This document shows, in pieces, positions 1 to 64,000 of a stretch of DNA of 64,000 nucleotides (the first letter of the stretch is position 1; each line of letters opens with the position of its first letter). The notes below the pieces were generated by a model. That model saw only the letters and a list, made by a program, of their open reading frames with translations. It did not search any database and had not been told where the DNA came from. This stretch comes from Lineus longissimus (Eukaryota; Nemertea; Pilidiophora; Heteronemertea; Lineidae). The stretch covers positions 13,022,001-13,086,000 of the forward strand of contig NC_088321.1 in assembly GCF_910592395.1 (NCBI RefSeq), given 5' to 3'. Position numbers and translations under genes: made by a program.

Positions 1-797
1 CAAAAACGTCGGTGCCGGCGCCTAAAAAATTGGTGATTTTCCATGCCAGAAAAATCGGTGGCCACGCTAAAAATGACGGTCCTGTAATCATTGAAAAACA
101 GTGATTTGGATAGGCTAAAAGGTTTGCGATTATGGCTGTGATTAACGATACAAATACCTCTCGTCTTTGGGTAGAACCGGGAATTGCTATGTAACTTGAT
201 CATTGCAGGGCGCAGCTAAGACAGATTCTTGACCATCGCAATAGAGAGATTTTTCTCGCGCGCATTCAATCATGATCACGGGCCGTAGCAACGAAAGCCG
301 CCCGGTTGCAGGATGCTTTAGGTTTATGATTTGAAATTGGAGAAGGATTTGTACTGTATTTTTACTATGAAATTGTTCGCATTGCCAATCTTATGAATGA
401 TTCTTTTTCAAGAATTCTTGCTGAACTTGCATTCCAGTTGCTTCCACAGGGGTTTATAAGAGTAAATATATACTACATTTACATATCAGGTAGTATGTTC
501 ATTTCAACAATGATTTAGATTGTGCAGAATTGATTGATGGCGCAATCAGTGTAAGCCCATTACCCCCACCCCCACCCCCACACCTACCCACATACACAGA
601 TCGAAGCATCGAGGCATCGTTGCTGGCTCTATGCCCAATTGAACACACTGGACCAATATCTCATGATATTTTCAATGCGCCCGGGTACATATCGGATAAT
701 AGGGATGGACCGGGGTGCATGTGGTTTGCCAAGATGTCCTTCGGTAGGCCTACGCCACTCAACGCGCATGATATAGGCTGTTCGTTTTGGGCCGGGT
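1..797. other. Unassigned leading sequence, no gene recognised
   Basis: I see no conserved protein, splice-bounded exon or RNA gene here. A 96-codon open frame at 530-820 starts in a C-rich simple stretch (about 564-590) and encodes a proline run with no recognisable domain; I do not call it a gene. The segment ends where homology to the downstream 1.3-kb tandem unit begins abruptly, inside the BTF3-like part of that unit. Confidence 0.5.
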
Positions 798-1056
798 GTC
801 ACTCACTTTGTCAACTCTAAAGTTCAGACTTCGTTATCTGCCAATACCTTCTCTATCAATGGATAGTCTGAAACTAAACAAATCACTGAAATGATCCCCG
901 GCATAATAAGTCAACTCGGAACAGAGGGCCTGACTCATTTACAGAAATTAGCTGAAAAATCTTTACCAACTGGCCAGGAGTAATTGGTGGCACAAAAACT
1001 TCCACAGATGATAGATGAAGACGGTGAGTCTCCCCTGCTTGAACATGGAGTGGGCC
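798..1056 (+). pseudogene. BTF3/NAC-beta fragment, copy 1 (truncated)
   Basis: This is the remnant in the first tandem unit. It begins part-way through the conserved NAC core, after the position of VIHF, and runs through the stretch equivalent to ITEMxPGxxSQLG and the acidic tail. The Gln codon after SING is TAG, and two bases are missing in the acidic tail relative to the other copies. BTF3/NAC-beta normally pairs with NAC-alpha at the ribosome exit tunnel and binds nascent chains; this copy cannot encode it. Upstream flanking sequence differs from the other copies, so the array edge cuts through the pseudogene. Confidence 0.8.
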
Positions 1057-2051
1057 AACCCAGATCCACCCATGTGTGACAAGCAACGGGTCCAAGGAGA
1101 AGAGCTAATTACTATTCACACCTACGGTTACTCTGCGTGTTTGCATCACACCTCATCAACCCAATTCAACTAAGGCCTTTGAACTATAATGGCCTATGTT
1201 GGGAAACCCTAGTATTTTTCACAGGTTTTCTGGAAATCCGACCTTTTGGACAATGTCGGAGAAAAGTCGGACAATGTCGCAGAAATGTCGGACAAATCAG
1301 GAAAAAGTTAGAGAAACCGTGATTAAGTCGGACAAAGCCTCCTACTAGTGACTGGGGAACATACTGTGGCTAAGGATGGTAGATGTGTGCTTCTCAATAA
1401 CCCTGTATCAACCAATGTATCAGGGTAATCCACAGTCGAGCAGGAAATATATGGCTGTTGAAAGGTATGTATTAAAGAGGTCATGTGTATTTGATTCTCG
1501 TGTTATTGCCGCTTAGCCATTGTAACTGATCTATTTCATTGAAAGTGCGTTGGTCTCACTGGTTATTATATTTTCCCAGTTACCTTGACAAAATCTTACC
1601 GAGAAACCTGAAATCGATGCTTCCACAAAATATATTCTTTTTAATTTTTTTGAATAAACCTCTGGGAACTGATTCCACATTTTCAATGGCAGGCCGAGGA
1701 GACCCAAGACTGTATCCGAAAGGGGGCTCAGCCAAGTGATATTTCCATCACCCAAGAAAACTAGCTGGTCCATTCGGCCCCCAGGATCCCTTCTTTTCCA
1801 TATTCCACACTCAAGTCACACTACCCATACGACTGCAAGCCTTGATTTCTCTAGCACCTGTGGATATGGGCCTTCTCACCACCGTTTACTGAAAGGCGCC
1901 TTTGACTCTCCGTGGTTCAGTTTCAAGTAGCCTACTGTAGCCTACTTAGTGTTACGTTACAAGTTTGACCCCCTTTCCAAGTGATTTTAGCCAAAGTCTT
2001 GGGACCGGATATGTGTACACTGTATTCATACACTTCCCTAAGACGCTGCTT

Positions 2052-2360
2052 AATCTTATAATAATTGAAGAAGTAAATATCACCAAAGGTGATGGAAGAG
2101 TCATTCACTTTGTCAACCCTAAAGTTCAGGCTTCGTTATCTGCCAATACCTTCTCTATCAATGGATAGTCTGAAACTAAACAAATCACAGAAATGATCCA
2201 CAGCAAAATAAGTCAACTCGGAACAGAGGGCCTGACTCATTTACAGAAATTAGCTGAAAAATCTTTACCAACTGGCCAGGAGTAATTGGTGGCACAAAAA
2301 CTTCCACAGATGATATAGATGAAGACGATGAGTCTCCCCTGCTTGAACATGGAGTGGGCC
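2052..2360 (+). pseudogene. BTF3/NAC-beta fragment, copy 2
   Basis: Translated directly, the block shows IIEEVNITK, then VIHF, then [17 protein letters not shown], which is the diagnostic NAC core of BTF3-type proteins. A TAG stop follows at about 2166. After the stop the same frame continues with ETKQITEM and [16 protein letters not shown], as in true BTF3, and an acidic tail (DIDEDDES) follows in another frame. The N-terminal third of BTF3 and its start codon are absent, and the upstream open sequence has no BTF3 similarity. A residual exon copy or a fragment of a retrocopy is equally possible. Confidence 0.85.
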
Positions 2361-3123
2361 AACTCAGATCCACCCATGTGTGACAAGCAAAGGGTCCAAG
2401 GAGAAGTGCTAATTACTATTCACACCTAGGGTCACTCTGCGTGTTTGCATCACACCTCATCAACCCAATTCAACTAAGGCCTTTGAACTAAATGGCCTAT
2501 GTTGGGAAACCCTAGTATTTTTCACAGGTTTTCTGGAAATCCGACCTTTTGGACAATGTCGGAGAAAAGTCGGACAATGTCGGAGAAATGTCGGACAAAT
2601 CAGGAAAAAGTAAGAGAAACCGTTATTAAGTCGGACAAAGCCTCCTACTAGTGACTGGGGAACATGCTGTGGCTAAGGATGGTAGATGTGTGCTTCTCAA
2701 TAACCCTGTATCAACCAATGTATCAGGGTAATCCACAGTCGAGCAGGAAATATATGGCTGTTGAAAGGTATGTATTAAAGAGGTCATGTGTATTTGATTC
2801 TCGTGTTATTGCCCTTAGCCATTGTAACTGATCTATTTCATTGAATGTGCGTTGGTCTCACTGGTTATTATATTTTCCATGTTACCTTGACAAAATCTTA
2901 CCGAGAAACCTGAAATCGATGCTTCCACAAAATATATTCTTTTAATTTTTTAAAAATAAACCTCTGGGAACTGATTCCACATTTTCCATGGCAGGCCGAG
3001 GAGACCCAAGGCTGTATCCGAAAGGGGGCTCAGCCAAGTGATATTTCCATCACCCAAGAAAACTAGCTGGTCCATTCGGCCCCATGATCCCTTCTTTTCC
3101 ATATTCCACACTCAAGTCACACT

Positions 3124-3205
3124 ACCCATACGACTGCAAGCCTTGATTTCTCTAGCACCTGTGGACCCATACGACTGCAAGCCTTGATTTCTCTAGCACC
3201 TGTGG
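3124..3205 (+). repeat. 41-bp direct duplication inside one 1.3-kb unit
   Basis: A 41-bp segment starting ACCCATACGACTGCAAGCC occurs twice back to back at 3124-3164 and 3165-3205. The other units have it once. It accounts for the extra ~40 bp in this unit's period. Confidence 0.93.
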
Positions 3206-3393
3206 ATATGGGCCTTCCCACCACCGTTTACTGAAAGGCGCCTTTGACTCTCCGTGGTTCAGTTTCAAGTAGCCTACTGCAGCCTACTTAGTGTTACGTT
3301 ACAAGTGTGACCCCCTTTCCTAGTGATTTTAGCCAAAGTCTTAGGACCGGATATGTGTACACTGTATTCATACACTTCCCTAAGTCGCTGCTT

Positions 3394-3700
3394 AATCTTA
3401 TAATAATTGAAGAAGTAAATATCACCAAAGATGATGGAAGAGTCATTCACTTTGTCAACCCTAAAGTTCAGGCTTCGTTATCTGCCAATACCTTCTCTAT
3501 CAATGGACAGTCTGAAACTAAACAAATCACAGAAATGATCCCCGGCATAATAAGTCAACTCGGAACAGAGGGCCTGACTCATTTACAGAAATTAGCTGAA
3601 AAATTTTTACCAACTGGCCAGGAGTAAGTGGTGGCACAAAAACTTCCACAGATGATATAGATGAAGACGATGAGTCTCCCCTGCTTGAACATGGAGTGGG
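3394..3700 (+). pseudogene. BTF3/NAC-beta fragment, copy 3 (longest frame)
   Basis: This is the best-preserved of the four. The codon that is TAG in the other copies is CAG here, so the frame runs unbroken from [17 protein letters not shown] through [27 protein letters not shown] and [16 protein letters not shown] to a stop after PTGQE at 3627. The acidic C-terminal tail (TSTDDIDEDDES) follows only in a shifted frame, and the amino-terminal third of the protein is missing. A frame reaching back to 3307 adds 29 residues with no BTF3 similarity. It is still most likely non-functional, but it could represent the ancestral state of the repeat before the TAG mutation was spread by homogenisation. 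Confidence 0.85.
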
Positions 3701-4696
3701 CCAACCCAGATCCACCCATGTGTGACAAGCAAAGGGTCCAAGGAGAAGTGCTAATTACTATTCACACCTAGGGTCACTCTGCGTGTTTGCATCACACCTC
3801 ATCAACCCAATTCAACTAAGGCCTTTGAACAATAATGGCCTATGTTGGGAAACCCTAGTATTTTTCACAGGTTTTCTGGAAATCCGACCTTTTGGACAAT
3901 GTCGGAGAAAAGTCGGACAATGTCGGAGAAATGTCGGACAAATCAGGAAAAAGTAAGAGAAACCGTTATTAAGTCGGACAAAGCCTCCTACTAGTGACTG
4001 GGGAACATGCTGTGGCTAAGGATGGTAGATGTGTGCTTCTCAATAACCCTGTATCAACCAATGTATCAGGGTAATCCACAGTCGAGCAGGAAATATATGG
4101 CTGTTGAAAGGTATGTATTAAAGAGGTCATGTGTATTTGATTCTCGTGTTATTGCCCTTAGCCATTGTAACTGATCTATTTCATTGAATGTGCGTTGGTC
4201 TCACTGGTTATTATATTTTCCCCGTTACCTTGACAAAATCTTACCGAGAAACCTGAAATCGATGCTTCCACAAAATATATTCTTTTAAATTTTTTTAAAT
4301 AAACCTCTGGGAACTGATTCCACCTTTTCCATGGCAGGCCGAGGAGACCCAAGGCTGTATCCGAAAGGGGGCTCAGCCAAGTGATATTTCCATCACCCAA
4401 GAAAACTAGCTGGTCCATTCGGCCCCCAGGATCCCTTCTTTTCCATATTCCACACTCAAGTCACACTACCCATACGACTGCAAGCCTTGATTTCTTTAGC
4501 ACCTGTGGATATGGGCCTTCCCACCACCGTTTACTGAAAGGCGGCTCTGACTCTCCGTGGTTCAGTTTCAAGTAGCCTACTGTAGCCTACTTAGTGTTAC
4601 GTTACAAGTGTGACCCCCTTTCCTAGTGATTTTAGCCAAAGTCTTAGGACCGGATATGTGTACACTGTATTCATACACTTCCCTAAGACACTGCTT

Positions 4697-5007
4697 AATC
4701 TTATAATAATTGAAGGAGTAAATATCACCAAAGGTGATGGAAGAGTCATTCACTTTGTCAACCCTAAAGTTCAGGCTTCGTTATCTGCCAATACCTTATC
4801 TATCAATGGATAGTCTGAAACTAAACAAATCACAGAAATGATCCACGGCAAAATAAGTCAACTCGGAACAGAGGGCCTGACTCATTTACAGAAATTAGCT
4901 GAAAAATCTTTACCAACTGGCCAGGAGTAATTGGTGGCACAAAAACTTCCACAGATGATATAGATGAAGACGATGAGTCTCCCCTGCTTGAACATGGAGT
5001 GGGCCAA
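4697..5007 (+). pseudogene. BTF3/NAC-beta fragment, copy 4
   Basis: This copy has the same organisation as copy 2: the NAC core is readable, TAG replaces the Gln codon after SING, and the acidic tail lies out of frame. It shares with copy 2 the change of the PGI-equivalent codons to a form reading HGK/HSK. Copies 2 and 4 are therefore closer to each other at this site than either is to copies 1 and 3, suggesting patchy gene conversion within the array. Confidence 0.83.
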
Positions 5008-6239
5008 CCCAGATCCACCCATGTGTGACAAGCAAAGGGTCCAAGGAGAAGTGCTAATTACTATTCACACCTAGGGTCACTCTGCGTGTTTGCATCACAC
5101 CTCATCAACCCAATTCAACTAAGGCCTTTGAACTAAATGGCCTATTTTGGGAAACCCTAGTATTTTTCACAGGTTTTCTGGAAATCCGACCTTTTGGACA
5201 ATGTCGGAGAAAAGTCGGACAATGTCGGAGAAATGTCGGACAAATCAGGAAAAAGTAAGAGAAACCGTGATTAAGTCGGACAAAGCCTCCTACTAGTGAC
5301 TGGGGAACATGCTGTGGCTAAGGATGGTAGATGTGTGCTTCTCAATAACCCTATATCAGCCAATGTATCAGGGTAATCCACAGTCGAGCAGGGAATATAT
5401 GGCTGTTGAGAGGTATGTATTAAAGAGGTCATGTGTATTTGATTCGCGTGTTTCTTCCTTCTCATATGCCACAGCTCACCAAACTATGACATTTTATTAT
5501 GATGCTCTTGCTAACCACAACCATGACCCCCCCTTCTCATTTTCTATAGCTAACTCCAACCATAACTCTTCCATTCTTCTTATATACTACAGCTCACTCC
5601 ACCATGACCTTTTATTATGATGCTCTTGCTAACCCCAACCATGACCCTTCCTTCCTACTCATATGCCACAGCTCACTCCCACCATGACCTTTTATTATGA
5701 TGGTCTTGCTAACTCCAACCAGTACCCATCCGTTCATGCTATAGCTAACCCCAACCATGACCCTTCCTTCCTTATCATATACTACAGCTCACTCCCACCA
5801 TGACCTTTTATTATGATGCTCTTGCTAACCCCAACCATGACCCTCCCTTCTAATTTTCTATAGCTAGCCCCAACCATGACCCTTCCTTCCTTCTTATATA
5901 CTACAGCTCACTCCCACCATGACCTTTTATTATGATGCTCTTGCTAACCCCAACCATGACCCTCCCTTCTCAATTTCTATAGCTAACCCCAACCATGACC
6001 CTTCCTGCCTTCTTATATACTACAGCTCACTCCCACCATGATCTTTTATTATGATGCTCTTGCTAACCCCAACCAGTACCCATCCATTTCATGCTATAGC
6101 TAACCCCGACCATGACCCTTCCTTCCTTCTCATATGCCACAGCTCACTCCCAACTATGACCTTTTATTATGATGCTCTTGCTAACCCCAACCATGACCCT
6201 TCCTTCCTTATCATATACTACATCTCACTCCCACCATGA

Positions 6240-9200
6240 CCTTTTATTATGATGCTCTTGCTAACCCCAACCAGTACCCATCCGTTTCATGCTATAACTA
6301 ACCCCAACCATGACCCTTCCTTCCTTATCATATACTACAGCTCACTCCCACCATGACCTTTTATTATGATGCTCTTGCTAACCCCAACCATGACCCTCCC
6401 TTCTAATTTTCTATAGCTAACCCCAACCATGACCCTTCCTTCCTTATCATATACTACAGCTTACTCCCACCATGATCTTTTATTATGATGCTCTTGCTAA
6501 CCCCAACCATGACCCTCCCTTCTCAAATTCTATAGCTAACCCCAACCATGACCCTTCCTTCCTCATCATATACTACAGCTCACTCCCACCATGATCTTTT
6601 ATTATGATGCTCTTGCTAACCCCAACCATGACCCTCCCTTCTAATTTTCTATAGCTAACCCCAACCATGACCCTTCCTTCCTTCTCATATGCCACAGCTC
6701 ACTCCCACCATGACCTTTTATTATGATGCTCTTGCTAACCCCAACCAGTACCCATTTGTTTCATGCTATAGCTAACCCCAACCATGACCCTTCCTTCCTT
6801 ATCATATACTACAGCTTACTCCCACGATGTTCTTTTATTATGATGCTCTTGCTAACCCGAACCATGACCCTCCCTTCTAATTTTCTATAGCTAGCCCCAA
6901 CCATGACCCTTCCTTCTAATTTTCTATAGCTAACCCCAACCATGACCCTTCCTTCCTTCTTATATACTACAGCTCACTCCCACCATGACCTTTTATTATG
7001 ATGCTCTTCCTAACCCCAACCATGACCCTCCCTCCTAAATTTCTATAGCTAACCCCAACCATGACCCTTCCTTCCTTCTTATATACTACAGCTCACTCCC
7101 ACCATGACCTTTTATTATTATGCTCTTCCTAACCCCAACCATGACCCTCCCTTCTAATTTTCTATAGCTAGCCCCAACCATGACCCTTCCTTCCTTCTTA
7201 TATACTACAGCTCACTCCCACCATGACCTTTTATTATGATGCTCTTGCTAACCCCAACCATGACCCTCCCTTCTCAATTTCTATAGCTAACCCCAACCAT
7301 GACCCTTCCTGCCTTCTTATATACTACAGCTCACTCCCACCTTGATCTTTTATTATGATGCTCTTGCTAACCCCAACCAGTACCCATCCATTTCATGCTA
7401 TAGCTAACCCCAACCATGACCCTTCCTTCCTCATCATATACTACAGCTCACTCCCACCATGATCTTTTATTATGATGCTCTTGCTAACCCCAACCAGTAC
7501 CCATCCGTTTCATGCTATAACTAACCCCAACCATGACCCTTCCTTCCTTATCATATACTACATCTCACTCCCACCATGACCTTTTATTATGATGCTCTTG
7601 CTAACCCCAACCATGACCCTCCCTTCTCATTTTCTATAGCTAACCCCAACCATGACCCTCCCTTCTCATTTTCTATAGCTAACCCCAACCATGACCCTTC
7701 CTTCCTTATCATATACTACAGCTCACTCCCACCATGATCTTTTATCATGATGCTCTTGCTAACCCCAACCATGACCCTCCCTTCTCATTTTCTATAGCTA
7801 ACCCCAACCATGACCCTCCCTTCTCATTTTCTATAGCTAACCCCAACCATGACCCTTCCTTCCTTATCATATGCCACAGCTCACTCCCACCATGATCTTT
7901 TATTATGATGCTCTTGCTAACCCCAACCAGTACCCATCCGTTTCATGCTATAGCTAACCCCAACCATGACCCTTCCTTCCTTATCATATACTACAGCTCA
8001 CTCCCACCATGACCTTTTATTATGATGCTCTTGCTAACCCCAACCATGACCCTCCCTTCTAATTTTCTATAGCTAGCCCCAACCATGACCCTTCCTTCCT
8101 TCTTATATACTACAGCTCACTCCCACCATGACCTTTTATTATGATGCTCTTGCTAACCCCAACCATGACCCTCCCTTCTCAATTTCTATAGCTAACCCCA
8201 ACCATGACCCTTCCTGCCTTCTTATATACTAAAGCTCACTCCCTCCATGATCTTTTATTATGATGCTCTTGCTAACCCCAACCAGTACCCATCCATTTCA
8301 TGCTATAGCTAACCCCAACCATGACCCTTCCTTCCTCATCATATACTACAGCTCACTCCCACCATGACCTTTTATTATGATGCTCTTGCTAACCCCAACC
8401 ATGACCCTCCCTTCTAATTTTCTACAGCTAACCCCAACCATGACCCTTCCTTCCTTATCATATACTACAGCTCACTCCCACCATGACCTTTTATTATGAT
8501 GCTCTTGCTAACCCCAACCATGACCCTCCCTTCTAATTTTCTACAGCTAACCCCAACCATGACCCTTCCTTCCTTATCATATACTACAGCTCACTCCCAC
8601 CATGACCTTTTATTATGATGCTCTTGCTAACCCCAACCATGACCCTCCCTTCTAATTTTCTACAGCTAACCCCAACCATGACCCTTCCTTCCTACTCATA
8701 TGCCACAGTTCACTCCCACCATGACCTTTTATTATGATGCTCTTGCTAACCCCAACCAGTACCCATCCGTTTCATGCTATAGCTAACCCCAACCATGACC
8801 CTTCCTTCCTTATCATATACTACAGCTTACTCCCACGATGATCTTTTATTATGATGCTCTTGCTAACCCCAACCATGACCCTCCCTTCTAATTTTCTATA
8901 GCTAACCCCAACCATGACCCTTCCTTCCTTATCATATACTACAGCTTACTCCCACCATGATCTTTTATTATGATGCTCTTGCTAACCCCAACCATGACCC
9001 TCCCTTCTCAAATTCTATAGCTAACCCCAACCATGACCCTTCCTTCCTCATCATATACTACAGCTCACTCCCACCATGATCTTTTATTATGATGCTCTTG
9101 CTAACCCCAACCATGACCCTCCCTTCTAATTTTCTATAGCTAACCCCAACCATGACCCTTCCTTCCTTCTCATATGCCACAGCTCACTCCCACCATGACC

Positions 9201-11440
9201 TTTTATTATGATGCTCTTGCTAACCCCAACCAGTACCCATTTGTTTCATGCTATAGCTAACCCCAACCATGACCCTTCCTTCCTTATCATATACTACAGC
9301 TTACTCCCACGATGTTCTTTTATTATGATGCTCTTGCTAACCCCAACCATGACCCTCCCTTCTAATTTTCTATAGCTAGCCCCAACCATGACCCTTCCTT
9401 CTAATTTTCTATAGCTAACCCCAACCATGACCCTTCCTTCCTTCTTATATACTACAGCTCACTCCCACCATGACCTTTTATTATGATGCTCTTCCTAACC
9501 CCAACCATGACCCTCCCTTCTAAATTTCTATAGCTAACCCCAACCATGACCCTTCCTTCCTTCTTATATACTACAGCTCACTCCCACCATGACCTTTTAT
9601 TATTATGCTCTTCCTAACCCCAACCATGACCCTCCCTTCTAATTTTCTATAGCTAGCCCCAACCATGACCCTTCCTTCCTTCTTATATACTACAGCTCAC
9701 TCCCACCATGACCTTTTATTATGATGCTCTTGCTAACCCCAACCATGACCCTCCCTTCTCAATTTCTATAGCTAACCCCAACCATGACCCTTCCTGCCTT
9801 CTTATATACTACAGCTCACTCCCACCATGATCTTTTATTATGATGCTCTTGCTAACCCCAACCAGTACCCATCCATTTCATGCTATAGCTAACCCCAACC
9901 ATGACCCTTCCTTCCTCATCATATACTACAGCTCACTCCCACCATGATCTTTTATTATGATGCTCTTGCTAACCCCAACCAGTACCCATCCGTTTCATGC
10001 TATAACTAACCCCAACCATGACCCTTCCTTCCTTATCATATACTACATCTCACTCCCACCATGACCTTTTATTATGATGCTCTTGCTAACCCCAACCATG
10101 ACCCTCCCTTCTCATTTTCTATAGCTAACCCCAACCATGACCCTCCCTTCTCATTTTCTATAGCTAACCCCAACCATGACCCTTCCTTCCTTATCATATA
10201 CTACAGCTCACTCCCACCATTATCTTTTATCATGATGCTCTTGCTAACCCCAACCATGACCCTCCCTTCTCATTTTCTATAGCTAACCCCAACCATGACC
10301 CTCCCTTCTCATTTTCTATAGCTAACCCCAACCATGACCCTTCCTTCCTTATCATATGCCACAGCTCACTCCCACCATGATCTTTTATTATGATGCTCTT
10401 GCTAACCCCAACCAGTACCCATCCGTTTCATGCTATAGCTAACCCCAACCATGACCCTTCCTTCCTTATCATATACTACAGCTCACTCCCACCATGACCT
10501 TTTATTATGATGCTCTTGCTAACCCCAACCATGACCCTCCCTTCTAATTTTCTATAGTTAGCCCCAACCATGACCCTTCCTTCCTTCTTATATACTACAG
10601 CTCACTCCCACCATGACCTTTTATTATGATGCTCTTGCTAACCCCAACCATGACCCTCCCTTCTCAATTTCTATAGCTAACCCCAACCATGACCCTTCCT
10701 GCCTTCTTATATACTAAAGCTCACTCCCTCCATGATCTTTTATTATGATGCTCTTGCTAACCCCAACCAGTACCCATCCATTTCATGCTATAGCTAACCC
10801 CAACCATGACCCTTCCTTCCTCATCATATACTACAGCTCACTCCCACCATGACCTTTTATTATGATGCTCTTGCTAACCCCAACCATGACCCTCCCTTCT
10901 AATTTTCTACAGCTAACCCCAACCATGACCCTTCCTTCCTTATCATATACTACAGCTCACTCCCACCATGACCTTTTATTATGATGCTCTTGCTAACCCC
11001 AACCATGACCCTCCCTTCTAATTTTCTACAGCTAACCCCAACCATGACCCTTCCTTCCTTATCATATACTACAGCTCACTCCCACCATGACCTTTTATTA
11101 TGATGCTCTTGCTAACCCCAACCATGACCCTCCCTTCTAATTTTCTACAGCTAACCCCAACCATGACCCTTCCTTCCTACTCATATGCCACAGTTCACTC
11201 CCACCATGACCTTTTATTATGATGCTCTTGCTAACCCCAACCAGTACCCATCCGTTTCATGCTATAGCTAACCCCAACCATGACCCTTCCTTCCTTATCA
11301 TATACTACAGCTTACTCCCACGATGATCTTTTATTATGATGCTCTTGCTAACCCCAACCATGACCCTCCCTTCTAATTTTCTATAGCTAACCCCAACCAT
11401 GACCCTTCCTTCCTTATCATATACTACAGCTCACTCCCAC
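6240..11440 (+). repeat. Higher-order repeat, period 2485 bp (first pair)
   Basis: Rare variants recur at a constant distance. CCCACGATGT is at 6821 and 9306. The TTATTATTATG-type variant is at 7121 and 9606. TTCCTACTCATA is at 8691 and 11176. Each step is exactly 2485 bp, about 21 basic dimers. The correspondence holds from about 6240-8950 onto 8725-11440. The identical spacing of private variants shows block duplication of ~21 monomers rather than independent monomer turnover. Confidence 0.9.
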
Positions 11441-12499
11441 CATGATCTTCTTATTATGATGCTCTTGCTAACCCCAACCATGACCCTCCCTTTTCATTTT
11501 CTATAGCTAGCCCCAACCATGACCCTTCCTTCCTTCTCATATACTACAGCTCACTCCCACCATGAACTTTTATTATGATGCTCTTGCTAACCCCAACCAG
11601 TACCCATCCATTTCATGCTATAGCTAACCCCGACCATGACCCTTCCTTCCTTCTCATATGCCACAGCTCACTCCCAACTATGACCTTTTATTATGATGCT
11701 CTTGCTAACCCCAACCATGACCCTCCCTTTTCATTTTCTATAGCTAGCCCCAACCATGACACTTCCTTTCTTCTCATATACTACAGCTCACTCCCTCCAT
11801 GATCTTTTATTATGATGCTCTTGCTAACCCCAACCAGTACCCATCCATTTCATGCTATAGCTAACCCCAACCATGACCCTTCCTTCCTCATCATATACTA
11901 CAGCTCACTCCCACCATGACCTTTTATTATGATGCTCTTGCTAACCCCAACCATGACCCTCCCTTCTAATTTTCTACAGCTAACCCCAACCATGACCCTT
12001 CCTTCCTTATCATATACTACAGCTCACTCCCACCATGACCTTTTATTATGATGCTCTTGCTAACCCCAACCATGACCCTCCCTTCTAATTTTCTACAGCT
12101 AACCCCAACCATGACCCTTCCTTCCTTATCATATACTACAGCTCACTCCCACCATGACCTTTTATTATGATGCTCTTGCTAACCCCAACCATGACCCTCC
12201 CTTCTAATTTTCTACAGCTAACCCCAACCATGACCCTTCCTTCCTACTCATATGCCACAGCTCACTCCCACCATGACCTTTTATTATGATGCTCTTGCTA
12301 ACCCCAACCAGTACCCATCCGTTTCATGCTATAGCTAACCCCAACCATGACCCTTCCTTCCTTATCATATACTACAGCTTACTCCCACGATGATCTTTTA
12401 TTATGATGCTCTTGCTAACCCCAACCATGACCCTCCCTTCTAATTTTCTATAGCTAACCCCAACCATGACCCTTCCTTCCTTATCATATACTACAGCTC

Positions 12500-15400
12500 A
12501 CTCCCACCATGATCTTCTTATTATGATGCTCTTGCTAACCCCAACCATGACCCTCCCTTTTCATTTTCTATAGCTAGCCCCAACCATGACCCTTCCTTCC
12601 TTCTCATATACTACAGCTCACTCCCACCATGAACTTTTATTATGATGCTCTTGCTTACCCCAACCAGTACCCATCCATTTCATGCTATAGCTAACCCCGA
12701 CCATGACCCTTCCTTCCTTCTCATATGCCACAGCTCACTCCCAACTATGACCTTTTATTATGATGCTCTTGCTAACCCCAACCATGACCCTCCCTTTTCA
12801 TTTTCTATAGCTAGCCCCAACCATGACCCTTCCTTTCTTCTCATATACTACAGCTCACTCCCACCATGAACTTTTATTATGATGCTCTTGCTAACCCCAA
12901 CCAGTACCCATCCATTTCATGCTATAGCTAACCCCGATCATGACACTTCCTTCCTTCTCATATGCCACAGCTCACTCCCAACTATGACCTTTTATTATGA
13001 TGCTCTTGCTAACCCCAACCAGTACCCATCCATTTCATGCTATAGCTAACCCCGACAATAACCCTTCATTCCTTATCATATACTACAGCTCACTCCCACC
13101 ATGAACTTTTATTAAGATGCTCTTGCTAACCCCAACCAGTACCCATCCATTTCATACTATAGCTAACCACAACCATGACCCTTCCTTCCTTCTCATATGC
13201 CACAGCTCACTCCCAACTATGACCTTTTATTATGATGCTCTTGCTAACCCCAACCAGTACCCATTCATTTCATGCTATAGCTAACCCCAACCATGACCCT
13301 TCCTGCCTTCTTATGTACTACAGCTCACTCCCACCATGATCTTTTATAATGATGCTCTTGCTAACCCCAACCAGTACCCATCCGTTTCATGCTATAACTA
13401 ACCCCAACCATGACCCTTCCTTCCTTATCATATACTACAGCTCACTCCCACCATGACCTTTTATTATGATGCTCTTGCTAATCCCAACCATGACCCTCCC
13501 TTCTCAAATTCTATAGCTAACCCCAACCATGACCCTTCCTGCCTTCTTATATACTACAGTTCACTCCCACCATGATCTTTTATTATGATGCTCTTGCTAA
13601 CCCCAACCAGTACCCATCCATTTCATGCTATAGCTAACCCCGACCATGACCCTTCGTTCCTTATCATATACTACATCTCACTCCCACCATGACCTTTTAT
13701 TATGATGCTCTTGCTAACCCCAACCATGACCCTCCCTTCTCATTTTCTATAGCTAACCCCAACCATGACCCTTCCTTCCTTATCATATACTACAGCTCAC
13801 TCCCACAATGATCTTTTATTATGATGCTCTTGCTAACCCCAACCATGACCCTCCCTTCTAATTTTCTATAGCTAACCCCAACCATGACCCTTCCTTCCTT
13901 CTCATATGCCACAGCTCACTCCCACCATGACCTTTTATTATGATGCTCTTGCTAACCCCAACCAGTACCCATCCATTTCATGCTATAGCTAACCCCAACC
14001 ATGACCCTTCCTTCCTTATCATATACTACAGCTTACTCCCACGATGATCTTTTATTATGATGCTCTTGCTAACCCCAACCATGACCCTCCCTTCTAATTT
14101 TCTATAGCTAACCCCAACCATGACCCTTCCTTCCTTATCATATACTACAGCTCACTCCCACCATGATCTTCTTATTATGATGCTCTTGCTAACCCCAACC
14201 ATGACCCTCCCTTTTCATTTTCTATAGCTAGCCCCAACCATGACCCTTCCTTCCTTCTCATATACTACAGCTCACTCCCACCATGAACTTTTATTATGAT
14301 GCTCTTGCTAACCCCAACCAGTACCCATCCATTTCATGCTATAGCTAACCCCGACCATGACCCTTCCTTCCTTCTCATATGCCACAGCTCACTCCCAACT
14401 ATGACCTTTTATTATGATGCTCTTGCTAACCCCAACCATGACCCTCCCTTTTCATTTTCTATAGCTAGCCCCAACCATGACAATTCCTTTCTTCTCATAT
14501 ACTACAGCTCACTCCCTCCATGATCTTTTATTATGATGCTCTTGCTAACCCCAACCAGTACCCATCCATTTCATGCTATAGCTAACCCCAACCATGGCCC
14601 TTCCTTCCTCATCATATACTACAGCTCACTCCCACCGTGACCTTTTATTATGATGCTCTTGCTAACCCCAACCATGACCCTCCCTTCTAATTTTCTACAG
14701 CTAACCCCAACCATGACCCTTCCTTCCTTATCATATACTACAGCTCACTCCCACCATGACCTTTTATTATGATGCTCTTGCTAACCCCAACCATGACCCT
14801 CCCTTCTAATTTTCTACAGCTAACCCCAACCATGACCCTTCCTTCCTTATCATATACTACAGCTCACTCCCACCATGACCTTTTATTATGATGCTCTTGC
14901 TAACCCCAACCATGACCCTCCCTTCTAATTTTCTATAGCTAACCCCAACCATGACCCTTCGTTCCTTATCATATACTACAGCTCACTCCCACCATGATCT
15001 TCTTATTATGATGCTCTTGCTAACCCCAACCATGACCCTCCCTTTTCATTTTCTATAGCTAGCCCCAACCATGACCCTTCCTTCCTTCTCATATACTACA
15101 GCTCACTCCCACCATGAACTTTTATTATGATGCTCTTGCTAACCCCAACCAGTACCCATCCATTTCATGCTATAGCTAACCCCGACCATGACCCTTCCTT
15201 CCTTCTCATATGCCACAGCTCACTCCCAACTATGACCTTTTATTATGATGCTCTTGCTAACCCCAACCATGACCCTCCCTTTTCATTTTCTATAGCTAGC
15301 CCCAACCATGACCCTTCCTTCCTTCTCATATACTACAGCTCACTCCCACCATGAACTTTTATTATGATGCTCTTGCTAACCCCAACCAGTACCCATCCAT

Positions 15401-16495
15401 TTCATGCTATAGCTAACCCCGACCATGACACTTCCTTCCTTCTCATATGCCACAGCTCACTCCCAACTATGACCTTTTATTATGATGCTCTTGCTAACCC
15501 CAACCAGTACCCATCCATTTCATGCTATAGCTAACCCCGACCATAACCCTTCCTTCCTTATCATATACTACAGCTCACTCCCACCATGACCTTTTATTAT
15601 GATGCTCTTGCTAACCCCAACCAGTACCCATCCATTTCATGCTATAGCTAACCACAACCATGACCCTTCCTTCCTTCTCATATGCCACAGCTCACTCCCA
15701 ACTATGACCTTTTATTATGATGCTCTTGCTAACCCCAACCAGTACCCATTCATTTCATGCTATAGCTAACCCCAACCATGACCCTTCCTGCCTTCTTATA
15801 TACTACAGCTCACTCCCACCATGATCTTTTATAATGATGCTCTTGCTAACCCCAACCAGTACCCATCCGTTTCATGCTATAACTAACCCCAACCATGACC
15901 CTTCCTTCCTTATCATATACTACAGCTCACTCCCACCATGACCTTTTATTATGATGCTCTTGCTAATCCCAACCATGACCCTCCCTTCTCAAATTCTATA
16001 GCTAACCCCAACCATGACCCTTCCTGCCTTCTTATATACTACAGCTCACTCCCACCATGATCTTTTATTATGATGCTCTTGCTAACCCCAACCAGTACCC
16101 ATCCATTTCATGCTATAGCTAACCCCGACCATGACCCTTCCTTCCTTATCATATACTACATCTCACTCCCACCATGACCTTTTATTATGATGCTCTTGCT
16201 AACCCCAACCATGACCCTCCCTTCTCATTTTCTATAGCTAACCCCAACCATGACCCTTCCTTCCTTATCATATACTACAGCTCACTCCCACAATGATCTT
16301 TTATTATGATGCTCTTGCTAACCCCAACCATGACCCTCCCTTCTAATTTTCTATAGCTAACCCCAACCATGACCCTTCCTTCCTTCTCATATGCCACAGC
16401 TCACTCCCACCATGACCTTTTATTATGATGCTCTTGCTAACCCCAACCAGTACCCATCCATTTCATGCTATAGCTAACCCCAACCATGACCCTTC
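12500..16495 (+). repeat. Higher-order repeat, same 2485-bp period (second pair)
   Basis: A different set of private variants repeats with the same 2485-bp step: CATGATCTTC at 12508 and 14993, and GCTAATCCC at about 13477 and 15962. Alignment breaks at about 14010/16495, where one copy has the TTCCTGCCTT variant instead. A shorter jump of 1067 bp (about 9 dimers) links 11176 to 12243 and 11441 to 12508, so this part also contains a smaller nested duplication. Confidence 0.87.
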
Positions 16496-19310
16496 CTGCC
16501 TTCTTATGTACTACAGCTCACTCCCACCATGATCTTTTATAATGATGCTCTTGCTAACCCCAACCAGTACCCATCCCATTATAGCTAACCCCAACCATGA
16601 CCCTTCCTTCCTTATCATATACTACAGCTCACTCCCACCATGACCTTTTATTATGATGCTCTTGCTAACCCCAACCATGACCCTCCCTTCTAATTTTCTA
16701 TAGCTAACCCCAACCATGACCCTTCCTTCCTTCTCATATGCCACAGCTCACTCCCACCATGACCTTTTATTATGATGCTCTTGCTAACCCCAACCAGTAC
16801 CCATCCGTTTCATGCTATAGCTAACCCCAACCATGACCCTTCCTTCCTTATCATATACTACAGCTTACTCCCACGATGTTCTTTTATTATGATGCTCTTG
16901 CTAACCCCAACCATGACCCTCCCTTCTCAAATTCTATAGCTAACCCCAACCATGACCCTTCCTTCCTCATCATATACTACAGCTCACTCCCACCATGATC
17001 TTCTTATTATGATGCTCTTGCTAACCCCAACCATGACCCTCCCTTCTCATTTTCTACAGCTAACCCCAACCATGACCCTTCCTTCCTTATCATATACTAC
17101 AGCTCACTCCCACCATGATCTTCTTATTATGATGCTCTTGCTAACCCCAACCATGACCCTCCCTTCTCATTTTCTATAGCTAGCCCCAACCATGACCCTT
17201 CCTTCCTTCTTATATACTACAGCTCACTCCCACCATGACCTTTTATTATGATGCTCTTGCTAACCCCAACCATGACCCTCCCTTCTCAATTTCTATAGCT
17301 AACCCCAACCATGACCCTTCCTGCCTTCTTATATACTACAGCTCACTCCCACCATGAACTTTTATTATGATGCTCTTGCTAACCCCAACCAGTATCCATC
17401 CATTTCATGCTATAGCTAACCACAACCATGACCCTTCCTTCCTTCTCATATGCCACAGCTCACTCCCAACTATGACCTTTTATTATGATGCTCTTGCTAA
17501 CCCCAACCAGTACCCATCCATTTCATGCTATAGCTAACCCCAACCATGACCCTTCCTGCCTTCTTATGTACTACAGCTCACTCCCACCATGATCTTTTAT
17601 AATGATGCTCTTGCTAACCCCAACCAGTACCCATCCGTTTCATGCTATAGCTAACCCCAACCATGACCCTTCCTGCCTTCTTATATACTACAGCTCACTC
17701 CCACCATGATCTTTTATTATGATGCTCTTGCTAACCCCAACCATGACCCTTCCTTCTAATTTTCTATAGCTAACCCCAACCATGACCCTTCCTGCCTTCT
17801 TATATACTACAGCTCACTCCCACAATGATCTTTTATTATGATGCTATTGCTAACCCCAACCATGACCCTCCCTTCTCATTTTCTATAGCTAACCCCAACC
17901 ATGACCCTTCCTTCCTTCTTATATACTGCAGCTCACTCCCACCATGACCTTTTATTATGATGCTATTGCTAACCCCAACCATGACCCTCCCTTCTCATTT
18001 TCTATAGCTAACCCCAACCATGACCCTTCCTTCCTTCTTATATACTACAGCTCACTCCCACCATGACCTTTTATTATGATGCTATTGATAACCCCAACCA
18101 TGACCCACCCTTCTCATTTTCTATAGCTAACCCCAACCATGACCCTTCCTTCCTTCTTATATACTACAGCTCACTCCCACCATGACCTTTTATTATGATG
18201 CTATTGCTAACCCCAACCATGACCCTCCCTTCTCATTTTCTATATCTAACCCCAACCATGACCCTTCCTTCCTTCTCATATGCCACAGCTCCCTCCCACC
18301 ATGACCTTTTATTATAATGCTTTTGCTAACCCCAACCAGTACCCATCCATTTCATGCTATAGCTAACCGCAACCATGACCCTTCCTGCCTTCTTATATAC
18401 TACAGCTCACTCCCACCATGACCTTTTATTATAATGCTCTTGCTAACCCCAACCAGTACCTATCCTTTTCATGCTATAGCTAACCCCAACCATGACCCTT
18501 CCTGCCTTCTTATATACTACAGCTCACTCCCACCATGACCTTTTATTATGATGCTATTGCTAACCCCAACCATGACCCTCCCTTCCTTCTCATATGCCAC
18601 AGCTCCCTCCCACCATGACCTTTTATTATAATGCTCTTGCTAACCCCAACCAGTACCCATCCATTTCATGCTATAGCTAACCGCAACCATGACCCTTCCT
18701 GCCTTCTTATATACTACAGCTCATTCCCACCATGATCTTTTATTATGATGCTCTTGCTAACCCCAACCAGTACCCATCCGTTTCTTGCTATAGCTCACCC
18801 CAACCATGACCCTTCCTGCCTTCTTATATACTACAGCTCACTCCCAACATGATCTTTTATTATGATGCTCTTGCTAACCCCGACCATGACCCTTCCTTCC
18901 TTCTCATATACTACAGCTAACCCCAACCATGACCCTCCCTTCTCATTTGCTATAGCTAACCCCGACCATGACCCTTCCTTCCTTCTCATAAACTACAGTT
19001 CACTCCAACCATGGCCTTTTATTATGATGCTTTTGCTAACCCCAACCATGACCCTCCCTTCTCATTTGCTATAGCTAACCCCAACCATGGCCCTTCCTTC
19101 CTTCTCATATGCCACAGCTCACTCCAACCATGACCTTTTATTATGTTGCTATTGCTAACCCCAACCATGACCCTTCCTTCCTTCTCATATGCCACAGCTC
19201 ACTCCCACCATGACCTTTTATTATGAAGCTATTGCTAACCCCAACCATTACCCATCCATTTCATGCTTTAGCTAACCCCAATCATGACCCTTCCCTTCAA
19301 GCTATTGCTA

Positions 19311-19870
19311 ACCCCGACCGCGACCCTTCCCTCTCATGTGCTAGACCTAACCCCAACCATTATCCATCCTTTTCATGCTATAGCTAACCCCAACCACGAC
19401 CCTTCCTTTTTATGCTAATGCTAACCACAACCATGGCCTTTGATTATAGTGCTATTGCTAACCCTTGCCATCATCTAGTGCTATTGCTAAACAAACTGAT
19501 GACCCTTACTTTTCAGGCTATTGCTAACCCCAACCATAACCCTTCCTCCCTTCTCATGTGCTATAGCTAACCCCAACTCATGACCTTTGATTATGATATT
19601 ATAACTAACTCCAACACTGACCCTTCCTTTTATGCTATTGCTAACCCCAACCCTGACCCTTCCTTTTCATGCTAATGCTAACATCAACCATGACCTTTGA
19701 TTATAATGCTATCGCTAAACCCTAACCATTACCCTTCCTCTAGTTCTACAGCTAACCAAATTGGTGACCTTTCTTTTTCACGCTATTGCTAACCCCAACC
19801 CTGACCTTTGATTATGATATTATAACTTACCCCAACACTGACCCTTCCTTTCACTCTTTTGCTAACCCCA
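19311..19870 (+). repeat. Degenerate satellite edge
   Basis: GCTAACCCCAACC cores persist but spacing is irregular and private words appear, such as CTAACCAAATTGGTGACC and TTGATTATGATATTATAAC. A block of about 200 bp (about 19672-19875) recurs at about 20442-20645, measured as GCTAACCAAA at 19751 and 20521, a step of 770 bp. The two copies bracket the 37-bp array. Confidence 0.8.
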
Positions 19871-20445
19871 ACCCTGACCCTTCCTTTTCATGCTATTGCT
19901 AACCCCAACCCTGACCCTTCCTTTTATGCTCTTGCTAACCCCAACCCTGACCCTTCCTTTTCATGCTATTGCTAACCCCAACCCTGACCCTTCCTTTTCA
20001 TGCTATTGCTAACCCCAACCCTGACCCTTCCTTTTATGCTATTGCTAACCCCAACCCTGACCCTTCCTTTTCATGCTATTGCTAACCCCAACCCTGACCC
20101 TTCCTTTTCATGCTATTGCTAACCCCAACCCTGACCCTTCCTTTTCATGCTCTTGCTAACCCCAACCCTGACCCTTCCTTTTCATGCTATTGCTAACCCC
20201 AACCCTGACCCTTCCTTTTATGCTATTGCTAACCCCAACCCTGACCCTTCCTTTTCATGCTATTGCTAACCCCAACCCTGACCCTTCCTTTTATGCTATT
20301 GCTAACCCCAACCCTGACCCTTCCTTTTATGCTATTGCTAACCCCAACCCTGACCCTTCCTTTTCATGCTATTGCTAACCCCAACCCTGACCCTTCCTTT
20401 TATGCTATTGCTAACCCCAACCCTGACCCTTCCTTTTCATGCTAA
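19871..20445 (+). repeat. 37/35-bp tandem repeat, ~16 copies
   Basis: The unit is TGCTATTGCTAACCCCAACC followed by CTGACCCTTCCTTTTCA (37 bp), with a 35-bp variant lacking two bases before ATGCT. Sequence is nearly invariant between copies, far cleaner than the edge on either side, so this sub-array expanded recently. Open frames of 60-64 codons through it are repeat artefacts. Confidence 0.93.
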
Positions 20446-20689
20446 TGCTAACCTCAACCATGACCTTTGATTATAATGCTATTGCTAAACCCTAACCATT
20501 ACCCTTCCTCTAGTTCTACAGCTAACCAAATTGGTGACCTTTCTTTTTCACGCTATTGCTAACCCCAACCCTGACCTTTGATTATGATATTATAACTTAC
20601 CCCAACACTGACCCTTCCTTTCACTCTTTTGCTAACCCTTACTTTTCATGCTATTGCTAACCTCAAACATGTCATTTCATTATAATGCT

Positions 20690-21050
20690 ATTGCTAAACC
20701 CTAACCATATGACCCTTTGTTTTCATTTTTGTATTGCTAACCCTAACCATATGCCCCTTTGTTTTCATTTTTGTTTTGCTAACCCTAACCATATGACCCT
20801 TTGCTTTCATTTTTGTTTTGCTAACCCTAACCATATGACCCTTTGCTTTCATTTTTGTATGGCTAACCCTAACCATGTGACCCTTTGTTTTCATTTTTGT
20901 ATTGCTAATCCTAACCATATGCCCCTTTGTTTTCATTTTTGTTTTCCCAACCCTAACCATATGACCCTTTGCTTTCATTTTTGTATGGCTAACCCTAACC
21001 ATGTGACCCTTTTTTTCATTTTTGTATTACCAACCCTAACCATATGACTC
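20690..21050 (+). repeat. 42-bp tandem repeat, ~8 copies, telomere-like core
   Basis: The unit contains GCTAACCCTAACCATATGACC followed by CTTTGTTTTCATTTTTGTAT or a close variant. The CTAACCCTAACC core equals two telomeric hexamers of the TTAGGG type. Because 42 is a multiple of three and the unit lacks stops in several frames, both strands stay open for more than 100 codons (a 14-residue repeat). This is a consequence of unit length and not evidence of a protein. Confidence 0.93.
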
Positions 21051-21060
21051 TTCTTTTTAT

Positions 21061-21726
21061 CTTCTGATGCACCAAAAAAATGTCAAAAGTACACAATATT
21101 TTGATGTCTAGTCTAGTCTGCTAAGTTTTCCGAAGTACGCATGCGCACCGTTTCGACTACGATTTCGTAAATATAGTGGCGACTGGGAAGGTATCGACGG
21201 ACCGATCTTTTCGATACGAAAAATTTCCGTATTTTTAGGCGCGGGCACCGACGGTTCGAACCCCCAAAACCGACATTTTAGGCGCTCCGTCGATTTAGGC
21301 GCGCGACAGACGTCGAACATTTGTGCACTATCATACTTTCAGTATGCATTTCCTACAAGCTACGTTTTCGCGGTTGGTTGGTCGTCTCTGTGTATTAGCG
21401 ATCGATCACGCTTTGTTGGATTAATGGTATTAGCTTGTGGAGGCTCATTATTTATAGTTGTCCACCGAGCCTGTGGAATAAAACCATTAGGTTGAAAATA
21501 ATAGTATACCTTCATCATTCTGTGTGGCGTTTTTGCCAGACATGATAACTTTGAGGTGAATAGACCCCTTTTTTTCACAATCGCAGTAGACAGCGTTATC
21601 TCTCGTCTTGAAAATGTGCTTTTGCCAACGATGCCAATGATGAAATCAATGATTGGTATTCACGGTCACCCACTCATCGTGCAGTTCGATGCGACCATCG
21701 CCATCTTTACTCCCTTTCCTGTGCAC
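21061..21726. other. Unassigned sequence next to the satellite
   Basis: The AT/CG-mixed segment at 21160-21310 is rich in CpG (several TCGACG/GGCGCG words) and contains GGTTCGAACCC at about 21252, which resembles a tRNA B box, but no matching A box or cloverleaf is found. A 72-codon minus frame at 21360-21578 has no recognisable domain. No confident feature. Confidence 0.4.
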
Positions 21727-21858
21727 CTCGTTTCGAGTGAAAACGTCGAGTGTCATTTGGAGCCACAGGCATGAAGCAATGAATTACCACAGGATCGCGG
21801 AGAGCACCTTCCGGAATGCATAGTGTAGTCGAGTAGTTCGAGAATCCAATTTCACCAC
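21727..21858 (-). CDS. ZU5-domain exon (partial gene or relic)
   Basis: Read on the minus strand, a 132-bp open segment encodes GGEIGFSN, then LCIPEGALRDPVVIH, then CFMPVAPND. The Gly-Gly start, the short spacer and the L-x-IPEGAL motif followed by a beta-strand are the hallmark of the ZU5 domain found in ankyrins, UNC5 netrin receptors and related death-domain proteins, where it packs against UPA. The exon is bounded by a good acceptor (CTTACTTGCAG just above 21858) and a plausible donor (ACGAG before GTGCAC at 21727/21726). Only the first half of a ZU5 domain is present. I found no adjoining exon with confidence in this window, so it could be one exon of a minus-strand gene, or a relic. ZU5 identity is fairly sure; gene integrity is not. 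Confidence 0.6.
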
Positions 21859-22246
21859 CTGCAAGTAAGCGCTGTGTTACTAGGCTGGACGGTCGAAAAA
21901 GTGTGTTAACAAAATTTATGAAAAACATTCCCAAATGGTAAGATGAAAACCATAAGCGACACACGAGAAGCAGAATTCGTCATGTTGATATATCACGCGA
22001 AGCGATATATTCCATGAATTTCTTTTAACGGTTTTCTTTCTTCAAATTCATCTGCACATTTTCCCCTGATAAAGCTTTATTGAATTGTCGCTATTTAGAA
22101 CCTATAAACAAACCATTATGGACGATTGACTATGAGTTGACTGGATATTTTTGTTGAATGGTTGATTGGCGATTTGTAGCAGCCCAGTCAAGTCATAAAT
22201 CCCTGAGGTCTGAAGACAACTGTTGAGGAGAATCTCTAGGTATCGC

Positions 22247-22694
22247 CTGAGGAAATCAGGGGTTGATGTTCACTTCTCCGGCCCTGCACACAAACCACGG
22301 AGACATTCGCCCTCAGTTGGTGAAGTACAGACGTACATCACATTTAAGGCAGCACCGAGATTTAACTATCAACCTCGGTTCTAGTGCAGTACTTCTAATG
22401 ATTTGTATGAATGGAAATCGAACTCAGAAATCTTAGAATCGAGGTTACAGTGCATACCTCGAAGGATACAGTGCTCTCTATTCGTCGGCATGATCAAACA
22501 ACCAGTGAAAATGCGAGTTTGGATACCATTGCTACTACGTCTTCGATATTCCTTGACTCAAATGTAAACGACGCTCTAATTAGGCGCACTTACTTCTGCG
22601 CTTGCATTTTACCAAATGAGGGCCAATGTCTCAGGGGTATGTGCAGGACCGGAGAAGCGAACATTAAGCCCTCAGCCCCTATTAATTTCCTCAG
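22247..22694. mobile_element. Foldback (inverted-repeat) element
   Basis: The segment at 22247-22327 and the segment at 22608-22694 are imperfect inverse copies. CTCCGGCCCTGCAC on the left pairs with GTGCAGGACCGGAG on the right, and both arms end in CTGAGGAAAT/ATTTCCTCAG. Arms are about 80 bp with a ~280-bp centre. No transposase is present. A frame of 117 codons across the centre (22411-22764) has no domain. The centre plus right arm is repeated at about 24757-25025. Confidence 0.7.
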
Positions 22695-22699
22695 AATTG

Positions 22700-22910
22700 G
22701 AGACGTATGGAGGCAGGAGCTTCCTTGTGCAGGCGGGCAGACTTTGGAACTAACCCAGTCTTGACATTCGAAAGGCTGAGACAGTTGCCATTTAAAGGCG
22801 TGCGTTAAAAACCCATCTGTTCAAACCATTTTTGTATGCAATGCGTTAGAGCAAATTTTTTGATTTTGCGGTCTCCAAGTGTAAATTTCATTCATTCATT
22901 CATTCAAATT
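22700..22910 (+). mobile_element. LINE 3' end (CR1/L2-like RT C-terminus and tail)
   Basis: Across three frames the segment reads RSFLVQAGRLWN, then LDIRKAETVA, then RALKTHLFKPFLYAMR and a stop. The RLWNSLP...FK.ALKTHLF pattern is the standard C-terminus of reverse transcriptases in CR1/L2-type non-LTR retrotransposons. Two frame breaks separate the pieces, so it is dead. It ends at 22890-22908 in a run of ATTC repeats, as expected for the 3' terminus of such elements. It abuts the foldback element on its left. Confidence 0.72.
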
Positions 22911-24177
22911 AAGTAGAACACAACATGCGCGTTGTTGTTCGGGAATAGGACGTTACTGTGAAGGTAACATGCACTTTGACTTTGCAGTGCCAGTTATACT
23001 TTCGAAATTACTTCTGCTTTAGTAACGTAGGGGTCATTCCGAAAATAATTGGCATTGTTTACCTGCAGGACCAATGACAGCCATTGCGAAATTGCTCCAA
23101 ATCAACTTCTTTCCGAAGAGACCTTCCGGTCCATACAGTTTTAGCTCCTTCTCATTTCTCTCTTTTCGTCGACACCATCTCTTGTGACGAACTTGATATC
23201 TTTTTCGGATGTCTGTTTCAGTGGGAAGTGTCTACATTTTTTAAAGAATACGTATAAAAAACCTAAGCAACAAATAACATAGCATGATCATTAAGTAATA
23301 CCCAGATTTTTACTATGTTTTTGGTTTTGAAATTTATTTTTCTATATTTTTTTTCAGAGAAGAGCAGAAACACATTGACTTCATTGAAGAACGTAAAGAT
23401 GTTAATACTAAAAGGAAAGTGCAATCCGATTTCAACATTGGGTGAATGGAATTAACAAGCTAGAGAAGAACATTGAAGACTACCCGTCAAGGGAGTTCAA
23501 CCACCTTCTGGGATCAGAACCATCATAAATGGTGGAACTTTCACCATCAATTTGGGCAACAAGAGTAATTAAATCATGTCTTTTATTCTGACAGATTTGT
23601 GACATAGAAAATATTTTAGGCAGGTTGTATTTGCAGTTTCTTACTCTTTACCGCAGAACTTTCCATTTTCTGAATATTGGCCCAACAACGAATGCTGTAG
23701 TCGTAATGTGGACACATAACACATTATTCTGTCTTCTTTCAGTCTTATTTGATGGGAACGGGTTGTACGGTATATCAAATTGAAGATGAAATCTACAGTG
23801 GCTAATCAGTGATCCTGCATGCTACAGCATGATAATGTTCACATTCATACAGTGACAGTATTTTGATATGGCTGGCACATGCATCAGTCACGACATGATC
23901 AGTAATCAGCAAACTTTTGGTCAACAGTTCGAAGAAAAAGCAGTTCAGACGCATTCTGTTCCTAAAAAATTCTTCCTACAACAAGCCTACCGTGATGAAC
24001 TGTCGCTTTTTTGTGAAAAAAGGGTGTATATGGACACACTCGATAGCACATGTTGACCTCATCAGCACATCCCATGTTTTTGCAATGTTGGCAATGTGCG
24101 AGCATCCGATACGCCAAGAAATTCCCGCCGTTTTTGACTCATGAATCAGCTTTAAATTAATCGCCAGTGTGAATACG
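22911..24177. other. Unassigned, intron-like sequence
   Basis: AT-rich sequence with several short overlapping frames (for example 23868-24056 and 23917-24144) that have no recognisable domains, no convincing splice-bounded coding stretch and no repeats shared with the rest of the window. Confidence 0.4.
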
Positions 24178-24297
24178 AATGTGCTATTTCTTAGATGAAC
24201 TTTCGATGAACTTCGATTTTCATTTCTATTGGCATCGGTTTTTGACAATAGGCCTACTTCCCGGTATTGATTTTGGATCCATTTGATGTGAACGGAC
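24178..24297 (+). repeat. Local direct repeat, copy 1 (partner 25028-25150)
   Basis: A ~120-bp block containing GCTATTTCTTAGATGA, CTATTGGCATCGGTTTTTGA and CTACTTCCCGGTATTGATT recurs about 850 bp downstream with a few substitutions. It includes one of the TAGGCCTA words common in this window. Confidence 0.85.
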
Positions 24298-24756
24298 AGG
24301 GTCTATTCTACAGACCAAAGACTTCACATACCTCATTTTTGGCTCTCACTTTTTTATAAGTGGAGATTTTCATGAAATCTAAAGTGATATTAAACCAGAA
24401 ACGGTTTCCGCATATGCTCAGAAAGAAACTTTTTGAAAAAAATTAAATTTCAGTACCTTGATTTGAAGAAATAAAAGTCTGTAATTCTCAGAATTCTAAA
24501 TAAGAAAAAAACAGACCAACTTCATAGGCAAATTAAGATATTTAAAAAACATTTTTAAATTAAAAGATTAAGTTTATGATGTGGAAGGTGATACAAAGAT
24601 TATGAATCTGTCAACAAACAATCGATAATTTTAATAGATAAAGAAATATCACGAATTTTCTGAACACCTCTCAAAACGTCAACAACAACAAACATGGCCG
24701 CTGGAAGGAAATTTTGGCGAAATTTTGCTTGCTTTCAAAGTCCATTTTTAGGCTGG

Positions 24757-25025
24757 ATGGAAATCGCACTCAGAAATCTTAGAATCGAGGTTACAGTGCA
24801 TACCTCGAAGGATAACTTACAGTGCTCTCTATTCGTCGGCATGATCAAACAACCAGTGAAAATGCGAGTTTGGCAACCATTGCTACTACATCTTTGAAAT
24901 TCCTTGACTCAAATGTAAGCTACTCTCTGATTGGGCGCTTGAACTTCACCAAATGAGGGCCAATGTCTTAGGGGTATGTGCTGGGTCGGAGAAGCGAACA
25001 TTAAGCCCTCCGCCCCCATTAATCA
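24757..25025 (+). repeat. Direct repeat of 22409-22690
   Basis: A ~270-bp block beginning ATGGAAATCG(A/C)ACTCAGAAA matches 22409-22690, with a 5-bp insertion near 24812 and a short deletion near 24940. It runs directly into copy 2 of the local repeat at 25028, so two independent duplications are juxtaposed here. No coding capacity. Confidence 0.85.
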
Positions 25026-25027
25026 GC

Positions 25028-25150
25028 TTGAATAAGCTATTTCTTAGATGATACTTCGATTAACTTCGATTTTTATGTCTATTGGCATCGGTTTTTGAAA
25101 ATAGGCCTACTTCCCGGTATTGATTGTGGATCTATTTGATGTGAACGCGG
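25028..25150 (+). repeat. Local direct repeat, copy 2
   Basis: Partner of 24178-24297, joined immediately to the end of the 24757-25025 repeat. Confidence 0.85.
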
Positions 25151-26038
25151 AGTTTTCCAAATATCGCAGGTAATTCGGTTTGTTTGCAGTGTATTATTTC
25201 GCGTCGCTCATTAAACTACATTCCTAAGAAAATCGTCAATTAATCAGCATAAAATGACATTTTTATTGTTGTTGTGGTAAATATTTGGAGGGTGGCATTA
25301 TTCTGGAGTTGGTACAGTACAGATGTGGGTCCAGGGCTTCCCAAGCAAAATACAACCGGAGTTGCGAAACTCTCTAGCAATGGCGGCTCTGATACCATGT
25401 CGCTACCCCACCCGCCTAACCCTCGTGAAAATGAAAACATCTAGGTTTTAATTTCGCCGGAAAACTTCTAAGGGGTGAAATATTTGTTTAACCCCTTTAA
25501 AGGTTTTTCAGAGCTCAAAAACCTTCATTTATTAGAGTGCAGCAACGCCCCAGATACAATTTATTTTTGTAACGGTTTAAATCAGATAGCACATGACAGA
25601 AATGTGTTTTAAACGTTGTATTCGTCAACTTCTTGTCCACTTACCTTACCTAGCTCTGAACTTCGCCAATGATTTTCTTGCGTTTTGTGAAATATTCTGA
25701 TCACAGTCACCTCTGACTCCAGGGCTAATAATTCCACAAGGCCTCAGGCCTGATATTTTGTAACTATGTATAACTTGTGTAAAATCTATTAAACGAACTA
25801 AACTTCTGACTTGCGGGTGCCATTTTGACCGAAATGTTTGTCAACTCCCGTGCTCGAACTCTTTAAGAAACCTTCGTCCCGTTGTATTCGATTCTCAAAA
25901 AGCAGCAGTAAAACTGTCTCTTTGGGTTAAAAATATCAAAGTTGTGACTGACTGATCTAGCAGATAGTGATACGCTCCGGAAGAATTAGTTTAAATGATG
26001 TTAACCAACAACCGCAACATTCCACAACGATATTTGGT
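25151..26038. other. Unassigned; possible LINE-type 3' tail near 25735-25805
   Basis: No gene recognised. At 25738 the words AAGGCCTCAGGCCTGATATT and TAACTTGTGTAAAATC resemble the 3' untranslated tails of invertebrate LINE/SINE elements, but there is no coding part upstream to confirm it. Confidence 0.3.
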
Positions 26039-26270
26039 GTACGTCACTCCATGACAGCGTGGCGGTTGGCCGTTAGATATGTACCTTTTCAGTCTGGCAG
26101 GACACTGAAGCTATACTTCTAAAACTTGCTTGGCAGCAGGTATTTTATATGCCTGTCGTACGTCACTCCATGACAGCGTGACGGTTGGCCTTAAGATATA
26201 TAATCCACCTGTTCAAGCCTTTTCAGTCCGCCAGGACACTGAAGCTTTACTTTTCAATTCAATTACCGGG
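26039..26270 (+). repeat. Two-copy direct repeat, step 119 bp
   Basis: GTACGTCACTCCATGACAGC occurs at 26039 and 26158. Each copy continues with CGGTTGGCC and, further on, a segment with CTTTTCAGTC and AGGACACTGAAGCT. The second copy has ~20 bp of extra sequence in the middle. Confidence 0.87.
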
Positions 26271-26636
26271 AAATCTCGTGACGCTGAAAACGTACCTTAG
26301 TCAAACTTTTGTCAAGTTGTAATGGTGGCTTTATTCCTACTAGCCAGGCAACAGGGATTTGTGAGAAACTAGAAATCAGATAATATGGGGGGGGGGGGTG
26401 GCAATGAAACCTTATTGTTAGTTCAAATGACTCCTTGCAGAAATGCTATGAACAGACGATGGTCCTTGACGATTTACCTGCCCCTCCGTTGCGATGATAA
26501 CAACGATAAGGGGACATTCGGCGACGTTAGGGCCTACATGTAGGTCTTTTGCATACCGAACTTCCAGTGGTATTGCTCCTTCACCTCCGCCCATACCACT
26601 GTAGAAATAGGTATCAATGTTCTGCATATCGCGCGC

Positions 26637-26690
26637 CGGTTTATTATAAACCTCGAGATGCGGAATTCAAAACCGCGAGATGCCAAACTC
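26637..26690. repeat. Inverted-repeat partner of 28255-28303
   Basis: The word TTTATTATAAACC with a flanking CTCGAGATG is inverted at 28255-28303 (CTCGCGGTTTATAATAAGCC). The two inexact copies lie outside the ends of the 1.05-kb element at 26834-27884. Confidence 0.5.
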
Positions 26691-26833
26691 GGTGAGGATG
26701 TATTCCAACTATTGAACCCGAAAAGGCGAACATTCATGAGACCGAGGCTGTAGTACGCAGATATCATTGTTTCGATTAGCCCATTGAAATAGACTCGGCT
26801 ATGCGAGGTGTAGAATTTAACCTAATTCATGGC

Positions 26834-27884
26834 GGCTTGTGGTATTCGACTCGATGACTCGACGACGCGATGGCTCGATGACGCGATCGTTGCTATGGAT
26901 TTTGCTAAAATACGGAATCCCATGATCCTGGTCTCCGGGCTACCGCTGCAACAGCAGAGGTTTTAGCTCGGCCTTCACATACCCAGCTACGGTATGTGGA
27001 AGGATGTGCCCCCCCCCCCCCCAGCCATGGCCACTGAAGATTGGTCCCCGCGATTGATTTTGATATTTAAAGGACTCGTGGAAGTTTCATAGCATGCAAA
27101 ATGACCGGAGATTTAATTGACAAACAAGCTTCTAGTGGCCAATGTCAGATGTCATGTGGTAGTCTGTCAAGAATCGGAATTTCGCATATGTACAGTTTTT
27201 TAGACTCAGTCACTCAGTCCCTCTTCTGTCCCTTGACATCTGCCCCCCCCCCCCCCCCCCCCCAATACATCAGCCCCTATACATGCTTTCCGAAATTGGT
27301 GGCTTGCATTGGAACTAACTTTTTCCCCCTTGTCCGTCATTAAAGGCATTCAAGTGTGTTGGTCAACCATGACTATCTCCTTTGTCCCTCCACCACAGGC
27401 CTAGTTTCCCCTTATGACATCACTATTTCGGACACTCAGCGCCCCATTTCTTGAAAGGTGTATAGGACATTTAATATTGCCGTGCTGAACGGATATCCAG
27501 AGCCAACCTTGTCTCCAGGAAATCGCGTGTCATTTTAACATTGGAATTTCTGCTCGTAAAGAACCTGGGTAGGAGGTTGATCTGAACCAGCTATATTTAG
27601 GTGTATTAGCTGTATTGACGGTAAGATACCAGTGGCTTGTATAGCAACATGGCGCATGGTTTTATCAAAAATGCGAACTTGTAGGAAACGAAAAATGGTC
27701 GGATTAGATACGGTGAAAACAGCTGGAAAGGGGTTGGTAATGATCGGTTCTTTTTTATTTTCCTCCACTTATGATTCTATGTATAAATTACAGTCCAAGC
27801 AGTGATATTCTTTAAAAAGATTCCAACCGGATCGCGTCATCGAGTCATCGCGTCGTCGAGTCATCGAGTCGAATACCACAAGCC
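26834..27884. mobile_element. Non-autonomous DNA transposon, 54-bp TIRs, 9-bp TSD
   Basis: The left end (26834-26887) begins GGCTTGTGGTATTCGACTCG; the right end (27831-27884) is its reverse complement, with a single mismatch seen over about 54 bp. The TIRs contain a short internal repeat (TCGATGACTCG-type words). The 9-bp word ATTCATGGC immediately precedes the left end (26825-26833) and immediately follows the right end (27885-27893), a perfect target-site duplication. Nine-base duplications with long TIRs are typical of Mutator-like elements. There is no transposase; the interior has two long C runs (about 27009 and 27243) and an unremarkable 80-codon frame at 27101. Superfamily assignment is inference. 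Confidence 0.88.
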
Positions 27885-27893
27885 ATTCATGGC

Positions 27894-29094
27894 CTAGTTT
27901 CAAATGGTCAGACTATCCCGCGCTAATTTTAGGGATGATCAGACGTTCACCAAGTGCATGCCCTGTGTTATCGGTCAATCATTGTGTATGGTGACTTGTG
28001 CCGCCAGGCGTAACGGGAAAATAATCTTGATACATGCAGCATCCAGAACCTCGTTGTAATATATTCACAGTATATCTTGATAAGTTGCAAAAACCTTTGT
28101 GGTCAAGATGAACATGCACTTGCATGTAGCCTTTGTATTGTCTTCGGCCCTACTATCATTGAATGGAGAAGTATACAGCAGCATCAGAAATGTTGATTGT
28201 CATTGTCCAGGGAAGGAGAAAATCTTGTGGCAGAAAATAATGATTGCTCTTGCGATTTCGCGATTTCTCATCTCGCGGTTTATAATAAGCCTCGGGCGCC
28301 TTACTTTACGGTGCACCTCACCCAAACTTGATCTGATTCGGCCGTATGCCATGTACACTGTCTGTACACGGTATATAAAGCAGCATATGGTGAACCCGTT
28401 TTTCGATCACGCATGAATGAGACACATAATGCTACACTCATGTTGCCAATGTCATAGTATCAGACTGCTGTTGGACCGATAGCGATGGTCACTCATGGGC
28501 AGCGGCATAACGATATACGTGTTACTATTGTGTATAGCTGTGCCGTTAATGAGTGAGTAAAAGCCGATCGATCTCGTCTGAATTACATTGCATACAAATA
28601 CATGCTGTACTTTTCGCCAAGGGATTGGCGTGCGTTGTTTGTAAAGCTTAGCAATGTCAATGTATAAGCAAACCGGCCCGAGGCTGGTTCGTGTGCGCGA
28701 CTGAAGTGGTTAGAGGGGTACGCCGGTCGTTATTACTTGTGGTCCCATTAAATAGAAATCCAGTAATACACAATACCGTAGTGCAGGTATTATGAATACA
28801 AATTTGTTTAAACTTGGTATTCGTATATCAGTCCACACGACGGCAATGTCGAAATTTATGTTTAGTATGTATTTCCGCAATTGGACATTTTTTTAATTCA
28901 ATTACAAGTTAAAAGATTTTGATGAACGGCGTAGGCCTTTTTTAGAGATTTGTTTAGAGATTTCCTGGATTCGGAAGTAATAAATGACAAAAATCATATC
29001 ATGATGACGGTTTTAATGACGAGTTAATTGTCCAATCAGAGTATGGGGACGGACGTACTCCAAAAGACACTCAATGTACAGAAACACAAAAAGT
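27894..29094. other. Unassigned sequence
   Basis: No domain, exon or RNA recognised. A 105-codon frame at 28099-28416 starts with a plausible hydrophobic stretch (LHVAFVLSSALLSLNG), which could mimic a signal peptide, but the frame runs into the inverted-repeat partner at 28255, so I do not call it a gene. Confidence 0.35.
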
Positions 29095-30995
29095 GTCCGC
29101 TGATTATTGATTTAACATTCAAATTTTAGCTCTGATCCCGTTAAAAATCGAGGTAATTTGATGTCAATGATGGAATGGATATGTTCTCTGGAAAGTAGAG
29201 ACTAAGTTGTGAGATTGTCATCACGGCCAAGATAGAACGCGAAACTGTTGTCGTCGTTTTGCTTAAGAAAAGTAACACCGTTTTACATAGATTCTTCTAA
29301 GTCATTTTCCCCAGTCCTCAAGCTCCACTGCCTTCCGAAGAAGACATGTACAAATGAAATGCGAATCAAGGAGAAGACTTAAAACCATTCTCTGAAGAGG
29401 GTTAATATATTTTCGCTTTCTCTGAGATATATTCAACAACCTGTCAACAAGAAAGCTGGCGTGATATCAAGAGCTCGACCTTTCAATATGCTTACAACAT
29501 GTTTGTTGATACTTTATCAAAGTAAGACAGTTTTCCTTTCAGCTACATATTGACGTCAACGATCTCGGGGTAATCGAGGTTCCATGCTCAGTTAACTTTG
29601 GGTGTTGTTGTTAGCGAGTCTCCAAAATTGAACCTTTAGGTTTTCAACATGGCCGCCAAATATCTTTAACAGATGATAGGTTTTTTTTGCATCAAACCAT
29701 TAACTGCTATTTCAAAACATTAAATAGAATTCCAACCATTTTTTTGTTTGATTTGTATTATTGAAATGATTTGTTTTTCTCCTAAGTCTTTTTGAATCAA
29801 AATAGGTCGATATATCTTGTCTTTTTCTTGATATTTCAAGCCTTTCCAGATGTATATGATTTATCGTCATTTAGTCCACCATCACAAAAAATGGGTTTTC
29901 TGTCGATATTTCAAATATACGAAGCTAAAAAAAGCTCATTTCGAGTTTCTTAATTGGAAAAAAGCCCCATCCAGACAGAACGCCGACTGTCAATTTCCGC
30001 AAATCCCGATGTAATGTTTTGCTCCTAATGGAATTCTTCTGAATTCCAGCTAAAAGTGGTTGTTCTTGCTTGATCGACACTGTTCCCCCTCATAAATACA
30101 CTGCACAAGAACTGGTCAGTGAACTACGCACATGCCCACAGGCTGCCGTGATGATGCAGGTAAAACTCTAGATCACAGTCTCATAACGTGCGCTGGTGTT
30201 GATATGTACATGTACACGGTCTGTGCTGCTGGGCAGTCGGGCCGGATTAAGTTCGTTAAAGAGGACTAAAGTGTCTTCCTATGACTAATATGCACATTTA
30301 AGGGACTGGGTTGTGCTTTATTTACCGTTGAATATATTCCTGGTGCAAGCGTAAACAGTTTCGATATTCACGTAGAATACACTGTCAGCGTATACACTGT
30401 GTGATATGTAAAATACATTGTAAATAACCTTGTTGGTGGTAGGAAGGTATTCACCTTCTCATGCAGGGAGTCCAAACAGAATAACAGAATAATCTATATC
30501 AGGTTATTGACATTTGTTGATCAGCCAATATCTTGATGAGTCAGGGTGACATCACGTGAAATGGACAAGTGAAACAGAAAGTTCTAAATGTATGTTGATT
30601 GATGGACTTATGACCTCGATCGATCGAGATATTATCAGTCCATCGATCGATATATCTCATTGCCACGAATTCGCAGTAATCGTTTGCTAATGTGACCTAG
30701 TTGGGTGATTTAATTAATACTCACAATTAGGGTCGCTCTTGAGTGTTTGTCTCATTAACCTCATAAACCCCATGATTCAACAACGTCGCTAAATCTCAGC
30801 TCTAATCTCGTTGAAAATCGAATAGAATTCCAACTAATTTTTTGTTTGATTTGTATTGTTGAAATGATTTATTGTTTTCATAAGTCTTTTTGAATCAAAA
30901 TGAGTCGATATATCTTGTCTTTTTCTTTATAATTCAAGCCTATACAGATGTATATGATTTATCGTCATTTAGTCCACCATCACAAAAAACGGGCT
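29095..30995 (+). repeat. Segmental duplication, copy 1 (order D'-A-B-C-D-B')
   Basis: Blocks here are repeated between 34946 and 36990 with high identity. Block A (29150-29625) matches 35925-36400. Block B (29630-29905, containing AACATGGCCGCCAAATATC) matches 36715-36990. Block C (29906-30640, containing CTGGTCAGTGAACTACGCAC) matches 34946-35857. Block D (30728-30815, CATGATTCAACAACGTCGC) matches 35875-35925. A second partial B follows at 30824-30995. The second copy has the order C-D-A-X-B, a circular permutation of the first, as expected from a tandem array with unit A-B-C-D broken at different points. No coding sequence recognised. Confidence 0.82.
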
Positions 30996-31016
30996 TTTTT
31001 CCAGGCCTACGTACCA

Positions 31017-31148
31017 GGGATTTTTCGCAAAGCCCCCGAAACGTCAACACCAACACCTATCCCATTGTTCGAGCTCCTCAAGTGATCACAATGTCGAACA
31101 TTGGGGACAGGCGTTCGTGTTGGTGTTCCGGGGGATTTGTGAAAACTC
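31017..31148. mobile_element. Hairpin MITE family 1, copy 1
   Basis: The left arm (GGGATTTTTCGCAAAGCCCC, then CGAAACGTCAACACC) is mirrored on the right (GGTGTTCCGGGGGATTTG, then TGAAAACTC). The element is about 132 bp and nearly all stem, with TCGAAC/CATTG words near the centre. Related copies lie at 42108-42229 and 50716-50819. Confidence 0.8.
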
Positions 31149-32170
31149 ACTATCATTGGTGACAAGGATGCGAGATACACAAAAGGCTCACAGATGTCTC
31201 CCGGACGCCGCAACCCGAGCGTCGTTCGTCGTCAATGATTTCACGAATTGGCCAATCAGCAACTTTTTCATTATGAGAAAACTCAAAATTTCTGTATTAG
31301 TTTGAATAACTCTGAATTGGTTATATATATTATATTATATACTATATTTTATTATGAAAACTTATTTCAATATCACCATGATAATTGGTGAGTCAGTAGA
31401 CGTTGGAAGTAGAACCATGATGGCGCTGTTATCTCAATGAGGAACCTGCAGAACTGAAAATCCAGATGGCAGCACCAGTACTAAAAGGTACACTTCCAGT
31501 GCATTTTCCAAATGAAATTAAGTTTTGTTGATTTTCTCCCTAAAACTCATCAAAATAGAATTAAGGACCAATAAAACAACATTTTTGGTGCTATTTCCCC
31601 ATGTTGAGTATTTAAGGGATGAACTATTCAATAATCATTGACCTGGGATCTCATTACAATCATAATCAACTTGCCTGCAGGCAGGTTTTGTTGTGTAGGT
31701 TCCTCATTTCAGAAAAATTGCAGATTGGTCACTTTGTGAAATCATCGACGTCTTGTACGACGTCCGCCATCACAGCGTTCTTTCAAAATTCCACCCGTAA
31801 ATCGTTCTTATATGGTATCCGCCGCACATCGTGTTCGCCGGACATGTTCTTGTCGACGTCCATCGGATTTTGTTCGTACAAGCTGTCCACTGCACCACAG
31901 TGTACACGATTTCCGCAGGACATCGTTTTTATGATAGCAAGCTCTTGCAACTGGCCGTTATGGCAAGTGACTACATCTCGTGTTAGGTGTGTATGCCCGC
32001 ACAATAGCGTTCTGGCCTTACATGATCCGCCGAACACCGTTGACCGACCACCTAGCATGTGTTGGATGAAAATGGGATTATAACGAATGGAGTCTGACGT
32101 CACACATTTCTCGGGGGCACAACATATACAATTGTAACAAAACTGAATCCATCTCTAGCTGTCTAGTTCA
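31149..32170. other. Unassigned; diverged inverted repeat at 31228 and 31710
   Basis: The segment near 31228-31275 (GATTTCACGAATTGGCCAATC) is mirrored near 31710-31753 (GATTGGTCACTTTGTGAAATC), suggesting the ends of an old ~520-bp element. The 154-codon plus frame (31619-32083) and the 106-codon minus frame (31783-32103) overlap each other and show no domain. I do not call either. Confidence 0.35.
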
Positions 32171-32177
32171 ATGAATT

Positions 32178-32468
32178 CTGAATCGACAGCATGCCGATCT
32201 ACCGTCGTTCATGAATCGACAGACAATGGTTTCAACCATCGACGGACTGGTCCATGCTTTGCGGGTAAACCAGGTCCTTGCGGCACGCGCACACCCACCC
32301 ACGCACATCAACAGCAACTCCCGCCTGAACGAGAAGGATGAAGTTCGTGCTGTGGTTGATACCGACAAGAATGTCCGTAATCGCGAACGCCATGATAAGT
32401 TTTGTCGTGCTATTAAATATCTGCATAACAATCCTATTTTTCAGCATATATTGAGTCAATCTTCATAA
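32178..32468 (+). CDS. Open frame, unrecognised; possible coding relic
   Basis: An open stretch of about 95 codons (first ATG at 32211) ends at TAA 32466-32468. Composition differs from its surroundings: it is richer in G+C and in charged residues (NEKDEVRAVVDTDKNVRNRE), with a basic-hydrophobic end (AIKYLHNNPIF). I recognise no family. There is no clear acceptor, and the start is preceded in frame by non-ATG codons back to a TGA, so it could be a 3' exon or a transposon-derived remnant. Confidence 0.25.
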   Translation: MNRQHADLPSFMNRQTMVSTIDGLVHALRVNQVLAARAHPPTHINSNSRLNEKDEVRAVVDTDKNVRNRERHDKFCRAIKYLHNNPIFQHILSQSS

Positions 32469-33061
32469 TGTTTGGCCTGGATGATCTTGAATTTACTCCG
32501 TTACCTCACGTATACATCCAGATCAAGAGCAAGAGCGTCGTCTAAACCGAAATGGATACTGAATCCGGATTCATTTACCTGGGCGCATGCGAACTAACGC
32601 ATTTTTCTACACCTCCGCAAGTAACGGGTATTGGAGAGGGCCACATCTAAAGAAATGCGTCCAGATGAGACCGGATTGCGCTGATTGTCTAAATGCGCGT
32701 AATTTTTGAGACCTGTATGTGGTTCGATAGGTTCGCATCCAGATCCGATCCGAATGTGTGTTTTTTTTCGCCTGCCGTCTAAATGGCCCTATTGACACAA
32801 AAACGAAAGTTGATGGTTGACTACTAGTCTGTGTCAAATAGGAGCCAAGGTGTTTGTGACAACTCCTTCAAAACAATGGTACTAAGTGATGCATGATCAG
32901 AGGATTGTAATCAATGTGTCAGTGGTTCAGTCGTATCTCCTACTTCATGATACAACTATATTTTTGGCCTAACAAATAATCATCATAGAAGTAGTAACCA
33001 TTTACGTCTTGATCATCTTTTGGTTGACTCTGTAAACAAACTCTGGTAAATAAACAACAAG
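32469..33061. other. Unassigned sequence
   Basis: CpG-rich stretch (about 32500-32800) with repeated CCAGATC/AATCCGG-type words, which might be a decayed DNA element, then ordinary AT-rich sequence. Nothing can be named. Confidence 0.3.
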
Positions 33062-33440
33062 TTCAAGCCAAACTCACCGTTATCCTGTACTTCTTTCAAC
33101 CAGATTCGAAATCGGACTGACTGCATAATTCAAGTGATCAGCTAGGTCTTAATTTGACACAGATAACAACTACCATAAAAAATAAAGTCATGCTCGCACT
33201 ATCGTAATTGGGTAGGACAGGCCAAAGCGGAATAAATTCAAGACTCGAAAATATCATGCAATATTTTGAAATATATTGCAACCCTTGAAAAAAACTTGGT
33301 AACATTTTTTTTTAAATTCTCGCAACATTCACGTGACCTTCCTTTTCCACTGAGGAACGAGCTTTAGTGTGGTGGTGCTTCGGTGGAATACCCCTGTCGT
33401 CTATTCCGCATTTTCGAAGTTTGGAAATGGATCGAAGATC
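33062..33440. repeat. Long inverted repeat, left arm (partner 37111-37622)
   Basis: Read in reverse complement, the right arm reproduces this segment nearly base for base: AAACTCACCGTTATCCTGTA, TTCAAGTGATCAGCTAGGT, CGCACTATCGTAATTGGGTA, then a TTGCAA-rich part and CGGAATAGACGACAGGGGTA in the opposite sense. The arms are separated by about 3.7 kb. A 75-codon minus frame (33312-33539) overlaps the inner end; its SISKLRKCGIDDRGIP part is also readable in the other arm, interrupted by a stop, so the arms may contain a captured coding scrap. Confidence 0.85.
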
Positions 33441-33690
33441 TTTCAGTCGAATCAATAGGTCTGGTTCAATATTGAACTTTTGGCTGGCAATCACTAACTC
33501 ACAGAGGTACCACTGCAAGCTCGCCTCCAGGTCTTTCAAATAACGTGGTATTATTTGGTCACTTGAATGTTGCGAGAATTTGTTTCAAAATGTTGCCATG
33601 TTTTTTTCAAGGGTTGCAATATATTCAAAATGTTGCATTATATTTTCAAGTGTTACATTTATTCCGCTTCGGCGTGCCATAATTGGGACA
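33189..33690. mobile_element. Smaller palindromic element within the left arm
   Basis: The segment around 33189-33330 (CCAAAGCGGAATAAATTC, then repeated TTGCAA words, then ATTCTCGCAACATTC) is mirrored at 33560-33690 (GAATGTTGCGAGAATTTG, then AAGGGTTGCAATATATTC, then ATTTATTCCGCTTCGGCG). The element is about 500 bp with ~130-bp imperfect arms and no transposase. Confidence 0.72.
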
Positions 33691-34179
33691 TTTTCTTATT
33701 TAAACATGACTGTCAGAAGGTCAGTAAAATTTTATCGGATCATGCACTTCTGGGTTCTATGCGTGACCATTTCCACGAAACGCCTGACTCAATTCATGCG
33801 GGAATATATCATGTTCAAGTGTTTTTTTACATTTTTACTGAATTTTTAAAAGTCTAAAGTCGGAGGGTGGGGGGGGGGGGGGGTCGAAGCCCCTGAAATT
33901 GAAGTTTGAACAGTGTGAATATTCATGTGGCAGAACAGCAGAATCCCTTCATTCGCACGTTTTTCTCTTTTGGCGGCCATTTTATGTCAAAAAAGCGTCA
34001 TCCGAATCAAAATAGTGGGATTATTTACATTGGATACGTACAAGTTAGCCATATAGCGCACAGAAGAAAAGCCGAAGTATTTTCGACTTAACTGAACACC
34101 AACACAGTCTGGTAGAAACTTGTTGCACGGTTGGATACGCGGGCGATATACATATTTCTATTACATTTTTGACCGGTAT
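33691..34179. other. Unassigned; poly-G tract at 33870
   Basis: No gene recognised. A run of G residues lies at about 33870-33882. Short frames here (33567-33857, 33906-34091) have no domain. Confidence 0.35.
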
Positions 34180-34900
34180 CCGACCTGAAAAATTTGATGA
34201 AGTTTTGACGGTCGGCTCCAACTAAAGTGTTTCTTAATCAGAATACCAATCACAGAAAAAAATCTGACTTTGATATTGTTTTTTTACCGCTTCCATTAAA
34301 GTCGGACAAAAGGCAGGAGCAGGGGGTTAAATTGGCCATCTTTTGGTGAGTAATATGCACAGTAAGGGCACTACAGGGTGGCCCAGAATTATTTTCTTTT
34401 GCACAATAGAATTATATTGTGTATCCATTTTGTGAGGGGAAATAATTCTGGGTCACCCTGTAGATCATGTTTGATTGATCACACTACATGTATAGTCTTC
34501 ATACAGGCGTGAATAGTTTTAATATACTTCAAAATAGGAGAAACCCCTATTGGCAACTTCGTGTAACTCTATCTCGCCTATATGGCTGCTGCCTATACAG
34601 TTTCATTAAGATGATTTTATCCCTTAGTTTTAAATATTGTTAGATGACCAACAGGATCAATAAAATGACAAGGACACGTTTATGGTTTGTAGCGATCATT
34701 TCAAAGTGAAACTTAAACTATCTACAATGTAGAGGAAATTATCATCAAACGATTTCTGAGTAATTTGTAGTCTTTTGCATATTGTACCCGGAAACAATTG
34801 ATTCTAAATTTCCCTACAATAAAAATCATTGTTGTATCGATTTTATCTCGAATTCTGCATCAATCTAGTTCGCGATAGTACATGCCAATGAAAAATCTTA
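34180..34900 (+). repeat. Dispersed repeat, copy 1 (partner 45215-45600)
   Basis: Shared words in the same order include CGGCTCCAAC, AAGTGTTTCTTAAT/AAATC, CATTAAGATGA, GTGAAACTTAAACT, TTGTATCGATTTTAT and TGCATCAATCTA. Divergence is moderate. Copy 1 is ~320 bp longer because of inserted sequence between about 34290 and 34605 that includes the MITE at 34372-34461. Confidence 0.75.
34372..34461. mobile_element. Tc1/mariner-type MITE, TA target duplication
   Basis: A 90-bp hairpin. The left end CAGGGTGGCCCAGAATTATT is mirrored by AATAATTCTGGGTCACCCTG at the right end. TA lies directly outside each end, the Tc1/mariner signature. The loop holds no coding capacity. The corresponding part of the repeat copy at 45.2 kb lacks it. 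Similar ends (ACAGGGTGRGCCA) occur at about 38678 and 53451. Confidence 0.85.
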
Positions 34901-34945
34901 TCACGCACAACATAACACGCAATTTTGAATGCCCTGTAAGGTCTG

Positions 34946-36990
34946 TCAATATTTCAAATATACGAAGCTAAAAAAAGCTCACTTCGTGTTTTTAAATTCA
35001 AAACACGACTTCGAGATCCAAAACTCGACTTGATGAAATTCAAAATTTGACTTTATTTTAAACTCAGAATCGACCAATCAAATCGTATTTTATATTTGGT
35101 GTACCCGTCCGGTAGAAAGGGTCAGCGGAACTGTCGTGGTGAACATGTATCCGCCCACACAACATTCCTATCAATCTCTGATGACCGAGAGATATCCGTT
35201 ATAAAAAGCCCCATCCAGAACGCCGACTGTCAATTTTCACAAATCCCGATGCAATGTTTTGCTCCTAATGGAATTCTTCTGAATTCCAGCTAAAAGTGGG
35301 TGTTCTTGCTTGATCGACACTGTTCCCCCTCATAAATACACTGCACAAGAACTGGTCAGTGAACTACGCACATGCCCACAGGCTGCCGTGGTGAGGCAGG
35401 TAAAACTCTAGATCACAGTCTCGTAACGTGCGCTGGTGTTGATATGTACACGGTCTGTGCTGCTGGGCAGTCGGGCCGGATTAAGTTCGTTAAAGAGGAC
35501 TACATATGACTGATATGCACATTCAAGGGACTGAGTTGTGCTTTATTTACCGTTGAATATATTCCTGGTGCAAGCATAAACAGTTTCGATATACATGTAG
35601 AATACACTGTCAGAGTATACACTGTGTGATATGTAAAATACATTGTAAATAACCTTGTTGGTAGTAGGAAGGTATTCACCTTCTCATGCAGGGAGTCCAA
35701 ACAGAATAACAGAATAATCTATATCAGGTTATTGACATTTGTTGATCAGCCAATATCTTGATGAGTCAGGGTGACATCACGTGAAATGGACAAGTGAAAC
35801 AGAAAGTTCTAAAATATGTCGATTGAAGGACTTATGACCTCGATCGATCGAGATATTTGAGTGTTTGTCTCACACCGCATTAACCCCATGATTCAACAAC
35901 GTCGCTAAATCTCAGCTCTAATCCTGTAATTTGATCTCAGAGATGGATTGGATATATTCTCTTGATAGTAGAGACTAGGTTGTGAGATTGTCATCACGGC
36001 CAAGACAGAATCCGTAACTGTTGTCGTCGTTTTGCTTTAGAAAAGTAACACTGTTTTACATAGATTCTTTTAAGTCATTTTCCCCTGTCCTGAAGCTCCA
36101 ATGCCTTCCAAAGAAGACATGTACGGATGAAATGCGAATCAAGGAGAAGACTTAAAACCATTCTCTGAAGAGGGTTAATATGTTTTCGCTTTCTCTGAGA
36201 TATATTCAACAACCTGTCAACAAGAAAGCTGGCGTGATACCAAGAGCTCGACCTTTCAAAATGCTTACAACATGTTTGTTGATAATTTATCAAAGTAAGA
36301 CAGTTTTCCTTTCAGTTATTGACGTCAACGATTTCGGGGTAATCGAGGTTCCATGCTTAGTGAACTTTGGGTGTTGTTGTTAGCGAGTCTCCAAAATTGA
36401 AAAGCAGACGACCAGTAGTTTTTGATAGAGACATGGATGAACCCCATTGTAAGAAAGCAAAAGGACATCAGATTTTCCTGAATATTTTGAAATCATAAAT
36501 ATCGTGGCATACTCAGTATATAGCTCTAACATGTTGTTTCATGTCCCAGGCCGAAATATGTTGCTGTCCTGTCGCTTTCCTATACAAGATTGTGCAGGGG
36601 TAGGTACTTCTGCGAGTGTAGAAATCCCCAGGGTAGGAGCAATCTCATTTGAAATGACATCCAGTTGAAGACGGGCCAACCATGCCATTCTTACTATGCG
36701 AGGGCTCGTAGGCGCTGAACCTTTGAGTTTTCAACATGGCCGCCAAATATCTTTAATAGATGTTAGTTTATTTTGCATAAACCATTAACTGACATTTCAA
36801 AACATCAAATAGAATTCCAACCAATTTTATCACCAGTTTGATTTGTATTGTTGAAATGATTTATTTTTTCTCCTTAGTCTTTTTGAATCAAAATTGGTCG
36901 ATATGTCTTGTCTTTTTCTTTGTAAGTCAAGCCGAAACATATATATATGATTGATCGTCATTCAGTCAACCATCACAAAACATCACATTT
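34946..36990 (+). repeat. Segmental duplication, copy 2 (order C-D-A-X-B)
   Basis: Matches 29095-30995 as described there, with permuted order and ~215 bp of extra sequence inside block C (about 34986-35200), plus ~315 bp (36400-36715, segment X) between A and B. Part of X (36565-36665, with CTTTCCTATACAAGATTG) is repeated at 37014-37111. The whole copy lies inside the long inverted repeat. Confidence 0.82.
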
Positions 36991-37013
36991 TCTTCCAGGC
37001 CTACGGACCAGAG

Positions 37014-37111
37014 AGTGTCGCTTTCCTATACAAGATTGTCCAGGGGTAGGTACTTCTACGAGTGTAGAAATCCCCAGGTTAGGAGCACAATCTCATTTGA
37101 AATGACATCCA
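37014..37111 (+). repeat. Direct repeat of 36565-36665
   Basis: About 97 bp containing CTTTCCTATACAAGATTGTS, AGGGGTAGGTACTTCT and TTTGAAATGACATCCAG, copied 446 bp apart. The right arm of the long inverted repeat begins exactly where it ends. Confidence 0.87.
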
Positions 37112-37622
37112 GAAAGATCTTTGATCCATTTCCAAACTTCGAAAATGCGGAATAGACGACAGGGGTATCCCACAGAAGTACCACCACACTAAAGCTCGTT
37201 CCTCAGTGGAAAAGGAAGGTCATGTGGTATTGTTTGGTCACGAGAATGTTGCGAGAATTTTTTTTAAATGTTGCCATGTTTTTTTCAAGGGTTGCCACAT
37301 ATTTTTGGAAACAAGTTGACATTATAATTTTCGGAAATGTTGCATTGTATTTTCAAATTTCTTGGTCTTGACATAAGTTTTTGAAATGTTGGCATGTTTT
37401 TTTCAAGGGTTGCAATATATTTCAAAATGTTGCATGATATTTTCGAGTCTTGAATTTATTCCGCTTTGGCGTGCCCTACCCAATTACGATAGTGCGAGAA
37501 TGACTTTATTTTTCATGGTAGTTGTTATCAGTGGCAAATTAATACCTAGCTGATCACTTGAATCAGTCACTCCGATTTCGAATCTGGTTGAAAGAAGTAC
37601 AGGATAACGGTGAGTTTGACTT
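37111..37622. repeat. Long inverted repeat, right arm
   Basis: Inverted partner of 33062-33440, about 93% alike by eye over aligned parts. It is longer because an extra ~100-150 bp of TTGCAA/TTTTTTTCAAGG-type sequence is present near 37290-37400. The outer end is at about 37622 (CGGTGAGTTTGACTTG). Confidence 0.85.
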
Positions 37623-38363
37623 GAAAAGCTATGGTTAATCAGCAATCTTGCACTTAAGATAAAAACTGAACCATGATTGACCAACGTGAAGCGGATTGGT
37701 TAAATACATACCCTCCTAAGTAAGAGCATCATCGAACATTCTGATGAAGGCGCCCTAGCTGTCCTTCTAAGATCTAGGGCATTCTTTCATATCGTTCTAA
37801 CCCCTCTCGGCTGGCTGGTGAACTATAAAAGTTTTTGGCCCGTTTTTTTCTCCTTAAAATGTTACAAAAGACAGATCGTCGATCAAAAATAAATGCCTGG
37901 TCCTCGATACTCTTCATAGCTTGTATACATTGGATTGCGCAGGAGAGTTTTGAACGTATCTTTATAAGGTAGTTCCAACGGAATCTGTTTTTTTGTTTTC
38001 GCCCGAATATATTCCGTTTCGGCCACGAGTCTGTAAGATTGTGTACCAATAACAATGAAAACATTATTTCCTTCAGTTTCATTAAAGGGACAGGTTGGGC
38101 GTGCGTTTAACATGGTCGTAAATACAGTTTTCCTGTTTGTCACCATGTGCCGCCACAATTGCGAATTTCATTGAAGCCATTCATATCTCGTGTGATGCAC
38201 TGTCCAACGCAGTTCAGAGAGTTTATTGATTCTGTTGGAAAAGTATCGGTCGGACTTGTGTAACAGAGGAAAGACAAATGCCTCAATGCCGGGGATTTAA
38301 CCCGTTGTAAAAGAAATGCAAGACCCCCGGAATCTAAGTCCGGTCCTTTTGTTAAAGTGAATA
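37623..38363. other. Unassigned sequence
   Basis: Two overlapping minus frames (37774-38082, 37883-38158) have no recognisable domain; no repeat shared with the rest of the window was noticed. Confidence 0.35.
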
Positions 38364-38371
38364 GAGTCGCC

Positions 38372-39197
38372 GGTGTCATCCCATTTCGCCTACTCTCATT
38401 TCGCCTACACCCACTTCGCCTACACCCATTTCGCCTACTCCTTTTTCGCCTACACCCATTTCGCCTATTCCTTTTTGCCTGCTTCCCATTTCGCCTACTT
38501 CTCATTTCGCTTACTTCCCATTTCGCCTAAATCCATTTTGCCTACTCCTTTTTCGCCTACTTTCCATTTTGCCTACTTCCCATTTCGCCTACTATGTGAT
38601 ATTAAGACATATTTCTTAGGCATTTTTGGACATTTTATAGGTCCTGTATATGGGTATGGGGCAGGCGTATACCTACTACAGGGTGGGCCAAAAAAAGTGT
38701 CCCTGCCTTTTTGCTGGGCCTAGGTCTCTACCGCATCAAGAAAGGGGACAATGAAGGTGATAGCAACAAAGTGTATGGGGGCTCAGAAGCGTGCTCCCTA
38801 TGGTAAAAGGTTATAGCCAGGCAATAACAAGTTACTTATTAATGATAAGTAACTTGTTAAATGGCTGTATTGTTTATCTAAAGAGAGCACAATTATGCAA
38901 ATAATAATGCTTTAGAAATCTCATTTATCTCCACCTTTACTGCTAGAATTTGAAACTATTTCTATCGGACCCCACCTTTTCATAGCAGACACCCACTTAA
39001 AATATTTACAAACTATCCACAAAGTTTCATAGTACCACTATCTTGGCAAACCATACTACAGCAGGCAAAATGGGAAGTAGGCGAAATGGGTTGTAGGCGA
39101 AATGCGAATTAGGCGAAATGGGAGTAGGCGAAATGGTCTGTAGGCGAAATGACCACATTTTGTAGGCGAAACGGGAGTAGGCGAAATGGACGTAACC
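38372..39197. mobile_element. DNA transposon with minisatellite-like inverted ends
   Basis: The left end (to about 38600) is a run of CCCATTTCGCCTAC-type 14-16-bp repeats; the right end (39066-39197) is the same repeat in reverse (GTAGGCGAAATGGG). The extreme ends match as GGTGTCATCCCATTTCGCC versus the complement of GGCGAAATGGACGTAACC. The word GAGTCGCC stands just outside both ends (38364-38371 and 39198-39205), an 8-bp target duplication (9 if the next G is counted). The interior has no transposase. It contains a perfect palindrome around 38827-38860 (AACAAGTTACTTATTAATGA arm) and a mariner-like ACAGGGTGGGCCA at 38678. The frames of ~120 codons here are just the repeat translated. Confidence 0.85.
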
Positions 39198-39309
39198 GAG
39201 TCGCCGAGTTCCTTTGTTGAAGATTATGTAGCTAACCCTAACCAAACCATTAACCACATTTGTTGACAATACACAGCTATTGTATGTGGTCCAGCATTTC
39301 TAGGACGTC

Positions 39310-39378
39310 CATTCCTTTTACACCGGGACCTCTGGTGTATAAGGCCATCACTCTACCGACTAGGCTGAAGGGAATTTC
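39310..39378 (-). pseudogene. tRNA-like fragment (tRNA-derived SINE head or tRNA pseudogene)
   Basis: On the minus strand the segment reads CAGCCTAGTCGGTAGAGTG, then ATGGCCTTATACACCAGAGG, then TCCCGGTGTAAAAGG. This follows the tRNA order D-arm (A box), anticodon arm and variable/T-arm, with a good A box but a degraded B box (the TTCGAAT part is lost). It may be the 5' part of a tRNA-derived SINE. A functional tRNA is unlikely. Confidence 0.5.
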
Positions 39379-39795
39379 CCCCTAGCCTGGGCTGGTAGGA
39401 ATGATGCCCCACCACCCAACACCAGGAAGCTTTTTCGTATGAATAGCCAGCGTTTCTCATGCCCAACTTGTTCCTTCATCACCATACACACAATGGTATT
39501 TGTTTGGATGCATCAAAACTGTTGCTCTTCTAATAAAGTTCACGTCGCAATAGCCTACAGGAAGTATCATGGTCACGTACATGTAAGAATAACCATGGCA
39601 TAAAATTATCATCCGTCAAATTGTTTATATTTGCTTATTTTGAAAAGAGATGGATTTAAGCTAGTCTGGCGGTACTGCTGTGAATGGACCTGCCAGTGCG
39701 TAACAGTCAGTGCAACTATAGGCGACTTAACTGGAATGCACCGGGACTATCCTTTAGCCCAAACCCCCTGCTTCTTAAAATCCCGAAAATGTCGC

Positions 39796-39955
39796 TGTCG
39801 TTTTCTTTGTCTGTCGTTAACTGCGCTAATGGCGGATTCGATTAGTCCCGGGCTCATGAACTCACTTACACAGTGTAACACAGAATTGAGTTCATGAGCC
39901 CGGGACTAATCGAATCCGCCAGTGGCGCAGTTAACAACAGACAAAGAAAACGACA
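39796..39955. repeat. Near-perfect hairpin, 68-bp arms, 24-bp loop
   Basis: The left arm 39796-39863 (TGTCGTTTTCTTTGTCTG ... CCCGGGCTCATGAACTC) is the inverse of 39888-39955, with only about four mismatches. The loop is 24 bp. No TSD is evident. It would give a long stable RNA stem if transcribed; it is more probably a young MITE. Confidence 0.9.
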
Positions 39956-40185
39956 CCCCGGTGAAACCAATCACGCCTCGCGAGGTCCCACTGTGTCGTA
40001 GTGAAGTGCTTTTTCAGCGTTTTTTTCTTCAAGATCTTAGAAACCATTAGTAGCTGTTCATCTTACCGAAAAAACATCCCAGGGGTGCATTTTTATTTCT
40101 CGAGTAACCTTTAAGTTGTTTCATAAAATCTCAAAACCTTTTTCTAAGGGTGCATTGATGAGCTTTTATTAACCAGTCAGGCAGC

Positions 40186-40992
40186 TCATTGGGTCTTACC
40201 TAGGTACATGAGTTGTTGCATCTGGCGTCCATGAATACTGAACGGAAAGATAATTAAATTGGAAACACGGGCGCGCAATTTGCTCTCGATAATGCCGCTC
40301 ATAAGCACTTCTCCCTGCCCCTCGTCAGATAGCTCTCGAGGAAATTGTCCTGGAGACCCCTCGTCAGCTAGCCCTCGAGAAAATTGTCCTCGAGCCCCTT
40401 CGTCAGCTAGCCCTCGAGAAAATTGTCCTCGAGCCACCTCCTCATCTAGTGCTCGAGGAAATCGTCCTGGAGCGCTCTCGTCAGCTAGCCTTCGAGGAAA
40501 TTGTCCTCGAGCCCCCTCGTCAGCTAGCGCTCGACGCCATTGTCCTGGTGCCCCCTCGTCAGCTGGTGCTGAACGAAATAATCCGCCTAAGGCTTTTCTT
40601 TTTCTTTTTCCGTTTACGTAGTAGAAGTTTGGCACATTCATTTTAGTGCACACTATTCCAACTAAATACCATTTCTTGGCTTGCAATCTGATCTCTCTGG
40701 TTTCCATTAGATAGGAAATGATTAAACGGTGAACTAAAGTCGATTCCCTCGCCTTGTCTTTGAGATGTAAAACAGGTAGCTGTTTATTGCTCAAGTAACT
40801 ACACGGACCGCACTCGTCAACAACCATTCCTGGCAAATAAGACATCTTCTCCAGATATATATACAACATCAGCGTCCCGATGAAAACAAAGCGACCTGGC
40901 ATGAAAGATTCTGGTATGGCTAGTGACAACACTTTATCAAAAGTGCTCGACAGCGCATACTTTGCCGACCCTTCAAAACTGATGACATACAA
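40186..40992 (-). CDS. 268-codon open frame with 13-residue repeats, uncertain
   Basis: This is the longest ATG-started frame in the window. Residues 1-145 are non-repetitive, with a hydrophobic stretch near 33-48 (GRFVFIGTLMLYIYLEK) and a basic patch (NGKRKRKALGG) near 128. Then come six full and one partial 13-residue repeats of the type LADEGARGQFSRG, followed by a ~45-residue tail. No family is recognised. The repeat part is a 39-bp minisatellite, whose length, a multiple of three, automatically keeps frames open: the opposite strand is also open (40259-40621). No splice or promoter evidence supports it. A real lineage-specific protein is possible; a chance frame is at least as likely. 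Confidence 0.3.
   Translation of the reverse strand: MYVISFEGSAKYALSSTFDKVLSLAIPESFMPGRFVFIGTLMLYIYLEKMSYLPGMVVDECGPCSYLSNKQLPVLHLKDKARESTLVHRLIISYLMETREIRLQAKKWYLVGIVCTKMNVPNFYYVNGKRKRKALGGLFRSAPADEGAPGQWRRALADEGARGQFPRRLADESAPGRFPRALDEEVARGQFSRGLADEGARGQFSRGLADEGSPGQFPRELSDEGQGEVLMSGIIESKLRARVSNLIIFPFSIHGRQMQQLMYLGKTQ
40315..40575 (+). repeat. 39-bp minisatellite, ~6.5 copies
   Basis: Units carry CTCGTCAGCTAGC, GAGGAAATTGTCC and a TCGAG word, repeated every 39 bp with 10-20% divergence. TCGAG/CTCGAG words give each unit internal dyad symmetry. Confidence 0.88.
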
Positions 40993-42107
40993 GACGACGT
41001 TTTAGGTTAAGAGCCCCGCTAACGAGCGATTTAAATCTCTGCTATCTGCGATTAAAGCGAATTTCGCACGAGCAATACGATGCCATTCCTGCGCCTCAGT
41101 CGGTACCAACGCAATTGACGCATCATCAAGTCACACGCAAGTTTCTTAATGAAATACTATTGCAGGCCCTACTGTCCACATGTTCATCTGACCAAATCTA
41201 GCTAACTGATTTGCGCCAGGCTTTTAAACAGGCAACGAGAAGGTGCATTTTCATCGCTCGAGAAAATGTAAGAAGTAGGCCGAATGGATGGACGTGCGAA
41301 ATCCCCTTTTAAATTGCATGAAATCACTCATTTGCGGTGGTCATTGCATGTCGCAACGACCTGTGACAAACTCATTCGCAGTGATTACCGGTTTTATCCG
41401 GATCCGAGGTATAATCTACGCCTTATAGAACAAGAAAACCTCCAAACTAGAGCCTTTATTAATAGATTATGATTCGATAATCATATTTTAAACAAGTGTT
41501 TCCAGACTCTTGTAAAATTTCGGTTAAAAACTTGGCCTATGATTTCGACCAGACCACAAGCCGAGCATGTAGAAAATTGTGTAGGAACCAGGTGTTCATT
41601 TTAAACCAGCATCCTTTTTGGCGGGATTTCCGGCATTGGTCCCCTTTTCGATACTGACCTGACATTATTCTCTGAGCCGTCGAACTTATACCACAAAGAC
41701 GCTAAAAACAATTCATATCATAAACGATTAAGATTCACACAGGGTGGGGTTTTCCCCCGGTGAAAAAAAGTCCACGAAACAAAAGATTTCACAAGTCCTT
41801 AATAATCTAAGGTAGTTGGTATTGTAGCCATGCACGGATAAATCCTCATCATATTTATACATTCTTACATTAATCGCTTTGAGCTTTTAAACAATATACC
41901 GCCAACACAAATATTCAAACCGAAACGAGTTGTTAAAAAAAACACAAATTTAACTTTATTTTCTGGAGTGACATCGCATAGACACTCATTGGAAAGTTTT
42001 GGATTTGTACAGTCATTGCCTTTACATGAACCGTACAAGGAATTTAGGTCCGTAGCTCTTACATGTAGTTTAATATCCGTAGATCACGATCCTTCATCGT
42101 AGATCAT
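40993..42107. other. Unassigned sequence
   Basis: No gene recognised. A 62-codon frame at 41284 has no domain. Confidence 0.35.
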
Positions 42108-42229
42108 CGGGAGTTTTCGCAAATCACCCGAAACGCCAACTCGAACGCCTGTCCCATTGTTCGACTTAATGCTCAGGAGCTCGAACAATGGGATCGCGTT
42201 GGCGTTTCTGGGGTTTTGCGAAAACTCTC
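42108..42229. mobile_element. Hairpin MITE family 1, copy 2
   Basis: GGGAGTTTTCGCAAATCACC and CGAAACGCCAAC are mirrored by GTTGGCGTTTCTGGGG and TTTTGCGAAAACTCTC. The centre contains TCGAACAATGGGA in both orientations. Same family as 31017-31148. Confidence 0.82.
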
Positions 42230-43923
42230 TTAAACCTTTTATAACGCGGACTCTTTTTCCGGGGGCCAAATTTGATTTACAGCGCAGAGGCGCTCAAAGG
42301 TAGTAATCATAGAGACTTGATGTGCTCGTCTCTCCATGCGCTATCATCCACAAAATAGCCACCAGCCTTTGATTGAAGGCAAAGTCTAAGGCAGCATTCA
42401 GGACTATTTTAAAGTATGGCAGGATGTGAAAACCGCTGAGTTCACATTACTACAAAACTGATTTTCATTGCCTATAACCGGCCTGCATACAAGTACTACT
42501 ACGTAAGGTATTTTATTATTACTCTTGTATTCTCATTTGAATGAAATTTACCTTTCGGCGTCAAGGTGTTTAGAAGAGGATTCATGCTTAGTCTGAAGAG
42601 ATACAAAAGGAGTATTAACTTTGTATCAAAGCCACTAGCAACCACGGATGCTGTATACATCCGTGTTTGAGCAACACTCTTCTTAAAAAAGTGCATATAC
42701 AAAGGCGTAAAAAAGTGAGGTGTTTTGTAACGTGCGTCTGGCATCGTCAGTTGTTGTTGGAGATTGAAGTGTGGCGTCTCCACATACCACCATCGATGCA
42801 AGAGCCGCGCTGGTTGGTTACGATGTACACGTCCTGTTCCTGGACCCTTAGTCCGCCGAGGCTGACGGAATGAGCTGAGATTTACGTCAGCTCGCGCCCT
42901 CGAAACACGGCGGACAATTGAGCCGTAATTCGGTCTACTGCGTAGACGGGAACCCCGGCTCTGTTGTGTATTTTGCTATGTAGTGCCCGCGTTTGGATCT
43001 TTTTAGGATAACTGTTTGGAGGGTGACTTGGTCTATCTGAAGAATTGCTGACAGAGGTTAAGAAACTAAGTAGCGACTGCAGTGGCGCTTGTACTGGTTC
43101 CCTTTTAGCTCGCCAGGGTAACTATTGATAACCTGGTGAGTTGTTTGTGGAGACCGGACAGCCTGCCACAAGTCCCCCAAAACCATAAAGTCATATGACC
43201 CGGCTATTATTGACTGGCCCTTACAGGGCATCATAATAAACCAGACAGCAGGACATCCAACAGTGAGAGAGAGCGACAGGAAGAAAGGGAGCGACAGGGT
43301 TAGACCAACACTCATTCAGAAGACCTTTTGAGCAGTAGTATAACCGAACGAGAACGTGTTACAAATGCCAATCGCGCGAGCACTCTGAAAATATTCTTTC
43401 AAAATCCCTTTAGATAATTTGTTTTTATATTTAAGTATAAGGCTTCTTTACCTGTATTCATCCTGAGATAATTGCTCAATTTTACAATTATTTGGTCGGC
43501 TACAAACGGGGTTGGTCATGATGAAACAGTGATGACACGTCGTGCCCGAATAGACGGGTCATAGGTCAAACATGCTACGTCACCCCCAGATTCTGGCGGT
43601 GACGAGTGATATGACGTACACGAGTATCCAGGGTCTAGTGGTGCAGCCATTTTGAATGCTAATCAAGTAGACCCCGGATGTAGAGGTTGGTCTTTAACTA
43701 GTCTTGTCCTCTTCGTGTTGCTGGAGTATTCATACTAGGGGAAGGATCTCTGTAGACGATCGGTCAATCATCAGACCTCTGGGAGGCCGTGGATAATTCC
43801 CCCTCCAAGCAGTGACGACTGGTGGCTGGTACAGTCCAGTACGTTACACGCTATAGGGGTAGTGGTGCCCGGCAGTGGTGGTGGATGTGGTCAAACATCC
43901 CCCTACGACGCGTTGGCTTTCAT
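42230..43923. other. Unassigned sequence
   Basis: Mixed sequence with a CpG-rich part (42780-42960) and several short frames (42499-42801 minus, 43058-43315 minus) lacking domains. No exon or repeat I can support. Confidence 0.35.
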
Positions 43924-44402
43924 CAGGCAAAAGTGTCAATGTAGGAATCATTGATGGGCCCATGGAGATCTGTGATGATTATCACAAACCATGTTTTACA
44001 ACAGGATACCATCATAGATTCTATGATGGCCCATGATAGATCCATTGATGGCCCGTGGACTATAAGTTGATGACCATGATAGGCTCACTTACGTAGGGTC
44101 CATTAAAAATGATCGTATGTAGCAAAAGTATAGTTTAAACCCATTTGAATAACCATCTTCAGAATTCTGGAAAATATATCAAGTTCACCGATTCAAATAT
44201 AAATTATTTGATGGCCCGTCAGAAAAAAAATTATATTGGATTCAATCCATGCATCAATGATGGGCCCATGGTAGATACGACCATGAATTCCATCCATCGG
44301 TCTATGATGGGGATTCTCCATCTTCTATACATGGATTGGCCCATGGATGTAACGTTGATGATTAATCGCCGTCATAGATCCATGCCTGGACACTTTTGCC
44401 TG
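43924..44402. mobile_element. Non-autonomous TIR element with GATGGGCCCATGG motifs
   Basis: The ends are inverted: CAGGCAAAAGTGTC at 43924 and its complement GACACTTTTGCCTG ending at 44402, in a 479-bp element. The interior has six related palindromic motifs of the GATGGGCCCATGG type (near 43953, 44025, 44052, 44210, 44258, 44336) and many ATGAT words. No target duplication is evident and no transposase is present. Confidence 0.75.
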
Positions 44403-45214
44403 TGATACATGTATGGAATTTTATATTTGTGAATTAGCTTTCGCAATCAGAATGAATAGCTATGATTACGTTGATTTGCTACGGCTGCTACGATAAAAGA
44501 TAGTGTCCACATGCGTATAATCTTTGGTATGATTGCCAAATCGGGAAACGAAACGGAAACGTATACGAAAAGCATCCAACCGAGGAAACGAAAGAGAAAC
44601 GAAGGAAAAACACCCATGTAAACGTAGAACGATGTTCCTATTTCGTGCATGTTTCTGAAATGAATGCTGATGGATACGCGTACAATGCACTGTATTTCTG
44701 GCGTATTCATGATAAACAACTTTTAAAAATCAATCTTGTATTCTTAATAGCAGTCTCCTGATGAGATCGACTAGCGTACTTACTCCTTTGTTGTTAATAA
44801 CTGACCTCAATCATTTCGCATGTGTTACTCGCGCAGTTGGTTTACTCTGGTGGTCGTTTCGATAGAAATGACACACGCCACCGCCGTGTCAGCCCGAGAG
44901 AAAACTTGCAATTTTTGACAGATTCACGATGGTTGAAACTATACCTTTTGGTGTTATCATATGACAAACCCAGAGTACACGTTGCCTAAATTATCACGCA
45001 GCGATCGGGAAACATCATACATGCACCAATTGCAGTACGCGAGCATGCATGCATGTACATTGCTGTATGACTAGCTATTGGTGTCACCTGGCTACAGATC
45101 TAGGAACTAGATTTAATTGGACCTCCACCTGTAAGTCGTAAAGCAAACACTACGCATTCCCGAATATGCACTGCCATGTTGGATGACTCTGAACACTGTC
45201 CGAGCTAAAAATTA
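44403..45214. other. Unassigned sequence
   Basis: Short minus frames at 44447-44719 have no domain. An ATGCATGC/CATGTACAT-rich stretch lies near 45040. Nothing can be named. Confidence 0.35.
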
Positions 45215-45600
45215 CCACTCGGTGAATTCAATGAATTTGTGACGCTCGGCTCCAACGGAAGTGTTTCTAAATCCGAAAAACAATCATTGAATAAAAGTTG
45301 GCATGTGATACTCGCTTTCGTGATGTTTCTTCCAGCTCCCATTTGCATTAAGATGAGTTTATCCCTTGGTTTAAATATTTTTAGATAACCAACATATGAT
45401 CCAACATTCAGTGTGTGTATGGGTAAGTGAAACTTAAACTGTTAGAGGAAATAATATTCAAAAGGTTTTCTGATTTTGTAGCCTTTTGTATTTGAATTCG
45501 AAAACAAATGATTCTTAATTGACCTGCGATGAATACTATTTTTGTATCGATTTTATATCGATTCTTGCATTGATCTACATGTAGTTTGCGATATTACTCT
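45215..45600 (+). repeat. Dispersed repeat, copy 2 (partner 34180-34900)
   Basis: Same order of words as copy 1 but without the inserted block and MITE, so it represents the less interrupted form. Confidence 0.75.
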
Positions 45601-47335
45601 AGACTCACCCATCTATGACCGTTTCTGAATATACACGCAGACCCCGTTGATCTTATGTGCACTGTCGTTCGATGTCATTCAACACTGTTAACTTGGGATG
45701 GACAATGGGTGGACGACACTGATTTTTCTAATGTTGATGCCATTCACCTTTGCTTCAGTTCAGAAGGCTAGACTCCCTGGGAAGCCCATCCCGTCAGCCT
45801 AATTTGGTCTCCTTATGGACTGCCACAAATAACAGCGGGAATTCGTGCGTCTGGACGATAAGCCAATGGGCATTGCTATAACGAAACTGTAAGGACATTT
45901 TCTGTCACCGAATCAGAATGCTCGACGTTAACCGCTTTGGCGAAGCGCAGCTGATATTTATACACTTCATTCCGACACTTCATTTCTCCCGTGGCATAAT
46001 GGGTATAGCTACGCACTGCGTTGTATCGTTATGTGAATAAACAACAAACAAAACGATAAAGTGCAAAAATCTTTGTAGGATAAAATCTCCGGTTACATAA
46101 GCTAACCGGTAATATGCCTACTTTAAACGTTGTTTGTGCTGATTAGCGAAAATTAATCACAAAATGTCATTCTGACTACAGCGCCCCTTCCAGCCAGTTG
46201 ATGAACTATCGGCTCCGCATTCATCCGCCAATTCGTTGTGGTCATCGGTAGAAAAACTCCCAGAAAGCACACCACGTGTCGCAATGGTCAGGGTGAGGAA
46301 CGAGGCCGGTCCACGTGTTCGTCGTTTAAGAATGGCAGGCACATAAGGATTTCACTTTATCAATGCGATTTCTTTTATTAAAGATTCGTTGCCAATAGAC
46401 CAAGGTTACTGGGCAGGGAAATTGATAAAACTGACCATACTATATGTACTGATAGAAGTATGGTGGTCAGGTCACAAGTTATCAGTCCAATTCCAATGCC
46501 AACCACTATCAATTAACTTACCGCATCCTGAAGACTGACGCGTTTGAGGTATGAAGGTATGGAGGAACCTTAACCCTTTCAATGCTTATCATACTGGGGG
46601 CGGTCATGCTTCAAATTAATGAATTTCACACACTAGTTTATTTAGCAAAAACTCACCAGAACTTGGTCAGTTTTCTTTCAATGCTGACCCCAACCCAAAC
46701 AAGAGACTGATGGCTTAAAGGGCGAACCTACCCCGATGCGGGCACGTTCGCCCACTTCGACAACGTTAACGTTCAATTAGTCGGAAGAATCAAGGTACAC
46801 AATATTTCAATATTGTGTGAAATATGACCATTATTCTGAAAAGTAGGCGAACTAGCCCCTGTCTCCCCCGGAGCACTTTTGCGTTTGGCTACATGACCGA
46901 TGACGACATCTGAAGGAGCTGATCTTCTGGAGAGTTGTATCAGCCGCGCCTGCTGAATGTGAGCAGTCGACAACTAGAGCTACACATAATGCAGGCCTCT
47001 TTACATAATGATTACCATTTTGACTCACATTCCTGGCTAATCAACCACATGTTGTCTTCATCAAGTCACAAACTACACCAGCTGTATTCATAAAATTATG
47101 AACCAATTGCTGCAGGTCTTTCCTGGCGGTGGCCTCGTCCGCTCATTTGAATGGGTGCCCCTATAGTGCCGGCCCCTCGCCTACACTATAGTTCTTAGAA
47201 GTATTTCTAGTGAAGCGGTTGGATTTACCCCCAAATAAACTGAACCAATACAATATGTAGGTGCATTGTGTCAAGTGCATCACAAACACACCCTGCTATA
47301 CCGCCAGTGACAGGAAGAAGAGTCCAATGGTAAAC
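45601..47335. other. Unassigned sequence
   Basis: Several 60-66-codon minus frames (46157-46342, 46773-46973) show no domain. I see no exon of the downstream exon family here. Confidence 0.35.
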
Positions 47336-47506
47336 GTACTTTGGGAACGACTTTAGAATTCCCGATCGGAAGTATAGGGGCGAATGAATACCGAATAATG
47401 AACAAGTAGCCTAACCCTAACCCTAACCCTTTAAACCGATTCACAACTTATATAGTGCGGAGGAACATCCGATCGGTAATTCTAAAGTTTAGCCGTACTT
47501 TGTTAT
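47336..47506. mobile_element. MITE carrying telomere-like CCCTAA repeats
   Basis: GTACTTTGGGAACGACTTTA and GAATTCCCGATCGG at the left are mirrored by CCGATCGGTAATTCTAAAG and AGCCGTACTTTG at the right. The ~170-bp interior contains CCTAACCCTAACCCTAACCC (47412-47431), a short interstitial telomere-type run. Confidence 0.65.
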
Positions 47507-47852
47507 TTATTGTGAACAAGTACAGTTTTCATTGCCAGCGACATACAATCTGAAATGAAAAGTAAGATTGAAATACCCTCCATAAAACAGGATATGATCA
47601 ATGAACTTTTCTCTTGGGGTGTATAGCCCGGTATGCTTGTACACAGTGAAGAGGAATATTTTCACATGGGATGGGGATTAATCAATAAGTTTGTGCGGGT
47701 CGTATGTGCACAAATTACCACATACAGAACTGGTGTACTTCTTCCGCAAAATCACTGTAAGGAATTTGGGTAGCGTGAGTACGGAGCTTGGATAACACTT
47801 TTGGAATTTGGTTGCGTAGTGCAGAGGCCGGGATTGCTGCAAAGGTCTCATC

Positions 47853-47922
47853 ATGGGCAACACTTCATCAGTGACTCCATTCAGGAAAGCTAAACTGCTC
47901 CACGAGTTTTACACATTCTACG
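47853..47922 (+). CDS. Alternative first exon A: MGN-start, EF-hand-type helix
   Basis: Encodes MGNTSSVTP and then FRKAKLLHEFYTFY, ending at TAC-G with donor GTAAGT, so the intron is phase 1. The start has A at -3 and G at +4. MGNTSSV fits the N-myristoylation rule (Gly2, small residue at 3, Ser at 6, no Pro at 7), so the product should be membrane-anchored once the initiator Met is removed. The helix matches the family consensus (Phe, basic pair, Lys-Leu-Leu, His-Glu-Phe, Phe-Tyr). Known SCP/calexcitin-type EF-hand proteins begin with a comparable helix (LxxFxxxKI..xFxxFxD). The split codon starts with G, compatible with the Asp that opens the first calcium loop. It is the shortest and most upstream member, 5.4 kb from exon B. 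Family identity is inference; relatedness to the other seven exons is direct. Confidence 0.8.
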
Positions 47923-48018
47923 GTAAGTAATTTTTATACGATTGCATCTTTTTTATTTGTTTATGCCTGAGAAGAAAACGGATTACCTTCTTAGTTTCAA
48001 GGCTTAAAAATAATATTT

Positions 48019-48235
48019 GCCTATGGGTTGACCATACATATAGGTACCAACATTTTGAGTAGAACTTGAAATCCTAGAGCAATTGAACTTCCTCAAAATA
48101 AAGTTAATAACAATTTTGTTTTCATATTTGGAGGCTGTTCTCTGGAAAACAAAGAACGGACTTCCGCACTTGACATTGGCATTCACTTTGTTTTGAAAGA
48201 GATTTAATTTCTTTAGGGTTTTATACTATAGCGAA
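48019..48235. mobile_element. MITE family 2, copy 1 (in the intron after exon A)
   Basis: The left end has ATGGGTTGACCATA and AGAACTTGAAATCCT; the right side has CATTGGCATTCACTTTG and a mirrored TTTAGGGTTTTA. The core (GTTCTCTGGAAAACAAAGAA) occurs inverted in the copy at 62142-62370. A third, larger relative is at 52589-52975. Confidence 0.65.
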
Positions 48236-48672
48236 ATGGATGTGTCTATGGTCTACTCTTAGCGGAATGGGTGAATAGCTAGAAGTCTGAAACCCAATTA
48301 ATAAAAAAAATAAAACTTTTGTTTGCTAACTTATACCAAGTATCAATTTGGGCTCCGTAAACAATGTTGAAGGTATTTCAGGTTCACAAATCTTCCTAAC
48401 TATGAGAAACAAAGATTTTTTGGGTGCAAGGAATCAGCAAACCTGTTGACCTGAATAAGGGTCATTGCTACATGTAGGGCAAGCTAGCATTTTGAAGAAA
48501 AAAATCACCTATAGTTTATGAGTAAATGGTGATTTTATTAACAGATTTTTGCAATTTCTTCCATGGCAAAACTGTCTGTCTTTGCTGTGAGTTTTTTGCC
48601 CCCACCTTACACTACCGAAAATGCTAATAGGCCTAATTAGCTAAAGTCATGTAATATGAATTACATGTCATT

Positions 48673-49591
48673 TCACCAAGCTCTTACATCACTGTTTCTG
48701 GCTATGCTGGCTGCTAAATCATTTAGGTAAAGGGCGAAAAGTGTTGGAGAAAGACAGTCGCCTTGTCTTACCCCACATGATGTCTTAAAACTGTCAGTAT
48801 AATCACCATTCATTCTCTCACGCGCAACCGTATTCGAGTACATCGATATTGTCGATTTCAGGTATTTTCCTCTGATGCCTTTACAGCGGAGTTTGTTAAT
48901 CGGATACATTCTATCAACCATATCGAACGCTTTTGAGAAGTCAATAAATCCTACGTGGATAGACTTTTTCAGACTTTTCTATTTCTCACAACAGTAGTTA
49001 AACTGTATATTATATATATATATATATACTTTATTTCATATAAGGCCTCCGGCCCGTACAAAAATTACATATATTAAACAATCAAAATACAAACATAGCG
49101 GACATACACTGACTATAGTACATGTGGTAATATAAACTTCTCGCTTTTTTCCTTAGCTTTGAATAGAAAGTTTGAAACATTTCTAATGGTCAAAGTGGAT
49201 TTGGAATTCATTGCGTTTATAAAGGATGCTATATGGTCCTCGCAAATTCTGTCTTTTCGAAAACCATTCTCTTCATCTACAAGCAAGTCATTGTTATCGA
49301 TAAAGGCCATCAACCTGTTATTCAGCACTGCACTGTACATCTCTCTCATATGGTGGAATTCAGACTTATTCCTCGAAAGCTTAACGGTTCCGTTCTGTTT
49401 TTATCCGGTTTATGGAACGGGTTGATTATACTTTCGTTCCACATAGATGGTATCTTCCCGTGTTCAAAAACAGTGCTGTAGGACAATGGAAATTCAGGCC
49501 GAGACAATAGACCGTGTAATTGGCCTAGGCCTGAATTCTTCGAAAACTGCGAGGGAAGGGAAGAACGTTGTGTATGCTTATCATGTATCAA
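48673..49591 (-). mobile_element. LINE reverse transcriptase fragment, interrupted
   Basis: Minus-strand frames give, in order, NPFHKPDKNR, LSFRGISLNS, NGFRKDRICEDHI, then IDFSKAFDMVDR (RT motif A with its catalytic Asp) and GVRQGDCLSPTLFALYLNDL (motif B). This is the core of a non-LTR retrotransposon polymerase. The FADD motif C, the endonuclease and the C-terminus are missing, and frames shift between pieces. About 200 bp of foreign sequence (about 48998-49195) separates the two halves. It lies antisense to the exon cluster, between exons A and B, and is certainly inactive. Confidence 0.88.
48998..49195 (-). mobile_element. Nested LINE/SINE 3' end inserted in the RT fragment
   Basis: On the minus strand this reads a short open piece (TIRNVSNFLFKAKEKSEKF), then stops, then TTTTTGTACGGGCCGGAGGC, CTTATATGAAATAAAG and an alternating TA run. 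Such a GC-rich word followed by AATAAA and a simple repeat is the typical end of a LINE/SINE transcript. It splits RT motifs that should be contiguous, so it inserted later. Exact boundaries are uncertain. Confidence 0.6.
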
Positions 49592-50715
49592 GCATTTGGA
49601 TCCTTACTTTTTACATTCTTATTCTAAGTAGCTATTCTTCCTATCACAGTTACAATGAAGAATAATCGAAGTAAAACTGACACAGGCACTACGCCGACCT
49701 CACTGAACTGTCATATTGTGATCACAAATAGTAATGTTACACAACCCAGGCTAGCCAGTGTCATAGGTGAGCGACTTAGTTGACATCGTGAAAGAACTAT
49801 ATAATATATTGGCTGATAGTGGGAACTGGACGGTAGCAATATATAGGTCAATGTGGGGCAGTCGGGCCAAGCAAAGAAAAGCCAAGAATTTGAAAAATGT
49901 GGGTATTACGCACTAATTTCGCCCATTTGATGGATAATCTAGTGTTGTGCACCACTATCTTATAGTAAATCTGATCTGGTCACATTTCAAAATTCAACTT
50001 AGTACGTTTGGTCTGTCGATATTCTGAAAAACACTTTGTGAACCGTAGCCACCTGTTCATGCAGTCACGACGATAGACTCTATTGAATAATTGCATTTAG
50101 ATGTGCTCTAAAGCGCAATCTAAAATGCAGATGTTATAATTCCCTAACAGTCACTATGAATAATTAATTGTATATCGCTAATGATGGCTGCAACCCGGGA
50201 TTTGCTTTCCTGACAAACATTTATCAGCAAATTGCCAAGCAAAAGGTCCCGTTTTATAATATTAGCCTACATGTATTCTTCTGCACTCAGAGCTCATAAC
50301 ATGTTTCTCTGTTTCGTATTACATGTGCAATATTGCTAAGATTCTTGAAAGGTTCTTAACGGTAGTTAAGCCTCTTGACTTTACTAAGGAAAAACGATTT
50401 AGGTCAACAAAATCTTGCTAACATACCCCAAACGAAACCAAATAAGACATTAACCCTTTCAGTTTAAGGATTGACAGTTTAAAAAAGATTAAGACTGCTC
50501 CAGTCGAACTTAACTGTGAGGAGGTATTTACTGCAGCTTGATGTGCTGTATACATGTATATGACATCATGGTTCTGACACTTTCAATGAAGTGCTAATAT
50601 GTCAGTCTTTTGGAGGTGAGGTTCGCCCATCAAAGGGCCTATTCTCTCAAACCAAGCATTCTACAAGACTAAAAATGGGTTGAAAAAGAATTATTTTATC
50701 CTCCTCGTTCAATGG
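49592..50715. other. Unassigned, intron-like sequence
   Basis: AT-rich with no domain, no first-exon relative and no repeat recognised. Confidence 0.4.
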
Positions 50716-50819
50716 CGTCAACGCTAACGAACGCCTATCGTATTGTATGACCTCCTGATAACGAGGTCTAACAGTTAGGCGTTCACGTGGACGTTTCGGG
50801 GGCTTTGCGAGAAATCCCT
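50716..50819. mobile_element. Hairpin MITE family 1, copy 3 (decayed left arm)
   Basis: The right arm (GCGTTCACGTGGACGTTTCG then GGGGCTTTGCGAGAAATCCC) matches copies at 31017 and 42108. The left arm is shortened and diverged (GCGTCAACGCTAACGAACGC). Confidence 0.65.
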
Positions 50820-50864
50820 ATTATCTGATCAGCTGCGCTTGATGATAATCTGTTTATATTTCAG

Positions 50865-51092
50865 CCCACAATCAATGTGAGATCAAAAACACTGATTATT
50901 TACATTGTGCCATCACATAACTACCAGGACATCAACTATGACAATGAGCTGACATGCGGGCTAGATGTTATCATAAAAGCTGGTTTTCCATTGGAAACAC
51001 GTACTGCATACATGGGCACTAGCGAGTATGTTACCCCGAGCCCAGGCCTGCTACTACTCGTACACTTGCCCCTCAATATACTTCCAAAATAA
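50865..51092 (+). CDS. Candidate 3'-terminal exon of unknown gene
   Basis: A strong acceptor (CTGTTTATATTTCAG ending at 50864) is followed by 75 open codons to a TAA at 51090-51092. The peptide contains TLIIYIVPSHNYQDINYD, ELTCGLDVIIKAG and EYVTPSPGLLLLVHLPLN. I recognise no family. Curiously, a minus-strand frame 150-450 bp downstream (51140-51433) reads a vaguely similar AGTPTYRAAYVGK motif against AGFPLETRTAYMGT here. It lies between first exons A and B, but its fixed frame and stop do not suggest that it belongs to that gene. Could be a chance frame. Confidence 0.3.
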   Translation, partial: PTINVRSKTLIIYIVPSHNYQDINYDNELTCGLDVIIKAGFPLETRTAYMGTSEYVTPSPGLLLLVHLPLNILPK

Positions 51093-52588
51093 TACCCTCT
51101 CTTCTTCCACCCCTCCCTACCGCTAGTCATATCCGGCCCTTACCGTAACCCTGAAGCAAAAGGGCCTTTGTATCGTGCAGTAGTTTTCCACAAGTATCTT
51201 TTCTTCCTATTTAAAAAAAAAACTACGAATATGGCCAACAATTCATGTAAATTTACCAACGAGCACCAACTTGTATTTTGTGTTATGCACACATTTCCCG
51301 GGCACTTTCCAACGTAGGCTGCTCGGTAAGTTGGAGTGCCTGCCTCGAATACAAAATATAGCATTAAGATTTCCCGGTCAGCTTGGTAACTGATTCCCCC
51401 GAGTGTACATATACAGAGTAACTGAAAATTCAAAAAATGCTTCTTGTCATAAACTGCAGTCTCGAGAATTTTGTAGACATTTCGTAGATGGCATTGACAA
51501 AACCCTTAAAATCATATCGGTGTACAGTACAGTGGCTTGCGTGTTGCTCTCCTTTTAAAGTGTCATTCGTCCGGTTAGAATTCTGAAAAAAGAAACAGGT
51601 TATAAATGACCAAATGCATAGTAAAACAAATCTCCTGCCATGGTGACGTGTACAATGTTAATCAGGTATTACGTGTGAGTTTAGTTAATCCTTCATGTCA
51701 GATCATGCAACCACGACCTTCACGATACACCGCCCCGGTACTCCACCCACAGAACTCATTGTGACACTGTGCTCCGAGATCTGGAGTTCACCTGGCGACC
51801 AGTAACACCCGATTCCTGCTCGGGGAAGTGTCGAAAAAGTGAACGTATGTCTCGCAATAGAAAATGCAGGTCATGCGAAGGAAAGACACCCGGTTGATCT
51901 CCGCTTCAAGATGGAAAAATTAGCATTAATATAATCTAAACTTGATAAAATGGAAGATACTTAAAATCAAATGTAGGAAATATTGTGTTGTGCCACCGAT
52001 ACTCCGGCCGACCTCATAGCTGTTCCAAAAAATAAATCGAGCACATCAGCACTGTACCACACACAATGCCCACAGGAGCACCATACCAATGCCAGAATAA
52101 ACCTCACCTGCAGCCTGGGATTGTGTCTACATTATTTTGAGCTCCCCTTTAGTGTGGTATTAATTCATTAAACAACAGTCGGTAAACAATTTTTAATGCG
52201 TATAATTTGAACTTTCCATGTCAACTGACATATGGCAGGTGCCAATGATTATTGTGAAAATTATTCAATTTGCCAACGATTTTACAGATTTTACGTATCA
52301 GATGCAAATGCACACACGCTAGCCCTGTACATGCGATTACACGTATGTTGTATTACATACTCTAGTTTCACGGCGGTCTAAGATCGGTAGATAGTATGTG
52401 CATTATCTTTCAATGCCATCAAGCATAGTTTAATCTATGCTTGAAGCCATTCAGTAGTTTCATTCGGCCTGTGTTAAGAATTTGCCATTGCTGGCTTTAG
52501 CCTGACCGACCCCCACAAAACGTGTTTCAGTGGAGTCGATATAATCATACTCTAACCTCGTTCCGATTTATGCAAGGGTTGTTCAGTT
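51093..52588. other. Unassigned, intron-like sequence
   Basis: Nothing recognised apart from the weak minus frame at 51140-51433 noted above. Confidence 0.35.
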
Positions 52589-52975
52589 GGCTAGAACCTG
52601 AAATCCTGAAAGAACTCTTTGATACAAAGTGAATTTCTAGGGTGGGGATGTGTTATCTGTATTGTTTTCGATGTCCAAGGTTAATATGGGTTGTCAATTT
52701 ATCTTGGAGGAGTTCTGATCACTTTAGGGTTTCAGGGTCTTGCCAAAATGGTGGTACCCATTGTCAACCCCAAAGACGCGATTGCTCGTCGTCAATACAT
52801 TTTTGTGGTGAGTTGCATCAGCATGAAATCGTCGTGTTGGAATAGCTTGATAGATTTATCAATATTTTCTAGCCTCACAGGTCTTTAATGGGCATTCACT
52901 TCATTTTGAAGGCGTTCTAATTGCATTAGGTTTCAGGTTCTAGCCAAAATGGGTTGCCTTTGGTCAAACCTTAAC
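52589..52975. mobile_element. MITE family 2, copy 2 (compound)
   Basis: The left end GGCTAGAACCTGAAATCCTG is mirrored at the right by TTAGGTTTCAGGTTCTAGCC. A second right-end-like piece (TTAGGGTTTCAGGGTCTTGC) sits inside at about 52727, so the copy is a nested or duplicated form. It continues into CAAAATGG, as the other copies do. Confidence 0.7.
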
Positions 52976-53357
52976 CTTTGTACCACAATTGTCTACGATA
53001 CGGTTGACCAGTCATCGACGCAAGCCACTGACACTGAATCTGCACTACAACCCTCGTGTACATGATGGTGCATCAATACAAAACCGTTGACTTCCATAAA
53101 TTAACTGCAATAAAACAGAGAGTCCATTTATTTCCAGCCAAACATAACGTAATTGCACACATTGCCATCTGTGGCCATTATTGTTTTGAATGATATTACG
53201 GAGAACCTGCAATCTACTGCAATAATCAACCCCATACCGGTGTGGTCGAATGTAATATCGTGCAGATAGAGATTTTGCATATCAACGGGACATTTGCAAG
53301 GGACGCCTGTCACCATAGTCAGTCATCGGAAGGATTTTCTTGTCTCTTTGAGGAAAG

Positions 53358-53433
53358 ATGGGCAACATCACCAGCTTCGAATTGTCCCAGTTCAGGAGGA
53401 ATAAACTGCTCGACGAGTTTCATATATTTTACG
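53358..53433 (+). CDS. Alternative first exon B: MGN-start, EF-hand-type helix
   Basis: Encodes MGNITSFELSQ followed by FRRNKLLDEFHIFY, ending TAC-G before donor GTAAGA; phase 1. Start context is AAG-ATG-G. MGNITSF meets the N-myristoylation rule (Ser at 6). LSQFRRNKLL closely matches exon F (LSQFRRAKIL), and the His of HEF is Asp here. The donor region and the intron just behind it take part in a ~187-bp local duplication (53440-53822) that has also copied a donor-like CTACAGTAAGAC at about 53799. No EF-hand loop exon is found in the 1.4 kb before exon C. Confidence 0.82.
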
Positions 53434-53439
53434 GTAAGA

Positions 53440-53822
53440 CAATATTACCTACAGGGTGAGCCATAAAAATGTGTTAAGCGACATTTTCCATTTACGCAAT
53501 ATCTTCTGTGTTCCGAAAATGAAAAAAGTGACTGAGCTCGTAGTTAATCACACATATGTATATGATGGCCTGCTTCACTAATAATGTAGGGCATTCGGCT
53601 TGTATTCTATCAGTATTCTACTATGATTGCCTGCAGGCTGAGCCTTTAAAAGTGTGTTTAGCCACTTTCGCGATTGCTTGGTCATGTTTTATGGTACAGG
53701 ATTGTGAAACCATCACCAGCCTTAGCCTCAGCTAATAACACGCATGATACCATGCTTCAATAAGAATGTTGGCATTCCGCTTGCAATCTACCAGTATTCT
53801 ACAGTAAGACATCTTTGCCTAC
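53440..53822 (+). repeat. Local tandem repeat of ~187 bp behind exon B
   Basis: CCTACAGGGTGAGCCATAAA at 53449 is echoed by CCTGCAGGCTGAGCCTTTAA at 53630 and again after the LINE insertion by CAGGGTTAGCCATAGAATAA at 54207. Their distal parts (GGCATTCGGCTTGTATTCTA versus GGCATTCCGCTTGCAATCTA) also match. The GGGTGAGCCATAAAA word resembles mariner-type ends. Confidence 0.7.
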
Positions 53823-54206
53823 ATGGAAAACAACATCAACGCGTTTGCAACATCATGCTGCAGGATCATGTTAAATATCAAGCGGACCGACCATGTATCA
53901 AATACAACAGTGAACTCACTGGTGAAGTGCACCCCCCTAATACATTGTGTGCACCTCCGCCAATTGACGTTCCTGGGACACATTTTACGGATGCCAAGCA
54001 ATGAGCCAGCTAGATTGTATGCACTATACCAACCGACGCAGGGCAGGAGACGCCCTGGCCGCCAGCGAATGCCTTATCTGACGTATATCAAATCTCTCAT
54101 AGGACCGCTGGAACCAAAACAAATTGAGGAATTGGCCCAGGAAAGGGTTGGTTGGAGGAAACTTGTGACCGCCTGCTGCGCAGTCGATCGATGATGATGA
54201 TGATGA
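53822..54206 (+). mobile_element. LINE 3' fragment with TGA-repeat tail
   Basis: A 123-codon frame (53823-54194) reads FATSCCRIMLNIKRTDHVSN, CVHLRQLTFLGHILRMP, GRRRPGRQR and WRKLVTACCAVDR. This is the C-terminal part of a non-LTR retrotransposon polyprotein downstream of the RT (the LGHILRM ... GRRRPGRQR pattern). The stop codon is the first TGA of a TGATGATGATGATGA run, so the 3' simple-repeat tail supplies the stop. It sits inside the 187-bp repeat, between GCCTACA and CAGGGTTAGCC. 5'-truncated, as is usual for LINE insertions. The frame is intact, so it is a rather young insertion. Confidence 0.85.
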
Positions 54207-54869
54207 CAGGGTTAGCCATAGAATAAAATGTGTCTCTATTAAATAATGCGAGCGATATTTTTGGAGATCCGCATTTTTTCATGAAATGCAATTATACGCT
54301 ATAACGGTATGCAGTTATTAATTATCATGCTTACGAATTTGCTTTAGCATTTGTGGATCTGTCTGCACAGTGGCCGATTTGGAATTTATATCAATTAGGT
54401 ACATGCATATTTAAAATATTCAAATTAAATTTATTCTTTTTATTTTTTACAAATGGCCTAGGCCATTAACTTCAAATTAATTTCACCATGTTTATTTTAC
54501 AGCAAAGTTATTCAAATCCCATTGTGTGCATGATGAATAACTAGCCTCCTCTAAATCGCTGTTGTAGCAGCTTTACTAAATTTGATCCCCTATTAAAAAC
54601 ATCTGTTTCCAAGTGGACACCTGTCAAATTCACTTAGGGCTTGGGTCCAAGCAGAGAAAGGCGGATTTCGTCCTGTTAGGAAGTTTCGTCACTAATTTTC
54701 AAAATATCTTTGTAGCAATCAGTGTATGTAAGATACACTTGTTTGGATAACACGTTTAAATCGATTTCATCCCTTGCGATTTAGGAAGTGGGGACCTCTT
54801 GCTTAGCAACAATAGGCCGATAGCTAAGGATTAAAACCATAAAAGGAATAGTTTTTGTCAGCTTTAAAA
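54207..54869. other. Intergenic/intronic sequence upstream of exon C
   Basis: AT-rich, no coding feature. A CCATAAAAGG word at about 54838 lies 32 bp before the exon C start and might act as a weak TATA-like element. Confidence 0.4.
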
Positions 54870-54948
54870 ATGGGCAACAACTGCAGCAGCTATGAGCTAA
54901 CGCCATTTCGAAGAGTAAAACTTTTGTATGAATTCCGCACCTTCTATG
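54870..54948 (+). CDS. Alternative first exon C: MGNNC start, EF-hand-type helix
   Basis: Encodes MGNNCSSYELTP followed by FRRVKLLYEFRTFY, ending TAT-G before GTAAGA; phase 1. Start context AAA-ATG-G. MGNNCS satisfies the myristoylation rule and adds Cys5, a typical partner site for palmitoylation, so this isoform could be dually lipidated and more firmly membrane-bound than exons A, B or D. EFRTFY is identical to exon D. The 1.7 kb to exon D contains a long hairpin (55401-55561) but no other exon of the family. Confidence 0.83.
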
Positions 54949-55400
54949 GTAAGATTATATTTATTCACTTTTTTCATTTTCTGTTATTTTTTGCAAGCCA
55001 AAATCAAAATGGTTTTCGTCCACCATTGCTGGATGTACGGTCTGATCCAATGATGCATGGTCCCATTTCTGAAGCTCTTCGCGGTTCGAAGGGAATAAAA
55101 GTTACATTTCTTTTGTTTCTGTGAGCAGACGACAGAAAGTGCCTCGCTCGCTTTGACTAAAAATGCCTCATTTTCATGAGATGGTCCCATTCACCTCGAT
55201 CAACCCCTGTAACAATTGTGCGACCAAAACGCATATATACTTATGTTCATGTAGGTAGCTGGAAATTCCCAATTATGACTCGAGATGCACTCATTGTATC
55301 CTCAATAAGCTGGAGTTAGCAACTGATTATCAATTGATACCTGACCGAAGCCAGAAGTCTCCATCTTAAAGATTACAATCATGTACTTTTTTCACCATTA

Positions 55401-55561
55401 TATGAAAATATGGGAACAGGCGGCACTGTGTACAGTTCCTTAAAGCATAGGTACTTTTAAATAGACCTCCAGACTAGACCTCCAGACCATTGGAGGTCTA
55501 TTTAAAAGTATCTATGCTTTGAGGAACTGTACACAGTGCCGCCTGTTCCCATATTTTCATA
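55401..55561. repeat. Near-perfect hairpin, 71-bp arms, 19-bp loop
   Basis: The left arm 55401-55471 (TATGAAAATATGGGAACAGG ... AATAGACCTCCA) and the right arm 55491-55561 are inverse copies with two mismatches. The loop is 19 bp and itself repeats AGACCTCCAGAC. Located between exons C and D. It is either a very young foldback element or a long hairpin RNA locus. Confidence 0.92.
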
Positions 55562-56605
55562 CCTTTTTCTAGCATTAAGTCACTTTGCCTGAAGGAATTA
55601 AGGCCTACCGTATTGCCTAATACGCCGTTTAAATTGTCTTTAAACAAAGCCCGCTCGCACCTTAGCCTAAATTCCGTTGTTTAACTGTCTTATCGAAGGG
55701 TTATGTGGGCAAAAATATTGATGCCATCGACCCCCACGAAACAGCTTGCATGAGTGTCAATAGGCCTAAACCAGCAGTGGTAAAGAAGAGTAAAAAATAT
55801 GCAAACGGAGATACATTGGAGATACAATATGTTTATTTCGTACATCAAATTGTACAGATTTACTGAACTGGTGGATTACATAACTTTGTGCGTGGTGCAA
55901 CGTGAACTAATGCATTTACGTACAGGCCTAGTGGCCTAAATAATGAACTGGTCATGGCACAATGTCCATCTCGGAGGTACATAAGAAAATTATAATTCGG
56001 TCAATTCCCCAAAGTCTCTCATTCTCAAAAAATCTCCAATCTGTTCAGCAATCCTGTGTTGTCCCTATCAATTTCTCTAAACATGTCTCAAGTATTGTGT
56101 ATGTGATCGCTATCCCAATCATATTTGTGAAAAAGCCAACAATGTAATTGACCCTTCGATGATGTAGATTTCAATTTGACTGTAAACAAATCGATATTCT
56201 ACTTTGAATTGCACATCCCTTGTCTATTAGTTTGGACAGATGTTCAATAGCGTAGATTTAAAGGTACGATATTCTCTAGCCAAGAGATATGATTTAACAC
56301 ATTTCTTTATTAATTTGGTATGTACTGTTATCAGTAGCTGACCAAACGATCAAATCTAAGAATCTTGACAAATTTACACAATTGTCCTCAAGTAGTGTCT
56401 ATTCCTAAAAGAATAATAGATGCCTTCCATATTACATTTTACCATCAGCATATTTCTTTAATGTTGCAGTAGGCCTAGACAACGTGTGATATGTGATGCC
56501 TAAGCCTATATTGAACCAGATTGCCATTAACATAGCACATCACTGCACATCTTGATAGTAGCGTATTATTTGGTTTGGTGAAGATAGATTCTGATTTGGA
56601 AGAAA
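55562..56605. other. Sequence upstream of exon D, nothing recognised
   Basis: AT-rich with no coding feature. No TATA element is obvious immediately before exon D (GTATTATTTGG lies about 40 bp upstream). Confidence 0.4.
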
Positions 56606-56690
56606 ATGGGTAACTCACAGGCTAAAGTTACTTTTGGATTAACTAAATTTAGGCGGGCTAAGATACTGCATGAATTCCGCACATTCTATG
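56606..56690 (+). CDS. Alternative first exon D: MGN-start, EF-hand-type helix
   Basis: Encodes MGNSQAKVTFGLTK followed by FRRAKILHEFRTFY, ending TAT-G before GTAAGA; phase 1. Start context AAA-ATG-G. MGNSQAK fits the myristoylation rule through Ala6, and the following Lys adds positive charge as in many myristoyl-switch proteins. The helix is the closest to the family consensus. The frame continues past the donor for ~64 codons by chance; the identical donor position in all relatives argues that splicing occurs here. Confidence 0.84.
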
Positions 56691-57657
56691 GTAAGAAATT
56701 CGCTTTCCTTATGCCTATCTTGCTTCATGTCGCGTATGGTTATATTGGAAATTTGATTGTCAACGTGTATGCCGCAGCGGATGCTTTGGCCGAGTCGATC
56801 AAGTCTCGTTCTTCTTCATTTCTGGTAATTGGTGCCCCGAGTTATCGCCATGATATACTTACTTACCTATCGCCTAGTTGATATGATCCTTGCTCGTTAT
56901 CATAAACTATTTGTTATTGACTATTTGAAATGAATTTCAACGAGTAAGCTTACTTGTTATGTACGTTATCAAATGTACATCGCATCGCTGTATTCATGTA
57001 CAATGTGCTGTGTCGGCATTATTTAGCCAGTTGAGACGCATCTGTTACCATGTGTAGCTATTACATGTAAGAGAGGCGTATTCTACAGATGCTCCTCAAC
57101 CGGTTAAGAGCATCGACACAGTATTTGGGGTAAGCTTACATTTTGAAAATCATACATGTATCAATGGTGTTTCTCCGCGTACGTAAAGTACACTCTTAAA
57201 ATAAAGTTTTTTTGAGCTTCTGAAAATACAGCCAACACTGGTATCCATCCCCAGGAGTTTTTCGGAGAAATGACTAACCCCTTAAGACGTTTGAGTTCGT
57301 ATAAAACCTCGAAGGGTGTTCATTTCCCTGAGAAACCTCTGCGGGGGCTTATTTGTCTCCCCAAAACTCTTGATTTTTAAGAGAGTATATATGAATACAA
57401 ATATGTGAGAGTGGCTGCCATGTGTTGTCGTATCATGCAAACATGCCATTAATCTAATGACAATCGTGTGTGACACATCGACTTGTATCAATGTCGAATC
57501 AACTGTTGCATCCAGTACTATTCATTGTGATGTGTCCATAGTGCATCATGCTCGTAGGCATTCTCACCAGTGAAATGATAACAGTCTGACAACGCGTTAT
57601 CGATCATTATCCGCCTTGCTCCTGTTTGCAAGAAAAGTATCCACTAAAGTAGTTGGA
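56691..57657. other. Sequence between exons D and E, nothing recognised
   Basis: Contains a TGTACATGTA-type palindrome-rich stretch (about 56940-57070) and no EF-hand loop or other exon I can identify. Confidence 0.4.
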
Positions 57658-57759
57658 ATGGGTAATACGCAATCACCTGGCTCCATTTGGAATAGGCCAT
57701 CTTTCGAATTGACTGGGGGCGAGCAAAACTGATGCACGAGTTTAGATTCTTTTGTAAGC
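57658..57759 (+). pseudogene. First exon E, frameshifted relic of the MGN family
   Basis: Begins ATGGGTAATACGCAATCACC (MGNTQSP), continues to SFELT, and then loses the FR pair. One base is missing relative to the family, so the initiating frame stops at TGA about 25 codons in. In the shifted frame the rest of the helix is plain (RAKLMHEFRFF) and runs into a GTAAGC donor. The last exonic G is also missing. Pro at position 7 violates the myristoylation rule that intact members obey. The exon therefore looks dead, and its decay shows which features selection keeps in the others. A base-calling error could explain the shift but not the Pro or the weakened donor. Confidence 0.75.
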
Positions 57760-58352
57760 TACATTTTTTTGTATTTACAGAGTGTAAGGTAAAGTCACGT
57801 GGTACAATTGTAGCCCCGATACAATGGGGCCGAGACTGCATGCTTCTACATCGAGCATATAATTGTCCCATATTGTGGCTCAACATTTTCGCTGTACATG
57901 ATCGAGTGAAAGGACCCGGGATAGAGTGTCTTGGATGCAAAAGATTATGTTATGAGCAGTTAATCTCTGAGTTATCGGCGGCTTTTGCCTATATAAGGAC
58001 AAATTCCTTAATCCGTCACCACAGGCCAGAGACGGGCAGTTTTTCCAGGGCAGGCATTTTAGACTGCTACACCGGTCTTTCCAAAAGTCGAGCAAAAGTA
58101 CCAACATACCTGCCCAATCACTAATAAGCAAAGACCAGATAACATGGCTTACCGGTTCTGATTACTGAAGGGCGCTAGAAAAAGCGAGACTTTCTCACCA
58201 ATAAAAGAACGCGTTTTATCTTCGAATTTGAAATGATTAAAAAAAAAAGACGGTATCTGTTGATATTGTACTTTATGTTATTTACTCAGATGGCTCAGGT
58301 GTGTGCTTTTCCCAATGCTCTGATACTGCCCGAGACAATACGATGGTACAGG
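57760..58352. other. Sequence between exons E and F
   Basis: A 130-codon frame starting within exon E (57732-58124) crosses the donor and has no domain; I treat it as chance. No other exon recognised. Confidence 0.4.
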
Positions 58353-58358
58353 TATAAA
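58353..58358 (+). promoter_or_regulatory. Putative TATA box for exon F
   Basis: GGTATAAATC lies 62 bp before the exon F ATG. The following CAGCACATACTATGCATAC resembles the sequence after the TATA word of exon G (GTATAAATGCCAGTACTATA), so the pair may share a promoter design. Confidence 0.5.
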
Positions 58359-58419
58359 TCAGCACATACTATGCATACTGTGGGGGACAAACATCCTGGG
58401 AGTGTCTCCTTCATTTGAA

Positions 58420-58513
58420 ATGGGAAATACCCAATGCGGAGTTCGAAAACGGGACTTTAAGCTGTCTCAATTCAGGAGGGCGAAAATTCTGAGCGAATTC
58501 CATTCTCTGTTTG
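58420..58513 (+). CDS. Alternative first exon F: MGNTQC start, EF-hand-type helix
   Basis: Encodes MGNTQCGVRKRDFKLSQ followed by FRRAKILSEFHSLF, ending TTT-G before GTGAGA; phase 1. Start context GAA-ATG-G. MGNTQCG passes the myristoylation rule with Cys6, which could also be palmitoylated; the following RKR adds a basic patch that would strengthen binding to acidic membranes. This is the only member with a GTGAG rather than GTAAG donor. A TATA-like word lies 62 bp upstream. Confidence 0.83.
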
Positions 58514-59063
58514 GTGAGAAATTTACCCTTTTTTTGTCAGAATTAACCCATTTCTGGACTTTCTGCGCATTCCTCCATGCTATACGGTTTCTCTCCTTCC
58601 GCTCCACCACATAATGTAAAGTGTGTTAAACCGTTCGTTCAAACAATGTATCATTTGGGATGAAATATTATGCAACTATATAGGAGAAAAAGTACAAGTA
58701 AAATATGCCCTTTTGTATTAATTGAATTACATATGTATTCACATGTAATTACATATTAATTAATTAAAACACACAATATCACTTGTGCATTTTCCTTGTT
58801 TATGTAAATTGAATATAGAGCAGAAAAATTTCGCGTGCAGGACATTTTCGCGAATTTCACGAGTAAGACACGATGGCGTAAATTTTCTGCCGCGAAATTG
58901 TTCTCTTCTACATTTCTTATTTGCATATATTACGAGCCATACGATTGTCTGAATTAAATGACCAATGTGGCAGGGAGTTGTATTCCTAATAAGAATATAA
59001 TCACGTAATACCATATTAGGCACACTTAGAACTTTTATTTAGTGGCCACATACAGTGCAGTAG
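58514..59063. other. Sequence between exons F and G, nothing recognised
   Basis: AT-rich, with a TTACATATTAATTAATTAA-type stretch near 58747. An 87-codon minus frame (58760-59023) has no domain. Confidence 0.4.
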
Positions 59064-59069
59064 TATAAA
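59064..59069 (+). promoter_or_regulatory. Putative TATA box for exon G
   Basis: AGTATAAATGCCAGTACTAT is placed about 106 bp before the exon G ATG and resembles the sequence upstream of exon F. Confidence 0.45.
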
Positions 59070-59169
59070 TGCCAGTACTATAGCTTAATCCTCATAGGCC
59101 TTTTTTTAAGAGCAGTTAAGACTTGCACTAAATGTTTTGACTTGAAGGAATACGTTTAGAGAATTCGTG

Positions 59170-59305
59170 ATGTGTTTTGAAGGAATTTTGCCTTTTAGTA
59201 TCCTTGGTCTCTTTGGAGGGATATTTCGAACGAGGCGAGAGTATGATGCCACATTGTCTGTGTTCAGGAGGCAGAAGCTAATGCACGAGTTTTATAACTT
59301 TATTG
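59170..59305 (+). CDS. First exon G: hydrophobic start instead of MGN
   Basis: The frame gives MCFEGILPFSILGLFGGIF, then RTRREYDATLSV, then FRRQKLMHEFYNFI, ending ATT-G before GTAAGC; phase 1. The helix and donor match the family, but the start does not. In place of Gly2 there is an 18-residue hydrophobic stretch followed by a basic RTRR, which could be a membrane anchor or signal-anchor. Alternatively, TTTTGCCTTTTAG at about 59200 is a fair acceptor, and the conserved part could be an internal exon fed by an upstream MGN exon I have not found. Helix homology is sure; the start is not. Confidence 0.65.
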
Positions 59306-59394
59306 GTAAGCGAACATGCAAGATACCTTTTGTAGAATGCGACCAATTAGACCAGTCAAAAGTTAGAGTTGTTGGTGTGACATTCATCATTATT

Positions 59395-59446
59395 TGTGAC
59401 CCGTCACAGCGAAACCAGGCGCCTGGTTTTGCTGTGACGGGTCACA
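59395..59446. repeat. 52-bp near-perfect palindrome after exon G
   Basis: TGTGACCCGTCACAGCGAAA and CCAGGCG are followed at once by the inverse CGCCTGG, TTTTGCTGTGACGGGTCACA. One mismatch, no loop. It lies 90 bp into the presumed intron. Probably a small MITE; it could form a cruciform. Confidence 0.9.
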
Positions 59447-60379
59447 TTTGTCATTCTCGCTGTACCACAGAATAACGTTGGCCCCACTCAATTTCAAGAG
59501 CAAACTGGGTGGAAAAATTTAAGAGTGTTGATGAAAAGGGACAACTTGGGCATGAGATATGTTAGGATTGTTTTGTTGGTAAAAATGGCCTGCAGCAGGA
59601 CTGTGATCTCTTCGGCCTACATGTCTGTTGATAGTGGTCTAAATGGGCGTGAGTGTGAAGGATAGGGATTTTTTGTGATTTTACTTATGTGTACTTCTAG
59701 TCACATAACGTACAACATCAGGCACCTATGATCAAGTCAGACCAGCTCCACTTTTCTCACTTTTGAGTGGACTACATAGGTACCGTTTTATTCACACTCG
59801 TGGTTTTTCTACCTTTATTTTTTGTCTCATGGCGTCGACTGAAAAATATCGATGACCATGATTTGACAGGCATTAATGACTGGTTATGTGACGCAATAGG
59901 GGTCGACCTTGATAAGGCCCTTCTTTCAAAATCAACATAATGGTAGTCGATCTTATGTACATGTACATGACTTTTCCCATTCACCCATATATGCGGTTTT
60001 GGGAGCTACATGACATACATGTAGTTGGTAATATAAAAGGCCAATTCAGAGAATGGCCAAATTGCATAATCTCACAGGGATAATTTGGGGTCATCTCGAT
60101 TTCGACACATATGTCACATAATTTGTAGCCATGTTTGCTAACATTGCGGAGTGTTGCCGTTCTGTGATGTTTGAGGGTTACATGCAATATTTCATAATTG
60201 GTATCACCAGGGAGAATTTATAGCACGGCCGTGTTAAAAATTCCCTGATATCGTCGACACGTTGGCATCCGGTGACATAATACCAGTGAAAGGTCGGTAT
60301 CGCCAACACGGGTGGTGATTTTTTAAAATACTGTTCAGTTTGTGGCTAGCATTGTAGGGGATTAAAAGTTACCAAGAAA
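59447..60379. other. Sequence between exons G and H, nothing recognised
   Basis: No coding feature with support. TTTTTTAAAATACTG at about 60320 could be a weak TATA-like element for exon H. Confidence 0.4.
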
Positions 60380-60539
60380 ATGGGCAACGCAAAGTCAAGG
60401 GATACAACCGAAAATGGTAACGCAAATTCGAGGGGAAAACCAGTAACGGGCAACGCGAATTCAAGAGATGATCCTAAGTTATTCGCGCTGTCTTCTTTTA
60501 GGAAAGGAAAGCTCATGCACGAATTCCATCATTCATTTG
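60380..60539 (+). CDS. Alternative first exon H: triplicated GNAxSR, EF-hand-type helix
   Basis: Encodes a 39-residue N-terminal region in which GNAKSR, GNANSR and GNANSR recur at residues 2, 14 and 25, then LSS and FRKGKLMHEFHHSF, ending TTT-G before GTAAGA; phase 1. Start context AAA-ATG-G. MGNAKSR fits the myristoylation rule, with Lys and Arg adding charge. The triplication looks like duplication of the lipidation-signal segment itself, lengthening the linker between membrane anchor and EF-hand body. It is the longest MGN exon (53 codons) and the last family member before the window end. No loop exon is seen in the remaining 3.4 kb. Confidence 0.83.
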
Positions 60540-61246
60540 GTAAGAGATTCTAATGAAGTTCCGCTTTACGCCTGTTTGGGTTAGTTGTGTATTTAGTTGA
60601 CCATTATAAGGTAGTTTACGGTTGGTCACCACCTGCTAGTGACTAAACACATTTGTCTTCAGTTGACAAACTTTTGTAATCAGCTTACCAGCAAGATCGG
60701 TTTATGAACTTAATTGGCCAGCTGACTGAACCAGTTTGACAAGTCCAGCCTGGTGTCTTGCTGGTCCGAATACTTTACAGAGTGATCTCTGGAGGCTTTC
60801 ACACGAAGTGCTACCTGCGGTGTCTGCAGATGATGCCTCGCTTTCGAGAGTTGTGCACCGGAGGTAATGGGTGTGATTATAATAATTATGAGACTTACAA
60901 ATGCATATAGCGCTAAATCCAACTGGTTTTATTAGTTCAAAGTGCTTCACATTCAAAGCGCTTCGCATCAGATCCAAATCCATATCACGAACATTCCCGA
61001 GTACTCGGCTTCGGCCTTACCCTGGAATGTACGTTCGATCCGTCATCCCAGCTTAAAGTTGATGTTGAATTATTGAGAAAAGCTCTGAAAATCGAGGCGC
61101 CTTCGTTGATGCTGTCCAAGTCAATTTTCCTATTAATGTTGTTGCTGTCAATTGTACAATTCATTGCCATTTACGAAACGCTCATCATTGAGTCTAGTTA
61201 CATTGTATATTACTTTCAAATAGCGTTTGCATTAGCAAACCATTAC
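60540..61246. other. Unassigned sequence downstream of exon H
   Basis: AT-rich with repeat-like GACTTACAAATGCATATAGC at about 60890, resembling 3' parts of LINE/SINE elements. A plus frame near 61020-61267 contains a hydrophobic run (IFLLMLLLSIVQFIAIYE) but no recognisable family. Confidence 0.35.
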
Positions 61247-61585
61247 AAAGTAGCTGCAGATATTTGATATGTCGAATGTACATGGACATGCCAATGTTCA
61301 CGTACACTACTAGTATGCCAATGTCCATGTACATGCCAATGTTCATGTACACTACGAGTATGCCAATATCCATGTACATGCCAATGTTCATGTACACTAC
61401 TAGTATTGAATATACAAAACAAGATATATCTCAGCTCATTTACAAAGTAGCTGCATATATTTGATATGTCGAATGTACATGGACATGCCAATGTTCATGT
61501 ACACCACTAGTATGCCAATGTCCGTGTACATGCCAATGTTCATGTACACTACTAGTATTGAATATACAAAACAAAATATATCTCA
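61247..61585 (+). repeat. CATGTACATGCCAATGTTC minisatellite in two blocks
   Basis: A 45-bp unit containing ATGCCAATGTCCATGTACAT and ATGTTCATGTACACTACTAG is repeated about three times (61270-61405). The array with its flanks (AGCTGCAGATATTTGATATG to ACAAAACAAGATATATCTC) is then duplicated ~190 bp downstream with fewer units. Frames on both strands are open because 45 is a multiple of three. Confidence 0.88.
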
Positions 61586-61618
61586 GCTCATTGGTTGATT
61601 AGCAATAGGGAAATTCTC

Positions 61619-61750
61619 AATGGGACAAACTGCAGATCATTTTGTCTCATCGTATTTCCCACTGGACCCCAGACTGTACTCTCAGCCATGCGATATTTCT
61701 TTCGAGCATCTTCCTCATTACAAGCTATGCAATGTTATCAAATTCAGCTG
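61619..61750 (+). other. MGQ-start open frame, not convincingly in the exon family
   Basis: ATGGGACAAACTGCAGATCA opens a 64-codon frame (MGQTADHF) that would pass the myristoylation rule (Ala6) and contains LPHYKLCNVIKFS before a GTGAGT at about 61751. The helix consensus is not met (no FRR, no HEF), so I list it only as a possible distant or decayed ninth member. Confidence 0.2.
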
Positions 61751-61814
61751 TGAGTGTGGTGTTTTAAATGAATTTTTGGGGGATATTTTTTTTGTTTACC
61801 GATGTCTTGTCTGA

Positions 61815-62141
61815 CGGATCAGCGCACATAGGGTATATGACAAACAATAGTACATGCGTTGTGCACATTCGTGAATCTCTTCCTTATATCTCGACCTTGA
61901 TACTGTGTATATGCAGTGCTTGATATTGCAAGTGCAGTTCTCACATAGTCATGATAGTCAAACAGTGACAGGCCTGTGCATTGAGTATTATGCATAGGCC
62001 TTGTCCATATAGGCGAAAATCAATTATTTCTATTGATTTCTTTATCGAGGCCGCATCTGCTTCAGGAATATTTTTTTAGTAAACATGGTAACTATATGCC
62101 CTGTTTCAGGATCAATGACATGAGAGCTATTTGATAGATTA
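61815..62141. other. Unassigned sequence
   Basis: Nothing recognised. Confidence 0.35.
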
Positions 62142-62370
62142 CGGGGTAACCATAAGCACCATCATTTGGGCTAGAAGGCTTGAAATCCTGAAGTCATTAG
62201 CTCTTTCAAAAAGAAATGAATGTCAATTTCAAGGGCGGAAGTCTGTTCTTCGTTTTCCAGAGAACAAACAGCCACCCTCGACATTGGCTTTCACTTCATT
62301 TTAAAGGCGTCCTAATTGCTAAAGATTTCAAGTTCTAGCCAAAATGGCGGTGTGTTATGATCAACCCATG
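62142..62370. mobile_element. MITE family 2, copy 3
   Basis: GGCTAGAAGGCTTGAAATCC on the left is mirrored by GATTTCAAGTTCTAGCC on the right, extending outward to GGGTAACCATAAGCACC and GTGTTATGATCAACCC. The loop contains GTTCTTCGTTTTCCAGAGAA, inverted relative to the copy at 48019. Confidence 0.72.
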
Positions 62371-64000
62371 ATTAAAGTTGTGTTACTATATAAGATTGTT
62401 TATCTTTTGTCACCTGCGCATCACGGGTAGCCAAACGGGTACATAATAATGTGCAGTTTGAAAAATAAGATTCTTCGTTCAGATTTTATCGAATATTCTT
62501 ACAAGTACTTTGTAACGATTGTACATGTACATGAACACAAAACAGAATAAGACCTTAACTGAGAATCAGTCTTAAGATTACGCAGGTCGATAATTCAGAT
62601 AAGATGTTTTATAAAATTCTCAGTTTTAAAATGAATTGAAACAGGCATTCCCGCCATTACATGCCGTATACTAGCAGCTCGGGTGGCCCTCGCCAATAAA
62701 AGGTGAACACAGGGGTTCGAGACGAAAGAACACGTTCCCATGTTCTTGGCATGTTGTCAGCAGTACTTGAGGATATGGGAGTCGAATACTGCATTTGATT
62801 ATTGTGAAAATCAGCACAGTTTTGTGGTTTTGCATGTACTGTACGCTGTATGTGAATTAGCACCATGTTGATGAAATGGTTCGGTCGGCTGTTTCGTGTG
62901 ACCATTACAGTACATTATAAAATGACTTCAGAGTATATGCGCCATGTGTGTTGAAATGACTTTCTCATAAAATGGCAACACATGTAAATAATTATAGTTT
63001 CGCTGGAAGGCAGAATCCCATCTCTTTAGGGTATGTAGTAGTGCAACCATCAACTTCCACTTCAATTCTTCTATCGCTAAACGTATCCATGTTTATGACG
63101 TAAATAATGTGGTCTGAATATTGGGCAACATGATTTCAAGCTCGCAGCTCGCAGCTCGCAGCTCGTAGCTCGCTGCTCGTAGCTCGCATTTTTTGTCATG
63201 AATTGGTCCAGAAGGCATGCTTTTCTGCCAAGTAATATCGAGATGGCCGTACTGTACACTATTCCTCCTTTCAAACACAGAAAAGCCAGCAAGCGTATAA
63301 AAGTACTTGCAAGCCCTTTTCAGCAATTGATTTTCAAAATCTGTGGGTATGAAATGACTGTTGAGTACGCAGTCGAGTAGATATCGAAAATGTCAAGGGG
63401 CACTGACCGTTTAACTCTAGAAATTTTGGAACAACACAGTCTCCTTCGATATTTGCAGCTTCTACAAATGAACTGTCGGCTCGTTCTATTTGCCACCTGC
63501 ACACAACGAGTTCCTCTTTATAATCAAACCAATGAAATTCGAAGCTACAACCAAGGAGCCTGCCGAACTTCAGGTCCAGGCCAAAAGTGGTCCTCACTGC
63601 AACCTGTGCGAAAGACCCCTCTTTAAAACCGCTGTCGCCATGAACCGACTGATGGCAACCACATGTTCATGGGCAGTACATCAGAACGTATGCGGTGGGC
63701 TGTGCGCTTGACGATCTAATCAGAACCCAGAACAAAAAGGCCATCTGCTCCAAATACGAAGAACGTAGTAGTTGTATCTACATGTATACAGGATGCAATT
63801 ATGGTATTGTGCTATGTCTTACGTCCCAAAGTGGGGTGCCGTTATGGTCTGACTTTGTTTGTGATTTATTTAGAGCCAACATGGCCTCCCTATTTGACGT
63901 ATTGTGCTCTTTTCGTCAACAGAACAGATACTTTGCAGTCATGTACCAATATACAAGTAGTTCCTATTAAGGAACTAGCCGAAACTATATCATGGTAGGC
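62371..64000. other. Unassigned sequence to the window end
   Basis: No EF-hand exon, domain or RNA gene recognised. A short GCTCGCA/GCTCGTA tandem run lies at about 63138-63188. Overlapping frames between 63334 and 63970 on both strands have no family I can name; CNLCERPLF at about 63597 loosely recalls a zinc-binding knuckle but lacks the rest of any motif. Confidence 0.35.

Follow-up and report, generated by a model that had tools for sequence, protein, structure and literature searches.

What protein do eight short exons begin, when they lie in a row on one strand and all carry the same helix? The question is raised by a stretch of 64 kb of the Lineus longissimus genome (hereafter the window, the whole stretch of DNA analysed). 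Our best explanation, which we hold to be very probable, is that the window covers the variable 5' part of a calexcitin gene, with seven usable alternative first exons and one relic.

The eight exons (E1 to E8) are all located on the forward strand and span 47853-60539 of the window. They share a common architecture composed of a start, a variable linker, a helix with the pattern F[RK]..K[LI][LM].EF, and a phase-1 donor. Seven exons are intact (E1-E4 and E6-E8), and E5 is a broken relic. The MGN start is found in seven of the eight (E1-E6 and E8), with E7 as the exception. A lone G followed by GTAAG or GTGAG closes all seven intact exons, and their start codons are preceded by a purine at -3 (7/7) and followed by G at +4 (6/7). 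Coordinates, frames, and donors thus confirm the first-pass annotation, which had described eight same-strand exons of one architecture, MGN in seven of them, and seven usable copies. The helix pattern was matched seven times; 300 first-order Markov resamples gave a mean of 0.003 and no more than 1 match, which rules out a chance origin of the exon motif. A looser version of the pattern also gave seven matches (mean 0.6, maximum 4, 200 resamples). Around the donor, in 20-base bins, the seven intact exons have a mean ungapped identity of 0.49-0.61 between -60 and +20, compared with 0.20-0.30 in the remaining bins up to 300 bases away. A helix pattern scan of the first 1-47 kb of the window found no additional first exons, and an Rfam scan of the window gave nothing at gathering thresholds. 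The order of the exons shows no clear relation to their amino-acid distance (Spearman 0.31, p 0.17).

In each intact exon the ATG occupies the first position of the range given here. E1 (47853..47922) encodes MGNTSSVTPFRKAKLLHEFYTFY plus the lone G, with the donor GTAAGT. E2 (53358..53433; MGNITSFELSQFRRNKLLDEFHIFY), E3 (54870..54948; MGNNCSSYELTPFRRVKLLYEFRTFY), and E4 (56606..56690; MGNSQAKVTFGLTKFRRAKILHEFRTFY) likewise end in a lone G and share the donor GTAAGA; E3 has a Cys at position 5. In the relic E5 (57658..57753), the MGN frame differs from the helix frame and hits a stop ahead of the helix, and the lone G of the donor is lost. E6 (58420..58513; MGNTQCGVRKRDFKLSQFRRAKILSEFHSLF plus the lone G, donor GTGAGA) has a Cys at position 6, and its linker, like that of E4, is basic. 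E7 (59170..59305; MCFEGILPFSILGLFGGIFRTRREYDATLSVFRRQKLMHEFYNFI plus the lone G, donor GTAAGC) has Cys2 and a hydrophobic N-terminus without MGN. The sole in-frame Met upstream of its helix is at 59170, giving a protein that begins with MCFEGILPFSILGLFGG, and another in-frame Met, at 59281, sits within the helix. The best 15-residue mean hydropathy of E7 is 1.95, compared with at most 0.13 in the other intact exons. E8 (60380..60539) encodes 53 residues, MGNAKSRD...FRKGKLMHEFHHSF, plus the lone G, with the donor GTAAGA, and its long linker holds three GNA(K/N)SR repeats recognised by eye.

When the joined exon peptides were used as query, one protein was retrieved, P0001, named "calexcitin-2-like isoform X2 [Lineus longissimus]", which is a database gene model and not a transcript. 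Residues 1-31 of P0001 are identical to E6 (tblastn, 31/31 residues), residue 32 is the predicted Asp of the loop, and the calexcitin body follows up to residue 219. This body was not found within the window. The model joins E6 to a body outside the window, and the intact E7 and E8 are therefore skipped. The first-pass annotation had proposed variable first exons joined to a shared body beyond the window; P0001 supports this for E6, the only exon for which a gene model displays the predicted joining, and does not cover the other six. Two further predictions were correct: the body is of the calexcitin/SCP type, and the split G codon supplies the first Asp of the loop (D32 of P0001).

Among PDB entries, P0001 matches squid calexcitin 2ccm (E=8e-28, residues 14-210), and its best relatives are calexcitin, juvenile hormone diol kinase, and SCP. 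NCS proteins are not its closest relatives; the one NCS-type match named is GCAP1 (E=8.8e-4). A structure model of P0001 built with an alignment of 12 relatives (pLDDT 86.3) ranked calexcitin chains at the top, with TM 0.79/0.92 and rmsd 2.0. In this model a helix occupies residues 17-31 and the loop Asp 32 comes exactly where E6 ends, so that the modelled exon boundary falls precisely where helix 1 gives way to calcium loop 1. The profile search of the helix had a mixed outcome. A profile of the seven peptides, with the terminal Asp assumed, matched juvenile hormone diol kinase (E=0.009) and calexcitin (0.035-0.044) in PDB, and a Pfam search with the seven exon peptides gave no match. The locus resembles calexcitin (squid 2ccm and the "calexcitin-2" of molluscs and arthropods) in sequence, fold, helix position before loop 1, and the usual MG start. 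The MG start was found in 54 of the 56 relatives scored, and the lipid-anchor-type start is thus usual in the family and not a peculiarity of this locus. In the literature, calexcitin has been put forward as a calcium-binding sensor of neurons that acts on both K+ channels and ryanodine receptors (PMC13042319).

Instead of being first exons with promoters of their own, the exons could be cassettes spliced from a common upstream leader, through one promoter and either mutually exclusive choice or trans-splicing. We regard this as unlikely. Upstream of the seven intact exons, shared k-mers, TATA pattern, and initiator motif all stayed within the random level, the TATA pattern being present in only two of the seven; a shared promoter element was thus not found, which fits cassettes and counts against the best explanation. 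E3 also has an acceptor-like site that reaches the 90% level of random stretches. However, the best acceptor-like pyrimidine fraction upstream of the seven exons is 0.33-0.73 against a random median of 0.6; therefore, acceptor-like sites are not enriched. In addition, every one of the exons carries a start codon of its own in a favourable context.

It is also quite improbable, in our view, that use is limited to E6, perhaps with one or two further exons, and that the others are duplicates drifting to decay. The relic E5 proves that copies can decay, and E6 is the only exon that appears among readable proteins (P0001). Against this, frame, start, donor, and lone G are kept in all seven helix exons. 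The differences among the seven helices at codon positions 1, 2, and 3 are 95, 75, and 175, of 294 each. Amino-acid differences among them number 122, far below the neutral mean of 201 (minimum 184, 1000 runs) under a substitution null in which shared ancestry plays no part, and none of the 14 third positions is invariant. Synonymous rates could be computed for only two of the 21 pairs (0.55 and 1.14), with no value for the other 19, and the selection claim therefore rests on the codon positions and the substitution null. Judged from these sequence comparisons, the seven helices are under purifying selection. The cluster of P0001 counts six member sequences on one contig, which also speaks against decay and agrees with a joining of several first exons to one body; a guess is that these six are isoforms. 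A cluster from Tubulanus polymorphus (P0003) counts five members. All seven exon forms would have at least 90% identity to P0001. The E7 and E8 forms, with predicted lengths of 233 and 241 residues, would lie outside the cluster if its representative is the longest member.

A tandem row of ordinary calexcitin genes, with separate EF-hand exons for each, is rejected as having a negligible chance. The clam Sinanodonta woodiana does have calexcitin products with different bodies under neighbouring locus numbers (P0011/P0031, 024807/024806). Here, however, three EF-loop patterns gave zero matches when all six reading frames of the 64 kb were scanned, leaving no loop exon between the first exons, as the first-pass annotation had observed. 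In the tblastn search of the window, none of the P0001 rows in the top 60 extends beyond residue 34, and P0001 crosses E7 and E8.

Under the alternative first exon explanation, each first exon would supply the whole N-terminus together with the helix that enters EF-hand 1. A single phase-1 junction would splice each of them to one common set of constant exons lying past the 64 kb. These would start with the opening residue of calcium loop 1, the first of them beginning with AT or AC and encoding ITQDGELDW. We infer that the six exons other than E6 are used as well, with a separate transcription start and promoter for each first exon, and that the products are acylated and function as follows. 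The myristoylation pattern, read after Met, is G-{EDRKHPFYW}-x-x-[STAGCN]-{P}. As a pattern match only, it is present in six of the six intact MGN exons, including E1, and fails in E5 and E7. The six MGN exons would therefore be predicted to give N-myristoylated forms; among these, E3 and E6 add a Cys close by, the linkers of E4 and E6 are basic, and E8 brings a long linker with repeats. A Cys2/hydrophobic form, possibly palmitoylated, would come from E7. Promoter choice would set where one calcium sensor sits in the cell, and the swapped helix perhaps tunes EF-hand 1. A calexcitin addressing system, in which seven promoters set the anchor and the EF-hand 1 helix and hence the place and the calcium response, is offered tentatively and may well prove too strong.

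The first-pass annotation knew of no EF-hand locus of this kind; the KChIP genes (KCNIP1-4) are a precedent for the general design. As described in PMC3973911, their alternative 5' exons and common EF-hand core give N-myristoylated, S-palmitoylated, transmembrane, or cytoplasmic N-termini. The likeness lies in alternative 5' exons on a common EF-hand core. KChIPs are neuronal calcium sensor proteins, an EF-hand family other than calexcitin, and in that account their 5' exons are described as varied and not as tandem copies each with an EF-hand helix (PMC3973911). UGT1, GCNT2, and protocadherin are reported to have homologous first exons in tandem that share one phase and join constant exons, and these clusters include relic copies and evolve by birth and death (PMC1885805). 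The L. longissimus array agrees with the variable-first-exon definition in having tandem homologous exons of the same strand and phase with their own start codons. In UGT1 and protocadherin the variable exons are large and code for recognition domains, whereas those of L. longissimus measure 70-160 bases and supply an anchor, a linker, and a single helix. UGT1 has a conserved upstream motif (PMC1885805), and none was found in the L. longissimus array. The same source terms the organisation of UGT1, GCNT2, and UGT2A vertebrate-specific, and describes clusters of multiple variable first exons mainly from vertebrates (PMC1885805).

No report of a calexcitin first-exon array was found in the literature searched, which mostly excludes subscription journals. 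Calexcitin relatives with readable names list one to several isoforms. Unlike the exons described here, Haliotis rufescens calexcitin isoforms P0038 and P0039 keep the same helix and differ only in an upstream extension. An array of eight duplicated first exons that bear the helix was observed in L. longissimus, the one species in which it was looked for. If the seven first exons are used, one gene would produce a sensor family differing in anchor and first EF-hand helix, with the helix 1/loop 1 junction making the exon exchange clean. Within such a single gene, the part played by N-terminal anchors and by the entering helix in setting location and calcium response could be tested, and comparison with KChIPs would concern a similar design arising in another EF-hand family. 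As a separate observation, the E7 N-terminus shows some resemblance to a long N-terminus of molluscan relatives: MCFE is present in three of nine MC-starting relatives, together with LGLF. BLAST-type scores for this resemblance are weak, and homology of the two N-termini is noted as a lead only.

Eight forward-strand exons sharing one plan were identified between positions 47853 and 60539 of the window. The plan consists, in order, of an ATG, a linker, a helix of the form F[RK]..K[LI][LM].EF, four further residues and a lone G ahead of a GT donor. The helix motif has seven matches in the window; across 300 resamples the average was 0.003 and the highest count was 1. Seven of the eight exons are intact, with a linker before the helix of 9 residues in E1 (47853-47922), 11 in E2 (53358-53433), 12 in E3 (54870-54948), 14 in E4 (56606-56690), 17 in E6 (58420-58513), 31 in E7 (59170-59305) and 39 in E8 (60380-60539). 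E5 (57658-57753) is a relic that has lost the lone G and whose start and helix are out of frame with each other. By eye, the E8 linker contains three repeats (GNAKSR, GNANSR and GNANSR). Between E1 and E2, the minus strand carries part of a reverse transcriptase at 48673-48978 (PF00078, E=1.2e-10), and a retroelement therefore entered that gap.

The seven exon peptides were joined end to end, with an assumed Asp after each and E7 shortened, and used as a protein query. Among 408 candidates, this query retrieved one protein at E<=10, the 219-residue gene model calexcitin-2-like isoform X2 of Lineus longissimus (P0001; E=8.6e-11). Both sequence (2ccm, E=8e-28) and the fold of its predicted model identify the body of P0001 as calexcitin. 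The E6 peptide is identical to the P0001 N-terminus (31/31 residues) and is directly followed by D32, which bears out the proposal of the first-pass annotation that an Asp codon begins with the lone G. The structure model, built with 12 relatives (mean pLDDT 86.3), has low confidence at residues 1-10, places the exon-encoded helix at residues 17-31 and begins calcium loop 1 at residue 32; the splice junction thus separates the entering helix of EF-hand 1 from its calcium loop.

When P0001 was compared with the window, E6 was matched in full, and the matches to other exons covered the N-terminus. Of the P0001 rows among the best 60, none extends past residue 34, and rows of two other calexcitins (P0011 and P0003) continue further only as weak gapped matches, so the constant exons lie outside the window. 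Chromosome 14 of L. longissimus is given as 16.76 Mb (PMC8593623). In the body outside the window, P0001 has I33, T34 and Q35 in loop 1 versus L, N and K, and N87 and E88 in loop 2 versus D and G, the replaced residues showing at least 90% conservation across 12 aligned relatives; calcium binding at both loops may be altered.

The P0001 gene model skips E7 and E8. Forms built with the other six exons are computed to be 90.9-95.3% identical to P0001, whose cluster (90% identity) holds six member sequences from one contig, fitting several candidate isoforms. Its 219-residue representative is shorter than the predicted E7 and E8 forms. P0003 of Tubulanus polymorphus is likewise named isoform X2, in a cluster of five members from one contig. 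Single-contig calexcitin clusters of 18 members in Mytilus trossulus (P0006), seven in Haliotis rufescens (P0038) and five in T. polymorphus suggest that other lophotrochozoans also have many isoforms.

As a test for selection, the copies of the 14-codon helix were compared in pairs; they differ 95, 75 and 175 times, each of 294, at codon positions 1, 2 and 3, with pairs treated as independent although they are not. Under the same simplification, the 21 pairs show 122 amino-acid differences, versus a null mean of 201 and a minimum of 184 in 1000 sets of random substitutions equal in number to those observed. Synonymous distance was computable in only two of the 21 pairs, suggesting that the exon copies are old, and likeness among copies is at background level outside the exon.

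A purine occupies -3 in 7/7 starts and G occupies +4 in 6/7. No acceptor enrichment was found upstream of the exons, which fits first exons, and no common promoter element was found there. All six intact MGN exons match a sequence pattern for N-myristoylation. Cys occurs among the first ten residues in E3 and E6; E7 combines Cys2 with a hydrophobic stretch that has a 15-residue hydropathy of 1.95 versus at most 0.13 in the others. Promoter choice would likely place different anchors and different first helices on one calcium sensor; here we infer that six of the exons are spliced, that their promoters are separate, that the N-termini are acylated and that the forms differ in function.

In KChIP genes, alternative 5' exons give an EF-hand core myristoylated, palmitoylated, transmembrane or cytoplasmic forms (PMC3973911). 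Tandem variable first exons, which in UGT1 include relics, are described for the clusters of UGT1, GCNT2 and protocadherin (PMC1885805). The Lineus array resembles both designs combined, in a third gene family. Public databases already include a Lineus gene model that has at least one isoform; no published report of the array was found in the literature searched.

Among 98 calexcitin-type proteins, 56 carry the helix as scored by pattern. In 54 of these 56, MG opens the protein or precedes the helix, and the myristoylation pattern is matched at such a site in 39; 24 start with MGN. The MG start is therefore old, and exon multiplication appears to be what is special in Lineus. Nine of the 56 start with MC, all nine with an internal MG, and six of the nine are from named molluscs. 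E7, with its MCFE start and LGLF, resembles the long N-terminus found in molluscs (MCFE in P0002, P0006 and P0027) and possibly represents the most ancient first-exon type.

Elsewhere in the window, a C-rich tandem repeat array of ~14 kb (6172-20638; periods of ~37, 119, 355 and 474 bases) is strongly GC-skewed, at about -0.65 between 8 and 20 kb. Upstream of this satellite, an exon-like forward frame at 3292-3627 encodes a NAC domain (PF01849, E=1.2e-13) and is probably BTF3.
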